Below are positions 1 to 64,000 of a stretch of 64,000 nt of DNA, piece after piece. Under the pieces are notes generated by a model. The model did no database searches. It was not told where the DNA came from and was given only the letters and a program-made list of their open reading frames with translations. Source of the DNA: Mytilus galloprovincialis (Eukaryota > Mollusca > Bivalvia > Mytilida > Mytilidae); NCBI RefSeq assembly GCF_965363235.1, contig NC_134838.1, positions 14,664,441-14,728,440 on the forward strand, read 5' to 3'. Position 1 is the first letter of the stretch. Every line of letters begins with the position of its first letter. The translations under genes were made by a program, and so were the position numbers.

Positions 1-471
1 GTTGTTCTGCTGTTATTACCTGTTCTATGTGAGCACCAACAAAATGTTAACTCGACACATTTGTTTATAAGTGTCTGTCCAAAGTCAGGAGTCTGCATGT
101 AGTCCGGTGTTTTGTTGGTTGCCGTCTGCCGTGCTGGTTCTTCGTTGAATGTTATTAGCGTAAATCAAATCTCTTTTAAATTGTTTCCTATTTTGTTATT
201 CCATTATTATACATTGTTGCCTCCCATATAGTATAAGTCTGCTCATTTTTGACGAACGTTTAATAATCTGTAGTCGATTACATTCTTCTTCTTTGTTTTT
301 GGTGGATATTTGTCTCATTGGCAATCATTCCTCAGTTTTTCAAAATTTTACATATCAAGATATAAATGATTTATATAAATTAAATAAATATGTATATAAT
401 TATTAAATGAACATTTTAAAACAGTGTTTATATTTTCACCGGACTAGTAAAGATAATTTCCGACAACATAA
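1..471. other. 3' flank of LRR gene, with short repeat relic
   Basis: No gene is visible. About positions 290-345 resemble, in reverse orientation, the head of the common mussel repeat that reads GATGTGGTATGATTGCC on its sense strand. The remainder is AT-rich and should hold the 3' UTR of the minus-strand LRR gene; I did not find a canonical AATAAA signal on the minus strand. Confidence 0.4.
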
Positions 472-2564
472 TTATGCATCGTCAAAAGCGTTTCCCCATA
501 ATAAAAGTTTAAGTTTTGGATTTGAAGATGTTACTATTCGCACGCGGTATCTGAGGTCATCCGATGCCGCGGCTGGATTAGTGAACTCTCGACCAAGTCG
601 ATTGTAACACAGTTTCATCAAAGTTATTGTAGGATTACATTCCAGAACATCTAAAAGTTTCGAAAACCCATCATTTGTAATACCACACATATTCAGTCCT
701 AATGTTTTGATGGACTTGTTGCGTTCTAATGACGCTGCAAGTTTGGAAATACCGGAGTCAGCAATGAAGTTGGAGCTCAAATCCAGGTTTTTTATTGTCT
801 TATAGCTTTGAATGACATCTGCTAATAAAGAGCAACCGGAAGCTGTTATTCCACAGTTTTCTAAATTTAATTCCAATAAACTTGTCTTATCATTCAAATG
901 GCGACACATCATTTCTATGCCGTCGTCGCCAATGAAATTTCGACTCATGTCAAGTTCTATTAATGTTTTACTTTGTTGAACGCCTTCGAATAATATCCCA
1001 CAACCAATCCATGAAATATTTGCACTTCTTAGACGTAACTTTGTCAATGACCTGTTTTGTTTTAGCATGTTGCCAATAGCAATGCAACCACTATCAGCAA
1101 CTTCGAGAAAACTGAAGTCTAATTCATTAATGCATGTACTGTGTTTCAATGCTTCACAAATGTTTTTAAATCCGTCACTGTCTACACCCGTGGACGATAA
1201 ATTCAGGTTTTTTATGCTTGAATTTTTTTGTAGGAAACAAGAAAGTAATTTGGCCCCGTCATTGCCAACAGAATTTAAACGTAAATCTAACACAGAAATA
1301 TTCGATTTTGGCAAACCAACTGCAAGTGTGCCTATATCAGCTCCTTGCATTTGTGTTTTTCCCACATGGAGTTCTAAAATGCAATCATATTTTTCTATAA
1401 GTGTTGCCACGGCTTTAGCTCGAGTGCCACGCAGTGAGTAACCGGAAATACTAATGTTTATCATCGGCACGCTCAAGTCAAGTCCTGCCACTTCATCAAT
1501 CAAAGTGGTATCACTGGACGATGACATGTACGAAATTCGGGAAGATCTTTTAAGAAGCATCGAATCGCGAGAATAACGTTTATAGTCACGAGCCTTTTCC
1601 AATTGCACTAATGGTTTTAACTTTCCAAGTTGGTTATTGAAATATCCAATCTCGAACGTTATGGACTTGTCCTCGTCGGGTATACCCGTTGAACATACGC
1701 CGGTGACTGGAATGTTGAAAATAATGTCATATGTTTCTTTCATAACGTCGAGAATCACAGCGATATCCTCATAAGTCAGTTTTGATTTGAGAACATCACA
1801 GAAACAAGTGAACTGACTTAATGTGCCTTCCATTAATGACTGCATTAAACTTTCACAAACTAATCGTCTGTCAGGATGGCCTTTAAAAGCCTGATAGTCA
1901 ATTGCAGACACAACCTGTTTTTCTGATAATTCGTCCAATAAGATAGTAGGATCTAGCGTTTGACAAAGAAGTTCAGAGGCATTTTGAATAACCAATCGAT
2001 GACTGTCAGATGAAGACACATCTACGGACATTTTTCGTGATCTGCCAATTGTTCGCCGTGGATTTAAGTCCGGTGTAACTATTTTAATTTTAGAAGATGA
2101 ACATGGAGAGCCTAACATTATTGTGTCGAACTCATTAATCAGTGGTTTCTCATCATCTGGCTTTTGTATTTCGTTTTGAATGCTATTATTATTTACTAAC
2201 TGTTTTGAAATGGTGCCATTCTCCTTCTGAACAGGAACTACATGCGCAGTTGGTACGTTGCTGTCGCGTGCTCGCGAGCTTTGGTATGCTTGAGACATGA
2301 CGAAAGAGTTCCGATCCAGAGGTCCAACAAATGATGAACGTGGAGTACTTATGGACGAGGATCTAAAGAGAAATAGTCTGGGTGGTTTAGGTGGTGGTTT
2401 CAAGCTGTTAGTCCTTTTACAATGTTCATCCGGAAATAGTTTGTGACTAGCGTCGTATTTTTCATCGTCTTCTCTGTGAAGAAGATCCCTCTTCCCCTTG
2501 TCTCCTCTCCGTAACGAAAATCTCCTCCAAAACCTCCAAGGCTGTGCGTTTTCGCCTTCAGATT
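472..2564 (-). CDS. RNI-type leucine-rich-repeat protein, 3'-terminal exon (5' exons not found)
   Basis: The reading frame is open from a splice acceptor (tttattttgcag, AG at 2565-2566, phase 1) to a TAA at 472-474, giving about 696 codons. An internal TTG at 2403 is not the start: the frame continues upstream through an Arg/Lys-rich stretch (WRFWRRFSLRRGDKGKRD) and the proline-rich KPPPKPPRL. The middle is Ser-rich without a recognised domain. The C-terminal ~300 residues hold seven or eight 28-residue repeats of the ribonuclease-inhibitor type (LxxLDLSxNxIxDxGIxxLA, for example LDLSSNFIADSGISKLAASL), ending in LLLWGNAFDDA. There is no NACHT domain in this exon. It could be a relative of TCTE1/DRC5, LRRC34 or LRRC74; I cannot choose. 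LRR arrays of this kind bind proteins. The first exon(s) lie upstream; an ATG at 2696 with a donor at 2620 fits the phase but would need a 56-bp intron. Confidence 0.8.
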
Positions 2565-3128
2565 CTGCAAAATAAATGAAAACTGATTTAAGATTCGTAT
2601 GGCCAGATTTCTAAACTTACTGAGGGTTTTTTTCTTTCCTATAGTTTTATGGAATTGTTCATTCAATACGATAAAGACAACATAGCTTAATGACATTTAT
2701 ATGTGAACAAAACATACTGTGGGGTCCACTTCAATGAGGCAGCAACTGAACGACAAAAATAAGTTACAAAACATATTATAGAGAGTATGTATAGTCGACA
2801 ATAAATCAATGTCAAAATACTGGGTCTCTATTCATGTGTGTTTTTAGCTTTATTGGAAGATGTTGAACTTTATGATACGGTATCATATAAATTTATTTTC
2901 AGTACATAATTTTATGCAAACTTCATAGTCTTAATACGTGTTCATGTTTAAGGTCATGATAAATAATTCCTCAACCTACTCTTGATAAATACAAAAGTTG
3001 ATAGCAATATACCTCTACCTTCTTTTAATACCTTAAAATGAAAATTTCATGACATATTCCTAAAGACCTGATAATGCATAAAAAAAATGACAGGATTTGA
3101 AGTAATACAGAGGTATACCACAACCCAT

Positions 3129-3222
3129 GATAAAGGGGGTCCTACTATATGTCCCTATTCAAATGCATTTATCTTCAAAAAAAGGGGGGTTCTCATCCCA
3201 ACCCCCTAGATCCGCCACGAAA
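3129..3222. repeat. partial copy of palindromic 'GGATCCGCC' repeat
   Basis: Reads AAGGGGGTCCTACTATATG, then an AAAAAAAGGGGGGTTC block and ends CTAGATCCGCCACGA. A second, diverged copy with both ends (GGCGGATCC and GATCCGCT) lies at 22489-22610. The inverted GGCGGATC/GATCCGCC termini suggest a small non-autonomous element common in mussels. Confidence 0.45.
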
Positions 3223-4636
3223 GATAGTGTTCCTTTGTTACAAAGCATGACCGATGTTTATTTTAATTTTATTTACCAATCATGGGCCCTTTTGTCGGGC
3301 AAGATACATAAACATCATAATACAATGATTATTATTAAATAACATTTTTTTAGTGAAATACAATATACCAGCGTTGTGACCTAATTTGAGACACATATAT
3401 TTTTTAATTTTGTAATAAAACAATCGAATATGACAATTTAGTAATTTAAAAAATGTCAGTCTTTATATAGAAATGTAAAAATTTAATGAAATAATAAAAC
3501 TGTAAATAATATATGAGTCAGTATTGGTATGACACACATGCTGTTCATTGCCGATCAATTAATTTAATTATAGAAGCATTACTGCAGCCCGTATTGTATG
3601 CAAGAAAAAAATCAATTCTGCTAGACACCGCATATTACTATTTTAAACTTAAATGCTGGTACGCCAAACAGTATTCATTACTAGGTTTTTTTGGGGGGTT
3701 TCTTTTCCAATGAATATACTAAATAAACCCATTTTTGATACTAAAGAAGTAAAAAAAAATGACAGCTTGTGAAAACCTTTGTCATGACGTTCGATGTTTT
3801 TTTCATCTCATTTAAACCCATATAAAGTTTTTTTTCCGGCATCTAATAATGATAGAGCGATAACCTAACGAAAAGGGAGGCTTTATAAATGACAATTATA
3901 ACATAATTTGCGACCTCCGATTTTTTTTTTTTTTTTTCAAAATTGTATACGCAAAGTCTACAATAATTTGAGTGATTGAACAATGAAAATCTACTCATGT
4001 CAAACTAACCAACAATTAAAACATCTTTATAGCGAACTTAAGTGTAGCATTTTTTGCTCATCTAATTGTTCGTTATAACGCAGTTATAGTTATTCGGACG
4101 CATTCTTTATTTTTAAAGATGCCATTATTATATGAAATGGATCTCTATTTTGTGTTCCGCTCTGAAAAGAAAAAGATAAAATAACCAACCTTGATGATGA
4201 AGAAAGAGATAAGCAATGATAATAGTTCCAAGTCACGGTCTATCATATTATAAATTCTGGATAAAATCGATTTGCAACACGTAAATATTGACTAGTGTAA
4301 TATAGACGAGACTGCATTGATTACAGAGAATCCATTCGGCTATGGATATTTTAATGGCAAATAAATGGATTCTCTTTGTATCGAAACAATAGCCATGTGA
4401 TGATTTTAAAAGTCAAAGTTTCCTCTCGCGATGATCACCAGAATAGAAAATCAAATCGAATAAAAGAAAAATAAGTGATTTTAAAATGGTTTTGTTCAAG
4501 TGTAAACTGAAGCCATTTTCTAGTCGAAATGTAAGATTTGAAATTGAAAACGGTTTTCAAAAGTGTAAAACTGTTACCGAGTTTTCACAGAATAAACAGA
4601 ACGTACTTATAAACCAGAGTCTAACCTGCATTTGAA

Positions 4637-4820
4637 TATAAATGCAAATAAAGTCTGCTCTATGGTAGGGTTATTGTCTCTTTGACACATTCTCCCATTT
4701 CCATTCTCAATTTTAAATAAAAATAAACATTGCTTCACCTTCATCACTATCCCAATTTTCGGACCACGCGGCCTCCTGTCGTCTGCAGTTGTAGGAAGAT
4801 CCGCCAAAAAGTGAATGCTT
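4637..4820 (-). repeat. mussel interspersed repeat, 'TGTCAAAGAGACAA' family (B)
   Basis: On the minus strand the sequence reads GAATGTGTCAAAGAGACAAT followed by CCCTACCATAGAGCAGAC. The same pattern recurs at 9650-9790 (tail part), 20875-21030 and 34146-34245, which marks it as a dispersed family. No protein is encoded. Confidence 0.5.
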
Positions 4821-6254
4821 CACATTTACCCACACTGAACAAAACGTCATCCTTGAAGTGAATATCACACATGAACAAGGCAATTTAGGACTGTTTTAGT
4901 TTTCAATATTATGTAAATATAGATGAGTCAGAAATAATTTCCACCATAAAAGGCCATTATCTTCATTAAATTGGCAGCGTTTAATATCAACAAGCAGCTG
5001 CTGTGAGCAAAACTTTAGACTCGAATTTATAGGTTTGCTTTAGTCTTCACACAGATGAAAAAGTGATAATGTTATAATTTCCATTTTTTATTAATAAATT
5101 CGTTTCGGAGCGTGGTTTCTAAAATTAAGTTTAATTGATTCCAGAATGACTTTGCAATGAAGCAAATCCAACAGAACTTAATAAAATGATACGAAAATTA
5201 AAACTATTATCGCACGGCAGACGGTTTACTTTAAAGCTGCCAAAATCCTCAAGTGTAAATTAGTTTCATTATTCAAGTTCGTATAATATACATCCCTCTA
5301 ATAACTTCACGAAGAACATCTCAATAAACTTTTTAAGATACAGTAGACATCTGGATGAATATGAGAATTACAGTTCCATGAATGATAATTAGTTAATATA
5401 ATCGAGGATTTATCAATACTTATATAAGTACTGCACGGCAGGTGCTTGCACAATTATATTTACATCCAGAATAAATAACTGAATGATAACAAAATTATGA
5501 CTTAGATTCATCATATTTGTGTCAGTTTTACTATGGCAGATGGATAGTCAATATCGAATGGTTTGGTTAGCATACATCAAAAGAATGTCTTCCCGTTGTT
5601 TTTCCGAATGGATGAAACTCTTCAATCAGATGGTTAAATCCAAGCATTTGCGGGTCTGATGATGTTCAGAAATTGAAAATAACAAAGTAAAATCTGCTAC
5701 TGCAGTAAAAACAAAGATAGATAGATATAATTGATTGCAATATATAGCATGTGTTTTCATCATTCTTCGATGCCAAAATTCCAAACTCTCATAGAATTCC
5801 GCATAAATAAAAACCATGTTACATCATAAGTGGTAATATGTCAAAGTATTCCTGATAATTAGAACCATTCTTACTAACACATATTATCAAAGCAGAGGAT
5901 AGGACGATTTTCATTACAAAGTATAATAACAATAAAAGCAAACGGCAATTACATTATACAAAGATCTTAGAAGAGTCATGAATCTGTGAAGTCAAGTTGT
6001 AAACAGATTTTTTCAATATGTATTAAACGCCTGTTTATATTTATATACTCTCACTGTTTTCACATTAATGAGAAGAAATGCAGATCAGTGGAAATAGCAA
6101 AATTGTCCTGGTCATCCATTTGATAACATGAACTTACGCTTACATTTATAAACCTAAGACATATAAAACCAGCTGAATAGACTGCAAAATGTTAAGAATT
6201 ACATGGAAGTGTCTAAAGTTAAAGCTGTTAGGTGCAAAGGATTATAACCAAAAA

Positions 6255-6760
6255 AGATGTGGTATGACTGCCAATGTCAACCCTCCTCCAAAGACAAAAA
6301 TAAGTAGAAATAAACAACTATATAGGTCACCGTGCATCCTTTAACAAAACTCATTCCAAAGTTACATCCAGTTATAAAAGGTCAAACAATTCAAAGTACG
6401 AAACAATCAACGAAAAACAAATATAATATATAGCATCTAGCAACAATCTCTTATTCACGGGGTTCGAACTTGTGACAGGCACATACAAAATGTGGCAGGG
6501 TTAAACATGTTTGCGGACGTCCAAACCATCTTCTAACCTTGGACAGTGGTGTAACAGCACAACATAAGAACAATCTTTAAAAATTAGTTGAAAGGGCTTA
6601 TAAGCATGCGTCGCATATCTTCATACAAAAACAAACATAAAGACGTCTGAATCAACCAATATAACAGTTCAACAACAGTTTGCATGCAGTTCGCAACAGT
6701 TGGCAGATAATCTTCAACAGTTCTCCGACAGTTATAATGTAATATTACTAGAGAAATAAA
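6255..6760 (+). repeat. mussel interspersed repeat, 'GATGTGGTATGA' family (A), long copy
   Basis: Begins AGATGTGGTATGACTGCC, passes through TATAGGTCACCGTGC and GACAGGCACATACAAAATG, and ends in a tail with CCTTGGACAGTGGTGTAAC. This is the longest uninterrupted copy of the family here; other pieces are at 12015, 12377, 20750, 23963, 46516 and 59494. The identity of the parent element is not known to me. Confidence 0.55.
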
Positions 6761-9289
6761 GCCACATCAAATTTAGAACAGTACCAATGACACAAACCTT
6801 TGGAATGAGACAGACGTATCATGATCGTTGTAACTGCTTATTTTAAAATATATGTATGTCCCTGGTGGGTTCTCACAGAAAAACTACTTCAAATTACATT
6901 TTCCAATAGCCATTATTTTGTCGATCGAAAAGGCATGATGATCGTAAAATTGTTGAGGAGATGGAGTAATGTGATTATATGAAGTAGATGAGAGGTACCC
7001 ATACGGTAAAACCATCAAATACTGACACATCGATACACATCTAAATAACTATTGTTAGTCTACATCTGTTTATTGTTGTGGTAGCCAACTATCAATGTCT
7101 TAAACAGATGGTTCCTCAATTGTTATGTTTTCATACACTTGGGTGTCGTCAGGCATGATTGTACTAATGCATTATTATCCATTGTTGAAAATTTGTATAA
7201 AGCTTTGGTAAAAACATTAACGGTGAGGTATTAGGAATTTGTACATTTGACGCCGTTGCAGGAAGACGTCTTGCAAGGCTTTTTTTAATGTTTTGCTTTG
7301 ATGCCGTTGCAAGGCTATATATATCAATGTTGTTTCCAAATTTTTTCCCTATCTGTTCCTATATAACCTATACGGTACACTCAACCCATTCCATATGTGA
7401 TTTTTATGTCCAAATCAAGATTCTTTTGAAAAAATAAGGAGATTCGATACAAGAAAATAGAGTTAAATCACATACGTGATCTGTTGGTTTTTTTTGTGAT
7501 AACCTGATTTTTTTTTAATAACCTTCAAATTGTCAGTTTGTCCTTCACTTTAAAACACCCTGAGCTTGCTTCTAGGGTTTGTTCTCTGATTTACGATTCT
7601 CATATATAATGTTTACGGACAGACAATAGGGTTGTAAAACTGGGCCAATAATATATTATATATTTAATCAATAATTAATGTAAATATTTAAAGAAGTTAT
7701 GTGTCATTAGTCAAATGGTTTGTCTTGTCTAAAATATGTCACGAAAACGCTGATTATTAAATCTTATTGTTAGTTTTTGCCAGAACTGTCAATTGTAGAT
7801 CAAAGATTAGTAAGACGATATGTGATCTATGTTTGTGTGTTAACCTTAGGCGACAAGAGGTGTTACTTTAATTATCAAAATTGTATACAATTATCTTTGT
7901 AAACGTTTTAAATTTGGATAAATACATGCATTTAGATATTTTGTACATGTATATATGTGTCAATAGTTTATAAAATTCAGGTTTTTCTTCAACTCGATGG
8001 GATTTCGAACCGAAAATTTGGTTCAGTGTATATTTTCCTTCCTACATAATTCATTCAGTACTGTGAAGTTAAAAAATAAAACAACTTGAAGCCAACAATG
8101 CAATTCGATGAGCATACGCACGTAACATTAGAAGTCCACTACAATATGAAATAGTAATAAATTTATGGCAGTAATATGAACAAGTAAAGAATATGAAAAC
8201 CATAAGTTAACATGCAGGCTATTCAAATATTTCATACGGATAGTGAATTCAGCTCTTAAAACTTGCCATAGGTTCCCATCCAAAATATCAAAGACCCTTA
8301 TTATGTAAGAGATCTATCTTATTTCTTAAACTCGTATGTTTTGTGGACAATATTGTAACAAATGTATTGCGTCTTCAACCTAAGGAGGACACAATTTTCC
8401 GAAACGGGTGATCATGTAATGATGTATTCAATGCATGTATTGTAATTTAAAACATTCTAAAATATTTCATTATTAGATATATAATTCTGCAAAATTAACA
8501 ACTATCGAAATATTGACGAACTTGGATAATTGGCTTTTTTGTTGGTCATACTTCCAAAAGATAAACGGCAAGTAATAGTATCTTAAAATAGTCTATATAC
8601 ATTGTTTGAAAAAAGTGAATTTACGCAGTGTAGTGTTAAAGTTTGATTACAAACTTACTTGGCAATTCAGTAGACATTAAATTTCCAATGGACGTTATAA
8701 CACGAGATAATCCGAAGTTTAGTGTTCATTGGCAGCATCTGGCGAATGGATATGATACCAAATCCCAATTTACACCTTAGCCTCCTAGTGTCAAGTAAAT
8801 AGTGTCTGCCTGTTCTTATTAAGTTGGTTGTAATTAGAGCTTAATTGCCAGAGAAATGATGAGTTGTGAGGGATTAAGGAAGTTAAACCAGAATTAATGT
8901 GAACATTTGAGAATCATTGCTTTCTGGTCCGACAATTCATATTTTCTTTCATGTATTTCGATGAATTTACTTGTTGACTATATATTTACAATTGGCAGTT
9001 GATATGGTCTTGTTATGGACATAAAACTTGAATTATTCCAAGTTTTAAGAATGGGACGAATGCTTTTTCACTGATATTTTTTCAGAAAAGTTGTATCCGG
9101 TAAATATGTTAAGCTTTAACCGTTTATTAAATGTACAATTTTTACTTACGGTTACATCATCTCAAGTTATATGAAGAAGAAAAAATACAATAACAAAATA
9201 CCTCAGACAAAGATAAATTCTTATTAAAAGGGGAAGTTAATAAATTATGAAAAATCAAAACGCTCGACTCTATCAAACATGCATGGAAA

Positions 9290-9370
9290 ACAACTGTTTT
9301 GTTCCTGGTTTGGAACAGGCATTTACAAAAAAAGGTTAGTTAAACCTGGTTTTACAGTTAGGTACAACCC
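9290..9370 (+). repeat. relic of mussel repeat family C
   Basis: Shares TTTGGAACAGGCATTTAC and GTTAAACCTGGTTTTAC with the longer copy at about 56560-57000. It is short and diverged and has no coding content. Confidence 0.4.
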
Positions 9371-9649
9371 CTCCCCCCACACCTTTGTATTGCAGACGTA
9401 TGTAGTTATGGTATTGATCAATTCTTAGCATATCAAATGCCAATTAAGGATCTTTTACTTTATCAGATGAAATGAAGTTGACATATGTCCAAGGAGAAAC
9501 GTATACTGTCGAGAATTAGTCGTGTCTGTAATTGGATTACACATTATAAATATCAATACACTAATATTATCAATTAGCATTACATATGATACGTTTCCGA
9601 TATTGTTATTTATATTTACATAGAATAAAAAAAGTGTAGAAAACAGCAC

Positions 9650-9790
9650 AAGGCCACCAATAGGACTTCAACGCAGCGAGAACATCCATCATCCGGATGC
9701 GGGCTTCAGCTGGGCCCTCAACAATAATATGTTAGCTCATCGAAATGGACGCCATGCAGATCATACTCCGAAAGAAATAAAGAAGCCAAA
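9650..9790 (+). repeat. relic of mussel repeat family B tail
   Basis: Reads AGGCCACCAATAGGACTTC, AACGCAGCGAGAAC and GCGGGCTTCAGCTGGGCCC, the same order as in 20950-21010. It is interpreted as the 3' part of the family seen at 4637-4820. Confidence 0.45.
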
Positions 9791-12014
9791 AAAATCTATA
9801 GAATAACACTCAAAGAAACTAACAAATGCTAGATGTTCATGAATTAGGACAGACGTAAAAAGCAGCGGGTTAACAGGTTTTGTGAGATCAGAAGAAAATA
9901 TCAAAAGTCTTTATAACTTAATCGTTACAAAAAAGTTTTAAACAAAGATACTTTAACAATTACGGACGAAAAACTTGGTTTTGAGTGCGGCCAAATCCAT
10001 ACCTCATATATCAGACAGAAAGAAAATGTCTATTAAAATCTCACTCGGTATGCTCGTCCGAAACTCAGTCAGTTGTTTATATTTAATTACATCCTTATTA
10101 TAAACAAGACAAACATCAAGATAACATATATATTTGGTTGCTCTAAGTAACTTCTTTTTCTAGCAAAGAATGTTTATTAACATAATAATTCAACACAAAA
10201 TATATAATAAACTATTCAGTTTTCCATTCGACAGAATGTGAAAATACATTTTTATAAAAATGAACTGAAATCGAACTTAATAACCATGACAATAAACGAT
10301 CACTGTGAGCCGCACCTTTCATGAACTGACAAACCAACAATTTCCTTATATATATAGTATTTTAACGGAACCCCAACTTTAAACTAACCAAAGAAATAAA
10401 TGTACATGTTTTGCCCATATTTTTAAATCCAACATAGCACGAGCCCGTTATACAACTTCACTAACCAACTAACAGTTGTCATAGAATAGAGAATAGAAAC
10501 GTGGTGTTAAAGCGAGAACAACCCGACCAAAGAGCAGATAACAAAGTATAACTTTCTCAAAGGGAAAACCTAAAGTCTCAGAAAAAAAAATATAAACAAT
10601 AAATCTATACATGTACCAACTTTCATTACATATCATGTATAGTTACGGAAGGAACGAACACAACGACTGTTTAAAAAAATGTATGGCTTTATTATTATAG
10701 GATGGTACATACATACTTCGCGTGTTTATATCTTAAGTTTCGTTGTTTACAAGTATCAATTATTTGATCTGAAAGATTAAACGCGTTTCCCTTTGGTTCT
10801 CCCTATAATACCCAAGTGACTTCATAGTTTTCGCATTTCACCTGCACGTCAATAAAAAAAAAAGATGTTTTAATCAGTGAAAAACAGTAAACCATGTACG
10901 CGATATCTTAATACTTTAACATGTCTGAAACAGTCGACACTGGTGATGTCACACGTACCAAGTTTTGATGAAATCACGCCACTCTTCCCGTTAAAGATCA
11001 TTGTTAAAGAGAGCTTATGGAATGAATCTGATTTAAGAGAAATTGTTTATACATGTATACACCTGTGTGCATAAATGACACAGCAACATATCAAAACAAG
11101 AATCCAAAGAGACATCAACGAGTTCGCATACGACCTTCAGCAAAAGATCGGTGTTTTTACAATATGTCAATCTCTTAAATCGGGCCGCGTATCGAAAACT
11201 TGCAAAATAAAGGAGAACATTTCGTTGCTTGTTTACCCTGCAAATTAAACAAAATGTAGAAATTGTATGACATCTCATAGTTGTGCATTTTTTTCATTTT
11301 ACTTCAATTAGTCAAGGGCATATATAATAGCCAGGTACATGTATACATCCTTGATTTACTTCTATCTAATATATAGTTGTTGTTAACTCACGAATTTGTT
11401 GAACTAGTTTATATATATTTGTTGAAGGCCGTAGGATGACCTCCGGATGACTTTTTTTTTGCCTTGTTGAGTTGTTGTCTCTGTGACAAACTAATTCCAG
11501 CGCTGTACTTTGATTTGGTTTCAATCTATTTTCACTTTCTCGTTTACGAAAAACAACTACATATTTGATATATTAAAGTTACATTTGTTTAGATACATTG
11601 TATACTGTTATGGGATATTCGTATTCGATACTCTTTCAGAATTGTGACTGGTAAAGTAAACCGCAAACATGCTCCCCCACCCTAATATAACGCGCGCGCG
11701 GGTCCAGAAAATATCAGATGTTTTTCAGATGAATTTAAACCATGGGTCTCAGTCAAGTCAATTCACGTCACGTCTAAGTCTAACTTAGACCTGTGAAGTT
11801 TGGTTTTTTTTTCTGAAGAGAAATAAGTTTTCTGACACAAGGAAAATAATTCTTTATATTTTTGTTTGTCACGGCAGTCTGATTGGAAAACATTTTCTTT
11901 TCGTTTCTTTTCTTTTAATATGAAAAAATAAAATCAAAAATGTTTATAATGTATACATTTTTGATTTAATACTTTGCAAGCTCCTTTTACAAACGAAGCC
12001 TTAAACATAAAAGT

Positions 12015-12510
12015 AAGATGATATGGTATATGACTGCCAATGAGACAACTACCCACTAGAGTTCAAATGACGAAGTTAAACCTAAATAAAAGCACACAGA
12101 AAACTCATTTACAAGTCTCCATTCAGTATCTTCTTTCAAGATAATGTCATCACTATATAAGGAAAGTGTCAGATTATTTAGTTGAGTCATACTTGTACTT
12201 TTACAGGGACGACAGGTTTATCATGCTGATTTAATATGGGGTTACTGTTGTCATGAAAATACAACTGATAATTACTGGTGTCGAAGAAAAATTTCATTTC
12301 TACAAAAATGGTTAAAATGTGAACGAGTACAGTCTTGGGCAATTGTCTCTACAAAAATACATATATATATATATATAAGAACATGTGGTATATATGTGTG
12401 CCAATAAGACAACTTTCCTTCCAATTCACAACTTGTAAAAGTGAACCATTATAGGTTAAAGTACGGTCTTCAACACGGATCCTTGGTCCACACCGAACAG
12501 CAAGATATAA
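12015..12510 (+). repeat. two tandem heads of mussel repeat family A
   Basis: Two related heads lie in the same orientation: one begins near 12015 (AAGATGATATGGTATATGAC, then CCAATGAGACAACTACCCAC) and the second near 12377 (ACATGTGGTATATATGTG, then CCAATAAGACAAC). An (AT)n microsatellite lies between them at about 12359-12375. Confidence 0.45.
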
Positions 12511-15500
12511 TACCAGTTTATACCTTTATGTTTTATAATAATGAATATGGTTTTTTTCAGAGTCGAGTGCCTGTGGAACGAGATAAAAATTGTTCATGGT
12601 TACAAATAGTAAATAATCATGTTCTAAATGGAAGCTAATTCTGACAACTTTGTTTTGTAGGTCTGTTCGTAACTAGAAGACTAAAGCTGGTGTTTACACT
12701 TTAACAATGTACAGAAACATCCACCTGTTCGGGTGAACGACTTTTGATCTGACGTTGATTACAGGTATCAATTATCAACACTTCCACTAAAGATTAATAT
12801 GAACAACTACTTCCTACGTCACTGACTTCTTTTTTCCCTGATCAACATGAAAAATAAAAGACAAAAGCAAATGATACGACCCCAAATCCCATCCTAAAAC
12901 CCTCAAAACAAGGAAAACAAGAAACTGAGCTGTCAAATTGACAGCTATTCTGGTTTTCTGTATTTTGAAATTAACAATCTACCAAGGATAATTAATCTTA
13001 AACGGTATAAATGAAAAGCGTCAATATCAAACTTAAACTCTATTTTTTCATCAGTAAGTACTAACAACACATTAAAATGTGCCGTCAGCCCACGGCTATC
13101 CGTCCGCTGTGTTTACCATTTTGATATTAACCGGACTGATTCGAAAAAAAACCAGTCAAAATGCATATATATAATAAAACACTTTTAAAACAATAGCGTA
13201 ATTAATGTGTTTAAGCTTTGTTTGCTTATTAAAAGCAGAGTTGCTAAACAGTTTTAGGAACAAAAAACAACAGACAATTACAACAGCATACTTAGTCGAT
13301 TGACAGTCCATTTATATTCAATATCACGACAGATATACATTCAACGTTTCGACTGTTAACCTCATGTTCAGAAATATTGTTTCCTTCTTAAAACAAATGT
13401 CATATCAAAAAGTTATTGACCGGATTTTGAGGACAACAGTCGATGGTCTTGGTCGTCTTTAGTGCTGTCATTAATCATTTATGCATCATTCAGAAGAGCT
13501 TAGGCTCTTATATATTTTATGTCGTAAAATTTCAAGTTGAACGTTTTTTATAGAAGGTTATCAGATATACATGTATATCACGGTTTTATAGCACTTAGAT
13601 ACTAGTATATCAAATAAATTGGTGTTTTATTTTTAAATCGATACTTTCTCTCAGAGTACCACATAAACATACAAATAAAACGCAATACATTCTCTCAAAA
13701 TGCAATTGAATCTAAAACGAAGGGATCACGAAGTATATAAATGTAAAAATCATTATAACACGTTTTGTTATACATTATAATAATTATTTCACTTTTTGAA
13801 TTAAAGTTGACCTTACTGTAGGGGTCATTTACTACATCCGCTTCTCTTTGATTCTATTCTGTTATGTAATAATTCATATTACCAGAAGATTGCATAGGTC
13901 AGAATAAAAGTTCAGCTTAAACCTTGTTTTGCCCAATCTGTATCATTTCAAATATTACCATCCTTATTCATACTTATAAACGATCTGTCTTCGTCCCTAA
14001 ACATTCGAAAATGCTACTTCCTGCTACTTCTGTATTAAGTTCTGGACCCTGTTAAATCTTAATTCCATTAAACTTTATAAACAAGGATAATTGCATGTAT
14101 ACAGAAATAAATATTATTTATGTATAAAAGATTATTTAGTTCATACAGGCCTGTAAAGAAAGGCTTTAACGCTACAGAGGCATCCAAAAAAGTTTTGGGA
14201 AAATACACGTATGCCTATATGATATTTTTTTCAGTGGCATCATAACTGTCATTTAAACTCATATCTTCTAACATTTTTTTTTAAATTACGATTTATCTGG
14301 TGCACTTACATCAAAGATACATTTAAAAGAGACACTTTGGCTAAATGTTTAGCCGATTAAGGGTGTAACAAAAGAATTTATTCTGGGAAACTTCGGACTA
14401 CAAATAAGACGAGTAAAACATCATGTCTGTCTCACCAGAATTCCGTGACTAGACTTTAGTTGGGGATACATTTTGTGTTTGTTCTTTCCGTCAATCTAAC
14501 TGTTGTCAAAGCATATCTGTATTTTTTACGTCATCAGATTGCATCGGAATAGGCACATGTACTTCCGTTGAGCTACAGTATTATACTATCATTGTGCAAA
14601 GGTGGCCATCACGGATTTCGGATGAACTACGCGAAACTTTGCTTATTAATTTATCCTATTGAAATTACATGTATGTAACTTTTAGAAATTGAAATTGCTT
14701 TGTTAATTTTGTGATGGAATGAAGAGACAACTTACTGGGATTCGATATACGCGTGGAAAAATGCCAACATGTTCATACATTAAGCAGGTGTACGATCACA
14801 ATATTTAAGCTCTTAAGCGCTTGGTTATCGATATGTGATAACTGATTAGACTTTTCTTTTAATACTTATTCAAATTTTTAATCTAAAAAAACACAAATTG
14901 TGTCACTAAATGTGGAGCACGGTATGATTTTATATCAACAAGCTTAAAAGTACTTTGACCTTGCTTTCATTTACTGCGAACTTTTACTTGATATCGGGTA
15001 GTTTTATCATTGCTTCGTCTGTACATGACATGTGTCTTTGCTATTTATATACAATTATTTAAGATTTCAATGTTTTCCAGTTCTGATTTGTATTGTAATG
15101 AATCCTGTATTTTGTCTTATGTATCCTTAGTCAGTTTACTTTCAATTCAAAACTTGTTCCAAACTAAAAGAAAAGAAATATCTAAGAAAATCGATTATTT
15201 TCTACACGTTTAATGTTGCCTTTCACTTTAATTTTTTTATTTTTTTTGGGGGGGGGGGGTGTCTTTATAGGCCAGCTGGTTTCGGTGATTTTAAATGTTT
15301 TTTGTATTTGTCTTCCTGAACATTTGGCGTCCAGATCGTACCATATAGATATATCCCAGAAACACGACGTGTCCGAGGAAATCGTTTCCAGGATAAACAA
15401 AATTCTGGATTATCTAAACTTATTATAGATAAGTGAGGTAATCCAAGATTAAGCTAAAAAATATATAATTTCAGTTTAATAACTTAACATTAATTAAGAA

Positions 15501-17879
15501 AAGTGATAACGATAAACAACCTTATCTGTGGTACCGTGTGTGGACTAGTCATTCATAAACATTTAATTCATACTGTTTACTTTTGTGACGTGCGATTCAG
15601 ATAGAAAAACCAACACATTGATTCCTTATTAATTTCCCCAATACATGTCCTTATATCAGACGAAAATAAACATTACAGTGCTTGAGCTTGGCATTTACTC
15701 TCAAAGGATAATTGTACAATAATTATTACGAAATAAAGAATTCATCACACTAGATAGATTACAATTGTTTCTTTTGAAGAAGTCCCAAATGTATATATGT
15801 TATTGCCTCATTGCTTCGTGTATGTACATTTTCTATATATATGTTCAATTGGCTTCTGCGATCAATTTAGAGTAAGGGGATATACATGTAAATGTTTTCA
15901 AAATGCGTTTGCCGTTTACTTTATACTCATTGGTAAACGTTTCGGGTTTTTTTAGGTAGGTTTGTTTAATATGTATATTTTGCATGTATTTTACATGTAT
16001 TCATACTCAAATAATTCTGTACACTCATTCTTTTCTTGACACACATTTTTCAAAACTAAATATTTCATCTGGCTTTCTCTGTTTAATCTAACAGGGCCAA
16101 TACATCAGATTAAATATTCTTCGTCTGAAATTTACCTCAACAATTTAGATCTGCGGTAGCAAATATAATATTCTTTTTTATGTTCTTATGTAGTTTACAG
16201 GATAATATATCGACGGTTTTAAACATGACAGTTAAATTTAAAAAGTACATAATTATGCACAAAATATACGACTTTAATAACCCTGTGAACCAGAGACAGA
16301 TTAAAAATGAATTTACCAGTTTAAATCGTTTAAAATAAAATCTAATCAGCTTAACCTAGAGTACAGTTACTGGTTGAATGTGAAATTTTTAGTCCCATTT
16401 TATATTTGTTAGCTTAGCTTGATAACTTTTGACTCACCTTCAACATTTTGCTTTGAAATGGGTCCTTTAGAATAAGGTTGAAAATCTGAATCCCTCTCTG
16501 CATACCGTCTACTAGCACAACTTAACTTTCCACCCATCGTTGTGACTTTTCAACTTGTAATTAATCCATTCGGTCTAAGTACATTTCACTTTTCGATAAT
16601 AGAATGGGGTGATATTTTCTTCACGTTTTCACCTAACACCAGAAACATGCATTTACCTGTTGCTTACTGCACATGTCTGCATTTTCTGATTATATAAAAT
16701 ATGCACTTCACCTGAGAATTGTCAATAAACAACACAGGCAATACACGTCTATTTATACTTAATCACTCATTCGTCACATCCCTTCATTAAATATCTTCCT
16801 ATTGTAATGAAATATTTCCCTAGTTGTAAAGGCGGAGATCTTCTTGTCTATTAGCTATAATTATATCTGTTTCGGGTCGTCAATGATCTGAAATTGTAAT
16901 CCGTGTTTCGGTTTGACCCGTGGACCGTTATGAATATTTACATTTGAACATGTTTACGATCGATTGCATGTTAAAATGTTACATGAACGAGCAGTTGTTT
17001 ATTCTTCTTCTTTCATAGTGTTTAAATCCCAACTTTGGCCGAACTTCAATATGTAATATTATCACCTTAATGTATGTAATAAATCCGAATAGTTTTTTTG
17101 TTAATCCTTGTAAAAAAGCGCCAACACATATTATCCTATTAACTTTCCTAATGGATCAAATAGATTACCTGAACAGAGATGTTTATTTTTCCGTCAACAC
17201 ACACCTGTCTTTTTACCTGTGTATCTATCAATCGTATAGTTATGATATTGATATGAAATTTTATATTTATCATTTACATTTTTAAAAAGAATACAAAGTG
17301 TGAAATTTGATTCCAAACTTTAGAACAATATTTGTAGACACGTTGTCGAAGACTTGTCAAAATAGGTAGAATACATATATCTCTTATGACCTGATGTATT
17401 AACAGATAAAAAAAGGAAGTCACCTACATATGTTCCTACATGAAATTTATACTTATTTTGTTTCTTTTGAACTATTATTGAACAATTTGACTTGTGTCGG
17501 TCCCATGTCTGTAAATCGGGGGTTATTGTTGTTTGTGGCTGCATGTAAGCATAGTATTTAGTTCTCATTTATTTTTATGTACTTTATAGATTAGGCTGTT
17601 TGTTTTCTCATTAAAATTGCGGGATCTTTTTATAGCTTGTGAAATGCTAAATGGGTTTTGCTCATTGCTGAAGACCGTATGGTGACCTATGAATGCTACT
17701 TTCTACGTCATACTAAACTTAAACGTATGTTACTTGTCTTCTGCTCGAACCTTCTTTATGTTTTGTCCGATCGAAAGAGAGAATCGCTCAGAGTCTGTGC
17801 AAAATAAGCTGCCGCTTGATCTGCAAGTGAGAACGAACATATATTCTTTAGCAGTTTTATTTCTGTCGAGCCTTCGACT
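12511..17879. other. gene-free AT-rich region
   Basis: No exon with matching splice sites and recognisable protein content was found on either strand. The open frames here are short and of low complexity. A run of 12 G lies at 15248-15259, preceded by a T-rich tract. Confidence 0.4.
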
Positions 17880-18500
17880 TTAGTCCTACATTCCGTCGTC
17901 GTCCTCGTCGTCCACAAATATTGACTCTGTGGTTAAATGTTTTTGAAATTTTAATAAATTTCTCAAACTATCCTTGATTTCGACCAAACTTGGACCAAAC
18001 TTGGACAGAAGCTTGTTTATGATCATAAGATAGTATCCAGAAGAAAATTTTGTAAAAATAAAATTCCGTATTTTACTTTTAAATGGATCTTAGTTTTTCT
18101 GCCAGGACACATTACATTCACTCTGGTTAAAGTTTTTAAAATTTAAAAACTTTCTTAAAACTATCCTGGTATTTCTACCAAACTTGGACAGAAGCTTGTT
18201 TATGATCATAGGATAGTATCTAGAAGGACATTTTGTTAAAAATTTGTACCTGTTTATCCGTATTTTACTTATAAATGAACTTAGTTTTTCTTCTAGTTAA
18301 CATTACATACAGTCTGCAGTAAGTTCTTAAAACATTTTTTAAACTCATAAACTATCCTGGATTTTTACCAAACTTGGACAGAAGCTTCTTACATTCAAAA
18401 GATAGTATTGAGAGGAATTGATTCTTCCCCTCATTTTTGTTGAGCCTGCGATTAACAGCAAAAGTAGGCGAGACACTGGGTTCCGCGGAACCCTTACAAA
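17880..18500 (+). repeat. tandem block, about three ~190-bp units
   Basis: The phrase ACCAAACTTGGACAGAAGCTT recurs with spacing of roughly 190 bp, at about 17990, 18175 and 18367, each preceded by AAACTATCCT(T/G)G and followed by ATAGTAT and a TATTTTACTT(T/A)TAAATG block. Units differ by substitutions and indels. The block is bordered by 'GAGCC(T)..CGA' phrases (TCGAGCCTTCGAC on the left, TTGAGCCTGCGATTAAC on the right), which I recognise as frequent in mussel DNA. Confidence 0.6.
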
Positions 18501-19788
18501 TTTTTAGATTATATTTGCATTTTGTTAAATCATTTATTTTCAACCAGGGGAAACGAGAGGATTCTAAAATTTGATACCCAATGAGTCGATGGAATGTGCA
18601 TCAGGCTACTTTATTTATTACATAATACCAACTATCAAGTAGACATTTACCTACAGTGTCCTTTCTTACACTATATATATGCTCCCTCGTCTCAATGCAT
18701 ACTTGAAAAATAAAACAAATAAAAATTCATCTATCATCGTTTAATGTTGTACTCGCACCCCATAAATCTACGTTGATTGTTTAACAAGGTAAAACTGGTA
18801 AGCTTCGGCACCAAAATCCGCCGGAAAGTATATATATGCTGCTAAGTTTTCGATCAACAATCACCGAAAGAAATATTACTTGTTGATTAAACTTCATAGA
18901 TTCGTAATATTTGTAAACACATGCGCTGAGAAACTGTTTAGTACCAGTATATAAATATACTTATGCATTCAATTGGTTCCATACTTTCTTTAACATTATT
19001 ACCACGACCAGATTCTCGTTTCTTTAAAATGTCAACTTAAAAAAAATATAGTTAACACGAAACTGTTGATGGGGTTTATAAATCTCGCTTTTTCATGGTT
19101 TAAAGCATCGTACAAAAATGTTCATATTTCTCTTACAGTGTCCTTTAATATATTTTATGTATTTTTCCCTTCAGAATCGACACGCTTTATAAAAATCTCA
19201 TTTCCGTCAATTTTCCGTTAGTTCACAATTCCTTACACAATTAGTAATTAAATGGTCATACAAAAACAAGTTACTGCAAAGATACACGAAAAGGAATGCA
19301 ATCAGTAATCTATTTTTTAATATAACACCAATGGTACCAAAAGATATATCATCTTGACACGTTTAGACTTGCGCTTTTTTTTTTTATAATATTCAACAAT
19401 TACCTTATTTATTTAATGTCCTGGGGCTGCTTGTTACCATTGACTTATGATATGCACAACGTAAAATTGTACCTTAAAGGCGGACAATAATGATTTTATC
19501 AGGATCTGAGGCTAGTCTCGATCATCCAGCCGCTTTATTTTTCAAAGTAGAGCGTCTGGATGACAAGTGATATAAAAATGGTAATTTATGACATTCGGAA
19601 TAGTATCGGCCTTTTTAGTTTGTTGTTAGGGATAATGTCCAAGACGAATAACCAAGAAGTTGGTTATTGACTTCGGAAGAAATGACATTACGATAATATT
19701 ATTGAAAAGCCCGAGTGTACCGATTGTTATTTAAAGCTATTTATATATTTTTGTGACGACATACAATTCATGGAAAACACCATACAGC
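18501..19788. other. gene-free region with a small hairpin
   Basis: No gene is seen. A short hairpin (TCATCCAGCCGCT against AGCGTCTGGATGA) lies at about 19522-19563, next to GGCTAGTCTCGA. A related sequence occurs in opposite orientation at 23489-23540. Confidence 0.35.
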
Positions 19789-19825
19789 ATGGCCGCGAAG
19801 GAAAACATCAGCACATCCAACCTTG
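19789..19825 (+). CDS. possible orphan first coding exon
   Basis: The ATG at 19789 has a good context (CAGCATGGCC) and opens a 13-residue frame, MAAKENISTSNLG, that runs into a consensus donor (CCTTG|gtaag, GT at 19826). It looks like a short first coding exon with a phase-1 donor. I found no continuation exon downstream, and SSR4 starts its own ATG at 25170, so this may be a chance match or the beginning of a gene with a distant second exon. Confidence 0.2.
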
Positions 19826-20749
19826 GTAAGATTCAAGTTAATATTATAACAACACACACTGTTACATATATTTCAATGCAACCTGATACACTGAGTATTT
19901 ATATTCTTTCATGCATGTCTGTGCTACGAACGAGTTTATAATTATACAATAAATGTCAACTTGTGTGTTGACTGGGACCACTCGAACAGTCGTATACGCT
20001 ATAAATACATTTTGTGGTTGATGTGTAGTATCTGTAACTTTATGAATACTTGATTGAAAAGTGCTATGACGCCGAAAGTTTCCTTCATTTAGAACTGTTG
20101 TATCTATCTAAATAAAGGAGTTTACATCTTGATATGTGTAAAAGAAAAAAAAGGGGGGAGCCTCAGGGGAGGAGGGATACACAATGATGTACACATTCAA
20201 AGAAAAACAAAGAAAGTGCATCTAGAAGATGCCATTTTTTTTTACATAGTATACAAAACGGTCAAAATGATTTATCATCGATTTTTTTTCTAAACAAATG
20301 CATTTAGCTTATACAATACAGATCAGTAAAAAATGGGACACGTTGTTATGAAGAGTAATTTCGTTTTACTCATATTTCACTATCTAAAAATTGAAATATA
20401 CTGTTAGTTTTCAAATTCTGGACTGGTCAATTTATAATAGAAAAATGCATTTTTTTGCACTTTTTCTTCACACAAAAAAAGTTTATTTAATGTTTTTGTG
20501 GTTAATGTTAAACAAAGCCATGTCAAGAGAAAAACACAGCACATTCAATTTTCTGCAAAACAATAGAGTAAAACGATAGACAGTAAACAATAGATTTAGC
20601 ATCAATGAAAGGAGGTGTTAATGAGGCAGCAACCGGTGAACCCAATGACATTAATTACCAAAAGTAGATATCATCATGATAAAGAGTTTTTCATGTATAC
20701 TAAAAAAAAAAGTGAAGATAAAGGTACAAAAATGTCAACATTACACAAA

Positions 20750-21035
20750 TAAGGAGATGCAGTATGAATACCAATGAGACAACTATCCACCCAAGTTCAA
20801 ATGAAGTGGATGTGAGCAATTATAGGCAACTATATGGCCTTCAACAATGAGAAAAATCCATGCATGGTTGAGATAGAGAATACAAACAGGGAATGTGTCA
20901 AAGAGACACCAACCCAACCAAAGAGCATGAAACAGAATAATTCCACCAATTGGGCGTGTCTTCAACGCAGCGAGATAATCTTACACCCCGAAGCGGGATT
21001 CAACTTGTCCCAGGACAATTGTTTATACAATATAT
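20750..21035 (+). repeat. mussel repeat families A and B joined
   Basis: Begins AGGAGATGCAGTATGAATACC, continues with CAATGAGACAACTATCCACC and GGCCTTCAACAATGAG, then GAATGTGTCAAAGAGACACC and CTTCAACGCAGCGAGATAATC, ending near GCGGGATTCAACTTGTCCC. The A head followed by the B body in one unit suggests both are parts of a single larger element. Confidence 0.5.
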
Positions 21036-22488
21036 TTGTATGATGGGTTTTTTTCAAACAATTTGTTTTTCATATATTGCTATGCTGTGATCATAAATCA
21101 AATATGATTTTAATATTTACTTTCTTTTGTAGACAAACCAATGTTGATTTCTGGACACAGATTTTATGTGTAAAATATGAAGAATTAAAAAAAAATATGT
21201 AATATTCAGGATTTTCATTGTATCATAAACATGCTTCAATTCTACAAGAACAAGATTCAAACTGAATGATTTTTTTAATGACTGAATCATCAAACAGTTT
21301 AAATAAATCACTGTACCAAAATGGATTCAGTTTTCACGTCTGAATTGTATGTCATTTTCATGTTTCCCACTTTTATAGTTGATTATATGGTAGAGAGTTT
21401 TCTCAATATTAAATGCCATGCATACAGTGATTGCATTTGCGTATATCGTCAATGTCATTTAAACTCTGCTAGGTTGTTGCCTCGATAGCAATCATACCAT
21501 TTTCCTTATTTTTAATTTTTATATAAAGGTTCCCAGGAGAAGTTATTGTTCTTGTGAAATTGTCCTTTATTGCATGCTTATACATGATGGATATTATATG
21601 AGTTGGAGAAGTAGAATATATCTTTGAGTTATTCTTTTTTCTTACAAGTCACCATGCAGTACGGGATAAATCCCATTCAATCTTTTCCAGGTGCAAGATT
21701 TAAACATGCATTCAAAGAGTATATATATATTGAGTTTCATGAATGACTAGTTAAGTTCTGTATTTCTCTATAGAAACGGGGTACACTGGTAAATTTCTTT
21801 TGTGTGAAGGTTGGTTCCTAAATATTTTCTTCCCAAAAGGATTGAGCGATTATTGGTGTAACAGCTAATACACATTCAAACTGTTTTGTCGATTGAAATT
21901 TTAAGATCAGTTAATTCTGTGAATGAAAATCAAGTTTGCTCATTGTGTGATCTCACTGATCTGCCAGTTATAGTTAAGAGATTTTCTACATTGCAATTTG
22001 TATGAGATATTTTGCTCTACATAGACGTAACTTGATGTGTGCTTTTTTGTAAGGTAAGTGCATCAGATATATCTGAAAGAATATACAAAAAGGACAGCAT
22101 AAATTATAACAGGATTTACAGAAATGAAAATAATGAGACAAAACTAAGAAAAATAGATAAAACAAAGAATAGAGGCTAACGGAGATACAATATACGGACG
22201 GTTGGTTGCTTAATGTCCAGTGGCAAATATTTCATGCATGCATAAGACGATCATGATACAGTATAAAGAATAGAGAAAAGTGGTGTGCTATAATATGACA
22301 AATAGATAATAATGTAATTTTATAGTATGAAGATATAGCCTTTCGGGATACAGGTCGGAGAAATTATCACTCACTAAAAATAAAGGGTATATTGAATTGG
22401 GGCAGAATTATAGATTTAAGTACAACAGTCCACCTACGGACCCCTCTTTTAGCGCGCAATGAGCGTGGTATCCTCTATACATGAACAT
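21036..22488. other. gene-free region
   Basis: No gene is seen. A reverse-oriented head of repeat family A is present near 21470-21510 (GTTGTTGCCTCGATAGC, then AATCATACC). Confidence 0.35.
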
Positions 22489-22610
22489 TGGCGGATCCAG
22501 AACTTGTTATTGGGGTGTGGGTGAGGGCACTACACTCACTCATGCTACAGTGTTTCCCTATATAATCCAACTATTTTTTCTTACGAAAAAAGAGGGGCTA
22601 GATCCGCTTA
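22489..22610. repeat. small palindromic-ended element (GGCGGATCC...GATCCGC)
   Basis: Begins GGCGGATCCAGAACTTG and ends GGGGCTAGATCCGC, so its termini are inverted copies. It is the fuller relative of the partial copy at 3129-3222. It is about 120 bp, non-coding and probably a non-autonomous element. Confidence 0.5.
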
Positions 22611-24105
22611 TGACTATTACCAGGCAGAAAATTTTAATATTATGGGTCGAATTATTTTACATCATTTTTTGTATCATATGTACAGTGTTTGTAACGAAAA
22701 ACTGCATAAGGCTAGCTTTTTTTAGCAGGCTGACAGATACTTGCCTACAATCGTGTTCCATCAAATATGTATACATTTACAGAAGAGGTTCATGTTTGAA
22801 CGTAGAAAAGGCAGGAGCCCGGACAAGTGTGTGTGATCAACGCTTCATTTAAAAATAACACAAATGTTCAATAACACTTTATAAATAAAGCCCACAGAGT
22901 GAATCCTAGTTATTGTCTATATGATTGCTAGTTCGACCTTTCTTTATCAATTAATGCTTGTCTTTAGAAAAAAAAATGTACATGATTTTTTTTAGGAAAG
23001 CTCATCGTTAATTACTGTTTTTGATCGTTTTTTTTTCAGAAATTTAAACCAGAAAAGTAGTAAATCAAGTATTAGATAAAAATCATGACAAAAAAGATTA
23101 AAACTTATATATAAAAGTACTTTTAATCAACGAAAAAAATGCCCGAAATCTGAGTATTTATAAGAATTGCCAATTAAAGATTACTTTTGACTATAGATCT
23201 TTTTTTACATGTTAATAAATAAAATCACTCGGACAAGAACTCTGAACACTACAGGAATACATGTGAAAACGTGTTTGAAGCAGTTTTGTTTGTATTAAAA
23301 TTGCCCATCAACAAGTTTGCCAACATAAGGTGCGTTACAAAAATGTCATGTACATATACTACGACACTGTTAACTGTTGTTTTTTTTTTTAATTATACTG
23401 GGGATAACGGAAGTGCTATTTATATATTGTTCTATATTTAATTATTTGTTACGCCCCCTATAAAAATCTGACCAGTCCGGTTAATCACCCCAGACGCTAT
23501 ATTTAAATATGCGTCTGGGTAATCGAGACTAGATCTGAGGCTTAAATACAGTCAACTAAATTATATGCCTAAAATTTGTTGAAAAAAATAGCATCTGGAA
23601 ATGCCTCTCGGTCAGTCTTAAAAATCCAAAAATTAAAAATTCAATAGCAAATATAATAACACATAACTTCCTGAAAAAAAAAAGAAAAGAGAAACATTCT
23701 TCAAGAATAAAAAAATGTATGATATGATATGAAAAATATCAATGGCATCCTATACACATTGAAATCGTTCGTTTCAAGAAATTTGAAAGGTTGTCAACTT
23801 TTTTCAAAATTTTGCCAAATGTTTAAGGGTTGGTAAACATGCCCCTGGGTATTTTCTTGGTTTAAAAGCTCGTACATAAATTTTGCACGAAACTGTTGAA
23901 GGGTTGATAAATAAATACCTGAAAATATAAAGCCAAGGTACCATCATCAAGTGCTAGATATAAGAAGATGTGGTATGAGACAAGTCTCCATCCAAGTCTC
24001 GATTTATAAAAGTAAACCATTATAAGTACCATCAGCAAGTACTGTATATTTAAATCGAGAAACCAACCGCCTTCCTGCAGCATTAAAATTCCAACTTAAC
24101 TGAAT
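22611..24105. other. gene-free region with family A relic
   Basis: No gene. A family A head lies at about 23962-24035 (AGAAGATGTGGTATGAGAC). A compact palindrome, CAGACGC, AT-rich core, GCGTCTG, lies at about 23492-23518 and is followed by TAATCGAGACTAG, related to the hairpin at 19522-19563. Confidence 0.35.
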
Positions 24106-24975
24106 AAAACACAAAAAAAAACAAAAAAAAACACATGTTTAGAAAAAAAAAATTGAAAATTAGTTATACTTTATTGAAAAGCACTTTACGCCCATATGGA
24201 CCAATGGCTTAAAACATTATACATAATATACAGTTTACATAAAACAATGAAAATAAACAATGGACACACTTTGAACTATAATTTGTCTTTTTTTTTAAAT
24301 CAATATATATATATATATATATAAGAGATTCAAATTATATCAAGGACTCCCTGCCCTCAGTCTTAGTGACTTTTTTAAAAAGGAGCCTAATTTGCAAGTG
24401 TCCTGTTTTGTTTCAGGATTGAGAATATGTTTTAATTTATCTATATCATTTAAGTTATTATATTTATTTTCATTTAAAAATTCTTTTCTTAATTGTTCAT
24501 TTATTTTACATTTAAAAAAGAAATGAAACTCATCATCTAGTACATCACAATGTGTACATAGTCTTAAATCTCTGGGAATTTTCCTGTATCTTCCAGTTTC
24601 TATTAATAAGCAGTGGTCACTTATTCGAAATTTAGAAATTAGTTGTCTATATTCAAAGTTTTGAGAAAGTAGGTATGGTTCAAAGTTATAGCTTTTCTTT
24701 ATTTTTTTAAAAAGTTGGAGTTTGCTATTCTCTAGTAAATTTAAAATTTTATCATTATATAAATTTTCATAGGAGTTTTCTAGATTTTGTTTGTATATTA
24801 GCCTATTATTTTTATCCTTATTTTGGTTAACAATTTCTAAATCATTTTGACTTCTGACATGATTTACATAGGAGTACCAAGAATAAATACCTGCATATAA
24901 ATCCCTGTTTGATTTTGTCAGTTTATAAGAACACTCCTCCCCAACCCCCTTTTCAATTTGCCTTAGGTTTAAATA
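24106..24975 (-). mobile_element. LINE 3' fragment, open C-terminal frame plus 3' UTR
   Basis: The minus strand is open from just after a TAA at 24976-24978 down to a TGA at 24340-24342, about 211 codons without a stop. It reads KLTKSNRDLYAGIYSWYSY, then LISKFRISDHCLLIETGRY, RKIPRDLRLCTHC, DDEFHFFFKCKINEQLR and ends SLRLRAGSP. The pattern FRISDHxLxIETGRYxxIPRxxRxC..C..xxDEFHFFxxC is the C-terminal tail, with a CCHC-like knuckle, of the ORF2 protein of non-LTR retrotransposons common in bivalves. Endonuclease and reverse-transcriptase parts are absent, so the copy is 5'-truncated at about 24975. The 3' end toward 24106 is AT-rich without a clear poly(A) tail; an (AT)n run lies at about 24303-24323. 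The unbroken frame suggests a recent copy. Confidence 0.75.
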
Positions 24976-25169
24976 TTATTATTATCTATTTTTATAGATC
25001 AATATCCAATGATGTTCTCAGTAACTAGTTAATAAGATTTGTATAGTGGTACATAAACCTTCGTAAATATAAAACCGGAAATTTTCTGCTGGCCCCAGGC
25101 AATAAACGATGGTATAAATATAATCGATCACCGGTCGCCACATTTTCGAAGGGGAGGTAATCAAGAACA

Positions 25170-28100
25170 ATGGCGACAACAAGCACAATGTTGGCATCTT
25201 TGGTGGTAGTTTTGTTGCCGTTTGCAGTGTTAGGTAAGATATTCCAATCAAGATCATCCTCAAATCATCTTACTACGATTATTTTACATAAAGTTACGAA
25301 GAGAAAGCATAGGAAATACAGTAACTGTTGTAGAAAATCCTATTTTTGATTTGCCGGTGTTGACGTGGCAGTTTCATCTGAACGTGTAACTTAATTATAC
25401 ACGATGCCACTTGGTTAATCTACCTGTCTTAGTCTGTTTACTAGTTTAAAAATGATTGCTAAGATTTCTGCCCTGTCATTGATTGAACCTCCCTGTAAAC
25501 TGGTAAAGAAAATATTAAAAGTGACAATCCTGAAATAATTTTCTGTGAAAACAACTTAACAATAACAAGTGCCGAAGTGGTCATACTCTTGCCATGCTTT
25601 TTGTGTAAACAATACACTGCTTACAATGTATTTGAAATAACTTATTTTCATCTATTAATAAATATTATATCTTGACTCACCAAAAGGCTTCTAGAAATCA
25701 CACAATCTGTACTAGTCCGAGATTACTCTGACGTCCAACGGCTGTTTTGCCAGACAAGCTGGGGCCGTGGGACGTCAGAGCTCGTCCCATATCAAAAAGT
25801 GGATATCTGCCCACCCAAAATAGATGCGCTGCTTCGTCGCTTCTGGTGCCGACTGACGGCCTTGGAATTATATAAATCGGGCATCAATCTGTTCATTTTT
25901 CATTTATCTCTTCATTTATGTAAGTTTCACTTACCTGCCAACCTTTATTTTCTCATTATAAGACAATTTTCACAGTGACCCATCGATTTCGGCATTTTGA
26001 CTTTCACTTTCAAATGGACGTCAAGTTACGAGAGAGTTCGTGGTCTCGAGACTCAAAATATGCAAATGTTTATATTTTTTCACCTCCTTTATAGGAAATC
26101 GATGATTAACATTTAGTAGCCAATCATGATTTTTCACCTCCTTTACAGGAGATAGGTATGAAGCATTTAGTTCTGACCACGTTACAATCGGAAGCTCTCG
26201 GACATATAGATAACTTGCATCGTAAATGAACGAGGTGTTACATTATGGTCATTTGCATAAATCATCACTGTTTTCTCGTGGTCACGTGATAATCTTTGAA
26301 AATGAAAGGCAAAATGCGAAAATCGATGGGTCACTGTGAAAACTGTCTAATGATGAGAAAATAAAGGTTGGCAGGTAGGTGAAACATACATAAATGAAGA
26401 GATAAATGAAAAATGAACAGATTGATGCCCGATTTATATAATTCCAAGTTCGTCAGTCGGCACCAGATCCGACGAAGCAGCGCATCTATTTTGGGTGGGC
26501 AAATATCCACTTTTTGATATGGGACGAGCTCTGATGTCCCACGGCCCAAGCTTGTCTGGCAAAACAGCCGTTGGACGTCAGAGTAATCTCCAACTAAATC
26601 TGTACATCAAATAAAAAAAAAAAGTTTGCTAAATATTACTTTTAGTGAGACTAGTCTGACTTATCCTACTGTAGTCTAAAATTGGTCATCTTGTTAGTTC
26701 GTTACATTGTAGGTATTTATGTTTGAACTTAACACACAGGGTAACTATGCATTGACGTCACTACGCTACTTCCAGCGTAGAAAATTAGTGCAGAATACGT
26801 TTTCATAGTTATTCTCTAGTATTGCTCTAACATGCCAATTTTCTAATGGCTGTTTCAATCCCGACTTCCCAATGCCTAAAAACATTCTAGAACTTCACAA
26901 AATCCCACTTCCGGCCTCCCTTGCTTTGTGTACATTCCATTCAATGTCATCAATCTTGAGGCAGGCAATACAGTTCAAGCAAATTGTATTTTTATGAATT
27001 TCAAAATGACAAGCTCCTTACGTCTTTCATGATTTTCCTGCGAAAAAAGCCCATCCAAAATGAAAGGAAAACTACATGAAAAAAAACGATGTCCATGCCA
27101 TTAAATATTTATCAGGAATTTAGAGTAGGTTAATAAAAAACAATTTACATTAATTTTTCATAGAAAAAAAAATTGATTAATTATAAAAAGATCGATATTC
27201 GGACCATCATGACTGTAGGTAAATATTCATACAAAATTCCATTGATGTCGAAAGGGATGGCAAAAAATAAGGTTTCCTGATGAATAAAACCCAAAATTAT
27301 TGCAAACTATATATTTTAAAGCAATATCCCACAAAAAAATAATGTAATTGCCGTACACTGAAAAATCACCTAATTGACAATAGAGCAATTTGATTGATTT
27401 AACATCACATGATTTTGACGCTATTGGAATTTGAATGTAAACAAACAAGGTCACTAGGTTCAGTATGGGCCAGCATCGTACATTGAGATACTGAGAAACA
27501 ATTATGAGTTACCAAGCTTGACAATACATGGTAATAAAAAATCAAAGCTACAATGTGAGTGTACAGAAAAATATGAAAAAAATATCCTTAGGTGAACGAC
27601 TTATCATCATAGCTGGATACAACAGCTATTCTGATGTCCAACAGCTGTTTTTCCAGACCAACTTGTCTGGGCCCTGGGATGTAAGAGCTAGTCCTATATC
27701 CAAAAGTAGATATTTGCCCATCCAAAAATGAATTGATGTGCTACTTTGTTGCTCGAACTAACTGACAGCATAGGCCAGTTCCGGGATACGGTTTTCAGAC
27801 AAATCTGTCATGTGACTTCCATCACCATGTGACAAAAATGTATGCATAGATAAGAAATTTCCAACACATGTTGAGCAAACAGGTGAAAAAGTTTTATTTT
27901 ATACTGCACAAAATATTAGGGAAATTAAAATCTAAAAGGATGGTCACCCTCCCTCAGTTATACGGCAATCGCAATTATGTACTTACGGAACATTAATTAT
28001 TTTTATACTACCCTACAAAATGACAATAATGAAAGTGCTGGAAACTTTAATAGAGCAGGGATATAGGCGCCTTCTACCTGGTAAATCATGTCATAAAGGC

Positions 28101-31100
28101 GTGTGAAATTAACGATCTTTTCCAGTGAAAGACATGATTCCAGAAATGACCTATTGGATCCAAATAAATCAGGCATCAATTTGTCAATTTTTCATTTTAA
28201 TATCTTTTCATTTACATGATTTATGTAATTTTCATCTACATGCCACGCTTTATTTTTTCTCATCGTCAGAAAAATCTTGACTAGGTAAAAATATCGATTC
28301 AAAATAACACTGCTACATGTATGCAGTATGCTATGACATATGTGCATTATCTTCAGCTATTGCATCTACAAATGTAGCAGTTACATGTATTTTATACTTT
28401 TAAAGAAAAGGGATAATATGATTAATTGGCTTTGCTTTATCTGATTCATCTTTTATTTCAGGAAGCACATGTGTTTCACCAGATGTCAAAACAGAAACAT
28501 ACACAACCACTGATGGCATGGCTTCAATGGACACAGTTTTTGTTGTAGAATTCTCATTGAAATGTAAACAAAGGGTAGAGGTAATTGCTGATATTATATA
28601 TTTCAAGTTATAAAATCCTTAACGAAACAGATTATGTCTACAGTGTTCCAGCTAGGCCCTTTTCAGAAGGCGAGGCGCCCGCCCTTTCCCGAGTGCCACC
28701 CTGTGCCCTTTTTACAGTTTCCAGGGCGCCCTGCCTTTTTTGAAGATCGATTGTATATTATTTTGTTCGTATTGATATGATCCACTAATTACTAAATTTT
28801 ACCTGGCGAAAAGTTTATGCCTGTTTACAACCCCAAGCTAATCAACGGTTACAGCTGGTGTCATAGTCAGTCAGTGATTTCAACGAATAAACACAATGTG
28901 TGATTAATATCTTTATTAAAACATGCCCTTTTCATTTTATCATATCACAAGTTAAATGCCCTTTTTCAGGATTGGCACCCTGCCCTTTTGAAATCCTAGC
29001 TGGAACACTGGTCTACCTTTACTGATTCTGAAAACACATTACTAGTAAAACCCAATGCTTCAAACATTAGATTTTCATCTTCCCCTCTTAGTCTGAGGCT
29101 CTAATGAACATAAAAAAGGTTTGGAATTCCGAAAGATTTAACTTCTTCTTGTTAATTTTTCATGAAGAATACATTTATTCTTCCATCTTCATGGCCAAGA
29201 TGTCAACCAACTTTCTTTAATAAACTTGTTCAGTTAACTAACAAAAGGTACATGTATAAAAAAAGAACACAACAAAGCTAAGTTTAGGAAAAATACTTAA
29301 ATCTCCTAAGCTGTTTTATAGATATTGAGAATACAAGTACAAACCTGGGTTTGTATTTGTTGAGTTTACCAACCTAGGTTTGTCTGTATCTCAATTTACA
29401 CTGTTTGTTTGTATGCAACAAAAACTAATATAAACATCTGAATATATTTCAACCAATCTGCTTTGAAAAAAATACACGATTAAGAAAAAAGATCAGGCCC
29501 ATTATTGATGATATTTTTAGTTACAGTGTGGTAGTGACCCAACCTAGGCCTACTTCCATTGGTCTATACTACTGATGATATTTTTAGTTACATAGTGTGG
29601 TAGTGACCCAACCTAGGCCTACTTCCATTGGTCTATACTACTGATGATATTTTTAGTTACATAGTGTGGTAGTGACCCAACCTAGGCCTACTTCCATTGG
29701 TCTATACTACTGATGATATTTTTAGTTACATAGTGTGGTAGTGACCCAACCTAGGCCTACTTTCATTGGTCTATACTACTGATGATATATTTAGTTACAT
29801 AGTGTGGTAGTGACCCAACCTAGGCCTACTTCCATTGGTCTATACTACTGATGATATTTTTAGTTACATAGTGTGGTAGTGACCCAACTTAGACCTACTT
29901 CCATTGGTCTATACAATAGCAAATGCCAACAATAACAACTGGTTAGCTTTAAATGTGTTTTATGAATATAGCCCTATTGGTTCCAGGGCTGATATCATGA
30001 CCTAGACTGTGAAGGGGTCTGATATGAAAAATCCCATGTTATATTGGATATGTATCAACTTTGATTAATTCTTTTCCATTCAATGGAAAGAAATGTATCA
30101 CTGAATATGCTTTTAAAAACTGTGCAAACATATTTAAAATTGTTTCTAAAATGCCAAGATTGAGAATATGTTTTATAATTATTTTTTCTATATTTCAGAA
30201 TTTGAATTTATATGCTGATATACATGGTAGAACAGTACCAGCTTCAAAGACAAACAAAGCTGATAGTTACCAGGTAATACACAGTCTGCAAAAACATATA
30301 GAGTGCCTACACATACACAAATAATGGCTATGGGTTTTGTAACGATGTTTGATAACCAATCATAATCCTCAAAATTTACTAAGCCGGTAGGGATAAAAAT
30401 ATAAAGTAGCATGGTTTTAAAAAGGAGTGCATGGGGTCCAACCCCGTCAACACCCAATGGCCTTTAGATCAAATAGTGTTGACTTAAATTTATTGTCAAA
30501 TAAAGTTAATTAATCAATATTAACAAAAGGACGCAAACAAAATGTAAATCTACATTGTACATGCATGTAAGGAAACAGCAAAATTAATTTCTTATTTAAA
30601 CACCTAAATTTTGAAATAATGTATCTTTAGAAATACTGTGTATACTGATGTATGTTAAAATGTAACTGTAAAGGAGTAGGGGCATTAAGGCCTAGTTTTG
30701 GCCCAAGAAAATAAAATGTTTGATAACTATTTCAAATTGGCACATCATGTTTATAAATGTATAGGGTCAAGAAATATGAATAAAAAACATAAAGATTTTT
30801 ATCTGATGACGTCACAATTACGTCATAATGTGTATTTTTTCACAAAAATGATGAAAAGTACAGAACTTCTGCAGTTTTCTAACTGTATTTCCGTTGTGGA
30901 AACATCCTGCGCAGCCGAGAAACAACAAAATAATTTAACAGAAGCTTTATTATAACTATTGGCATAATCTCACCAAATATAAAGTTGTTTCTTGGGTGCG
31001 CACATACTTTTTCAATCTAACATATATTTAAAATTTGATGAAAAACAAGGAAAATCACAAGATTTAACAAAATATGCAAGTTAAGTCATGATTTGTTGCC

Positions 31101-32538
31101 ATGGTAACGTGTTCGATGTCAAATTTGTTTTGTTTTTCTTAGTATCTTATACCTAAGTCACGTTTTCAGTAATTTTAGAATACGTATGATAACTTTTAAA
31201 TTTCCAGTAATTTTTGGGCCAAATAAGGGCCTTATTGCCCCTACTCCTTTAACTTGACACTCTCTTTTGTATCAACTTCAGATTAGCTTTTCTGAGGAGC
31301 ATAAAAATTTACCATCAGGATCTTACCAAGTAAGATTATATGATGATGAAGGATACTCTGCATTAAAGAAGGTATGTATGATTATGTTGATATATATAAA
31401 CAAATGGTTACAGAAAGTCATAAGCACCATTGAAGGTACATTAGAAACACTGAAGTTACATTTGTACATGAAAACAAATATTATATTTAATGCACAGATA
31501 CAGAATGCATATACTGAATGCACCAACACAGTAAAATATAGTTGGAATGGATATTTCATATCTATCCATCTTATTGCTTAAATGTTAAAAAAAAACTTAA
31601 TTATTATTTCACATTTGAGTTGGAATTTTCTACTGCTTTATATTAATTTCCAGTGAATGCCTACATGTGTAAAAAGAGAAAAAATAACTCTACAAAGAGA
31701 TGGCAAGTTTCTGGTATTTTATACATACATTTCAAAGGAGATTATGTTAATTGTACTTATTATTGATATAAACCTCTTTCAGGCTCAAAGAAGTGGAGAT
31801 GGAGAAAGTCAGATAAAACCAATCCATACTTTTTACATCAACCATCCAGTGAGTAGAATATATAATTATTTTACAAAAACAGCCATATGTAGTTCTAAAT
31901 AAATGCAAAAATCTGCAAGCCTTGTTTTTGTGAATCTGTAATTTGTAGAGGTCAAATTTAGACATTTTATATGTCTATAATATTTACAGAATTTGAAAGG
32001 TATTTTTATCAGGGGCATACCTAAAATCTGAAATTAGAATTTTTCCAAATAAATAAAAGATGTGGGGAATATATGTCATTGATACATGTACAACAAGTGA
32101 ATGGCACAAAAAAAAAACAACCAATAAATGCCTGCTTGTAGAAGTGTTGTAGTGCTTATCCACAGTACTGCATTGGACATTATTTGCCTTCAGGAACATA
32201 AGACTAATAATTTTGATCAGCTGACCAGTTGGAAGAAATGACTTCAAACTGCAACTTGAAAATTTTGTTTGCCAATTTGTATTTTGCAAGAGCAATTAAT
32301 GCCCCTTGAAAGAGAACAGTAAGAATTTATAAGAAGAATGTAAAGTGAGTTATTTTCAAAATGTGAAAAGCATTTACCGAAAAAAAGCTCCTTGATAAAA
32401 AAGTTAATATTAAATCATTTTTGCTTTCAGGGAGTATGGAAAGGACCTTTACTACAGAGTGAATTTGTAGCATCAATGGTTGCCATTCTTGTTTGGTACC
32501 TCGCATACACAGCAAAAGCAAAATTACAGTCCAACTAG
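25170..32538 (+). CDS. SSR4: translocon-associated protein subunit delta (TRAP-delta), six exons
   Basis: Six exons at 25170-25233, 28462-28580, 30199-30273, 31282-31371, 31783-31848 and 32431-32538 join in frame to 173 residues, the length of human SSR4. All introns are GT-AG; the first is phase 1, the rest phase 0. Residues 1-22 are a signal peptide (MATTSTMLASLVVVLLPF). The luminal domain follows, with CVSPDV and FSLKCKQRV, so C25 and C56 may pair, then NLYADIHGR, SGSYQVRLYDDEGYSALKK and GVWKGPLLQSE; one membrane helix at about 150-166 ends in a short KAKLQSN tail. TRAP-delta is a subunit of the ER complex at the Sec61 translocon that assists translocation and glycosylation of secretory proteins. 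The ATG (acaATGG) is the only one before the signal peptide. Introns carry several mobile elements but no exon is damaged. Confidence 0.96.
25713..26596. mobile_element. foldback element with ~300-bp inverted repeats and 9-bp target duplication
   Basis: The arms, 25713 to about 26015 and about 26295 to 26596, are inverted copies about 95% alike by eye (TAGTCCGAGATTACTCTGACG at the left, the reverse complement TAGTTGGAGATTACTCTGACG at the right). AATCTGTAC flanks both sides (25704-25712 and 26597-26605), a perfect 9-bp duplication. The ~280-bp centre holds an imperfect duplication of TTTTTCACCTCCTTTA and encodes nothing. Long inverted repeats with a 9-bp duplication fit Mutator-like or foldback elements; no transposase is present. 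It sits in SSR4 intron 1. Confidence 0.85.
27628..28285. mobile_element. diverged, interrupted half of the same foldback family
   Basis: About 27628-27769 matches the outer part of the arm at 25730-25870 (GATGTCCAACAGCTGTTTTTC, then AGATATTTGCCCATCC). About 28150-28285 matches the inner part (AAATCAGGCATCAATTTG, then ACATGCCACGCTTTATTTT). Between them lie about 380 bp unrelated to the arm, so this older copy seems to have been split by an insertion or to be a rearranged copy. It also lies in SSR4 intron 1. Confidence 0.6.
28641..29010. mobile_element. hAT-like MITE, 370 bp
   Basis: The ends are inverted copies: CAGTGTTCCAGCTAGG at 28641 and CCTAGCTGGAACACTG ending at 29010. CAGTG-type termini are typical of hAT elements. 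Flanks share GTCTA(C) but a clean 8-bp duplication is not evident. The interior repeats GCCCTTTT-type phrases and has no open frame. It sits in SSR4 intron 2. Confidence 0.65.
29504..29914 (+). repeat. 69-bp minisatellite, six copies
   Basis: Six head-to-tail units start at 29504, 29571, 29640, 29709, 29778 and 29847. Each holds GATGATATTTTTAGTTACA, AGTGTGGTAGTGACCCAACC and TACTTCCATTGGTCTATACT. The first unit lacks two bases; the inner copies are nearly identical and the last has a few changes (AACTTAGACC). It lies in SSR4 intron 2. Confidence 0.95.
30669..31251. mobile_element. TA-flanked MITE, ~583 bp, inverted ends
   Basis: Left end TAAAGGAGTAGGGGCATTAAG at 30669 is inverted at the right as TTATTGCCCCTACTCCTTTA ending at 31251; the homology continues inward with GGCC(T/C)..TTTTGGCCC. 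The ends overlap a TA on both sides, in keeping with a Tc1/mariner-type target. No transposase. An 85-codon open frame inside is not like any protein I know. It lies in SSR4 intron 3. Confidence 0.75.
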
Positions 32539-32926
32539 AGAATCCACCAATATGACATTTGTCTCTTAAATCATTCCATCACATGAATACTTAATTGTCA
32601 TCTTCAGGGACTATACATGAAGACTATATCATTCAAGGAGAAAATCACTATTTTAAATTTTTGGTTAAAATTTCATTACTGGATTATGAATTAATTTTAT
32701 TTTGATTTGAAATATTTTGGTAACTGATTTTGTAAAATGAAGACAGCTTCTTTTATAGAAATAAACAACAAGACAAAATACTGTTTATTAGAAAAGATTA
32801 TGCAATCATTTTTATAAATTATACATGTTATATGTGTATACTTAAGAGCGAAATATTGACACCTAAAAACAGGGAACTTACTTTGTTTATTATATGATTG
32901 TGTGTAAAAGGTGTGAAAGTGAAAAG

Positions 32927-32932
32927 AATAAA
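32927..32932 (+). promoter_or_regulatory. SSR4: poly(A) signal of SSR4 (AATAAA)
   Basis: AATAAA about 390 bp after the stop codon, followed by a T-rich stretch. Another AATAAA lies near 32760 and may be an earlier alternative site. Confidence 0.5.
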
Positions 32933-32938
32933 ATGTTT

Positions 32939-35435
32939 TTTTATTTATTATTATTTAGTTTATCTTATTTAGATCCTTAAAGCATAGAACAATATTTTAC
33001 AGCAACATGCACACATCTTTAGTTGTCTTGAATTGTAAAACATTCTTTGACAAGCAACACCCTTTGGTTTCCTCGTTGAAATACTTGAAAACACTACCCA
33101 ATGTAAAAATGGTTGTTGAAAAGACTCAATGACTATTCAAGCTATGAACAATGTTGCCTTTCCATTACATCTATGTTAAATTTACTACCCTACAATCACT
33201 TTATTTATGGCATGTTACTGGCCTGTTTAACAATTTTGTTAACTTCCAAATCAGCTATTAGTCTTTCAAAGAACTTTTTAAGTGTGAATTTGCATACTTA
33301 AGATTAAAATGAAGAAAGGTTCCTTACGTAAAACTCACAGAAACCTTTACATGTATTTGGAAGAAAAATCTCTGCTTGCAAACAAACAAACATAGGACAG
33401 AAAACATAAAGTTAAGGGTATTGCATTGTTACTCTGTAATTGTTCAAATTGATATGACTGCCAACCATTGAATAAATTGATAACAAAGCTCATAACTATG
33501 TAAAGAGAGACAACTCAAAGGTTATCACTGTTATTATACATGTATATAGTCATCATGAAGAATTTGTTATGTTAACAGAGTTATTATACTTGGAGCTTTA
33601 CTTACATACACCTTGCTCATAAAAAGTAAAATAATAAAAATACTGAACAGAAATTATTCTTTTAAGATAACTGCAGAAGAAAGACCATCATTAAAAAATA
33701 ATGATATAATATTTTGAGGCTTTCTGATATAAACTATGCTCATAACAATCAATGGAAGATAAACACAGAAGAAAGACATCCATATTAACAAATATACTCC
33801 AAAGATGAACAAGATTATGAGGAAATGCTGACAGCATCACATGCCATACTGGGAAGTTACAATGAATCTTATAAAACTGTGTCAATAGTGAAAATGCCAA
33901 TCATTACAAAGATGACCAATAGATTAAGAATGATGGCAAAATAAAGCAAAAAGTAGGTAAACATTGAGTCCAGTTTATTGTGTGTAGTAAAACTCTCACA
34001 ATTTAAAGGACGATTGCGTGCTACCATTTACATCTCAAAGAATAGCTTGACTTGGGATGATAACCAGCTGGAAAGAATTTTGGAAAGTTGCTAACGCTAT
34101 TCTTTAGTTTCGTTATCATCTGAACAAATGGTATCCTGTGTTGAAGACCCATTGGTGGCTTTCAGCTGTTTACTGCTCTTTGGTCAGGTTGTTGTCTCTT
34201 TGACATATTCCCCATTTGCATTCTCAATTTTATCCTTCAATAAAATAACTCAAAATCTTTTCAATTTGTAGATGGCATCTATTCCTCTAAATAGATGTAG
34301 TCATTTGAGATTAAAGGGTTAGATGAGCTTTTATGGTTTATTTAGCAAGATTCGACATTGAGCACTAGTATATTGTATTTCAGTTGATTAAATGGGATTA
34401 CTGATGTAGCTTTTGCCCAAGAAGTTACATTTACTATAAAAAGACGGGCTTTATAGTGCCACATTCACAACTTGGTTGAACATTACAGAATATCTTCGAC
34501 TCATGAACATAGATAGCTCTATTTGTTATGGTTCAAGTCCCTTTAAAAGTCATATTTGGCAATAGTTCGTATTTGTAGGGTTTCATTGTTCTGCAGCCCT
34601 AGGTTTGATTTGCCTTTCAGGTATCTTGATATGAGTCTTATGTGTAGAAGAATGCAAGTCTGGCGTACACTATTATAAGCCTTCTATCTTTGGCAAGATA
34701 TTTACATCTCCAACTTTCCGTTTGTTTTGGATAAGTGTTCCTTGAATATGTCATTTTTAAGGTTGAATAAAGTTAAAAGATTACACGAGGAAGATTTATC
34801 GCCTTATAAAACCTGGTCCAACCACCCACTTTCATTTGCAAAGCTTATGTACATTATGCACTAATCTATTTGATCCCCAATTAATTTTTTTTTTATAGAT
34901 ACGGCAGTATATGGACATATATTTCTTCATATGACTTCAAAAGAAGTATATACTTATATGCTGTTTCTATTTCTTCCTATGACCTCATCACTTGGCGTTA
35001 GTCGGATAGATCACTATGTGCCAAGTTGGAAAAAGTGTGTGAAACTAGTAAGAAAACCGTTGAATATTATTACAGAAGAAAACAGTTAAAAAATCTATTA
35101 AATATCGAAAGACACAACTACTTATCTATAACTTTCTACCAGTAACCTTCATTAAATATGATTAGTTTAGAAACGTGTTTTACATGTTACACAAAAGATG
35201 TACGGTATCGTGTACCAAGTAGTCCGAAATGTAAGATTACTGCAGAATATCATAGCAAATTTGAATGGCGACATACTATAAAAACTAATCGTCAAGTGGC
35301 AAATACTCCAACCATAAACACGACGAGAACGAATCAACACCAAATCTGAAAAAGAAAGGGTAATTAGACTTCCACTAAAACTTAAAAAAAAAAAAAAGAA
35401 GGTATTTTATTTTATTACGAAAGAGGTTTATTCTT
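32939..35435. other. intergenic, repeat relics only
   Basis: No gene is seen. It holds a reverse-oriented family B relic at 34146-34245 (GTTGTCTCTTTGACATATTCC) and, at about 34410-34720, a retroelement-like stretch that ends in a degraded hammerhead-type sequence. Confidence 0.4.
34625..34675 (+). other. degraded hammerhead-ribozyme-like relic
   Basis: TGAGTCTTATGTGTAGAAG, then GTCTGGCGTACAC, align with the hammerhead-type sequence at 50288-50331 (stem II, GAAA strand, cleavage-site GTC and stem I), but the catalytic core is no longer recognisable. It is interpreted as an old copy of the same family. Confidence 0.4.
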
Positions 35436-35442
35436 GCAACAG

Positions 35443-35524
35443 ACATCTTCGCTAGCCAAGGGTTACGATCCACTCCCGTTCTCTTCACGGGGTGTGGAGC
35501 GTAACCCTTGGCTAGCGAAGATGT
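35443..35524. mobile_element. 80-bp perfect-ended hairpin element with 7-9 bp target duplication
   Basis: Begins ACATCTTCGCTAGCCAAGGG and ends CCCTTGGCTAGCGAAGATGT; the two ~36-bp arms pair almost completely and leave a loop near TTCTCTTCA. GCAACAG(AC) is found on both sides (35436-35444 and 35525-35533). It is a whole miniature foldback insertion. Related sequences lie at 35631-35721 (both arms, diverged) and 60188-60245 (one arm). Confidence 0.8.
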
Positions 35525-35630
35525 GCAACAGACTACGTATGTGCTCTTTAACATGAAGAGGAGGTGACATTCTAAACTACTAGTACACGAAACATCGGAT
35601 TTAAATTTGTATAGAAGACCACTGCCACGA

Positions 35631-35721
35631 TCATCTTCGCTAGTCCAGGACTATGATCCACCCCTCTCCACTGCACATGGAGTGGAGTGGATCATGCATA
35701 CCCCTTGGCAACCGGAGATGT
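35631..35721. mobile_element. second, diverged hairpin of the CATCTTCGCTAG family
   Basis: Begins TCATCTTCGCTAGTCCAGG, has facing GATCCACCCC and GGAGTGGATC arms, and ends CCCCTTGGCAACCGGAGATGT. It is only ~110 bp from the intact copy and lies in or beside the 3' tail of the LINE at 35852-38330. Confidence 0.55.
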
Positions 35722-35851
35722 GCTACGATGTACTCTTCTGCTTCTGCCAGGTAATGGCCACAATCAACGGACTGACTATTCTGCCATGGTTTGGTGCGCA
35801 TATTCGACCACCCCCCTCCTCCCAAAATTTTAGAAATTTAATTCAGCTTTG

Positions 35852-38330
35852 TCATCGAGGCTTTAAAGGCCTCGACTGACGGTGCTGATACGACCCAGGA
35901 GGAAGAGCGTTCCAATCCCGGATGGTTCTTGGGAAGAATGAGTGTTTCCGGTAATCACAGGATGCTGATGGTACTTGGAAGGATTTATCATGCATGTTTC
36001 GTGTCATTCTTTTCGGTGGTATTAGACGACCTTCCTTTGACATGGCCACTTTGTTGTTTTCTATTTTGTATAGCATTGTGAGTCTCGCTTCTCTAGGGAT
36101 GTCCATTTCAGATGTTGTAGCATCAAGTTAACGCTGGAGTGGTTATGATGCTTGTTAGATACATAGCGAGCTCCTCTTCTTTGTACCATCTCAAGTCTGT
36201 CAGTCTCTGTCTTAAGGTATGGATCCCATACTGGACTGGCATATTCTACAATTGGACGTACCATTGTTTTATAGGCATTCTCCTTCACTGTAGTTGATCC
36301 TATATTTAAATTTCTTTTTAGGAAACCAATTGTTCGATTTGCCTTATTGCATATGCTATTTACATGGTCATTCCATCTGAGTTCGGATGTAAATGTGCAG
36401 CCTAGATATTTTGCACTGCTGACTGACTCAAGAATTTGACCATGTAGACTGTATGAGGTTGCAATTGTCTTGTTTTTCCTGCTGATGGTGAGAACATTGC
36501 ATTTGTCAGGGTGGAATGACATTTTCCATTTTGATTCCCATATTCCAAGTTTGTCCAGATCTAGTTGTAAATGATGTGAATCTTTGTTCGATGATATTGT
36601 AAGGTAAGCTATTGTGTCGTCTGCAAATAGTCGGACTGTAGATTTAGATCTAATTCCATCTGGCATGTCGTTAATGTAGAACAGGAATAGTGACGGCCCC
36701 AGTTCTGAGCCTTGTGGTACTCCTGACTCTACATCAATATGAGATGAACTTTCTCCATCAACAACTACTGCTTGTGTTCGATTAGACAGGAAGCTAGCGA
36801 TCCACCTATTTACATTTCCTCGGATACCATAGTGTTCCAGTTTATGCATTAGGAGACTGTGACCGACCTTATCAAAGGCTTTCGAAAAGTCCATGATGAG
36901 AACATCTGTTTGCTTTCCTATGCTCATGTTGTTGGTGATATCATCCACAAATTCAATTAACTGGGTTTCGCATGATCTTTTGCTACGAAATCCATGTTGT
37001 AATGGATATAGAATGTTGTGGAGATCTGCATGATTCATAATATGGCTAGTTATTATGTGTTCCATGAGTTTACAGCAGATGCACGTCAGAGATATTGGTC
37101 GATAATTCTCTGCCTTGTATCTCTCTCCTTTCTTGAAGACTAGGCTTACGTTGGCGTTCTTCCAGTCGGATGGTAATTCCCCAGTATTAAGTGATGTTGT
37201 AAAGATGATAGTTAGAATTGGGGCTATCTCGGTTGCAAGTTCTTTAAGTATTCTAGGTTTTAGGTTGTCTGGTCCTGAAGCTTTATTTGGATTCATTTTT
37301 TTAAGAAGTTTTTGCACTCCATTTTCTGTAATGATAAGATCTTCAGCAGAAGGGTATTGACCTGGCATGTTACAACGAGATTTGAATTCTTCTGGACTAT
37401 ATGTCTCTTTGGAAGAGAATGCAGATTGAAACTGCTTATTCAGGATTGTTGCTTGGTCCACAGGATGCGAGTGAAGTACTCAATCACTACGAAGTGGTGC
37501 CACTCCGCTGCTATCAGTCTTCATATGTTTGATATAAGTCCAGAAACGTTTCATATTGCTGTGTGGTTGTGTTTCTTCTTTAGGTGTTACTATATTTTCG
37601 ATGTACTTCCAATATGCACGACGTAGTTCTTTCTGTACTTTTTGCCTGGCTTCTTTGAATTTTGATGTAATCTTAGGATCCGCTGACTTTTTCTTTCTTT
37701 TGTATAGTCTGTCACGGCGGCGTATTAATTTACGTACATTTGGTGTTAGCCAAGGTAAGCTATCTTTCTGTTTCGCTATCTTGTGCGGGATATGGTTTGT
37801 TACACTTTGGTTGAGCTTGGTTTTGAACAATAACCAGAGTTCCTCTGCTGAGCTTCCATTTGAAGCTAGATTTCTGATCTTTTCATGGGTTTGGATCATT
37901 TCCTCTTTGATGGTTTCCCAGTTTGCCTTTCTGTATAAGGGGATGTTCCGAGGTTTTTGTTTCCTAGATAAGGGCTTGGTGTCTATTTCGCTGAAGACAA
38001 TGTCGTGGTCTGAAACCCCAGGTATCAGTTTGGTGCGTGTGAAGCGTGTTGGATTGTTTGTAATCACTAGGTCGAGCGTGTTGGGGCCTCTTGTTGGTTC
38101 TTCCACTAGTTGAACAAGTCCATTGTCGTCAAGAATGTCGCCAAACTTGTAGTGGTTTTCTGACATGTTGATTCTGGTTTCAGGGTTCTTGTTTTTCAGT
38201 TCCAGCCTGGGAGATTGAAGTCGCCACCAACAATTATGAAGCATTCTTTGTAGCATTAACTTTTTCAAGACTTCGCCCAAGTTCTTCGAGGCTTTCTTCA
38301 TTCTCTTCATACTCGTAGAGCGGCTTAAGC
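35852..38330 (-). mobile_element. 5'-truncated jockey/CR1-like LINE (endonuclease end + reverse transcriptase)
   Basis: Reading the minus strand, the copy starts inside the APE endonuclease (near [15 protein letters not shown], then [13 protein letters not shown] in another frame, then LDLVITNNP and [13 protein letters not shown]), passes a linker and a full RT: NKASGPDNLKPRILKE, NYRPISLTCICCKLMEHI, QHGFRSKRSCETQL, DFSKAFDKVGHSLL, GVPQGSELGPSLFLFYIND, and the catalytic LFADDT. The thumb includes SAKYLGCTFTSELRWNDHV, and the C-terminus IRDWNALP. Breaks seen: two frame changes in the endonuclease near 38190-38245, an in-frame TGA at 37480-37482 (a CGA-to-TGA change would explain it) and a frameshift near 36095. 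No poly(A) tail. It is a dead copy of moderate age. Confidence 0.9.
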
Positions 38331-39569
38331 TTTAGAGAAATTGTTACAGTACATGATAATATTGTATTGGTAAACTTATTTGCCTCGATTTAAAACTGTC
38401 TGATCAATTTCGAAGTCGTGCTGTGAAAAAGACTGAAATAAGAATTAGTTTCTTCTAAATTTGTTGAATGCAGGATACGTTTCGATATACTAGTACATTG
38501 AAGTGGGCTCCTTAGTAATGAATTAACGTCAAATATTAATGCATTATGTATAAAATGATGGACAACATTTCGTTCTCTTTACATGCATGATATACTATTT
38601 TCACTTTAACCAATTAATTTCCGCTACATGTACGTAAGATAAAAGAGCTCCTGAATAACAAAAAATCGATTTTATTGAGATATGCAATGTTACTGAAATT
38701 TTATTACGACATAAAGTGCAACATTCTATCATTCCATTTTATTAGTCTCGTTGATGCACAAGTTTATTATATATGCCATCCTTTGGGTTTTGGTACTCAT
38801 AAACACCGAATACAATCAATATTTTGAAGAATGCACGTACACTATACATTTAATCATATATATAACAAAGTATATGGTAATGGTATATATCTATTCTGTA
38901 TGGTTTACAATATCTGATGCTTAATGGAATGTATTACTTAAACAGAATAATTGATGAAATAGAATTAAAGTGTCAAAGGGGAAGATAATTAATCGAGTTT
39001 ATATAATTCTACGGCATTAAAGAAGTTATTTTACCCATATGATCAAAGAGAATCAGACACTTTGCGCCAAGTTTGACGGAACCAACACATTGCAAACGAC
39101 CTTTTGAGTGATATTCTTGTGTAAAAAATAATGGTTAAAGCAGGTGTCTGACTCGTTATCTCAAATACCACTATAGCGAAAAGGACTTGAAACATTTCCA
39201 GTTTCCCGTAGTTTTTTTTTAATTCTTCCCCGTTCAAAATAACGGCAATAGCATGTGCTTGGACATCCGGTTTTAAAACTAGATTTGTATATGACTTTTA
39301 ACAGCTCAATGAAAATAAACAAGGTGAAAACTTACTTATGTTGTGCTAAAAACTAAACAATACTAATGAACAGATAGTTGATTATGTCACCACGGATTAT
39401 ATTGCATGTCTTGGCAGTCCAATGCTTGACAATAACAAAAGTTACTTTCGTCAGAATCGGTGCCAAAAAGTGTGTAAGCAGAATTAAAGATGATCTTGTT
39501 TACAGCCACTTAACAATGTTTATATTTATCGAATTTACTCGTCCAGCAAGTGTTTGGTATTTTTAGCAC

Positions 39570-39738
39570 GATCTATTTAATAAACATTGAATGGAATATT
39601 AAACCCCGTAAATACTTACAACTGAACCGTAACGGGGTGTGTTCAACAGCAGAACAAGATTATTCTGAAAGGGCGTGGAAAAGATCCCACAGGGACGGCT
39701 ATAACGGGGAAAAGGTACTACAGTATACATCAGAACAG
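39570..39738 (+). CDS. doubtful internal exon
   Basis: An open frame from a possible acceptor (TATTTTTAG) to a clear donor (GAACAG|gtgagt, GT at 39739) encodes YLQLNRNGVCSTAEQ, then DYSERAWKRSHRDGYNGEK. The composition is not low-complexity, but no family is recognised and no partner exon was found. It may be chance. Confidence 0.15.
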
Positions 39739-41089
39739 GTGAGTACATACATGTACTTTGTGTTTTGTTTTTTATGTTCATCCACCTGTTAATTAGTAAA
39801 CATACCTTGTTATTTCTGTCAATATAAATAACAATGAGCATTCTTCAATACGTACGGTTAATGGGTTTAAATTCAATAAGTCACTACATCGCCGGGCTAT
39901 TCGTGAAAATGTCATACTAGGAAACATTCATATACCTTTTCACACGTGTGTACAATTATTTACTGAATTTTACCAAACATACAAGTTATGGATTATTCGT
40001 ATATTTCTACATTTGACATTGACAAATTTAAAATCCGAAAATGAAAGTACTTTATATCGTATGGTGGCATGCTTATAATTATAGTACTAACACGTCGTAG
40101 CACAAACTTGTGACTGAATGCTTCAAATCTTCAATGACGTAATTTTCAAAGTTTTCTTGCATTCGGGTTTCCTTAAACATCATGAAAATGCATGTACTAT
40201 TTGCCACTGGACGTTAAGCAAATAACGACCATACATGCTATGTTCTATTCAAATTAAGATCGCTGACAGAGACATCTTATTCTTTGACTGATGGGAATTA
40301 ACGCCAACTCGTTGGCAAAGTCTATACATACTACACTGCATGCAAGTGTTGCCCCGTTTAGGGGAAGTGCATTTATTGACCGTCTCATCCCCCCCCCCCC
40401 CCTCAATATATCGGCTGACGTTTAAATTTATGCTATAAGACCGATCTTAAAAAAAAAAAAAAAAACATACCACTTCAATCCAACTGTAAGGAGATTGAAG
40501 ACCTACAAAAAATGAAGTATGGTGACACAATAAAAAGAAAAAGTTAATTTTCTGTAACCGGAATTGAGTATTCGGAGAACCAGGTAACACATTCTTTTAT
40601 TGTTGCATCACCTTTGTTTACTTTTGATTCATGGAAATAAAAATGTCACACAAATTCCTGGAAATCAGCTATGAAAAAAGGCAATTAAGAATCACCCATC
40701 GGTCATTAATTGCAACCGACTCTGTCTACTCTGACATTTAATGTTATCCACATCTCCACGATACAAAAAAAAAAACATTATGCAATACTGTCGTATACTG
40801 ATATTCAGAGAGCTAAATTCAGACTTTTTTATTACAACTCAACAAATCTAATTTAAAGATTATAGTACGCGAAAAACTGAATTAAAGGTGGATATTTAAA
40901 AAAAAACCCGAAAATCTTACCAAGGTTTTCATCACTGACTATTCCTCTATGTGACTAGGACACGGCTATATCGGCAACGTGAAATAGCTAGTAATGCAGA
41001 GAAATTTGACAGACAATATTTTAGACCGTATAAGTGACCTTCCAAACGCTTCAATGTTAAATAGTGCCACTCAAATTCAATGAAAGAAA

Positions 41090-41240
41090 TTGATTGATAG
41101 ATTGGTGTTTAACGACACTTTCAGCAATATTGTGCTGTTTCGTGGTGGTCAGTTTTTGTTGGTTGAGGTAGCTCAAATGAAAAATAGACTGAGCAATTAT
41201 CTTGATGGAAATATTATGAGGACTCGAAAAGACCGTACTT
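41090..41240 (-). mobile_element. 3' part of tRNA-derived SINE
   Basis: The plus strand shows GATTGGTGTTTAACGACAC, AGCAATATTGTG and GTGGTCAGTTTTTGTTGG, matching the tail half of the fuller copy at 61641-61895. The tRNA-like head is missing, so the copy is 5'-truncated. Confidence 0.55.
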
Positions 41241-41263
41241 ATATTTTTTCTTGATAGAGGGTT

Positions 41264-41720
41264 GCTGCTCACAAGCAAGCTATTAAACCAAGAGTTCCAA
41301 ATGCTGAAGTTGAAATCATCACTTCGTAAATGTTACGGACGCCACCAAGAGTTGGTTGACCGTTATGGAATAACCGTTTCACAAATGATATCGGATATGT
41401 TCCTTACGTCGTAACTACAATCCCCTTCCCTTTCATGATTGTGACCTACCGAATTAGACTATTTACCAGTTATCACATAATCAACACGACGGGTGCCACA
41501 TGTGGAGCCGGATCTGCTTACCCTTCCGGAGTACCTGAGATCACCCCTAGTTTTTGGTGGGGTTCGAGTTGCTTATTCTTTAGTTTTCTACGTTGTGTCA
41601 TGTGTACTATTGTTTGTCTGTTTGTCTTTTTCATTTTTAGCCATGGCGTTGTCAGTTTATTTTCGATTTATGAGTTTGACTATCCCTTTGGTATCTTTAG
41701 TCCCTCTTTTATATAGTATA
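41264..41720 (+). mobile_element. 3' end of a mussel retroelement (RT C-terminus and 3' UTR)
   Basis: The frame LLNQEFQMLKLKSSLRKC, YGRHQELVDRYGITVSQMI, SDMFLTS ends in a TAA near 41414. I recognise it as the C-terminal tail of a reverse transcriptase family frequent in bivalves and possibly Penelope-like. The following 300 bp (GGGTGCCACATGTGGAG, CTTACCCTTCCGGAGTACC, ATCACCCCTAGTTTTTGG) is the usual 3' region of this family, and the open frames there are not host protein. The copy is truncated at the 5' side. Confidence 0.6.
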
Positions 41721-43861
41721 AGACTATTAACTTTATCATTGTTCGTCCAGTTGTCGATTAGAATGTTTGCAACTTACAAGGCTTATGAAAACGGAGTCAA
41801 TTTAAAAGGAAAGTGCATCTCTAAGAAGGATCCTTCACGGTGTTGGCTTCAACTAGTGTTTTTTAACCGACTTTTTTAAAGGTTCAATCACTATTTAAAT
41901 ATCACGTATGAAGTAAATAGTTTCAAATTTCAATGCGGTAATTCTAAGCGATTTTAACAAAGAATTATTGCATTCAGCAATATTCTTATAAATTAATGAA
42001 ACTATCATTAGTTCGTAAGGAAAAGTGTAAACAACTGATCCTACACTTGATAAAAGTATATAATTTCAATAAAAAGCTATTTATTGTCACATAAAATAAG
42101 ACATGAAAAATTGACGACCAAAAATGATGCAGGTGACAACATTTTGAAGTAGTTACATTTATTCATATGCTAATTCGTCATCCCAAAATGACATGTAATT
42201 TAGATAAACTATTTTTCTTTGTTACGCTCACGAGTACACATGTTATTGTCATGTCAGAAATTAGTTTTAAAACGTTAACTTGGGATGTTAGATATCTATA
42301 ATACTGTCTCTTTTTATGCAGGTAAGTCAGATCATTGTATAACAAAATAAGTTAAGTACTCAACACAAAATATAGCATGCAACTTTAAGGGGGTCTAGTG
42401 CGACTATGTAGATTTTACAATTACAAAACTTAATAAATATACGTTGCATCATTGAATTGTTGTTTCAAAAGGCCTGATTTAATTTGTTACTATTACTCTA
42501 AACACGATACGATGGCAGCTCCATGTCGGAAATTACCTTGAAACATATTTTAGGGATCCTTAGTTGACAAATTGTTACGTAAAGCTTTACCCTTGGTTTA
42601 TACCCTACATGCTTTGTTTCAGTGGCTGTCAAAATCTCCGTCCTTTATTCCAACCTACTAAGCAGAAATCATCATATTTGATACCATTGTTTAGTTTGTT
42701 GTTTTGATTTATCATGAAATAGTTGTCACCGGACGTTAGGCAAACGACAATGTGAACACCAATTAACATAGCTTGAATATTGAAGGATGGGTTAAATTCT
42801 GAAGTTTTGTCCCATATGAGATTTTACAGCGGCTGTCATAATGTCCACCCTTCATCACAACCTGCTTTGTATATAAATCCACGTATTAGTTGTACCGTTA
42901 TATAGTTTCGCGTTTCGAATATTCATGAAATAGTTGCCACCGGACGTAAGCAAACGAGCTTGAATATTAAAAGATGGGCCAAATGCTCTATTCAATTTCA
43001 CATGTGATTCAAGAGTGTTATGATAGAAAGTATTAGTAATAAAATCTAGCGAATTATAATGATTCATGCTGTTTCACTATATAATACATCATAGGTAATG
43101 AACTTTATATCTGTAGATATTATTTCGGCTTTATTAGTATACATCGACAAGCCTAAGGGTCGGATATTTAAAATGATAAACTCATTTATTTTGCCTGCAG
43201 TGAAAGTAAAGACAACTTATTAACACTGAAAAGTAGATAATTTAATAAATTACAAAGAATTAATATTTTTATGTTAAGTTGATAAATTACATTTTGTGAA
43301 AAAGGGATGGTTTTAAGGATTTTTGTTGGTAAATAAAACTGATAGTACAGGTACGTCTTATTAATTCAGGATTTAACACTGCATTTTATACGAAAACACC
43401 CTAACCGAAGCTAATGATTTATTAAATAAAAATGTGTTTTATTTTTTGGTGACATGATGCAAAAATAATGCAATGTGGTTATACGCTATATTTTTACGAC
43501 ATAAAAGTGACATTTCACGCATTTTATTCACATGACACTGATTTACCTTGTGAAATATTTTGTACATAAAACATTATCTAGCTTGAGTATCTGATCTTAT
43601 TAAATAGGGAAAAATTATACCCTTTTAACATATTCTTTAGCGTTAATGTTTTGTAGACTGTTGTTCGTCTTTTCGTCGTTTTTCATTTTTTTATTGCAAT
43701 TATTTTGTCTGTCTCTTTAACAAATCGTTAGTTTTGATTTTCACATTTGTTTTTCAATTTTCCCTCTGACAGTTGTTACAGTTTTACATTGTCAGTCTTA
43801 ATTTCACATAAAAGTCAAAATGAGGCCCTGATTTCTGATATTTTCGTTTTCCAGTTAAACC

Positions 43862-46800
43862 ATGACATCTCCACTCACTCTTCTTGTGGTCTGCCTTTTG
43901 ATGCCATCCTTTGGAGATTCTCTACAAGACATTAAACCAGAAATTACTGTAGAAGGATCTCCTAACATCGTTGCCATTGTAGATTTTCACTTGGATACGG
44001 ACAGCGATGGTAACTGTATAGATCTATCAAGAACCGGTATCGATTCCCTGATGGCTTTGAAATGGGCTAACGAAATCCTAGACAAAAATACACCAAGAAC
44101 AACCGGTAAGATTTCAACATGGACTACATATAATGACAATGAATTTGGTTGGAATTAAGTTAGTTCTTTATACTATATGATGGATTTATTACATGACTTG
44201 GCGATTATAGAAACTTAAACGAGTTTGACGATGTCAAGATGGGTTCGCTACTAAAAAAAGTAACGATACATGAAAGTTAATCATTTGTCTACTATTGTGA
44301 TTTGTGAACTTGTATGATATCGATACATTTTCTAGTTAAACAATTACAAAGTTTGTATAGTCAATGTTGCACTCGGTCCATTCAAAGACATATATACGTG
44401 TCTCTGGTCCATTGAACCTATAAGACACTTATTTGACAAATCGAATAGGTCTCAATACACAGGCACTTGTTTCTGAATTTTCAAATAATTCACAATTAAA
44501 ATAAACGTTTATGTTCAAATATGTATTAACCAATTCTAATGTTATGTCATGTATATCTTATATAGAAACTGTAATGTTAACTATTTGAAAGCCTAAATTT
44601 TAGGATTTAACAAAGTTTTTCAAATATTTAATTTGAAGGTTTTTTGTTTAAACCTGTTCTATGTTATCATATTTCCAGGACTTCTTCTTTACGACTCATG
44701 TGGATCTTTAACACGGTCCCTGAAGATTGTCGGACAATTAATTAATACTCAAGGTTGTAGTAATTGTACAGAAATAGTCGGTAGGTAAAATGATACTTAA
44801 ACATCCATTGATATTTTGTTTGTATGTATACAAAATGTTGAAATTAATTAGGCATGTTTTCCACCAAACAAAAATTATCAGTGGAAGGATATTAAGTGTT
44901 TTATTTCCTTACAAAGCGCATTATCTAGAAATGTCGAAGTATAATATACTGTCATTATTCAATCTAAAAATGTTACGTAATTTGGAAATCGTTCATGCAT
45001 TTTGAATTGAAATTTAAGTGGCGCATTTAAATATTATATTATTTTGTTTCGGGGCAGAGATAATAACCAACTTCCACTGAATTTGTTTCACTCATGGGAT
45101 CAAAACCCCAAAACTGTTGAAAGCCAGGGGAATTGAATGTCATTTTTTTATGCAATTTTATATAAATACGTATCTCCCAGCGGTATGAAAGGCTGTTTAA
45201 CTCAATTTTGATACACAAAAAAAAAACAGTTCTTATAATTTACACACACTTCAATATACTAGTATTTAAAAAGAGTAAATGACAAGTTCAACTTGCTGGT
45301 GTTTGTGTTGTCACGTAATGTCATTTTAGCGATATTTTGTCATTTAAGCGGGAGGTTTGGCTAGCCGTAAAAATAGGTTCAACCCACTAATTTATTTTCT
45401 GAAAATGTCCTCTACCAAATCAGGAATATGGAAGCTGTTATAAAAAAGTTTGTTTCTATGTATGTTGACGTTTGTTTTTGTTGCACTTCAGCATTCCCGT
45501 TGTTTCTTTGTTTTCCTCTGATAGTTAATGTGTTTCGCTCTGTTTTAGTTTGTAACCCAGATAAGTTTTCTCTCAATAAGCCGTCTTCGCGATAACTGAT
45601 ATCATAAACCGCAAGATCATCGAAGCACTCAATTAAGCATAGAATACATAAGCTGGGGTCTAACTTCTACACTGTATGAAACATTATATATATATTGGTA
45701 CGAAACGTACAACAGTATAGATTTCTAATTGTACACAAATATGAACAGAAGACAGTACAGAAAATAATTATTTGACGCTAGGTTTACATGCAATATGACC
45801 ATATTTCTACTGTATATACATTAGGGATTCCTCAGGGTAATATACAGAATAGTGACTGAAATCGATGCTGTCCAAGATTTACGTTCACCATCACGAATAA
45901 GTTGACCAATACGATATGTCAGTCTATAACTCAATCGAGACTCATTTTCTTGAACTCAGTTCCAAAGACACAAGCAAATTCGTGATATCCGAAAATTTCA
46001 TTAGTATGTTATATTTACTATAATTTCACATCGCTATTGTGACATTTAAACTGAGTGAGATTCATATGAACAATGATGCATGCATAGTTATCCTTACCCA
46101 TTCGACTCAGCCGGTACGTGTCGGTACTTTTGGAGCTCACGCGATTCCTCCAGTCCTTCCTCGCATAGTTTGAATATTTTTAAATATACGAGTTTTTAAA
46201 TTAGAAAAACTACTGTTTTCTCTTATCAATTTTCAATTTAGAAAAAATATTCTTGCTTAATGACGTCTTTAGTATATGATATATAATATTTCGACTTATC
46301 TGATAAGAAAAGAAGGTTAAATCCTAGACCCTCGTCTGATGCCCATATTTTCAGCACATTTATACATTTACAACCACTCTCTATGAGAGTCTGCAGATGA
46401 TGCTTTGGGTGATTATATTCCTGCTCATAAAACAATCATACATAATGGAATACGCATGACCTTTGAAAGAAACGAGACCGGGTGGATCGACAGAGTAAGC
46501 ATCTAATGCTATATAAAAAAGAAGATGTGGTATGATTGCCAATGAGACAACTGTCCACAAGAGACCAAAATGACACAGACTATGCATGCATCAACAGCCA
46601 TGCAAATCCATACTGGATCCAAATGTCACAAATGGGATTAGAAAATACAGATCAAAACGACTATTATGGTATCTAAAGATAAAGGACAGCGAATACATGT
46701 CGCCAGTGTGTTTAGACACAGACACATCGTTTTGGTCAATCTAGAAGTGATGATGACTGTACAACTTATGAAGTTTCGATTTCAGTCGTATCCTCATACC

Positions 46801-48627
46801 TCTGTTGGGGCAGTTTTTGTGTAAGGACCACACGCCTGTTAATGAAGTCCGTATAATGTGAATATGCATGAGCGTAACGTATAATTTAAAATGTAAAAGC
46901 CATACGATGGAGCGGATGGTCGGATATCGCTGATAAATTGGACATGTTCGTCGTAGATTCTTGAAGTCGTCCATCTGTGTCAATATTGAGGAAAAAGATG
47001 ACGACATGAATATTTTTGCCAAATTCAATCCCATCCAGAACCTATTTGATTCACTTTGCTGTTGCGTTTTTGGTTAGATTAATTCCAAAATGAACTTGAA
47101 AACAAAAGTTCCAAAATGGAATGCTCAGAATATCATTTGAAAGAAAAGTGTATATAAGAATTTACACTCGATACTTTTAAATGTAGACATTTTTCATTTA
47201 TGGCATTGACCAACGAAATTCAATCTTAGGTACATCATTGCTTTTAAATATCAATATGTAAATTAACAAATTATTTTTTATATTATGCAAACAGGTTTAA
47301 TAACATTTACAAAAGAGGGTATTCAGACAAAACTTTCAGAAATTATACGACCGTTTGGGATCGTTCATGTCGGAATATCACAGGGAAGTCACACCACCGT
47401 TAGTTCAGACCTGTCCTTAACGGTTGCAACCGGTTCTATCTGGAAATCTAAGGTATGTGATTCTTAAGCACAAAAACGTTATTGACAAGAATTTCTTTTT
47501 ATCTATTTTCAACATTCGTTTAAATATCTGTTCGAGATACTTAGTACAAAGTATGAAACATAGAACGGAAAACTCAGGTTTTTGAAAAACGAGATGTTAT
47601 AAGATATCATGTTCATATTTCAACGAAAATATCAATACCATTTAATAAAAACAAACAAAAACACTAAGAATCACAACTAAGATGTGAAATAGGTTTTACC
47701 AAAAGCAAACTGTTTTCTAAAGTCTGAGGATACTAGTAAGACTGAGATGGTTATATTGCAGCGCGAGCGATGTTCATAGTACTACATACTATTTAAATGT
47801 TTGAACTTTGATATAACATGTGTTCAAAAAATGACATTTTATTCACAGAACTTGATAAATATATTTTCTAGGCTGTGGTAAGGATATTGGAGGAAAATCA
47901 TTGGCAGCATATCGACGCCTTTGCTATCAACAGCCCTCTTGCTTCAACAGAACTTGAGTTATTACTGACAATTGCCTTTTCAAATGATATCTGTGTCCGC
48001 AGGTCACAATACACAGACAATAGTTCAACCTTAGTGAACTTGTCGTCTGATGTAGTTGTTATTTTTGTGTCAGGTCATGATAACATCGACGAATTACTTT
48101 CAAGGTTGACGTCAGACAGAAGTAAATCATTTCTCATCGTAGGTGATTCTAACATTGACCTTGTAACTTCCGAATTAGGTAATAATACTTACTTACTAAA
48201 AGAACAATCACCCGTTATTCAGAATATTCAACAGTACTTAGCAAATGAATTCAGTATTATCAATAACAGTAAGCCAATACTTGCAGAGTTTTTGAAATCT
48301 TTGCCTTATTGTGAATATGATATAGTATTCAACCATACAGTCTGTAATAAAAGCATGATTCAGTATTGGACCTCTAGATTAAACGATCGAACTTTTCATA
48401 ACGCCCTGACTGCCTACTACAACATCTTTAGACTTATATCACGGAAGGAAACATTCAGCTGTAGTGGGTATGATTTTACAAATTGTCTAAAAGCTGTCAG
48501 TTTCGTCACCCTTAGCGCCCATCAGACTCCAGCTGGAAATCCATTTCGGACACATGATTTGACTGATGGGAATTTCTTGGAACAGGTTCCAGTAATTGTA
48601 ACTCAAGGACCATCGCTGTCATCTGAG
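43862..48627 (+). other. GPCR flytrap domain 1 (exons 1-4, residues 1-420)
   Basis: This domain is split over four exons, unlike the other two. Visible landmarks: NIVAIVDFHLD (first strand), NCIDLSRTGIDSLMALKWA (first helix), LLLYDSCGS, GIVHVGISQGSHTTVSS where class C receptors have their ligand-contacting Ser/Thr loop, and VVRILEENHWQHIDAFAI (second lobe). It is shorter than domains 2 and 3, mainly in lobe 1, and ends in VPVIVTQGPSLSSE before the intron. The shortening may mean an altered or lost binding site; this is inference. Confidence 0.75.
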
Positions 48628-51600
48628 GTTTGTTTTACATACTTTTTTCTCGATAAAAAAAAACCCAATAAAGATAAGACTTGGATATTTTCCAGAGATT
48701 TTTTTTTTAGATAGATGTACTCTCTTTTTAAATAAGATACTAGTAGATCAACCAAAATGTGAATAGCAGTATAAACAACAAAGAAAAAAATGTATAAATA
48801 AATGATACATTGAAAAATCTTAATTGAAAGTAAGAACACACAACTATTGGCAACAATAAAACGACGAAAGACAACATCGTTTGTGCTTCACTGATCACCC
48901 GTCAAGGTAACCCGTAGAGGTTAATATCATATAATAGCGAATGATAATTACACATGTTCTTTAAATATGTAATGTATGCATGTTCAAGTTGTAAGTGTCA
49001 TTTGATCCATTCCTTATTATATATTTGTAGTATTTATATTGTGCATACACAAACATATTAAAGACAATAGGCTTATAAAGATTGTCCAGGTATCTTTGGT
49101 GACTTTTTACAACCGCTAGGTCGATGCCACTGCAGTCGGATATTTAATCCCCAATGGTATCACCAGCCTGCACTTGTATGCCAACATGAAATAGATAGTC
49201 ATATTCTATAAATTAACTGTTCTTTAAATGTTCAAATCTATCGAACCACTGTTTTTTTGTCGATAGACATATAAGGACTAAGACTTAGTCCTAAGTAATC
49301 GACCTGAAAATGTGTTCAGTTCGAACAAACCCTAAAACTTACTGTAAAGTTAGAACATCAATATACATGTCTTAAGATGATTCCAGAATAATAAAAACCA
49401 ATTTGCTTTCATAATTGTATCGAAAACATATTTATTTTGCTACACTGGGCCTTTTTAATCTTTGAAAGTATATGTCTAAAATTGTAATCAGAATATAATC
49501 CTGCCAACGGCAATATATATGCAGTATGTTTTGGACGTTTATCGTATTTTATTGAAATTACATGCAAGGCGTACATGTTAAACATATTTTACTGAATCGT
49601 TTAACGTTTCGAGTTAAATGTTAGATACAGGTTAAACATGTAATAAAAAGGTTTTAATATTGTTTGCCACTGAAAGAACAAATAGAAAAAATTATTCTAC
49701 TCACTATCTTAGGACATTTTTAGATTACAGTTTTAGACGAAACCTTAGAAGTTTTAGGACATGTTTATGGATACATTTGAAAACGAGGCCCCTCATATCT
49801 GTGTCAAGTTTTAAGGGCAAGACAAAAGTTTTGTCTACGTGATACTCGAGCTGATAATTGTTTAAAGTTTATGTCGCGTAGCTATACTTGTATCTGAGGT
49901 TAATATAGTCAAATACAGGTATCTGAAGTTACATATAACAAGCTGTTGACATCGTTTTTGATTGAATTACCGAATTTGTACTCACCCTTTTGGAGCAACT
50001 GATATCAACTTCTGTTTTAGTTAGGGTTAGTTTTGTTCCGTCTTTAAATTTGTATGCTGTGTTTTGAAGACCGTTGATTGTTTTATTTTTCGTCGCCTTT
50101 CGTGATATGACGAGTTTTATCTGTCTCTCATCGCCGCCTCTATTTTTAAAACGCAAATGGTGACACATAGAAAGATAACATAATACTTTTATACAGATTA
50201 TGCCTTTATTTCAGGCAAGAAATTAGTTTTAAACTTTGATCTTTTCGTACTTTATTTAGCTTTTTTTAAAAACGTTTTTGGATTCGAACGTCACTCATGA
50301 GTCTTTTGTAGACGAAACGCGCGTCTGGCGTATATACAAAATTTAGTTCTGGTATCTATGATGAGTTTATTTATTGAATTGCAATAAACACAGCTTAAAC
50401 ATCGTGAATCGCTTGACGTTTAGAACAGATGCACCAAAGGCTAGTTACCGTACATAGAAACCTGGTTACGAATGTCGTTTATCTTCTTTGGTCTTAACCT
50501 AGTATATAATTAATAATTATGTGATTTTTCGGTCATTTGAATATTTGATACATTTACGATATCTAGTATTGTCAGTGTAGGATTGAGTACTAATTCTACT
50601 GTTCATATGTTTCAGGTTTTCAGAATTGTCAATAATTCTATCATATATACAACAGGAAACTTCAGTACCATAAATAATATACAGTCTTCTTTATGTGATG
50701 AATCCTGTTACAAATGTGGCGAATGTTACAGACCAGAGGAGGAAATTAAACCATCCGTTATCGTAAAAAATGGTGACATTATTTTTACAGCTGGGTTTCC
50801 TGTGTATAAAGACTCCAAATATGGATCTCATTGTATGGAACTATCGAGAGAAGGCATTTTAATGGCACAGTCGTTCATATATGCAATTGATACTGTAAAA
50901 GATAAATATCCTTCGAAAAATATGCTTCCAAAAGTTTCTATTGGCGCTTTGGTATATGATACATGTGGAGGAAAAACTCTTGACTCGGCACACATTGTTA
51001 GTAATTCAAACTGCCCTTTAACCTTTTTCAGCGGAAAAAATAACAATACTATTTCCGGAAGCTTGTTGTCTGACATTAGATATTCAACCTCTATCCATTT
51101 ACCAAGATCAGGGCCAATGACAAGTGAATTAGCATCGTTTACAATTTCCAACTTTGGATTATCTCTGTCGCAGGAAACATATGACGTATACTTAAAAGAT
51201 CTATCGTCATTATTGAAATCTCTTAATTGGACGTATGTATCAATTGCATATTCTGACTATTTTAGTAAAATGAACTCTGTGAATAAACATATATCTGATA
51301 TGCGAAGTGATGGAATATGTATATCTGATGAAATCTTTTTTCAAAACACAATAAACACAATCGATACAGTTGCATCAAAGGTCGTCAATTCTTCTCTTAA
51401 AAGCGGTGCAATTATCCTTTTAACAACGCACGATGATACCATTAAATTGATGGAACACCTTCGGGCGAAGAATTTTTCTTTTGAAAATGTCAATTTCATT
51501 TTCTTTGCATGGAATGCTTTATCTAATTTACCGAAAGGTTCAGTTGTAATTCGGCCACGGAGCTTATCTCACCCATCCCTCAAACAGGAGTTGAAAACAC

Positions 51601-54600
51601 TTTCGGTTATTGAAAATGGTTATTACAGAGGACCGGTAACAGAAAGCGTAAATCATTGGTGGGTAAAATATCACGAGCGTCGCCATAAATGTCACATGTC
51701 AATAAAAGACAATACTATACATCCGAACTCTTGCTCCAATCAACCGACCTTTTCCGAAGATGATATCGATATGACAGTTCCAGGTCTAATTGTTGAATAT
51801 GTCGACATTATGGTCGCAATGGTAGATGAACTATATAAAACAAAATGTCCATCTCTGTCCGGACCATGTGAAGAATTTATGTCATCTGATGATTTGGCAG
51901 ATTATATTAAAGCATCAGTTCCCGGATTCACATTTACAGACGGTTCTAATAAAATTAGCTTTACAGCAGATGGTTCTTTGAAGATGCCATTAGAAGTATC
52001 CAACATTCAACTTTCTTCTGAAATCATGGTAAAATTCTCTTTCAGACCTTTATTGTAGTATTGAAGTTTATAAATGTAACTTTCATTTATAATTTGTGTT
52101 TCGCTTCGATTTTTGCTCGATTTATGCTCGATCTTGATACATTTTTTTCTCAATTTCGTGTTTCAATTTCAACAAACTCAAGATTTGAGCGAAATCTTAT
52201 TAAAATCTGTTCCACGCAGAAACTCTAATTTTCCTTAATTTTAAATGGTTTTATGTTTTCTTTTTTTTACATAATGAAAACCCTTCGTTGATTACATAGT
52301 GGTATACTAATTATAATTCCATATCATAATTCTAAAACAATTTATATTTTTTCGTATGCTACCCGCAAACAGTTAATATTAATCGTCAGAAGTTAAAACT
52401 ATTTTGCTGAATAGTCTTTAAATTGAAAAAACACCTGTCTTTTTTATAGAATAGAAATACATTAGATATTTTTTTCTTTCATAGATTGCAACAATATCAG
52501 AAGAACATGCAGTGACCATGTCAACAAACCAGATATATGCTTATGATTCAAATAACTCCCCTGTAGTAATTCAGCATCAGTGCTCTGGGTGGTGCCCATC
52601 TTGTCATCAGTGTCAAACAAATACTGCACAGAATATTGACTTCTATTACAAATCAGGTGATATCGATCTGTTTGGATTGTTTCCAATACACTCTATGGGT
52701 GCTAAGATAGGAATATGTGACCTACTTGCACTCAAGGACGGAACTGAATATCTTACCGAAGCTTTCCTCTATGCTATAAATACTGTGAAGTCGAGATATC
52801 CATACCTTTTACAAGGGATTTCTATTGGTTCTTTAATTGTCGATACGTGTTCCAGTGAAGACACAGTACAGCAAAGCATAGCAAATTTTGAAAGTTGCTT
52901 TGCCTCGTTTCCATCATCGAGCGGGAAAATGATTTCACCCATGTCTGTTCCAAGTTATCTTTTATATTCAAATATCAGTACCGCAGACGACTTAAGTGCA
53001 TCAATTCAGCGACATGGTAAATTTGTCATGTCACACTCTACTGATTTTAAGAATAAAGAAACAATCATGGGAACGTTACAGTATTCATACGCGAGGTCTG
53101 AAGTCACTACAATTGTTAACTTTTTATCAGAAATGAAATGGACTTACGTTTCTGTTGTAGGTTCTTCGGAACTTCTCTATACGTGGAAGATGCACCAGTT
53201 TGAAGAACTAGCGGCAAAAAATAACATTTGTATAAATACAGTTCATTCTGTATCAGATTCTAGTACAGCTAAAAGTGCTGTTGATGCTATTAGTTCTGGT
53301 CCTATCAATATGAATGTTGTAATACTTTTCCTCTCCGTAGAAGATATAAAGATGTTTTTCGGTTCTAAAATACTCAGTAAGGTACATATCATTGGAGACA
53401 CAAACATTGCATGGAATGGCTTTAACACGAATATCCAGATTCCTCTTGGAACAATAGTAGTAGATCGATCGAACAAGATAAATTCAGATCTGAAAACTTA
53501 TTTAGATACCCTCAATTCTCAAACTATAAGTCGATATGAAAATCCTTGGCTGAAAAAATTTCAGACCGGACGTGAAAATTGCAAACTAAGCCAATCTCAG
53601 TCTTGTAGCTTACCCAATGATATAATGTTGCAGTCATCCAAGGTTGTATTGGAAACGGACATAATCCTTCATGGTTTACATAACAGATTAACAAAACTAT
53701 GTGGACAACAGACAACCATGTGTAAACTGCTAGAAACGGAAGGATTGTCTCTGCATATGGAAGATTTTAGAAATATCAGCTTCTCTTATCAACAGGATCA
53801 GATAGTTCTCTACACAACTGATGCCTACATCGGTGCTTATCAGATACAAAATTTCCAAGAAAATAAAATGGTCAAGGTAAATATATTATTTCATAATTGT
53901 CAGAGGGCAACAGATCTCTAAGGGTTGATTCATACATAATGATTAATATTTAAAAAAGCATCCAATATCATGTATCGTAGAGTCCTGTCGTCTATATTTT
54001 GCTATTGCATCATTAAATTCAGAATACGGCACATAATTTGGAGTCATGACCGAACAAAAACCAACAAACGCTAACACAAGATTACAATAGTGTAGCAATT
54101 GTCCACTGTTGATATACTGTAATATATAACATCACTTACATTTCCAAAGACACAACCACATCTCCTTATTTGTTATAAAAAGAATATTCTTTATATATTT
54201 TTTTCGGTACATACTTTGACTTTGCAAGCTTATGATTAGTAGTTGAGGCATAGGACAACTGATTATTTTATTATTTTTTCGGGATAAAAAATAATATCTC
54301 ATATTTAAAACATTATATACTTGCATGGTAGTCACTTGGATAACACTGTGAATATAATTGTAACAATTTTGTTTATGGGTACGCGTTCATAATTATAAGC
54401 CTGATATTTTCTTTATACACGTATAGTACGTCAGTGGTATAGAAGCAAGTAAATATATGCTTCAGGTATATCTAAATTTAATATATTTCCTTTGAAGGTT
54501 GGAGATTGGACAAATAATACTTTATCTCTATCCAAAGAAATTATCCGTGCATATAGTAATGGCGGTTTGGTACAGAAAGACTTACCATTGTCTCGATGTA

Positions 54601-55625
54601 TCGGCACGTGTTTATGCACGAACATTAACAACACAGCAGAAGGAACAGAAATGCCGGAGCCTTACCAAGACCCAGATATGATCTTTTATTCGTCGTCTGC
54701 AAAATTCAACAGTAAATTATGGACAATAATTGTACTTGCAATTGCTGGTGGTGGAGTCGGGGCGTCCATGTTATTCATCGTATACGTAATTTACAAAACA
54801 TGTATCGGTTGTCTGAATAAACGGTACATAGGACTTGGAATTCTTCTTTTGTTATCAATAACGGCACTATATTTGTCTGTTCTTCCGTTTTTGTTTACAC
54901 CAAGTGAAATGGGGTGCACTGCAAGATATCTTCTACCAGGAATAAGCTATGCATTAGTGTATGCAACGTGTTTGGCCAAACTAATGTCGTTGAGATCGTA
55001 TAAACTAATTGGATTAGGAGGTGAAATTTCAAATTTAAATCAGTTTTTGACAGTTACATTTGTAAGTGGTGTGCAAATAGCAATATCGGTGCAATATGTT
55101 GCCCTTAAAGGCCCGTTTATGGAAACAAGAATAATGTCGGATGAAACAATGTATGCTTGCAAATTTGACAAAGATGTGTTTGTAATGTATTTAATTTATG
55201 ACATGTTATTAATTGTGATGTGTTCGTTATATGCTTTGACTGTTAGAAAAGAGAAGAAAAATATGGGCGAGGCTATTTTTATTCTGATTAGCAGCTGGAT
55301 AAACATTGTTTTATGGACAGCTTGGGTAGCTGTAACATTTATAATATCACATGACTATGTGGAACTAACAATTTGTACTGGAATTCTTGCGTGCGCAACA
55401 GTGGTCGTTTTGACAGTATTTGTACCGAAACTACACAAAATTTCAAAGTTAAAATATGATGTGAAGAAAAATGGAGTTCAAAATGGTGGCTATAAAATCG
55501 ACACAGAATTTATGTTTGAAAGACCTCATACTTTACCAGGTGGATTTAGAAGTTCTTACAATATGTCGCCACAAAAAACAAATCCGAAAAGTATATCTAC
55601 GTTTGACTCGAGTATGAGTTATTGA
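43862..55625 (+). CDS. class C GPCR with three tandem Venus-flytrap domains, seven exons
   Basis: Exons 43862-44105, 44679-44780, 47295-47452, 47872-48627, 50616-52028, 52485-53876 and 54498-55625 join in frame to 1730 residues (intron phases 1,1,0,0,0,0; all GT-AG). Residues 1-20 form a signal peptide. Three flytrap domains follow, each with the class C strand motif: LLYDSCGS (C89), LVYDTCGG (C537), LIVDTCSS (C1013). Each ends in a hairpin and a Cys motif: CxxxCxxCxxC at 447-457, the same spacing at 924-934, CIGTCLC at 1389-1395. Seven membrane segments span about 1429-1664, with a Cys before TM3 and YACKFD in the second outer loop, LWTAW in TM6 and FVPKLH after TM7; the tail has about 65 residues. 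It should be a plasma-membrane receptor; ligand unknown. Class C receptors usually have one flytrap. Two adjacent genes fused by my splicing is the alternative, but no signal peptide precedes domains 2 or 3. Confidence 0.85.
46516..46640 (+). repeat. mussel repeat family A, head
   Basis: AGAAGATGTGGTATGATTGCC, AATGAGACAACTGTCCACAAG, GACCAAAATGACACAGAC; the best-preserved head of family A here, in intron 2 of the GPCR gene. Confidence 0.6.
50288..50331 (+). ncRNA. hammerhead ribozyme relic (type I, short stem III), likely inactive
   Basis: Stem I strand ACGTCA, core CTCATGA (consensus CTGATGA), stem II GTC-TTTTGTA-GAC, GAAA, a stem III of about three base pairs (A-CG-CG-CG-T), cleavage-site GTC and stem I partner TGGCGT. 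All three helices can form, with a six-pair stem I, but the core G5 is C, and G5 is known to be essential in hammerheads. Such ribozymes occur in bivalve retrozymes and Penelope-like elements. It lies in intron 4 of the GPCR gene, on the sense strand. Confidence 0.6.
50616..52028 (+). other. GPCR flytrap domain 2 (exon 5, residues 421-891)
   Basis: One phase-0 exon of 1413 bp encodes the hairpin and Cys motif that close domain 1 (VFRIVNNSIIYTTGNFS, CDESCYKCGEC) and a full-length flytrap: CMELSREGILMAQSFIYAI, VSIGALVYDTCGG, LLKSLNWTYVSIAYSDYFS, NVNFIFFAWNAL, NHWWVKYHERRHKC, PGLIVEYVDIMVAMVDELY and PSLSGPCEEFM. It ends in LEVSNIQLSSEIM at the donor. The order matches mGluR-type ectodomains, including the Cys-rich C-terminal lobe region. 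Confidence 0.85.
52485..53876 (+). other. GPCR flytrap domain 3 (exon 6, residues 892-1355)
   Basis: One phase-0 exon of 1392 bp starts with the domain-2 hairpin and Cys motif (CSGWCPSCHQC, spacing identical to that in exon 5) and carries a full flytrap: GICDLLALKDGTEYLTEAF, LYAINTVKSRYPYLLQ, SIGSLIVDTCSS, FLSEMKWTYVSVVGSS, KVHIIGDTNIAWNGF, ENPWLKKFQTGRENCKL and ETDIILHGLHNRLTKLC. It ends YQIQNFQENKMVK at the donor; the hairpin continues in exon 7 as VGDWTNNTLSLS, the usual mGluR-like strand leading to the membrane. Confidence 0.85.
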
Positions 55626-55703
55626 AATAATCATAACGTCAAGAAAATATGATATCGTAGTGTATTTCAAATTTTATTCAAGAATTCATATCTTAAATGA
55701 AAA

Positions 55704-55709
55704 ATTAAA
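55704..55709 (+). promoter_or_regulatory. possible poly(A) signal of the GPCR gene (ATTAAA)
   Basis: ATTAAA about 80 bp after the TGA stop. No AATAAA was noticed nearer, and a longer 3' UTR cannot be excluded. Confidence 0.3.
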
Positions 55710-57483
55710 CAATACTGAAAGAGATTTGAGAAACTTTAGTCAACTCCTATGACAAAAGAACATAACTCTTAACTATTGGTGTGTTATTCAATCTCATACT
55801 GTGTTAAAGGAATGTTATCTTATAGATGGCAAATCGTAGTATTGAACAAGCATTATCATTTTCTCAACCTATTATTTTGTTTCAACACAACCTTTTGCGT
55901 ATACATATTCCATTTTATATGTGCATGACTTGAATGATGAATACCAAAATATATGATATATTGTTTTCATATACAAAATGAATATAAGGTATATAAATCC
56001 TAAATGTCATTCATTATTTATTGTGTTCAACTCCTCATATGGGTCATTTTATTTTGTTGAACCGTTAACTGGGTTATTGCTATAGTGAAACACATTTTAT
56101 ATAATGATCAGAACTATTGAAAATGCTTGTTTCTTTGATTTTTTTGGGTCTCTTTTGACTAAAAGATCGGAAATACATATTCTCTACCATAATAATAACA
56201 CATTGTCAACCATATGCCTACATTTTATGGCTAGACACATTTCAGTTTTCTTTAATATGGTTGATAAGTATTATTGTATCTCACTTGTTATTAATTATGT
56301 ATGGTTCTGCTTCTTCACTTCACATCATCTCCAATGATATTTTCGTTCAATGAATTTTGGACGAATTTTTATAAGTTGAATATTTTTATAGGGATCGCTG
56401 AGTTTCAATGCGATGAAATGTACCAAATAAGATTTGATACACAACTTGGTACACTACGATCTCGATTGATGAGCATGGGGAATCGTAATGTAACGTAATG
56501 AGAGACAAAGAAAAAAGTAAAATTACAAAAATACTGAACTTCGAGGAAAATCTAATCGGAAAGTCCATAATCACATGGCAAAATCAAATAGCAAAACACA
56601 TCAAAAACGAATAGACAAGAACTGTCATATTCGTGACTTGGTACAGGCATTTTCAAATGAAGAAAATGGTGGATTAAACCTGGTTTTAAAGCGCTAAACC
56701 TCTCACTTTGATGACAGTCTCATCAAATTCCGTTATATTTACAATGATGCGTGAACTAAACAGACACAATAAATACAATAGTCAAAATATTGGTACAGCA
56801 GTCATCATCGTGTAACAATTTTAAAAGGAACAATTTAACAGAACACAAAACATCTTTCAAAAACATGCATTGATTCGCGTGTCTGACGTCAGAAAATTTT
56901 AAACGTCACATATATTTGTCGTTCAATGTATATACAAACAATTTTAAAATTTCACATGGGCAATGTTAGCATACAGGGTTAAAAAATCAAAAGTATGTAA
57001 GAATTAATTTCAGAAATAGACCGAGATTTAAAATAGTTCAAAAGTTATATAGAATTTATAAGAATCCACAAATAGTTCATTCCACTACGCGACTGAATAA
57101 TTTTGACGTTTGTGGTTCAACGTATTTTGTAATTCACAATAGAAATATATCATAATGACATATAATAGAACAATATCATACTGACGGTGTCTTTTAAAAT
57201 ACAGAAGTCTCAGTGAACTAAAACGCAAAAATTATACACTTTTTATGTTTTAGGGGCACACATTGATATATGGTTGTTGGGTTGTACGAATGCGTCCATT
57301 TTGCAGAATGTTCACTGCATTATTCAGGATTTTCAATGTACAATAATATTTGCATCTACTATCTAAATTTAGTAGATATCATATATAGCAAACTTTTGAT
57401 TATAGCTATAAACTTTAAGTTTTAGAATGGCTATCTTACAATAAAAAATATAATTATAAGTTATACAGATGTAAAGCAAAGTA
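55710..57483. other. intergenic between GPCR and protease genes
   Basis: Convergent intergenic stretch without coding content. About 56560-57000 is a copy of mussel repeat family C (GTGACTTGGTACAGGCATTTTC, GAAAATGGTGGATTAAACC, ATTACAATGATGCG-like phrases). Confidence 0.45.
56560..57000 (+). repeat. mussel repeat family C
   Basis: CTTGGTACAGGCATTTTC, then GGTGGATTAAACCTGG, TTTTAAAGCGC, TCAAATTCCGTTATATTTAC and GTACAGCAGTCATC. I recognise this run as a common mussel interspersed repeat; a short relic is at 9290-9370. Non-coding here. Confidence 0.5.
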
Positions 57484-59324
57484 CTAAGGATCTCTATCAG
57501 ATCTCGTGTAATTTTGTATCCAATTTTCAAAAGCTGCAACATGCGTATAGTAACCATAGTGATTACTCCTATCGCATCCAACTCCCCATGAAACAATTCC
57601 GACCAACACCCAAGGATGATTTTCGGACAGTCTCATAGTGAGAGATCCACCACTATCACCAAAGCAAGCGTCTCCCATATTTCTTCTAGAGTAACCAGCA
57701 CAAAACATGCTATCAGTAAAATTGCCTTGTCCAATATTGACAGAAGCACAATCATCACGATGTACATACGGTACGTAAACCTCCCTCAGATATTCTGGTG
57801 CTGCTTTCCGGAATTCACTATATTGACCGCACCCTACCACTCTTCCTATTTTATGACCGAGTTTATGGGTTAAGTAATTATTGTTAATGATAGAAGATGG
57901 TTGTAGACAGACTGGTTGAATATCCTCCGTAAACGTGACCGATCTGTCCAATTCAACCAAGGCTACGTCATTATCGTAAACAGCGCGTGCGCCAAACTTT
58001 GGATGAACAACGTAAGACTTAATACCATATTTAACACCACTTTCGCCATTGCAACTATTTGTTCCCAAGAAGATGTCGACCTTTTCTTTTGCAAACATTT
58101 CTTTAAATTCAATGTGAAAATGACGAATACAATGGGCAGCTGTTATGAGCCATGAACTCGATATGAGATTAGCACCACAGAACGTCTTATCCTGAAATGA
58201 AAATAAAAAATAGTTCAGGTAAGTTTTTTACTTTGAATAGAACATAATCATTACACACTGTCCTGTCGAAGGAAAATATATTGCGCCTGGCATCCCGTTT
58301 TCAAATTTCAGCCTCTCCCAATAATGTTAATGTCTTCAACCAATGTGAATAGTGCAATGTTTAATTCCTGCTTTAATGTGTTAACGAACTAGTTTTTGAC
58401 ATAATTATCTCTTCCTTACCACACACAACATAACAATTTAAACTTTAAAGTGTAGAAGAAGTAAAAGAACAAATTGTTTACCATCATACCTGACTACGCA
58501 TGCGTAAAACAGCATGCCATGGTGCTGAAGCCTTGTCTACAGAGATCCCGAGTGTTATTCTCCCAGCCATTCTGACACGCGGATTGTGAACCAAAACATC
58601 TCTAGCACAGTCTGAAAATGAAGAAGAAACCATATTGTAAGGAATTATACTTACACTCAATGAAAAAAGTACTATGATTTATTTAAAGATCTTTAAAGTA
58701 ACAATTTGGTTGGTTGGCTAGTTACAACTCTGAATATATTCTACTCACATGTTCGCCATATCACTGTGATATAATCAAATGTTCAAACTGACATATCTGC
58801 CCAATATATCAAGATGTGACAATTTTGGCATCAGCAAACATTATTTAAAAGAAAAAAATCGAAGCTGAAAACTATTTTGAATTTATTTACGTCCAAATTC
58901 TGGATCTTGACACAAAAGTTAGTCACGGACTGACGGGTGTAACAGACACCAGTTTTATAAGTATCTTTTAATTTTTTATGATATTTTTGAACATATATCA
59001 ATAGACACTACGTTTTGGCAAAGTATAAACAAGTTCTTTCATTTTTAATTTAGACTCACATACTACCTTAAACCATAAGAAAATTTTATTGTCACTTGAA
59101 ACAACTATAGCCCCGTCATTAACATATGGTTTATAGAAAAAGTTAACATGCATGAGGAACAGCTGAAAATACTTACAGGAATTAAATCCTGATGCTGGAA
59201 TCACTGATAATTGAGCAGATCGTTCGACATGACAACCGTCATTGCTCGTGACTTGACATGTATATTCTCCCGCATCAGTAGTTACTACATTGGAGACTGC
59301 TAAATATTGTCCTTCGCTCAACGT
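57484..59324 (-). CDS. Ig domain + trypsin-like serine protease, 3' three exons (partial gene)
   Basis: Exons 59324-59177, 58611-58490 and 58191-57484 (minus) join in frame (phases 1 and 0, GT-AG). The first encodes the C-terminal half of an Ig domain (VVTTDAGEYTCQVTSNDGC). The second carries a linker Cys and the activation site (NPRVRMAGR|ITLGISVDK). The third holds the catalytic domain: TAAHC (His), DNDVALVEL (Asp), GDACFGDSGGSL (Ser), VCLQP pairing with the linker Cys, and WIQN near the end. The Asp six residues before the Ser (D189) predicts cleavage after Arg/Lys. The region SWGVGCDRSNHYGYYTHV resembles thrombin. It is probably a secreted zymogen activated by another protease. Upstream exons (signal peptide, first half of the Ig) were not found and may lie beyond the window. 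The protease converges with the GPCR gene. Confidence 0.9.
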
Positions 59325-59493
59325 CTGAAACAGAGGTATTATATATATAATCTATTTCCCATAAAAATTAAATTCTCACTGAAATATAAAGGATTATTTT
59401 GGTTCATTTTATAAAAAAAAAACCAACACAACAATGAAAAATACACGATAGAGAAACATATGACATGATTTCCAGTATGTCTGCTTCAAATAA

Positions 59494-60830
59494 AGGGATG
59501 ATATATGATTGACAATGAGACAACTATCCACCAGAAACCATATGACTGGCACCGTATGACATTTAACAATTAGCCAAACCCATAATGATAGTAAGCTGTA
59601 AAAAGGCATGCTCGTGACCCAACATTTGAAAAGCAAAACAAAAAGAAAGAAAATAAATACCAAAACACAGAACTTAATCTTTGTTTGAAGCACAATTAGA
59701 TAATAATAGGAACTCATAGTAGTCCACATTCTAACAAAGTTCAGTTCATTTGACCGTGAATAGTCGAATACCAAATTAAAGAACTTGTTAGTCTCATACC
59801 TTCAGAGATATTGCATCGCCTACTAAAAGCCGAATTTATCTTACGTGATAGCATTGCAGAAAGGATTATGCCATCCAATCAATGACAGCTCATTCTAAAG
59901 ATTCAATTTGATGAACGAGGAAGACATGAATCTGGAGCATTTTGAAAAGAGATAAAGATATCTTTTTGAATTATCTTTCTTTTAATATAGATAAATGATA
60001 TATTGAAACTAAAAAGTAATGAATTGTAAACACCAGTCATGCATTTACATGTGACTAATGAAAAACAATTAAAACGAGAAAACTAACGGCCTGGTTTTTG
60101 TCCAAAAAAGTGAATGAAAAACAAATATTAAATACAACCAACCAATGAATTACAGGCTTTTGACTTGAGCAGGAATTAAACAGAATGGCATCTTCGCTAG
60201 CCAAGGTTTACGATCCAGTCCTGTCCTCTATACCCTGGGCGGACTGAAGTAAAATTTCTGATCCACAAGGTAATGATTTTTATTGGTTGCAGTTGTAACT
60301 GGATGCAGCCAATTTAAAAGAGCATCTTTAAGGTGATCACATGTAAATGTAGAAAATGTAAATAAACAATTGCAACGTGATGATTGTGCAACAAGTCCAC
60401 ACCAAAAACAAAGGACAATATTTAGTGACAATCTTAAAGTTCTTAATCAACTAAAATATCCTTGGTATGTTTCTCGTGTAAATGTTGTAATGCCGACGTA
60501 TATTTTTGTTTCCTGCTTCACGATTTGTTAATACAGGGCATCACCATTTCACACCTCAGCATTAAAGTGAGTTCAAGTGCTGCCATTGGTAAAGAATAGT
60601 GAAGTCGGAATGGGTGTGACTTTTATCTACCGGCAGATCACGCTGCATTGTATTCACAAATATTGGATTAATTTGCGAACGGTGGTGCGAATAGAACCGG
60701 ATCATAACCCTTGTCTTGGCGCGCCAACCTACCCCTTACATTGGACAGTGGTGTTACATTACAACATGAGAACAAACTATAAAAAAATATTTTAAAAAGA
60801 CTTAACTCTTTACATCGATACAAATCAGAA
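59494..60830 (+). repeat. mussel repeat family A, long copy with insertions
   Basis: The head (GGGATGATATATGATTGAC, AATGAGACAACTATCCACC), the middle (AACGAGAAAACTAACGGCC, GAATTACAGGCTTTTGACTTG) and the tail (ACATTGGACAGTGGTG, ACATGAGAACAAACTAT) appear in order. About 59750-60050 and 60185-60720 interrupt them, the second starting with the CATCTTCGCTAGCC arm of the hairpin family. Confidence 0.5.
60188..60245. mobile_element. one arm of the CATCTTCGCTAG hairpin family
   Basis: GCATCTTCGCTAGCCAAGG, TTTACGATCCAGTCCTG matches the left arm of the intact element at 35443-35524. The matching right arm is not next to it; a weak counterpart (GGATCATAACCCTTG) lies at about 60700, so the element here may be longer inside. 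Confidence 0.5.
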
Positions 60831-61347
60831 ATACATCTAACAACAACACATATAGCGGGTGCGGCTTGGTACCTGTACATCCCAACCACAAGAAGACAAT
60901 AAGAACATATCTGAGAGTACTCACAGTTCCTGGCAGCTAGTTCAAAGCAAATTACAGCTACAAAAATATGCATTTAAGACTAAATTATCAATCAGTACAC
61001 ATTCGACATCCAATGGATTTAGTGTGAAGACGTCATTAACAGTCAGATATAAGCATGATCTCGTGCAATACCAAGATACAGGTATCGACAGATTGTAAAG
61101 CCATGAATGTGCATAAGTATATTAAGAAAATACTTGTTTGATTTTGATTTACTGATAGCAAAATCAATATTATTACCAATAAAACAATATTCAATGATTT
61201 AAGTGTAGTGTAGAATTGGTAACCTTTTAAAATAAGTTCATTTAAATAGTCGATAAGTTTAATAACCTGGATCGTATCCAAATTTCCGGGGCTCGGTAAA
61301 GAATATCTCCTTAAAATTGGGATGTGCTAAAATAATTTTTCTACAGG

Positions 61348-61472
61348 TACAAGTTATTTAAAATATTTACTAAATTCCTCCATAGATATAAATATTTGTT
61401 TGATTGTACCGTACAATCAAACAAATATTTATATTTATGGAGGAATTTAGTAAATATTTTAAATAACTTGTA
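61348..61472. repeat. 125-bp near-perfect palindrome
   Basis: Two 62-base arms (61348-61409 and 61411-61472) around one central base. Reverse-complementing the right arm gives the left with a single difference (CATAGATATA against CATAAATATA). The arm starts TACAAGTTATTTAAAATATT and ends TTTGATTGTAC. No target duplication was recognised. Confidence 0.95.
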
Positions 61473-61640
61473 GTAACGAAATCCCTGATTCAATGATTTA
61501 CCAGTAATACATAAATTACGCTCATTGAAATCCAAAAGGTCACATAAGGCAAGGGGATAGTGAACGTATTGTGAGATGTAAACAATTTAAGAGGGTGCCA
61601 AAGGGTTATCACCGTCAAAAATGGAAAAGTAAAAAAGGGA

Positions 61641-61895
61641 ACGATTGGTTGATTTTTGTTTAACGGCACTTTACACACTATTGTGAAATTTCGTTGTCAG
61701 TTTTTATTGGTGGAGGAAGTCAGAGTGTTATGAGAGAACAACCGACCTTCGGTACGAAAACTGACAATCCCAGTCAATGAATATGGGAGTCGTGTGCACC
61801 TGCCTCATGCGGGATTCGAACTCACAAATTCAGTGTTGATAGGGTAGTGATACAGCAGTTTAACTACTTAGACCACTCGGCCACTCGTCCCCCTA
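61641..61895 (-). mobile_element. tRNA-derived SINE
   Basis: On the minus strand the head reads GGGGACGAGTGGCCGAGTGG, then TCTAAG (A box), and later GTGAGTTCGAATCCCGC (B box), as in Ser/Leu-type tRNAs with a long variable arm. The body follows (CCGAAGGTCGGTTGTTCTC, CTTCCTCCACCAATAAAAAC), then a GTTAAAC tail. The plus strand shows the reverse. The family is abundant in bivalves; I do not assign a name. Confidence 0.75.
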
Positions 61896-62639
61896 AATTA
61901 GGGAACGAAAAATTGTCCCTTTTGTCGTAAATTTAAGTGTAGAGTTTCCGGTGTAAAACTGAAATATATAATTACAGATTCATAGCTTTAATAGAATTTC
62001 TTGTCTCTTTGATCGTTCGAATGGTACTGTCCATCTGTCAATAACCATTGTAAGCACAACTCATCTTACATCTCGTGATACATTTTTGTGAACGTTCACA
62101 AACGTGAATAAACGCATGGAAATATACACGAAGAATACTATTAATGAACGTGAAGTATTTGATATCATACGTTTCTCAGTAGGATTAATTAAGTCAATGT
62201 TTTGTTTGTCATTGGTTTTCATTAAACATAATAAAAGAATAAGAAAACGAGCTCTTATTTTAACATATTTATTAGGATTATCATAAAAACAGCTGTTTTA
62301 ATAGTATTGACGACAACAAACAAAGGACAAATCCCACATTCTTCGCATTGTTAGTTATGAAACGATTGTTATTGGTGTTATTTATATTTAAACACACGTA
62401 ATTACAGTAATATAAACATGATCACCAAAGATAAGGTCAAAAAACTATTTTACATCTTAAGAAGACGAAAAAGATGTTTTATTTGCATTAAATAGGCTCA
62501 CAAAGAGCATAGTACAATAAGACTTAGATAAGACAATAACACTTACCATGCTGAATTGTTTTAAGAAAATGTGTAATTTTCGTTTATTTGCAAAAATATG
62601 CAAATTATATACAAATGAGCTTAAGCCTGCTGCTGCAGC

Positions 62640-63290
62640 ATATTGAATCCTTCAAATCTAAGGTAGGGGATCACGGGGAGGTGTGGTCGGGATGAGAAGG
62701 CGGGGAAGAGTTGGCGGGAAATCGGCCCAAAGTTGGTCATCAGGTGCAAAAACCGTCAATTTTGACGATTTTTCGTCTTTTTTCTTGACCCCTAAGATCC
62801 AGGGATCCTGATTTAGGTATCCAGCTATAGTCTGCATGTAGAGTGGACCCCAGTTAACAATTGACCCAAACAGTTGTTAGTTGGGAATTAATCTGATCTT
62901 GGTTCAGCAGTCTAAAGAAGGTCATTTGGACCAAAAATACGTAATTTTCCCCGATTTTTGACTTCAACTGTACCTTCAATGATAATTACGATCGGTAGTT
63001 ATATGCCTGCGAGTTTGTACTATTTTTGCAATTTTAGGCCTCTAAACTTCCTGTGTAAGGCACCCAGTTTTATCCGATTTCAATTTTCCAAATTCGAATT
63101 TGAGCTCAAAATGCAATTTATACATGAGAAACATGAATCTAGATGACCTCAGGTTGAGGGAACATCCATTAATTTCAAAATAAGTATCATACAGTTGACT
63201 TCTGTATGTATGTGTAGCCATTGGATGCAAATAACGGTGGTTTGGGTACGCCCGTCATATGACGGTTACAGCATGGTAAGGGTTAAAATA
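62640..63290. other. block of distinct base composition, unidentified
   Basis: It has more G and C than its neighbours (GATCACGGGGAGGTGTGG, GGGAAGAGTTGGCGGG, TACGCCCGTCATATGACGG) and no long open frame. It starts after an AT-rich stretch and ends near GTAAGGGTTAAAATAAAG. It may be an old insertion; no ends or duplication were recognised. Confidence 0.35.
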
Positions 63291-64000
63291 AAGTAATGTT
63301 ATCTCCATTCAAATGAATTTGACAGAAAACAACGTCAAAGCATACACCAATCAACATAAAAGTTACAAACGAAGTTGCATTAGAATCTACAATAAAATAT
63401 AAAAGTATTTTTTTGTAAAACTTCGGTTCGAATGCATGTCATTTCTTAAACATGTGTTTAAGGATGTACTTACAAGGTGAAATTAAACAAATTTTGGATT
63501 TAAAACTGATACTATAAGTCAGAAGAGCATAAGTTAGGGAACAAAATAAGATACAAATATTAATAGGTTATGTTTAAATGGCAAGAAAAGGTTGACTCGG
63601 ACTTTTATCATATATTTGCATTGGATTATTTTGGTCTCAAATCGAAAGAAAAGAAATTTAGATTCTACATAAATTTTGGCAAATGACCTTAAATGATTGA
63701 AAAAAAATGGATGTTATGCGCCAAAATATTTTACCCTATATCATAGAAAAAAACAAGACTGGTTCTTCGCATAACACTTCTTATTTTACTGTTAATAATA
63801 TTCAATGTTTGACAATGAACTTTTAGTAAAAAGTTTTCCAAGAAACTATTGAAAACGCGAAAACTGTTAAAAAATTTTAAAAACTAGATTTTCTAATTTT
63901 ATATCAGTACCTACTTTCTGTGATCTATACCGTTCTATCATTTCATTGGGTAATTTTTGTTTCAGCATATATGAACGAGACATGCACAAAATGTAATTAA

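Follow-up and report, generated by a model that had tools for sequence, protein, structure and literature searches.

A single predicted gene in this 64,000-nt stretch of DNA (the window, within which all coordinates are given) appears to encode an mGluR-derived class C GPCR, whose ectodomain would have grown longer when a phase 0-0 exon was duplicated and which would act as a dimer driven by its third flytrap; we give this reading a probability of about 0.68. In the textbook case, each class C receptor subunit carries one flytrap that gates its seven-helix (7TM) domain, and class C GPCRs are obligate dimers, most of which have a flytrap ectodomain. Analysis of the sequence confirmed that the predicted chain holds a class C 7TM domain and three flytraps in one open frame. 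The earlier reading of the chain as a triple-flytrap class C receptor is upheld in part overall, the supported part being the architecture, for which Pfam, PDB matches to exons 5–7, the cysteine scaffold and the exon phases all argue.

In agreement with the original prediction, seven exons join in a single frame to give 1730 amino acids. Their spliced length of 5193 nt includes the stop, there is no frameshift or internal stop, and all six introns have GT..AG ends. The features of the gene model are as follows.

43862..44105, + strand: exon 1, signal peptide and beginning of flytrap 1 (lobe 1); ATG, hydrophobic N-terminus, donor CCG/GTAAGA
44679..44780, + strand: exon 2, YDSC strand of flytrap 1 (C89), aligning with the mGlu3 DTC; CAG/GACTTC, TCG/GTAGGT, phase 1-1
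47295..47452, + strand: exon 3, more of flytrap 1 lobe 1; CAG/GTTTAA, AAG/GTATGT, phase 1-0
47872..48627, + strand: exon 4, flytrap 1 lobe 2 and back to lobe 1; TAG/GCTGTG, GAG/GTTTGT, phase 0 end
50616..52028, + strand: exon 5, phase 0-0 cassette with the flytrap 1 final strand, cysteine linker 1 and most of flytrap 2
50694..50726, + strand: cysteine linker 1, C-x3-C-x2-C-x2-C, C447-C457 (447/451/454/457); no NCD3G Pfam match
52485..53876, + strand: exon 6, phase 0-0 cassette with the flytrap 2 final strand, cysteine linker 2 and most of flytrap 3
52581..52613, + strand: cysteine linker 2, C-x3-C-x2-C-x2-C, C924-C934 (924/928/931/934); no NCD3G Pfam match
54498..55625, + strand: exon 7, flytrap 3 final strand, cysteine linker 3, seven-helix domain, cytoplasmic tail and stop
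54597..54617, + strand: cysteine linker 3, C-x3-C-x-C, C1389-C1395 (1389/1393/1395); no NCD3G Pfam match
54714..55430, + strand: 7TM domain, residues 1428-1666, PF00003 profile positions 5-251 of 251

The open frames of exons 5 and 6 run to 505 and 478 codons, while the longest + strand frame obtained when a 20 kb stretch was shuffled by base 200 times has 172. The N-terminus looks like the signal peptide that had been claimed, its best 10-residue stretch having a Kyte-Doolittle mean of 3.11, a hydropathy measure as opposed to a dedicated predictor. A CAG acceptor-like site, seen by eye, lies directly 5' of the ATG and points to a possible 5' UTR exon upstream. Introns 4, 5 and 6 measure 1988, 456 and 621 bp, the last two each falling below the 717 bp of 7TM coding sequence in this gene. 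An interspersed repeat is present in intron 4.

The Pfam search that the original prediction had called for returned one full 7tm_3 domain and three ANF_receptor stretches (68.3 bits over the whole chain; stretches counted at a maximum E of 1). The claim of three flytraps stands, as each region alone passes the ANF_receptor cut-off of 25.4 bits: flytrap 1 (residues 1-474) scores 25.7 bits, just 0.3 above it, exon 5 scores 26.8 and exon 6 scores 34.1. For exons 5, 6 and 7 the best PDB match among those listed is in each case an mGluR, with exon 5 matching mGlu4, mGlu3 and mGlu7 (best E 4.6e-12), exon 6 matching mGlu2 and mGlu3 (best E 3.8e-19) and exon 7 matching mGlu2 (E 2.4e-14). The predicted flytrap 1 is very divergent and is the weakest part of the case. 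Its ANF_receptor match, in the scan of residues 1-474, covers residues 64-355; a phmmer search of it against the PDB found nothing below E 1, and none of the five matches at E 1.2 to 2.2 is a flytrap protein by name. Flytrap 1 matches flytraps 2 and 3 weakly (E about 1e-3), and a profile comparison with the two, exon 5 letters left out, gave 89% probability over 222 columns. Flytraps 2 and 3 are 23.5% identical over 336 columns (E about 1e-14), and identity between flytraps is 23-29% over the BLAST-aligned parts. In the L-INS-i alignment, flytrap 2 is missing about 25 residues of lobe 1, in the region where part of the mGluR pocket lies. Structure models were made for exon 6 (mean pLDDT 33.8, two-row alignment) and for exon 7 (mean pLDDT 43.4, seven long helices from a single sequence, at low confidence); at values of 34 and 43 the models leave the fold unconfirmed.

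The cysteines provide a further point of comparison. In each flytrap, eight cysteines follow the mGlu3 ligand-binding domain in order and spacing, flytrap 1 having one extra, and the DSC/DTC cysteines predicted at 89, 537 and 1013 are all found in the spliced protein. Random cysteine placements came as close to the mGlu3 spacing in 3, 0 and 0 of 200000 cases for flytraps 1, 2 and 3, a count for which C108, one of the nine cysteines of flytrap 1, was omitted by a choice made after viewing the alignment. Under two MAFFT settings, 7/8, 8/8 and 7/8 scaffold cysteines of flytraps 1, 2 and 3 fall in mGlu3 columns, and under a third setting 5/8, 7/8 and 6/8 do so. The position of mGlu3 C127, given as the inter-subunit cysteine in the available portions of PMC8102066 and PMC10543438, is Cys in all three flytraps under two alignment settings and in none under the third. 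The three cysteine motifs that had been claimed do exist, between the domains, as clusters of four, four and three cysteines at 447-457, 924-934 and 1389-1395, but Pfam detects NCD3G in none of the three linkers, and they look like cut-down versions and not the full cysteine-rich domains.

The 7tm_3 profile (PF00003) scores 107.3 bits in the whole chain and 111.3 bits in exon 7, against a cut-off of 33.5. This full-length match supports the claim of seven membrane segments, although hydropathy at a cut of 1.6, a coarse method, shows six peaks, of which two overlap, and separates only five of the seven. The TM3 Cys and Lys, the TM6 Glu and the TM7 PKLH align with their mGlu2 counterparts, and these kept residues are what we take to be the mGluR switch. 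No second 7TM exon was found in the window, the other TM7 matches being at E 3.8 or worse.

The joins between exons 4 and 5, 5 and 6, and 6 and 7 are all in phase 0 and fall at roughly the same place in the repeat, 47, 53 and 51 residues past the last flytrap cysteine and 27, 33 and 34 residues ahead of the first linker cysteine. Unspliced read-through of introns 4, 5 and 6 meets a stop after 28, 9 and 14 codons, and in the predicted gene splicing is required to finish every flytrap. A phase 0-0 exon holding the end of one flytrap, a short cysteine linker and the next flytrap was probably duplicated, which would have produced the longer ectodomain. Such a duplication would not be recent, as no direct repeat of at least 30 bases occurs in 43000-56500 and the flytraps are only 23-29% identical; a haplotype or assembly duplication was rejected on the same low identity.

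Skipping of exons 5 and 6 leaves the frame unchanged, a feature that the original prediction did not mention, and the main product could then omit exon 5, exon 6 or both, leaving chains of 1259 or 1266 residues with two flytraps, or of 795 residues with one, and making the three-flytrap form minor. All such skips stay in frame because every join from exon 4 to exon 7 is in phase 0 and lies at a matching position in the repeat, and the 795-residue form would come near an ordinary class C layout. We nevertheless consider this unlikely, since GT and AG are present at all splice sites, the sequence analyzed bears no sign of skipping, and the spacing of the cysteine scaffold is preserved in every flytrap, which suggests constraint on each. 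Less probable still is that the model merges two genes, one for a secreted flytrap-1 protein that runs past the exon 4 donor to a stop at 48714 and one for a two-flytrap receptor with its own promoter in intron 4. The length of this intron fits such a split, as does an AATAAA at 48797, though AATAAA/ATTAAA is common here (22 between 48601 and 57000, + strand). Without exon 5, however, flytrap 1 misses its final strand, and exon 5 itself begins mid-domain. Moreover, under strict or loosened cut-offs a scan of introns 4-6 turned up no hydrophobic exon that starts with ATG and has a phase-0 donor; set to phase 1 as a control, the scan recovers exon 1.

The divergence of flytrap 1 could also be read as a sign that adjacent class C pieces were misjoined in the assembly or that this is a decaying, non-functional copy. 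We regard this as very improbable: the seven exons are intact, cysteine order and spacing are kept in all three flytraps, the flytraps are too dissimilar for a false duplication, and the same intron phases at the same places are hardly the outcome of a misjoining. Pattern searches for relatives gave 6 stretches in viral contigs and 14 in genome contigs for exon 7, and 78 in viral contigs for the exon 5/6 alignment; tblastn confirmed none of them, as expected of an animal gene.

The ligand of the predicted receptor is probably not glutamate. We take the glutamate pocket of mGlu3 to consist of R64, R68, S149, S151, A172, T174, D194, Y222, D301 and K389. Across three MAFFT settings, in a low-identity alignment that makes the comparison soft, flytrap 1 keeps none of these residues, flytrap 2 keeps D194 in all three settings and S149 in two, and flytrap 3 keeps K389 in all three and has Asp at D194 in one. 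With nearly all of the pocket residues absent, glutamate is unlikely as a ligand.

Returning to the single three-flytrap gene, we hypothesize that the receptor is a dimer in which inter-subunit cysteines may hold the subunits together at up to three levels, so that six flytraps would be stacked in three pairs. Flytrap 3, which is membrane-proximal and the most mGluR-like, would couple to the seven helices via its short linker and drive activation of the G protein. The first two flytraps would then act through flytrap 3, as co-sensors, allosteric modulators or a spacer, and exon skipping could yield in-frame receptors with one or two flytraps. The wider proposal, which we hold at even odds, is of an undescribed class C GPCR family with three flytraps per chain through exon duplication, a six-trap dimer jointly gating one seven-helix pair, and skipping of exons 5 and 6 that may tune the traps from one to three.

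Provided that the transcript exists as predicted, it would give a well-studied receptor class a new layout, with three ligand traps in series versus the usual one. How flytrap closure is relayed through the cysteine-rich domain is still under study. A natural receptor with two extra flytraps in series, joined by short linkers, would test whether closure can pass from trap to trap, and its short cysteine linkers would test the need for full cysteine-rich domains.

With a 7tm_3 seven-helix domain and an ANF_receptor ectodomain, the predicted chain falls among the class C GPCRs, and all PDB matches listed for exons 5-7 are mGluR, CaSR, T1R3 or GPRC5D. It is closest to the group II/III mGluRs (mGlu2, mGlu3, mGlu4, mGlu7), with which it shares the eight-cysteine flytrap scaffold and a class C seven-helix domain with the TM3 Lys, TM6 Glu and TM7 PK motif. 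These mGluRs, however, have one flytrap per chain followed by a full cysteine-rich domain, as well as the glutamate-binding residues; here there are three flytraps, NCD3G is undetected by Pfam, and those residues are nearly all absent in the soft, low-identity alignments. The available part of PMC6307864 describes mGluR class IV as a non-vertebrate sister group in which the glutamate residues Arg78 and Lys409 (mGluR1 numbering) are replaced, a likeness to the mGluR-like animal receptor with altered glutamate residues proposed here. Class IV keeps the amino-acid backbone contacts, which by alignment are mostly absent here, although flytrap 3 retains the Lys, and that part of the source makes no mention of repeated flytraps, in contrast to the three found here.

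GABA-B receptors, also of class C, likewise have a flytrap but lack NCD3G (PMC12716839, in the portion available); theirs is a single flytrap where this chain has three. None of the PDB matches listed is GABA-B (all 56 for exon 5, the best 60 of 77 for exon 6 and all 60 for exon 7), and every exon 7 match up to E 1 is to mGluR, CaSR or GPRC5D. The Venus kinase receptors of invertebrates also have a flytrap ectodomain but join one flytrap to a single membrane pass and a tyrosine kinase; Pfam finds 7tm_3 and no kinase in this chain. The idea that one of the flytraps is part of a receptor kinase or guanylate cyclase was rejected, as Pfam detects no such domain in the chain. Among the literature matches listed there is no described receptor that combines a class C 7TM domain with three flytraps, as the original prediction had supposed. 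The available text of PMC4352136 reports one to five tandem flytraps per chain in BvgS-type bacterial sensor kinases, with BvgS being dimeric and signal combining proposed. The likeness is limited to the tandem flytraps on one chain, as these are bacterial two-component kinases without a 7TM domain, and no histidine kinase output is matched by Pfam in the receptor chain. The predicted receptor would provide a test of how several ligands might be combined on a single chain of an animal receptor, as the same portion of PMC4352136 proposes for the tandem-flytrap bacterial kinases.

The receptor gene (43862–55625, + strand) was originally predicted to encode a 1730-residue class C GPCR from seven exons, and independent splicing of the + strand gives exactly the same exons, with a spliced length of 5193 nt, six GT-AG introns, no internal stops and phases of 0-1, 1-1, 1-0, 0-0, 0-0, 0-0 and 0-end for exons 1–7. 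The chain begins with a hydrophobic leader, and exons 5 and 6 lie in open frames of 505 and 478 codons; when a 20 kb stretch was base-shuffled 200 times, no + strand frame exceeded 172 codons.

The predicted domain content, a seven-helix domain preceded by three Venus flytraps in one chain, is recovered by Pfam, which finds two families on the full-length chain: 7tm_3 (107.3 bits, profile positions 5–251 of 251) and ANF_receptor (68.3 bits in three stretches, counted at a maximum E of 1). Scanned separately, residues 1–474, exon 5 and exon 6 score 25.7, 26.8 and 34.1 bits for ANF_receptor (cut-off 25.4 bits), and exon 7 scores 111.3 bits for 7tm_3. A phmmer search of the PDB matches exon 5 to mGlu4, mGlu3 and mGlu7 (best E 4.6e-12), exon 6 to mGlu2 and mGlu3 (best E 3.8e-19) and exon 7 to mGlu2 (E 2.4e-14). 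For flytrap 1, the N-terminal repeat, phmmer gives no PDB match with an E under 1; five sequences are listed up to E 10, none of them a flytrap protein by name. Its identity as a flytrap therefore rests on Pfam, on weak similarity to the other two flytraps (BLAST E about 1e-3; hhalign probability 89% over 222 columns) and on the cysteine comparison below. Structure models of exons 6 and 7 are of low confidence (mean pLDDT 33.8 and 43.4).

The ligand-binding domain of mGlu3 (2e4u chain, 12–448) served as the reference scaffold, with eight cysteines spaced 42, 28, 113, 121, 12, 39 and 7. Flytraps 2 and 3 each contain exactly eight, spaced 44, 16, 102, 124, 14, 38, 7 and 44, 16, 111, 117, 8, 32, 7, respectively. 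Flytrap 1 has nine, one of the close pair C108/C111 being extra; omitting C108, a choice made after the alignment was seen, leaves spacings of 37, 22, 98, 106, 11, 39 and 8. Random placements of eight cysteines came as close to mGlu3 in 3, 0 and 0 of 200000 trials for flytraps 1, 2 and 3. In direct alignments, two MAFFT settings put a cysteine of flytraps 1, 2 and 3 in 7/8, 8/8 and 7/8 of the mGlu3 cysteine columns, and a third in 5/8, 7/8 and 6/8. We take scaffold cysteines 1 and 2 to be the disulfide pair of lobe 1, and cysteine 4 to be C240, bonded to the cysteine-rich domain. Conservation of this scaffold indicates, at the level of sequence, that every repeat retains the cysteines needed for flytrap folding; those for pairing with a partner subunit and for pulling on the following segment may be retained in each as well. 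The third scaffold cysteine of the flytraps aligns in two of three settings with mGlu3 C127, described as the inter-subunit disulfide cysteine (PMC8102066; PMC10543438).

Each flytrap is followed by a short cysteine cluster, C-x3-C-x2-C-x2-C in linkers 1 and 2 and C-x3-C-x-C in linker 3, between flytrap 3 and the first helix. NCD3G, the cysteine-rich domain of mGluRs, has no Pfam match in the receptor chain, and we infer that the linkers are reduced cysteine-rich domains.

The exon 4|5, 5|6 and 6|7 junctions are all in phase 0 and fall at similar places in the repeat: the final flytrap cysteine lies 47, 53 and 51 residues upstream of them, and the first linker cysteine 27, 33 and 34 residues downstream. 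Because of this shared phase and position, exons 5 and 6 are homologous cassettes, each comprising a flytrap end, a linker and almost the whole of the following flytrap, which points to exon duplication. The duplication appears to be old, since flytraps 2 and 3 share 23.5% identity over their BLAST alignment and no direct DNA repeat of at least 30 bases occurs in 43000–56500. That exons 5 and 6 start inside a domain argues against separate genes, for which a new signal peptide before either exon would have spoken. An ATG-led hydrophobic exon with a phase-0 donor was found in none of introns 4, 5 and 6 at strict or looser cut-offs, in a scan that recovered exon 1 (at phase 1) as positive control and that a leader split over two exons would escape. 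Read unspliced, introns 4, 5 and 6 close the frame after 28, 9 and 14 codons, respectively, and tblastn of the seven-helix domain over the whole window matches exon 7 only (next E 3.8 or worse). As the junction phases are equal, transcripts that skip exon 5, that skip exon 6 or that skip the two together would stay in frame, with products of 1259, 1266 and 795 residues, the last having one flytrap, the usual number for class C. Other features of the window, whose G+C is low, are as follows.

475–2610, − strand: 712-codon frame similar to leucine-rich repeats (PF13516, 58.5 bits)
31258–31578, + strand: frame matching translocon-associated protein delta (PF05404, 39.6 bits, 33 residues)
36064–38331, − strand: remnant of a non-LTR retroelement, with reverse transcriptase (PF00078, 123.3 bits)
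45130–45166 / 47808–47844: second inverted-repeat pair, 37 nt arms
45854–45929 / 46712–46787: inverted repeat in intron 2, arms of 76 nt with 72% complementarity, separated by 782 nt
57487–58227, − strand: exon of a trypsin-like serine protease (PF00089, 157.6 bits)
59001–59351, − strand: Ig-like exon, below cut-off, on the same strand as the protease exon

A frame adjoining the retroelement is weakly endonuclease-like (15.6 bits, below cut-off), the protease exon lies just downstream of the receptor gene on the opposite strand, and the inverted repeats are possibly small transposons. Two stretches of intron 4 (about 49120–49200 and 50280–50375) resemble what we take to be an interspersed repeat common in mussel (Mytilus) sequences; short words from them were unmatched in the literature searched.

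Aligned to mGlu2, the seven-helix domain conserves Cys and Lys in TM3, Cys in the second loop, the Glu of the TM6 'EA' and the TM7 PKLH. It therefore appears capable of signalling; TM3 Lys and TM6 Glu are presumably the class C switch. The glutamate pocket does not look conserved. At ten mGlu3 contact positions, compared in three settings with uncertain loop alignment, flytrap 1 conserves 0/10, flytrap 2 conserves D194 (and S149 in two settings), and flytrap 3 conserves K389 (with Asp at D194 in one setting). As the pocket residues seem mostly lost, the receptor would be expected to bind something other than glutamate, or to use its flytraps as modulators. In mGluR class IV, the equivalents of mGluR1 Arg78 and Lys409 are described as replaced with backbone contacts retained (PMC6307864). 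The best mechanical reading would be a dimer whose flytraps pair at three stacked levels; in it the membrane-proximal flytrap 3 would couple to the seven helices and the outer flytraps 1 and 2 would act through it.

Among the matches listed from openly accessible full-text literature on repeated flytraps, or on class C receptors of molluscs and further animal groups, none describes a receptor of this form; a relative may be annotated in databases and undiscussed in print. Metazoan class C ectodomains are given in a recent survey as ANF with NCD3G, ANF alone, or Cache with EGF (PMC12716839). Tandem flytraps like those of the mussel receptor are reported in BvgS-type kinases, which carry one to five and for which signal integration has been proposed (PMC4352136); the likeness is a working analogy and implies no kinship.
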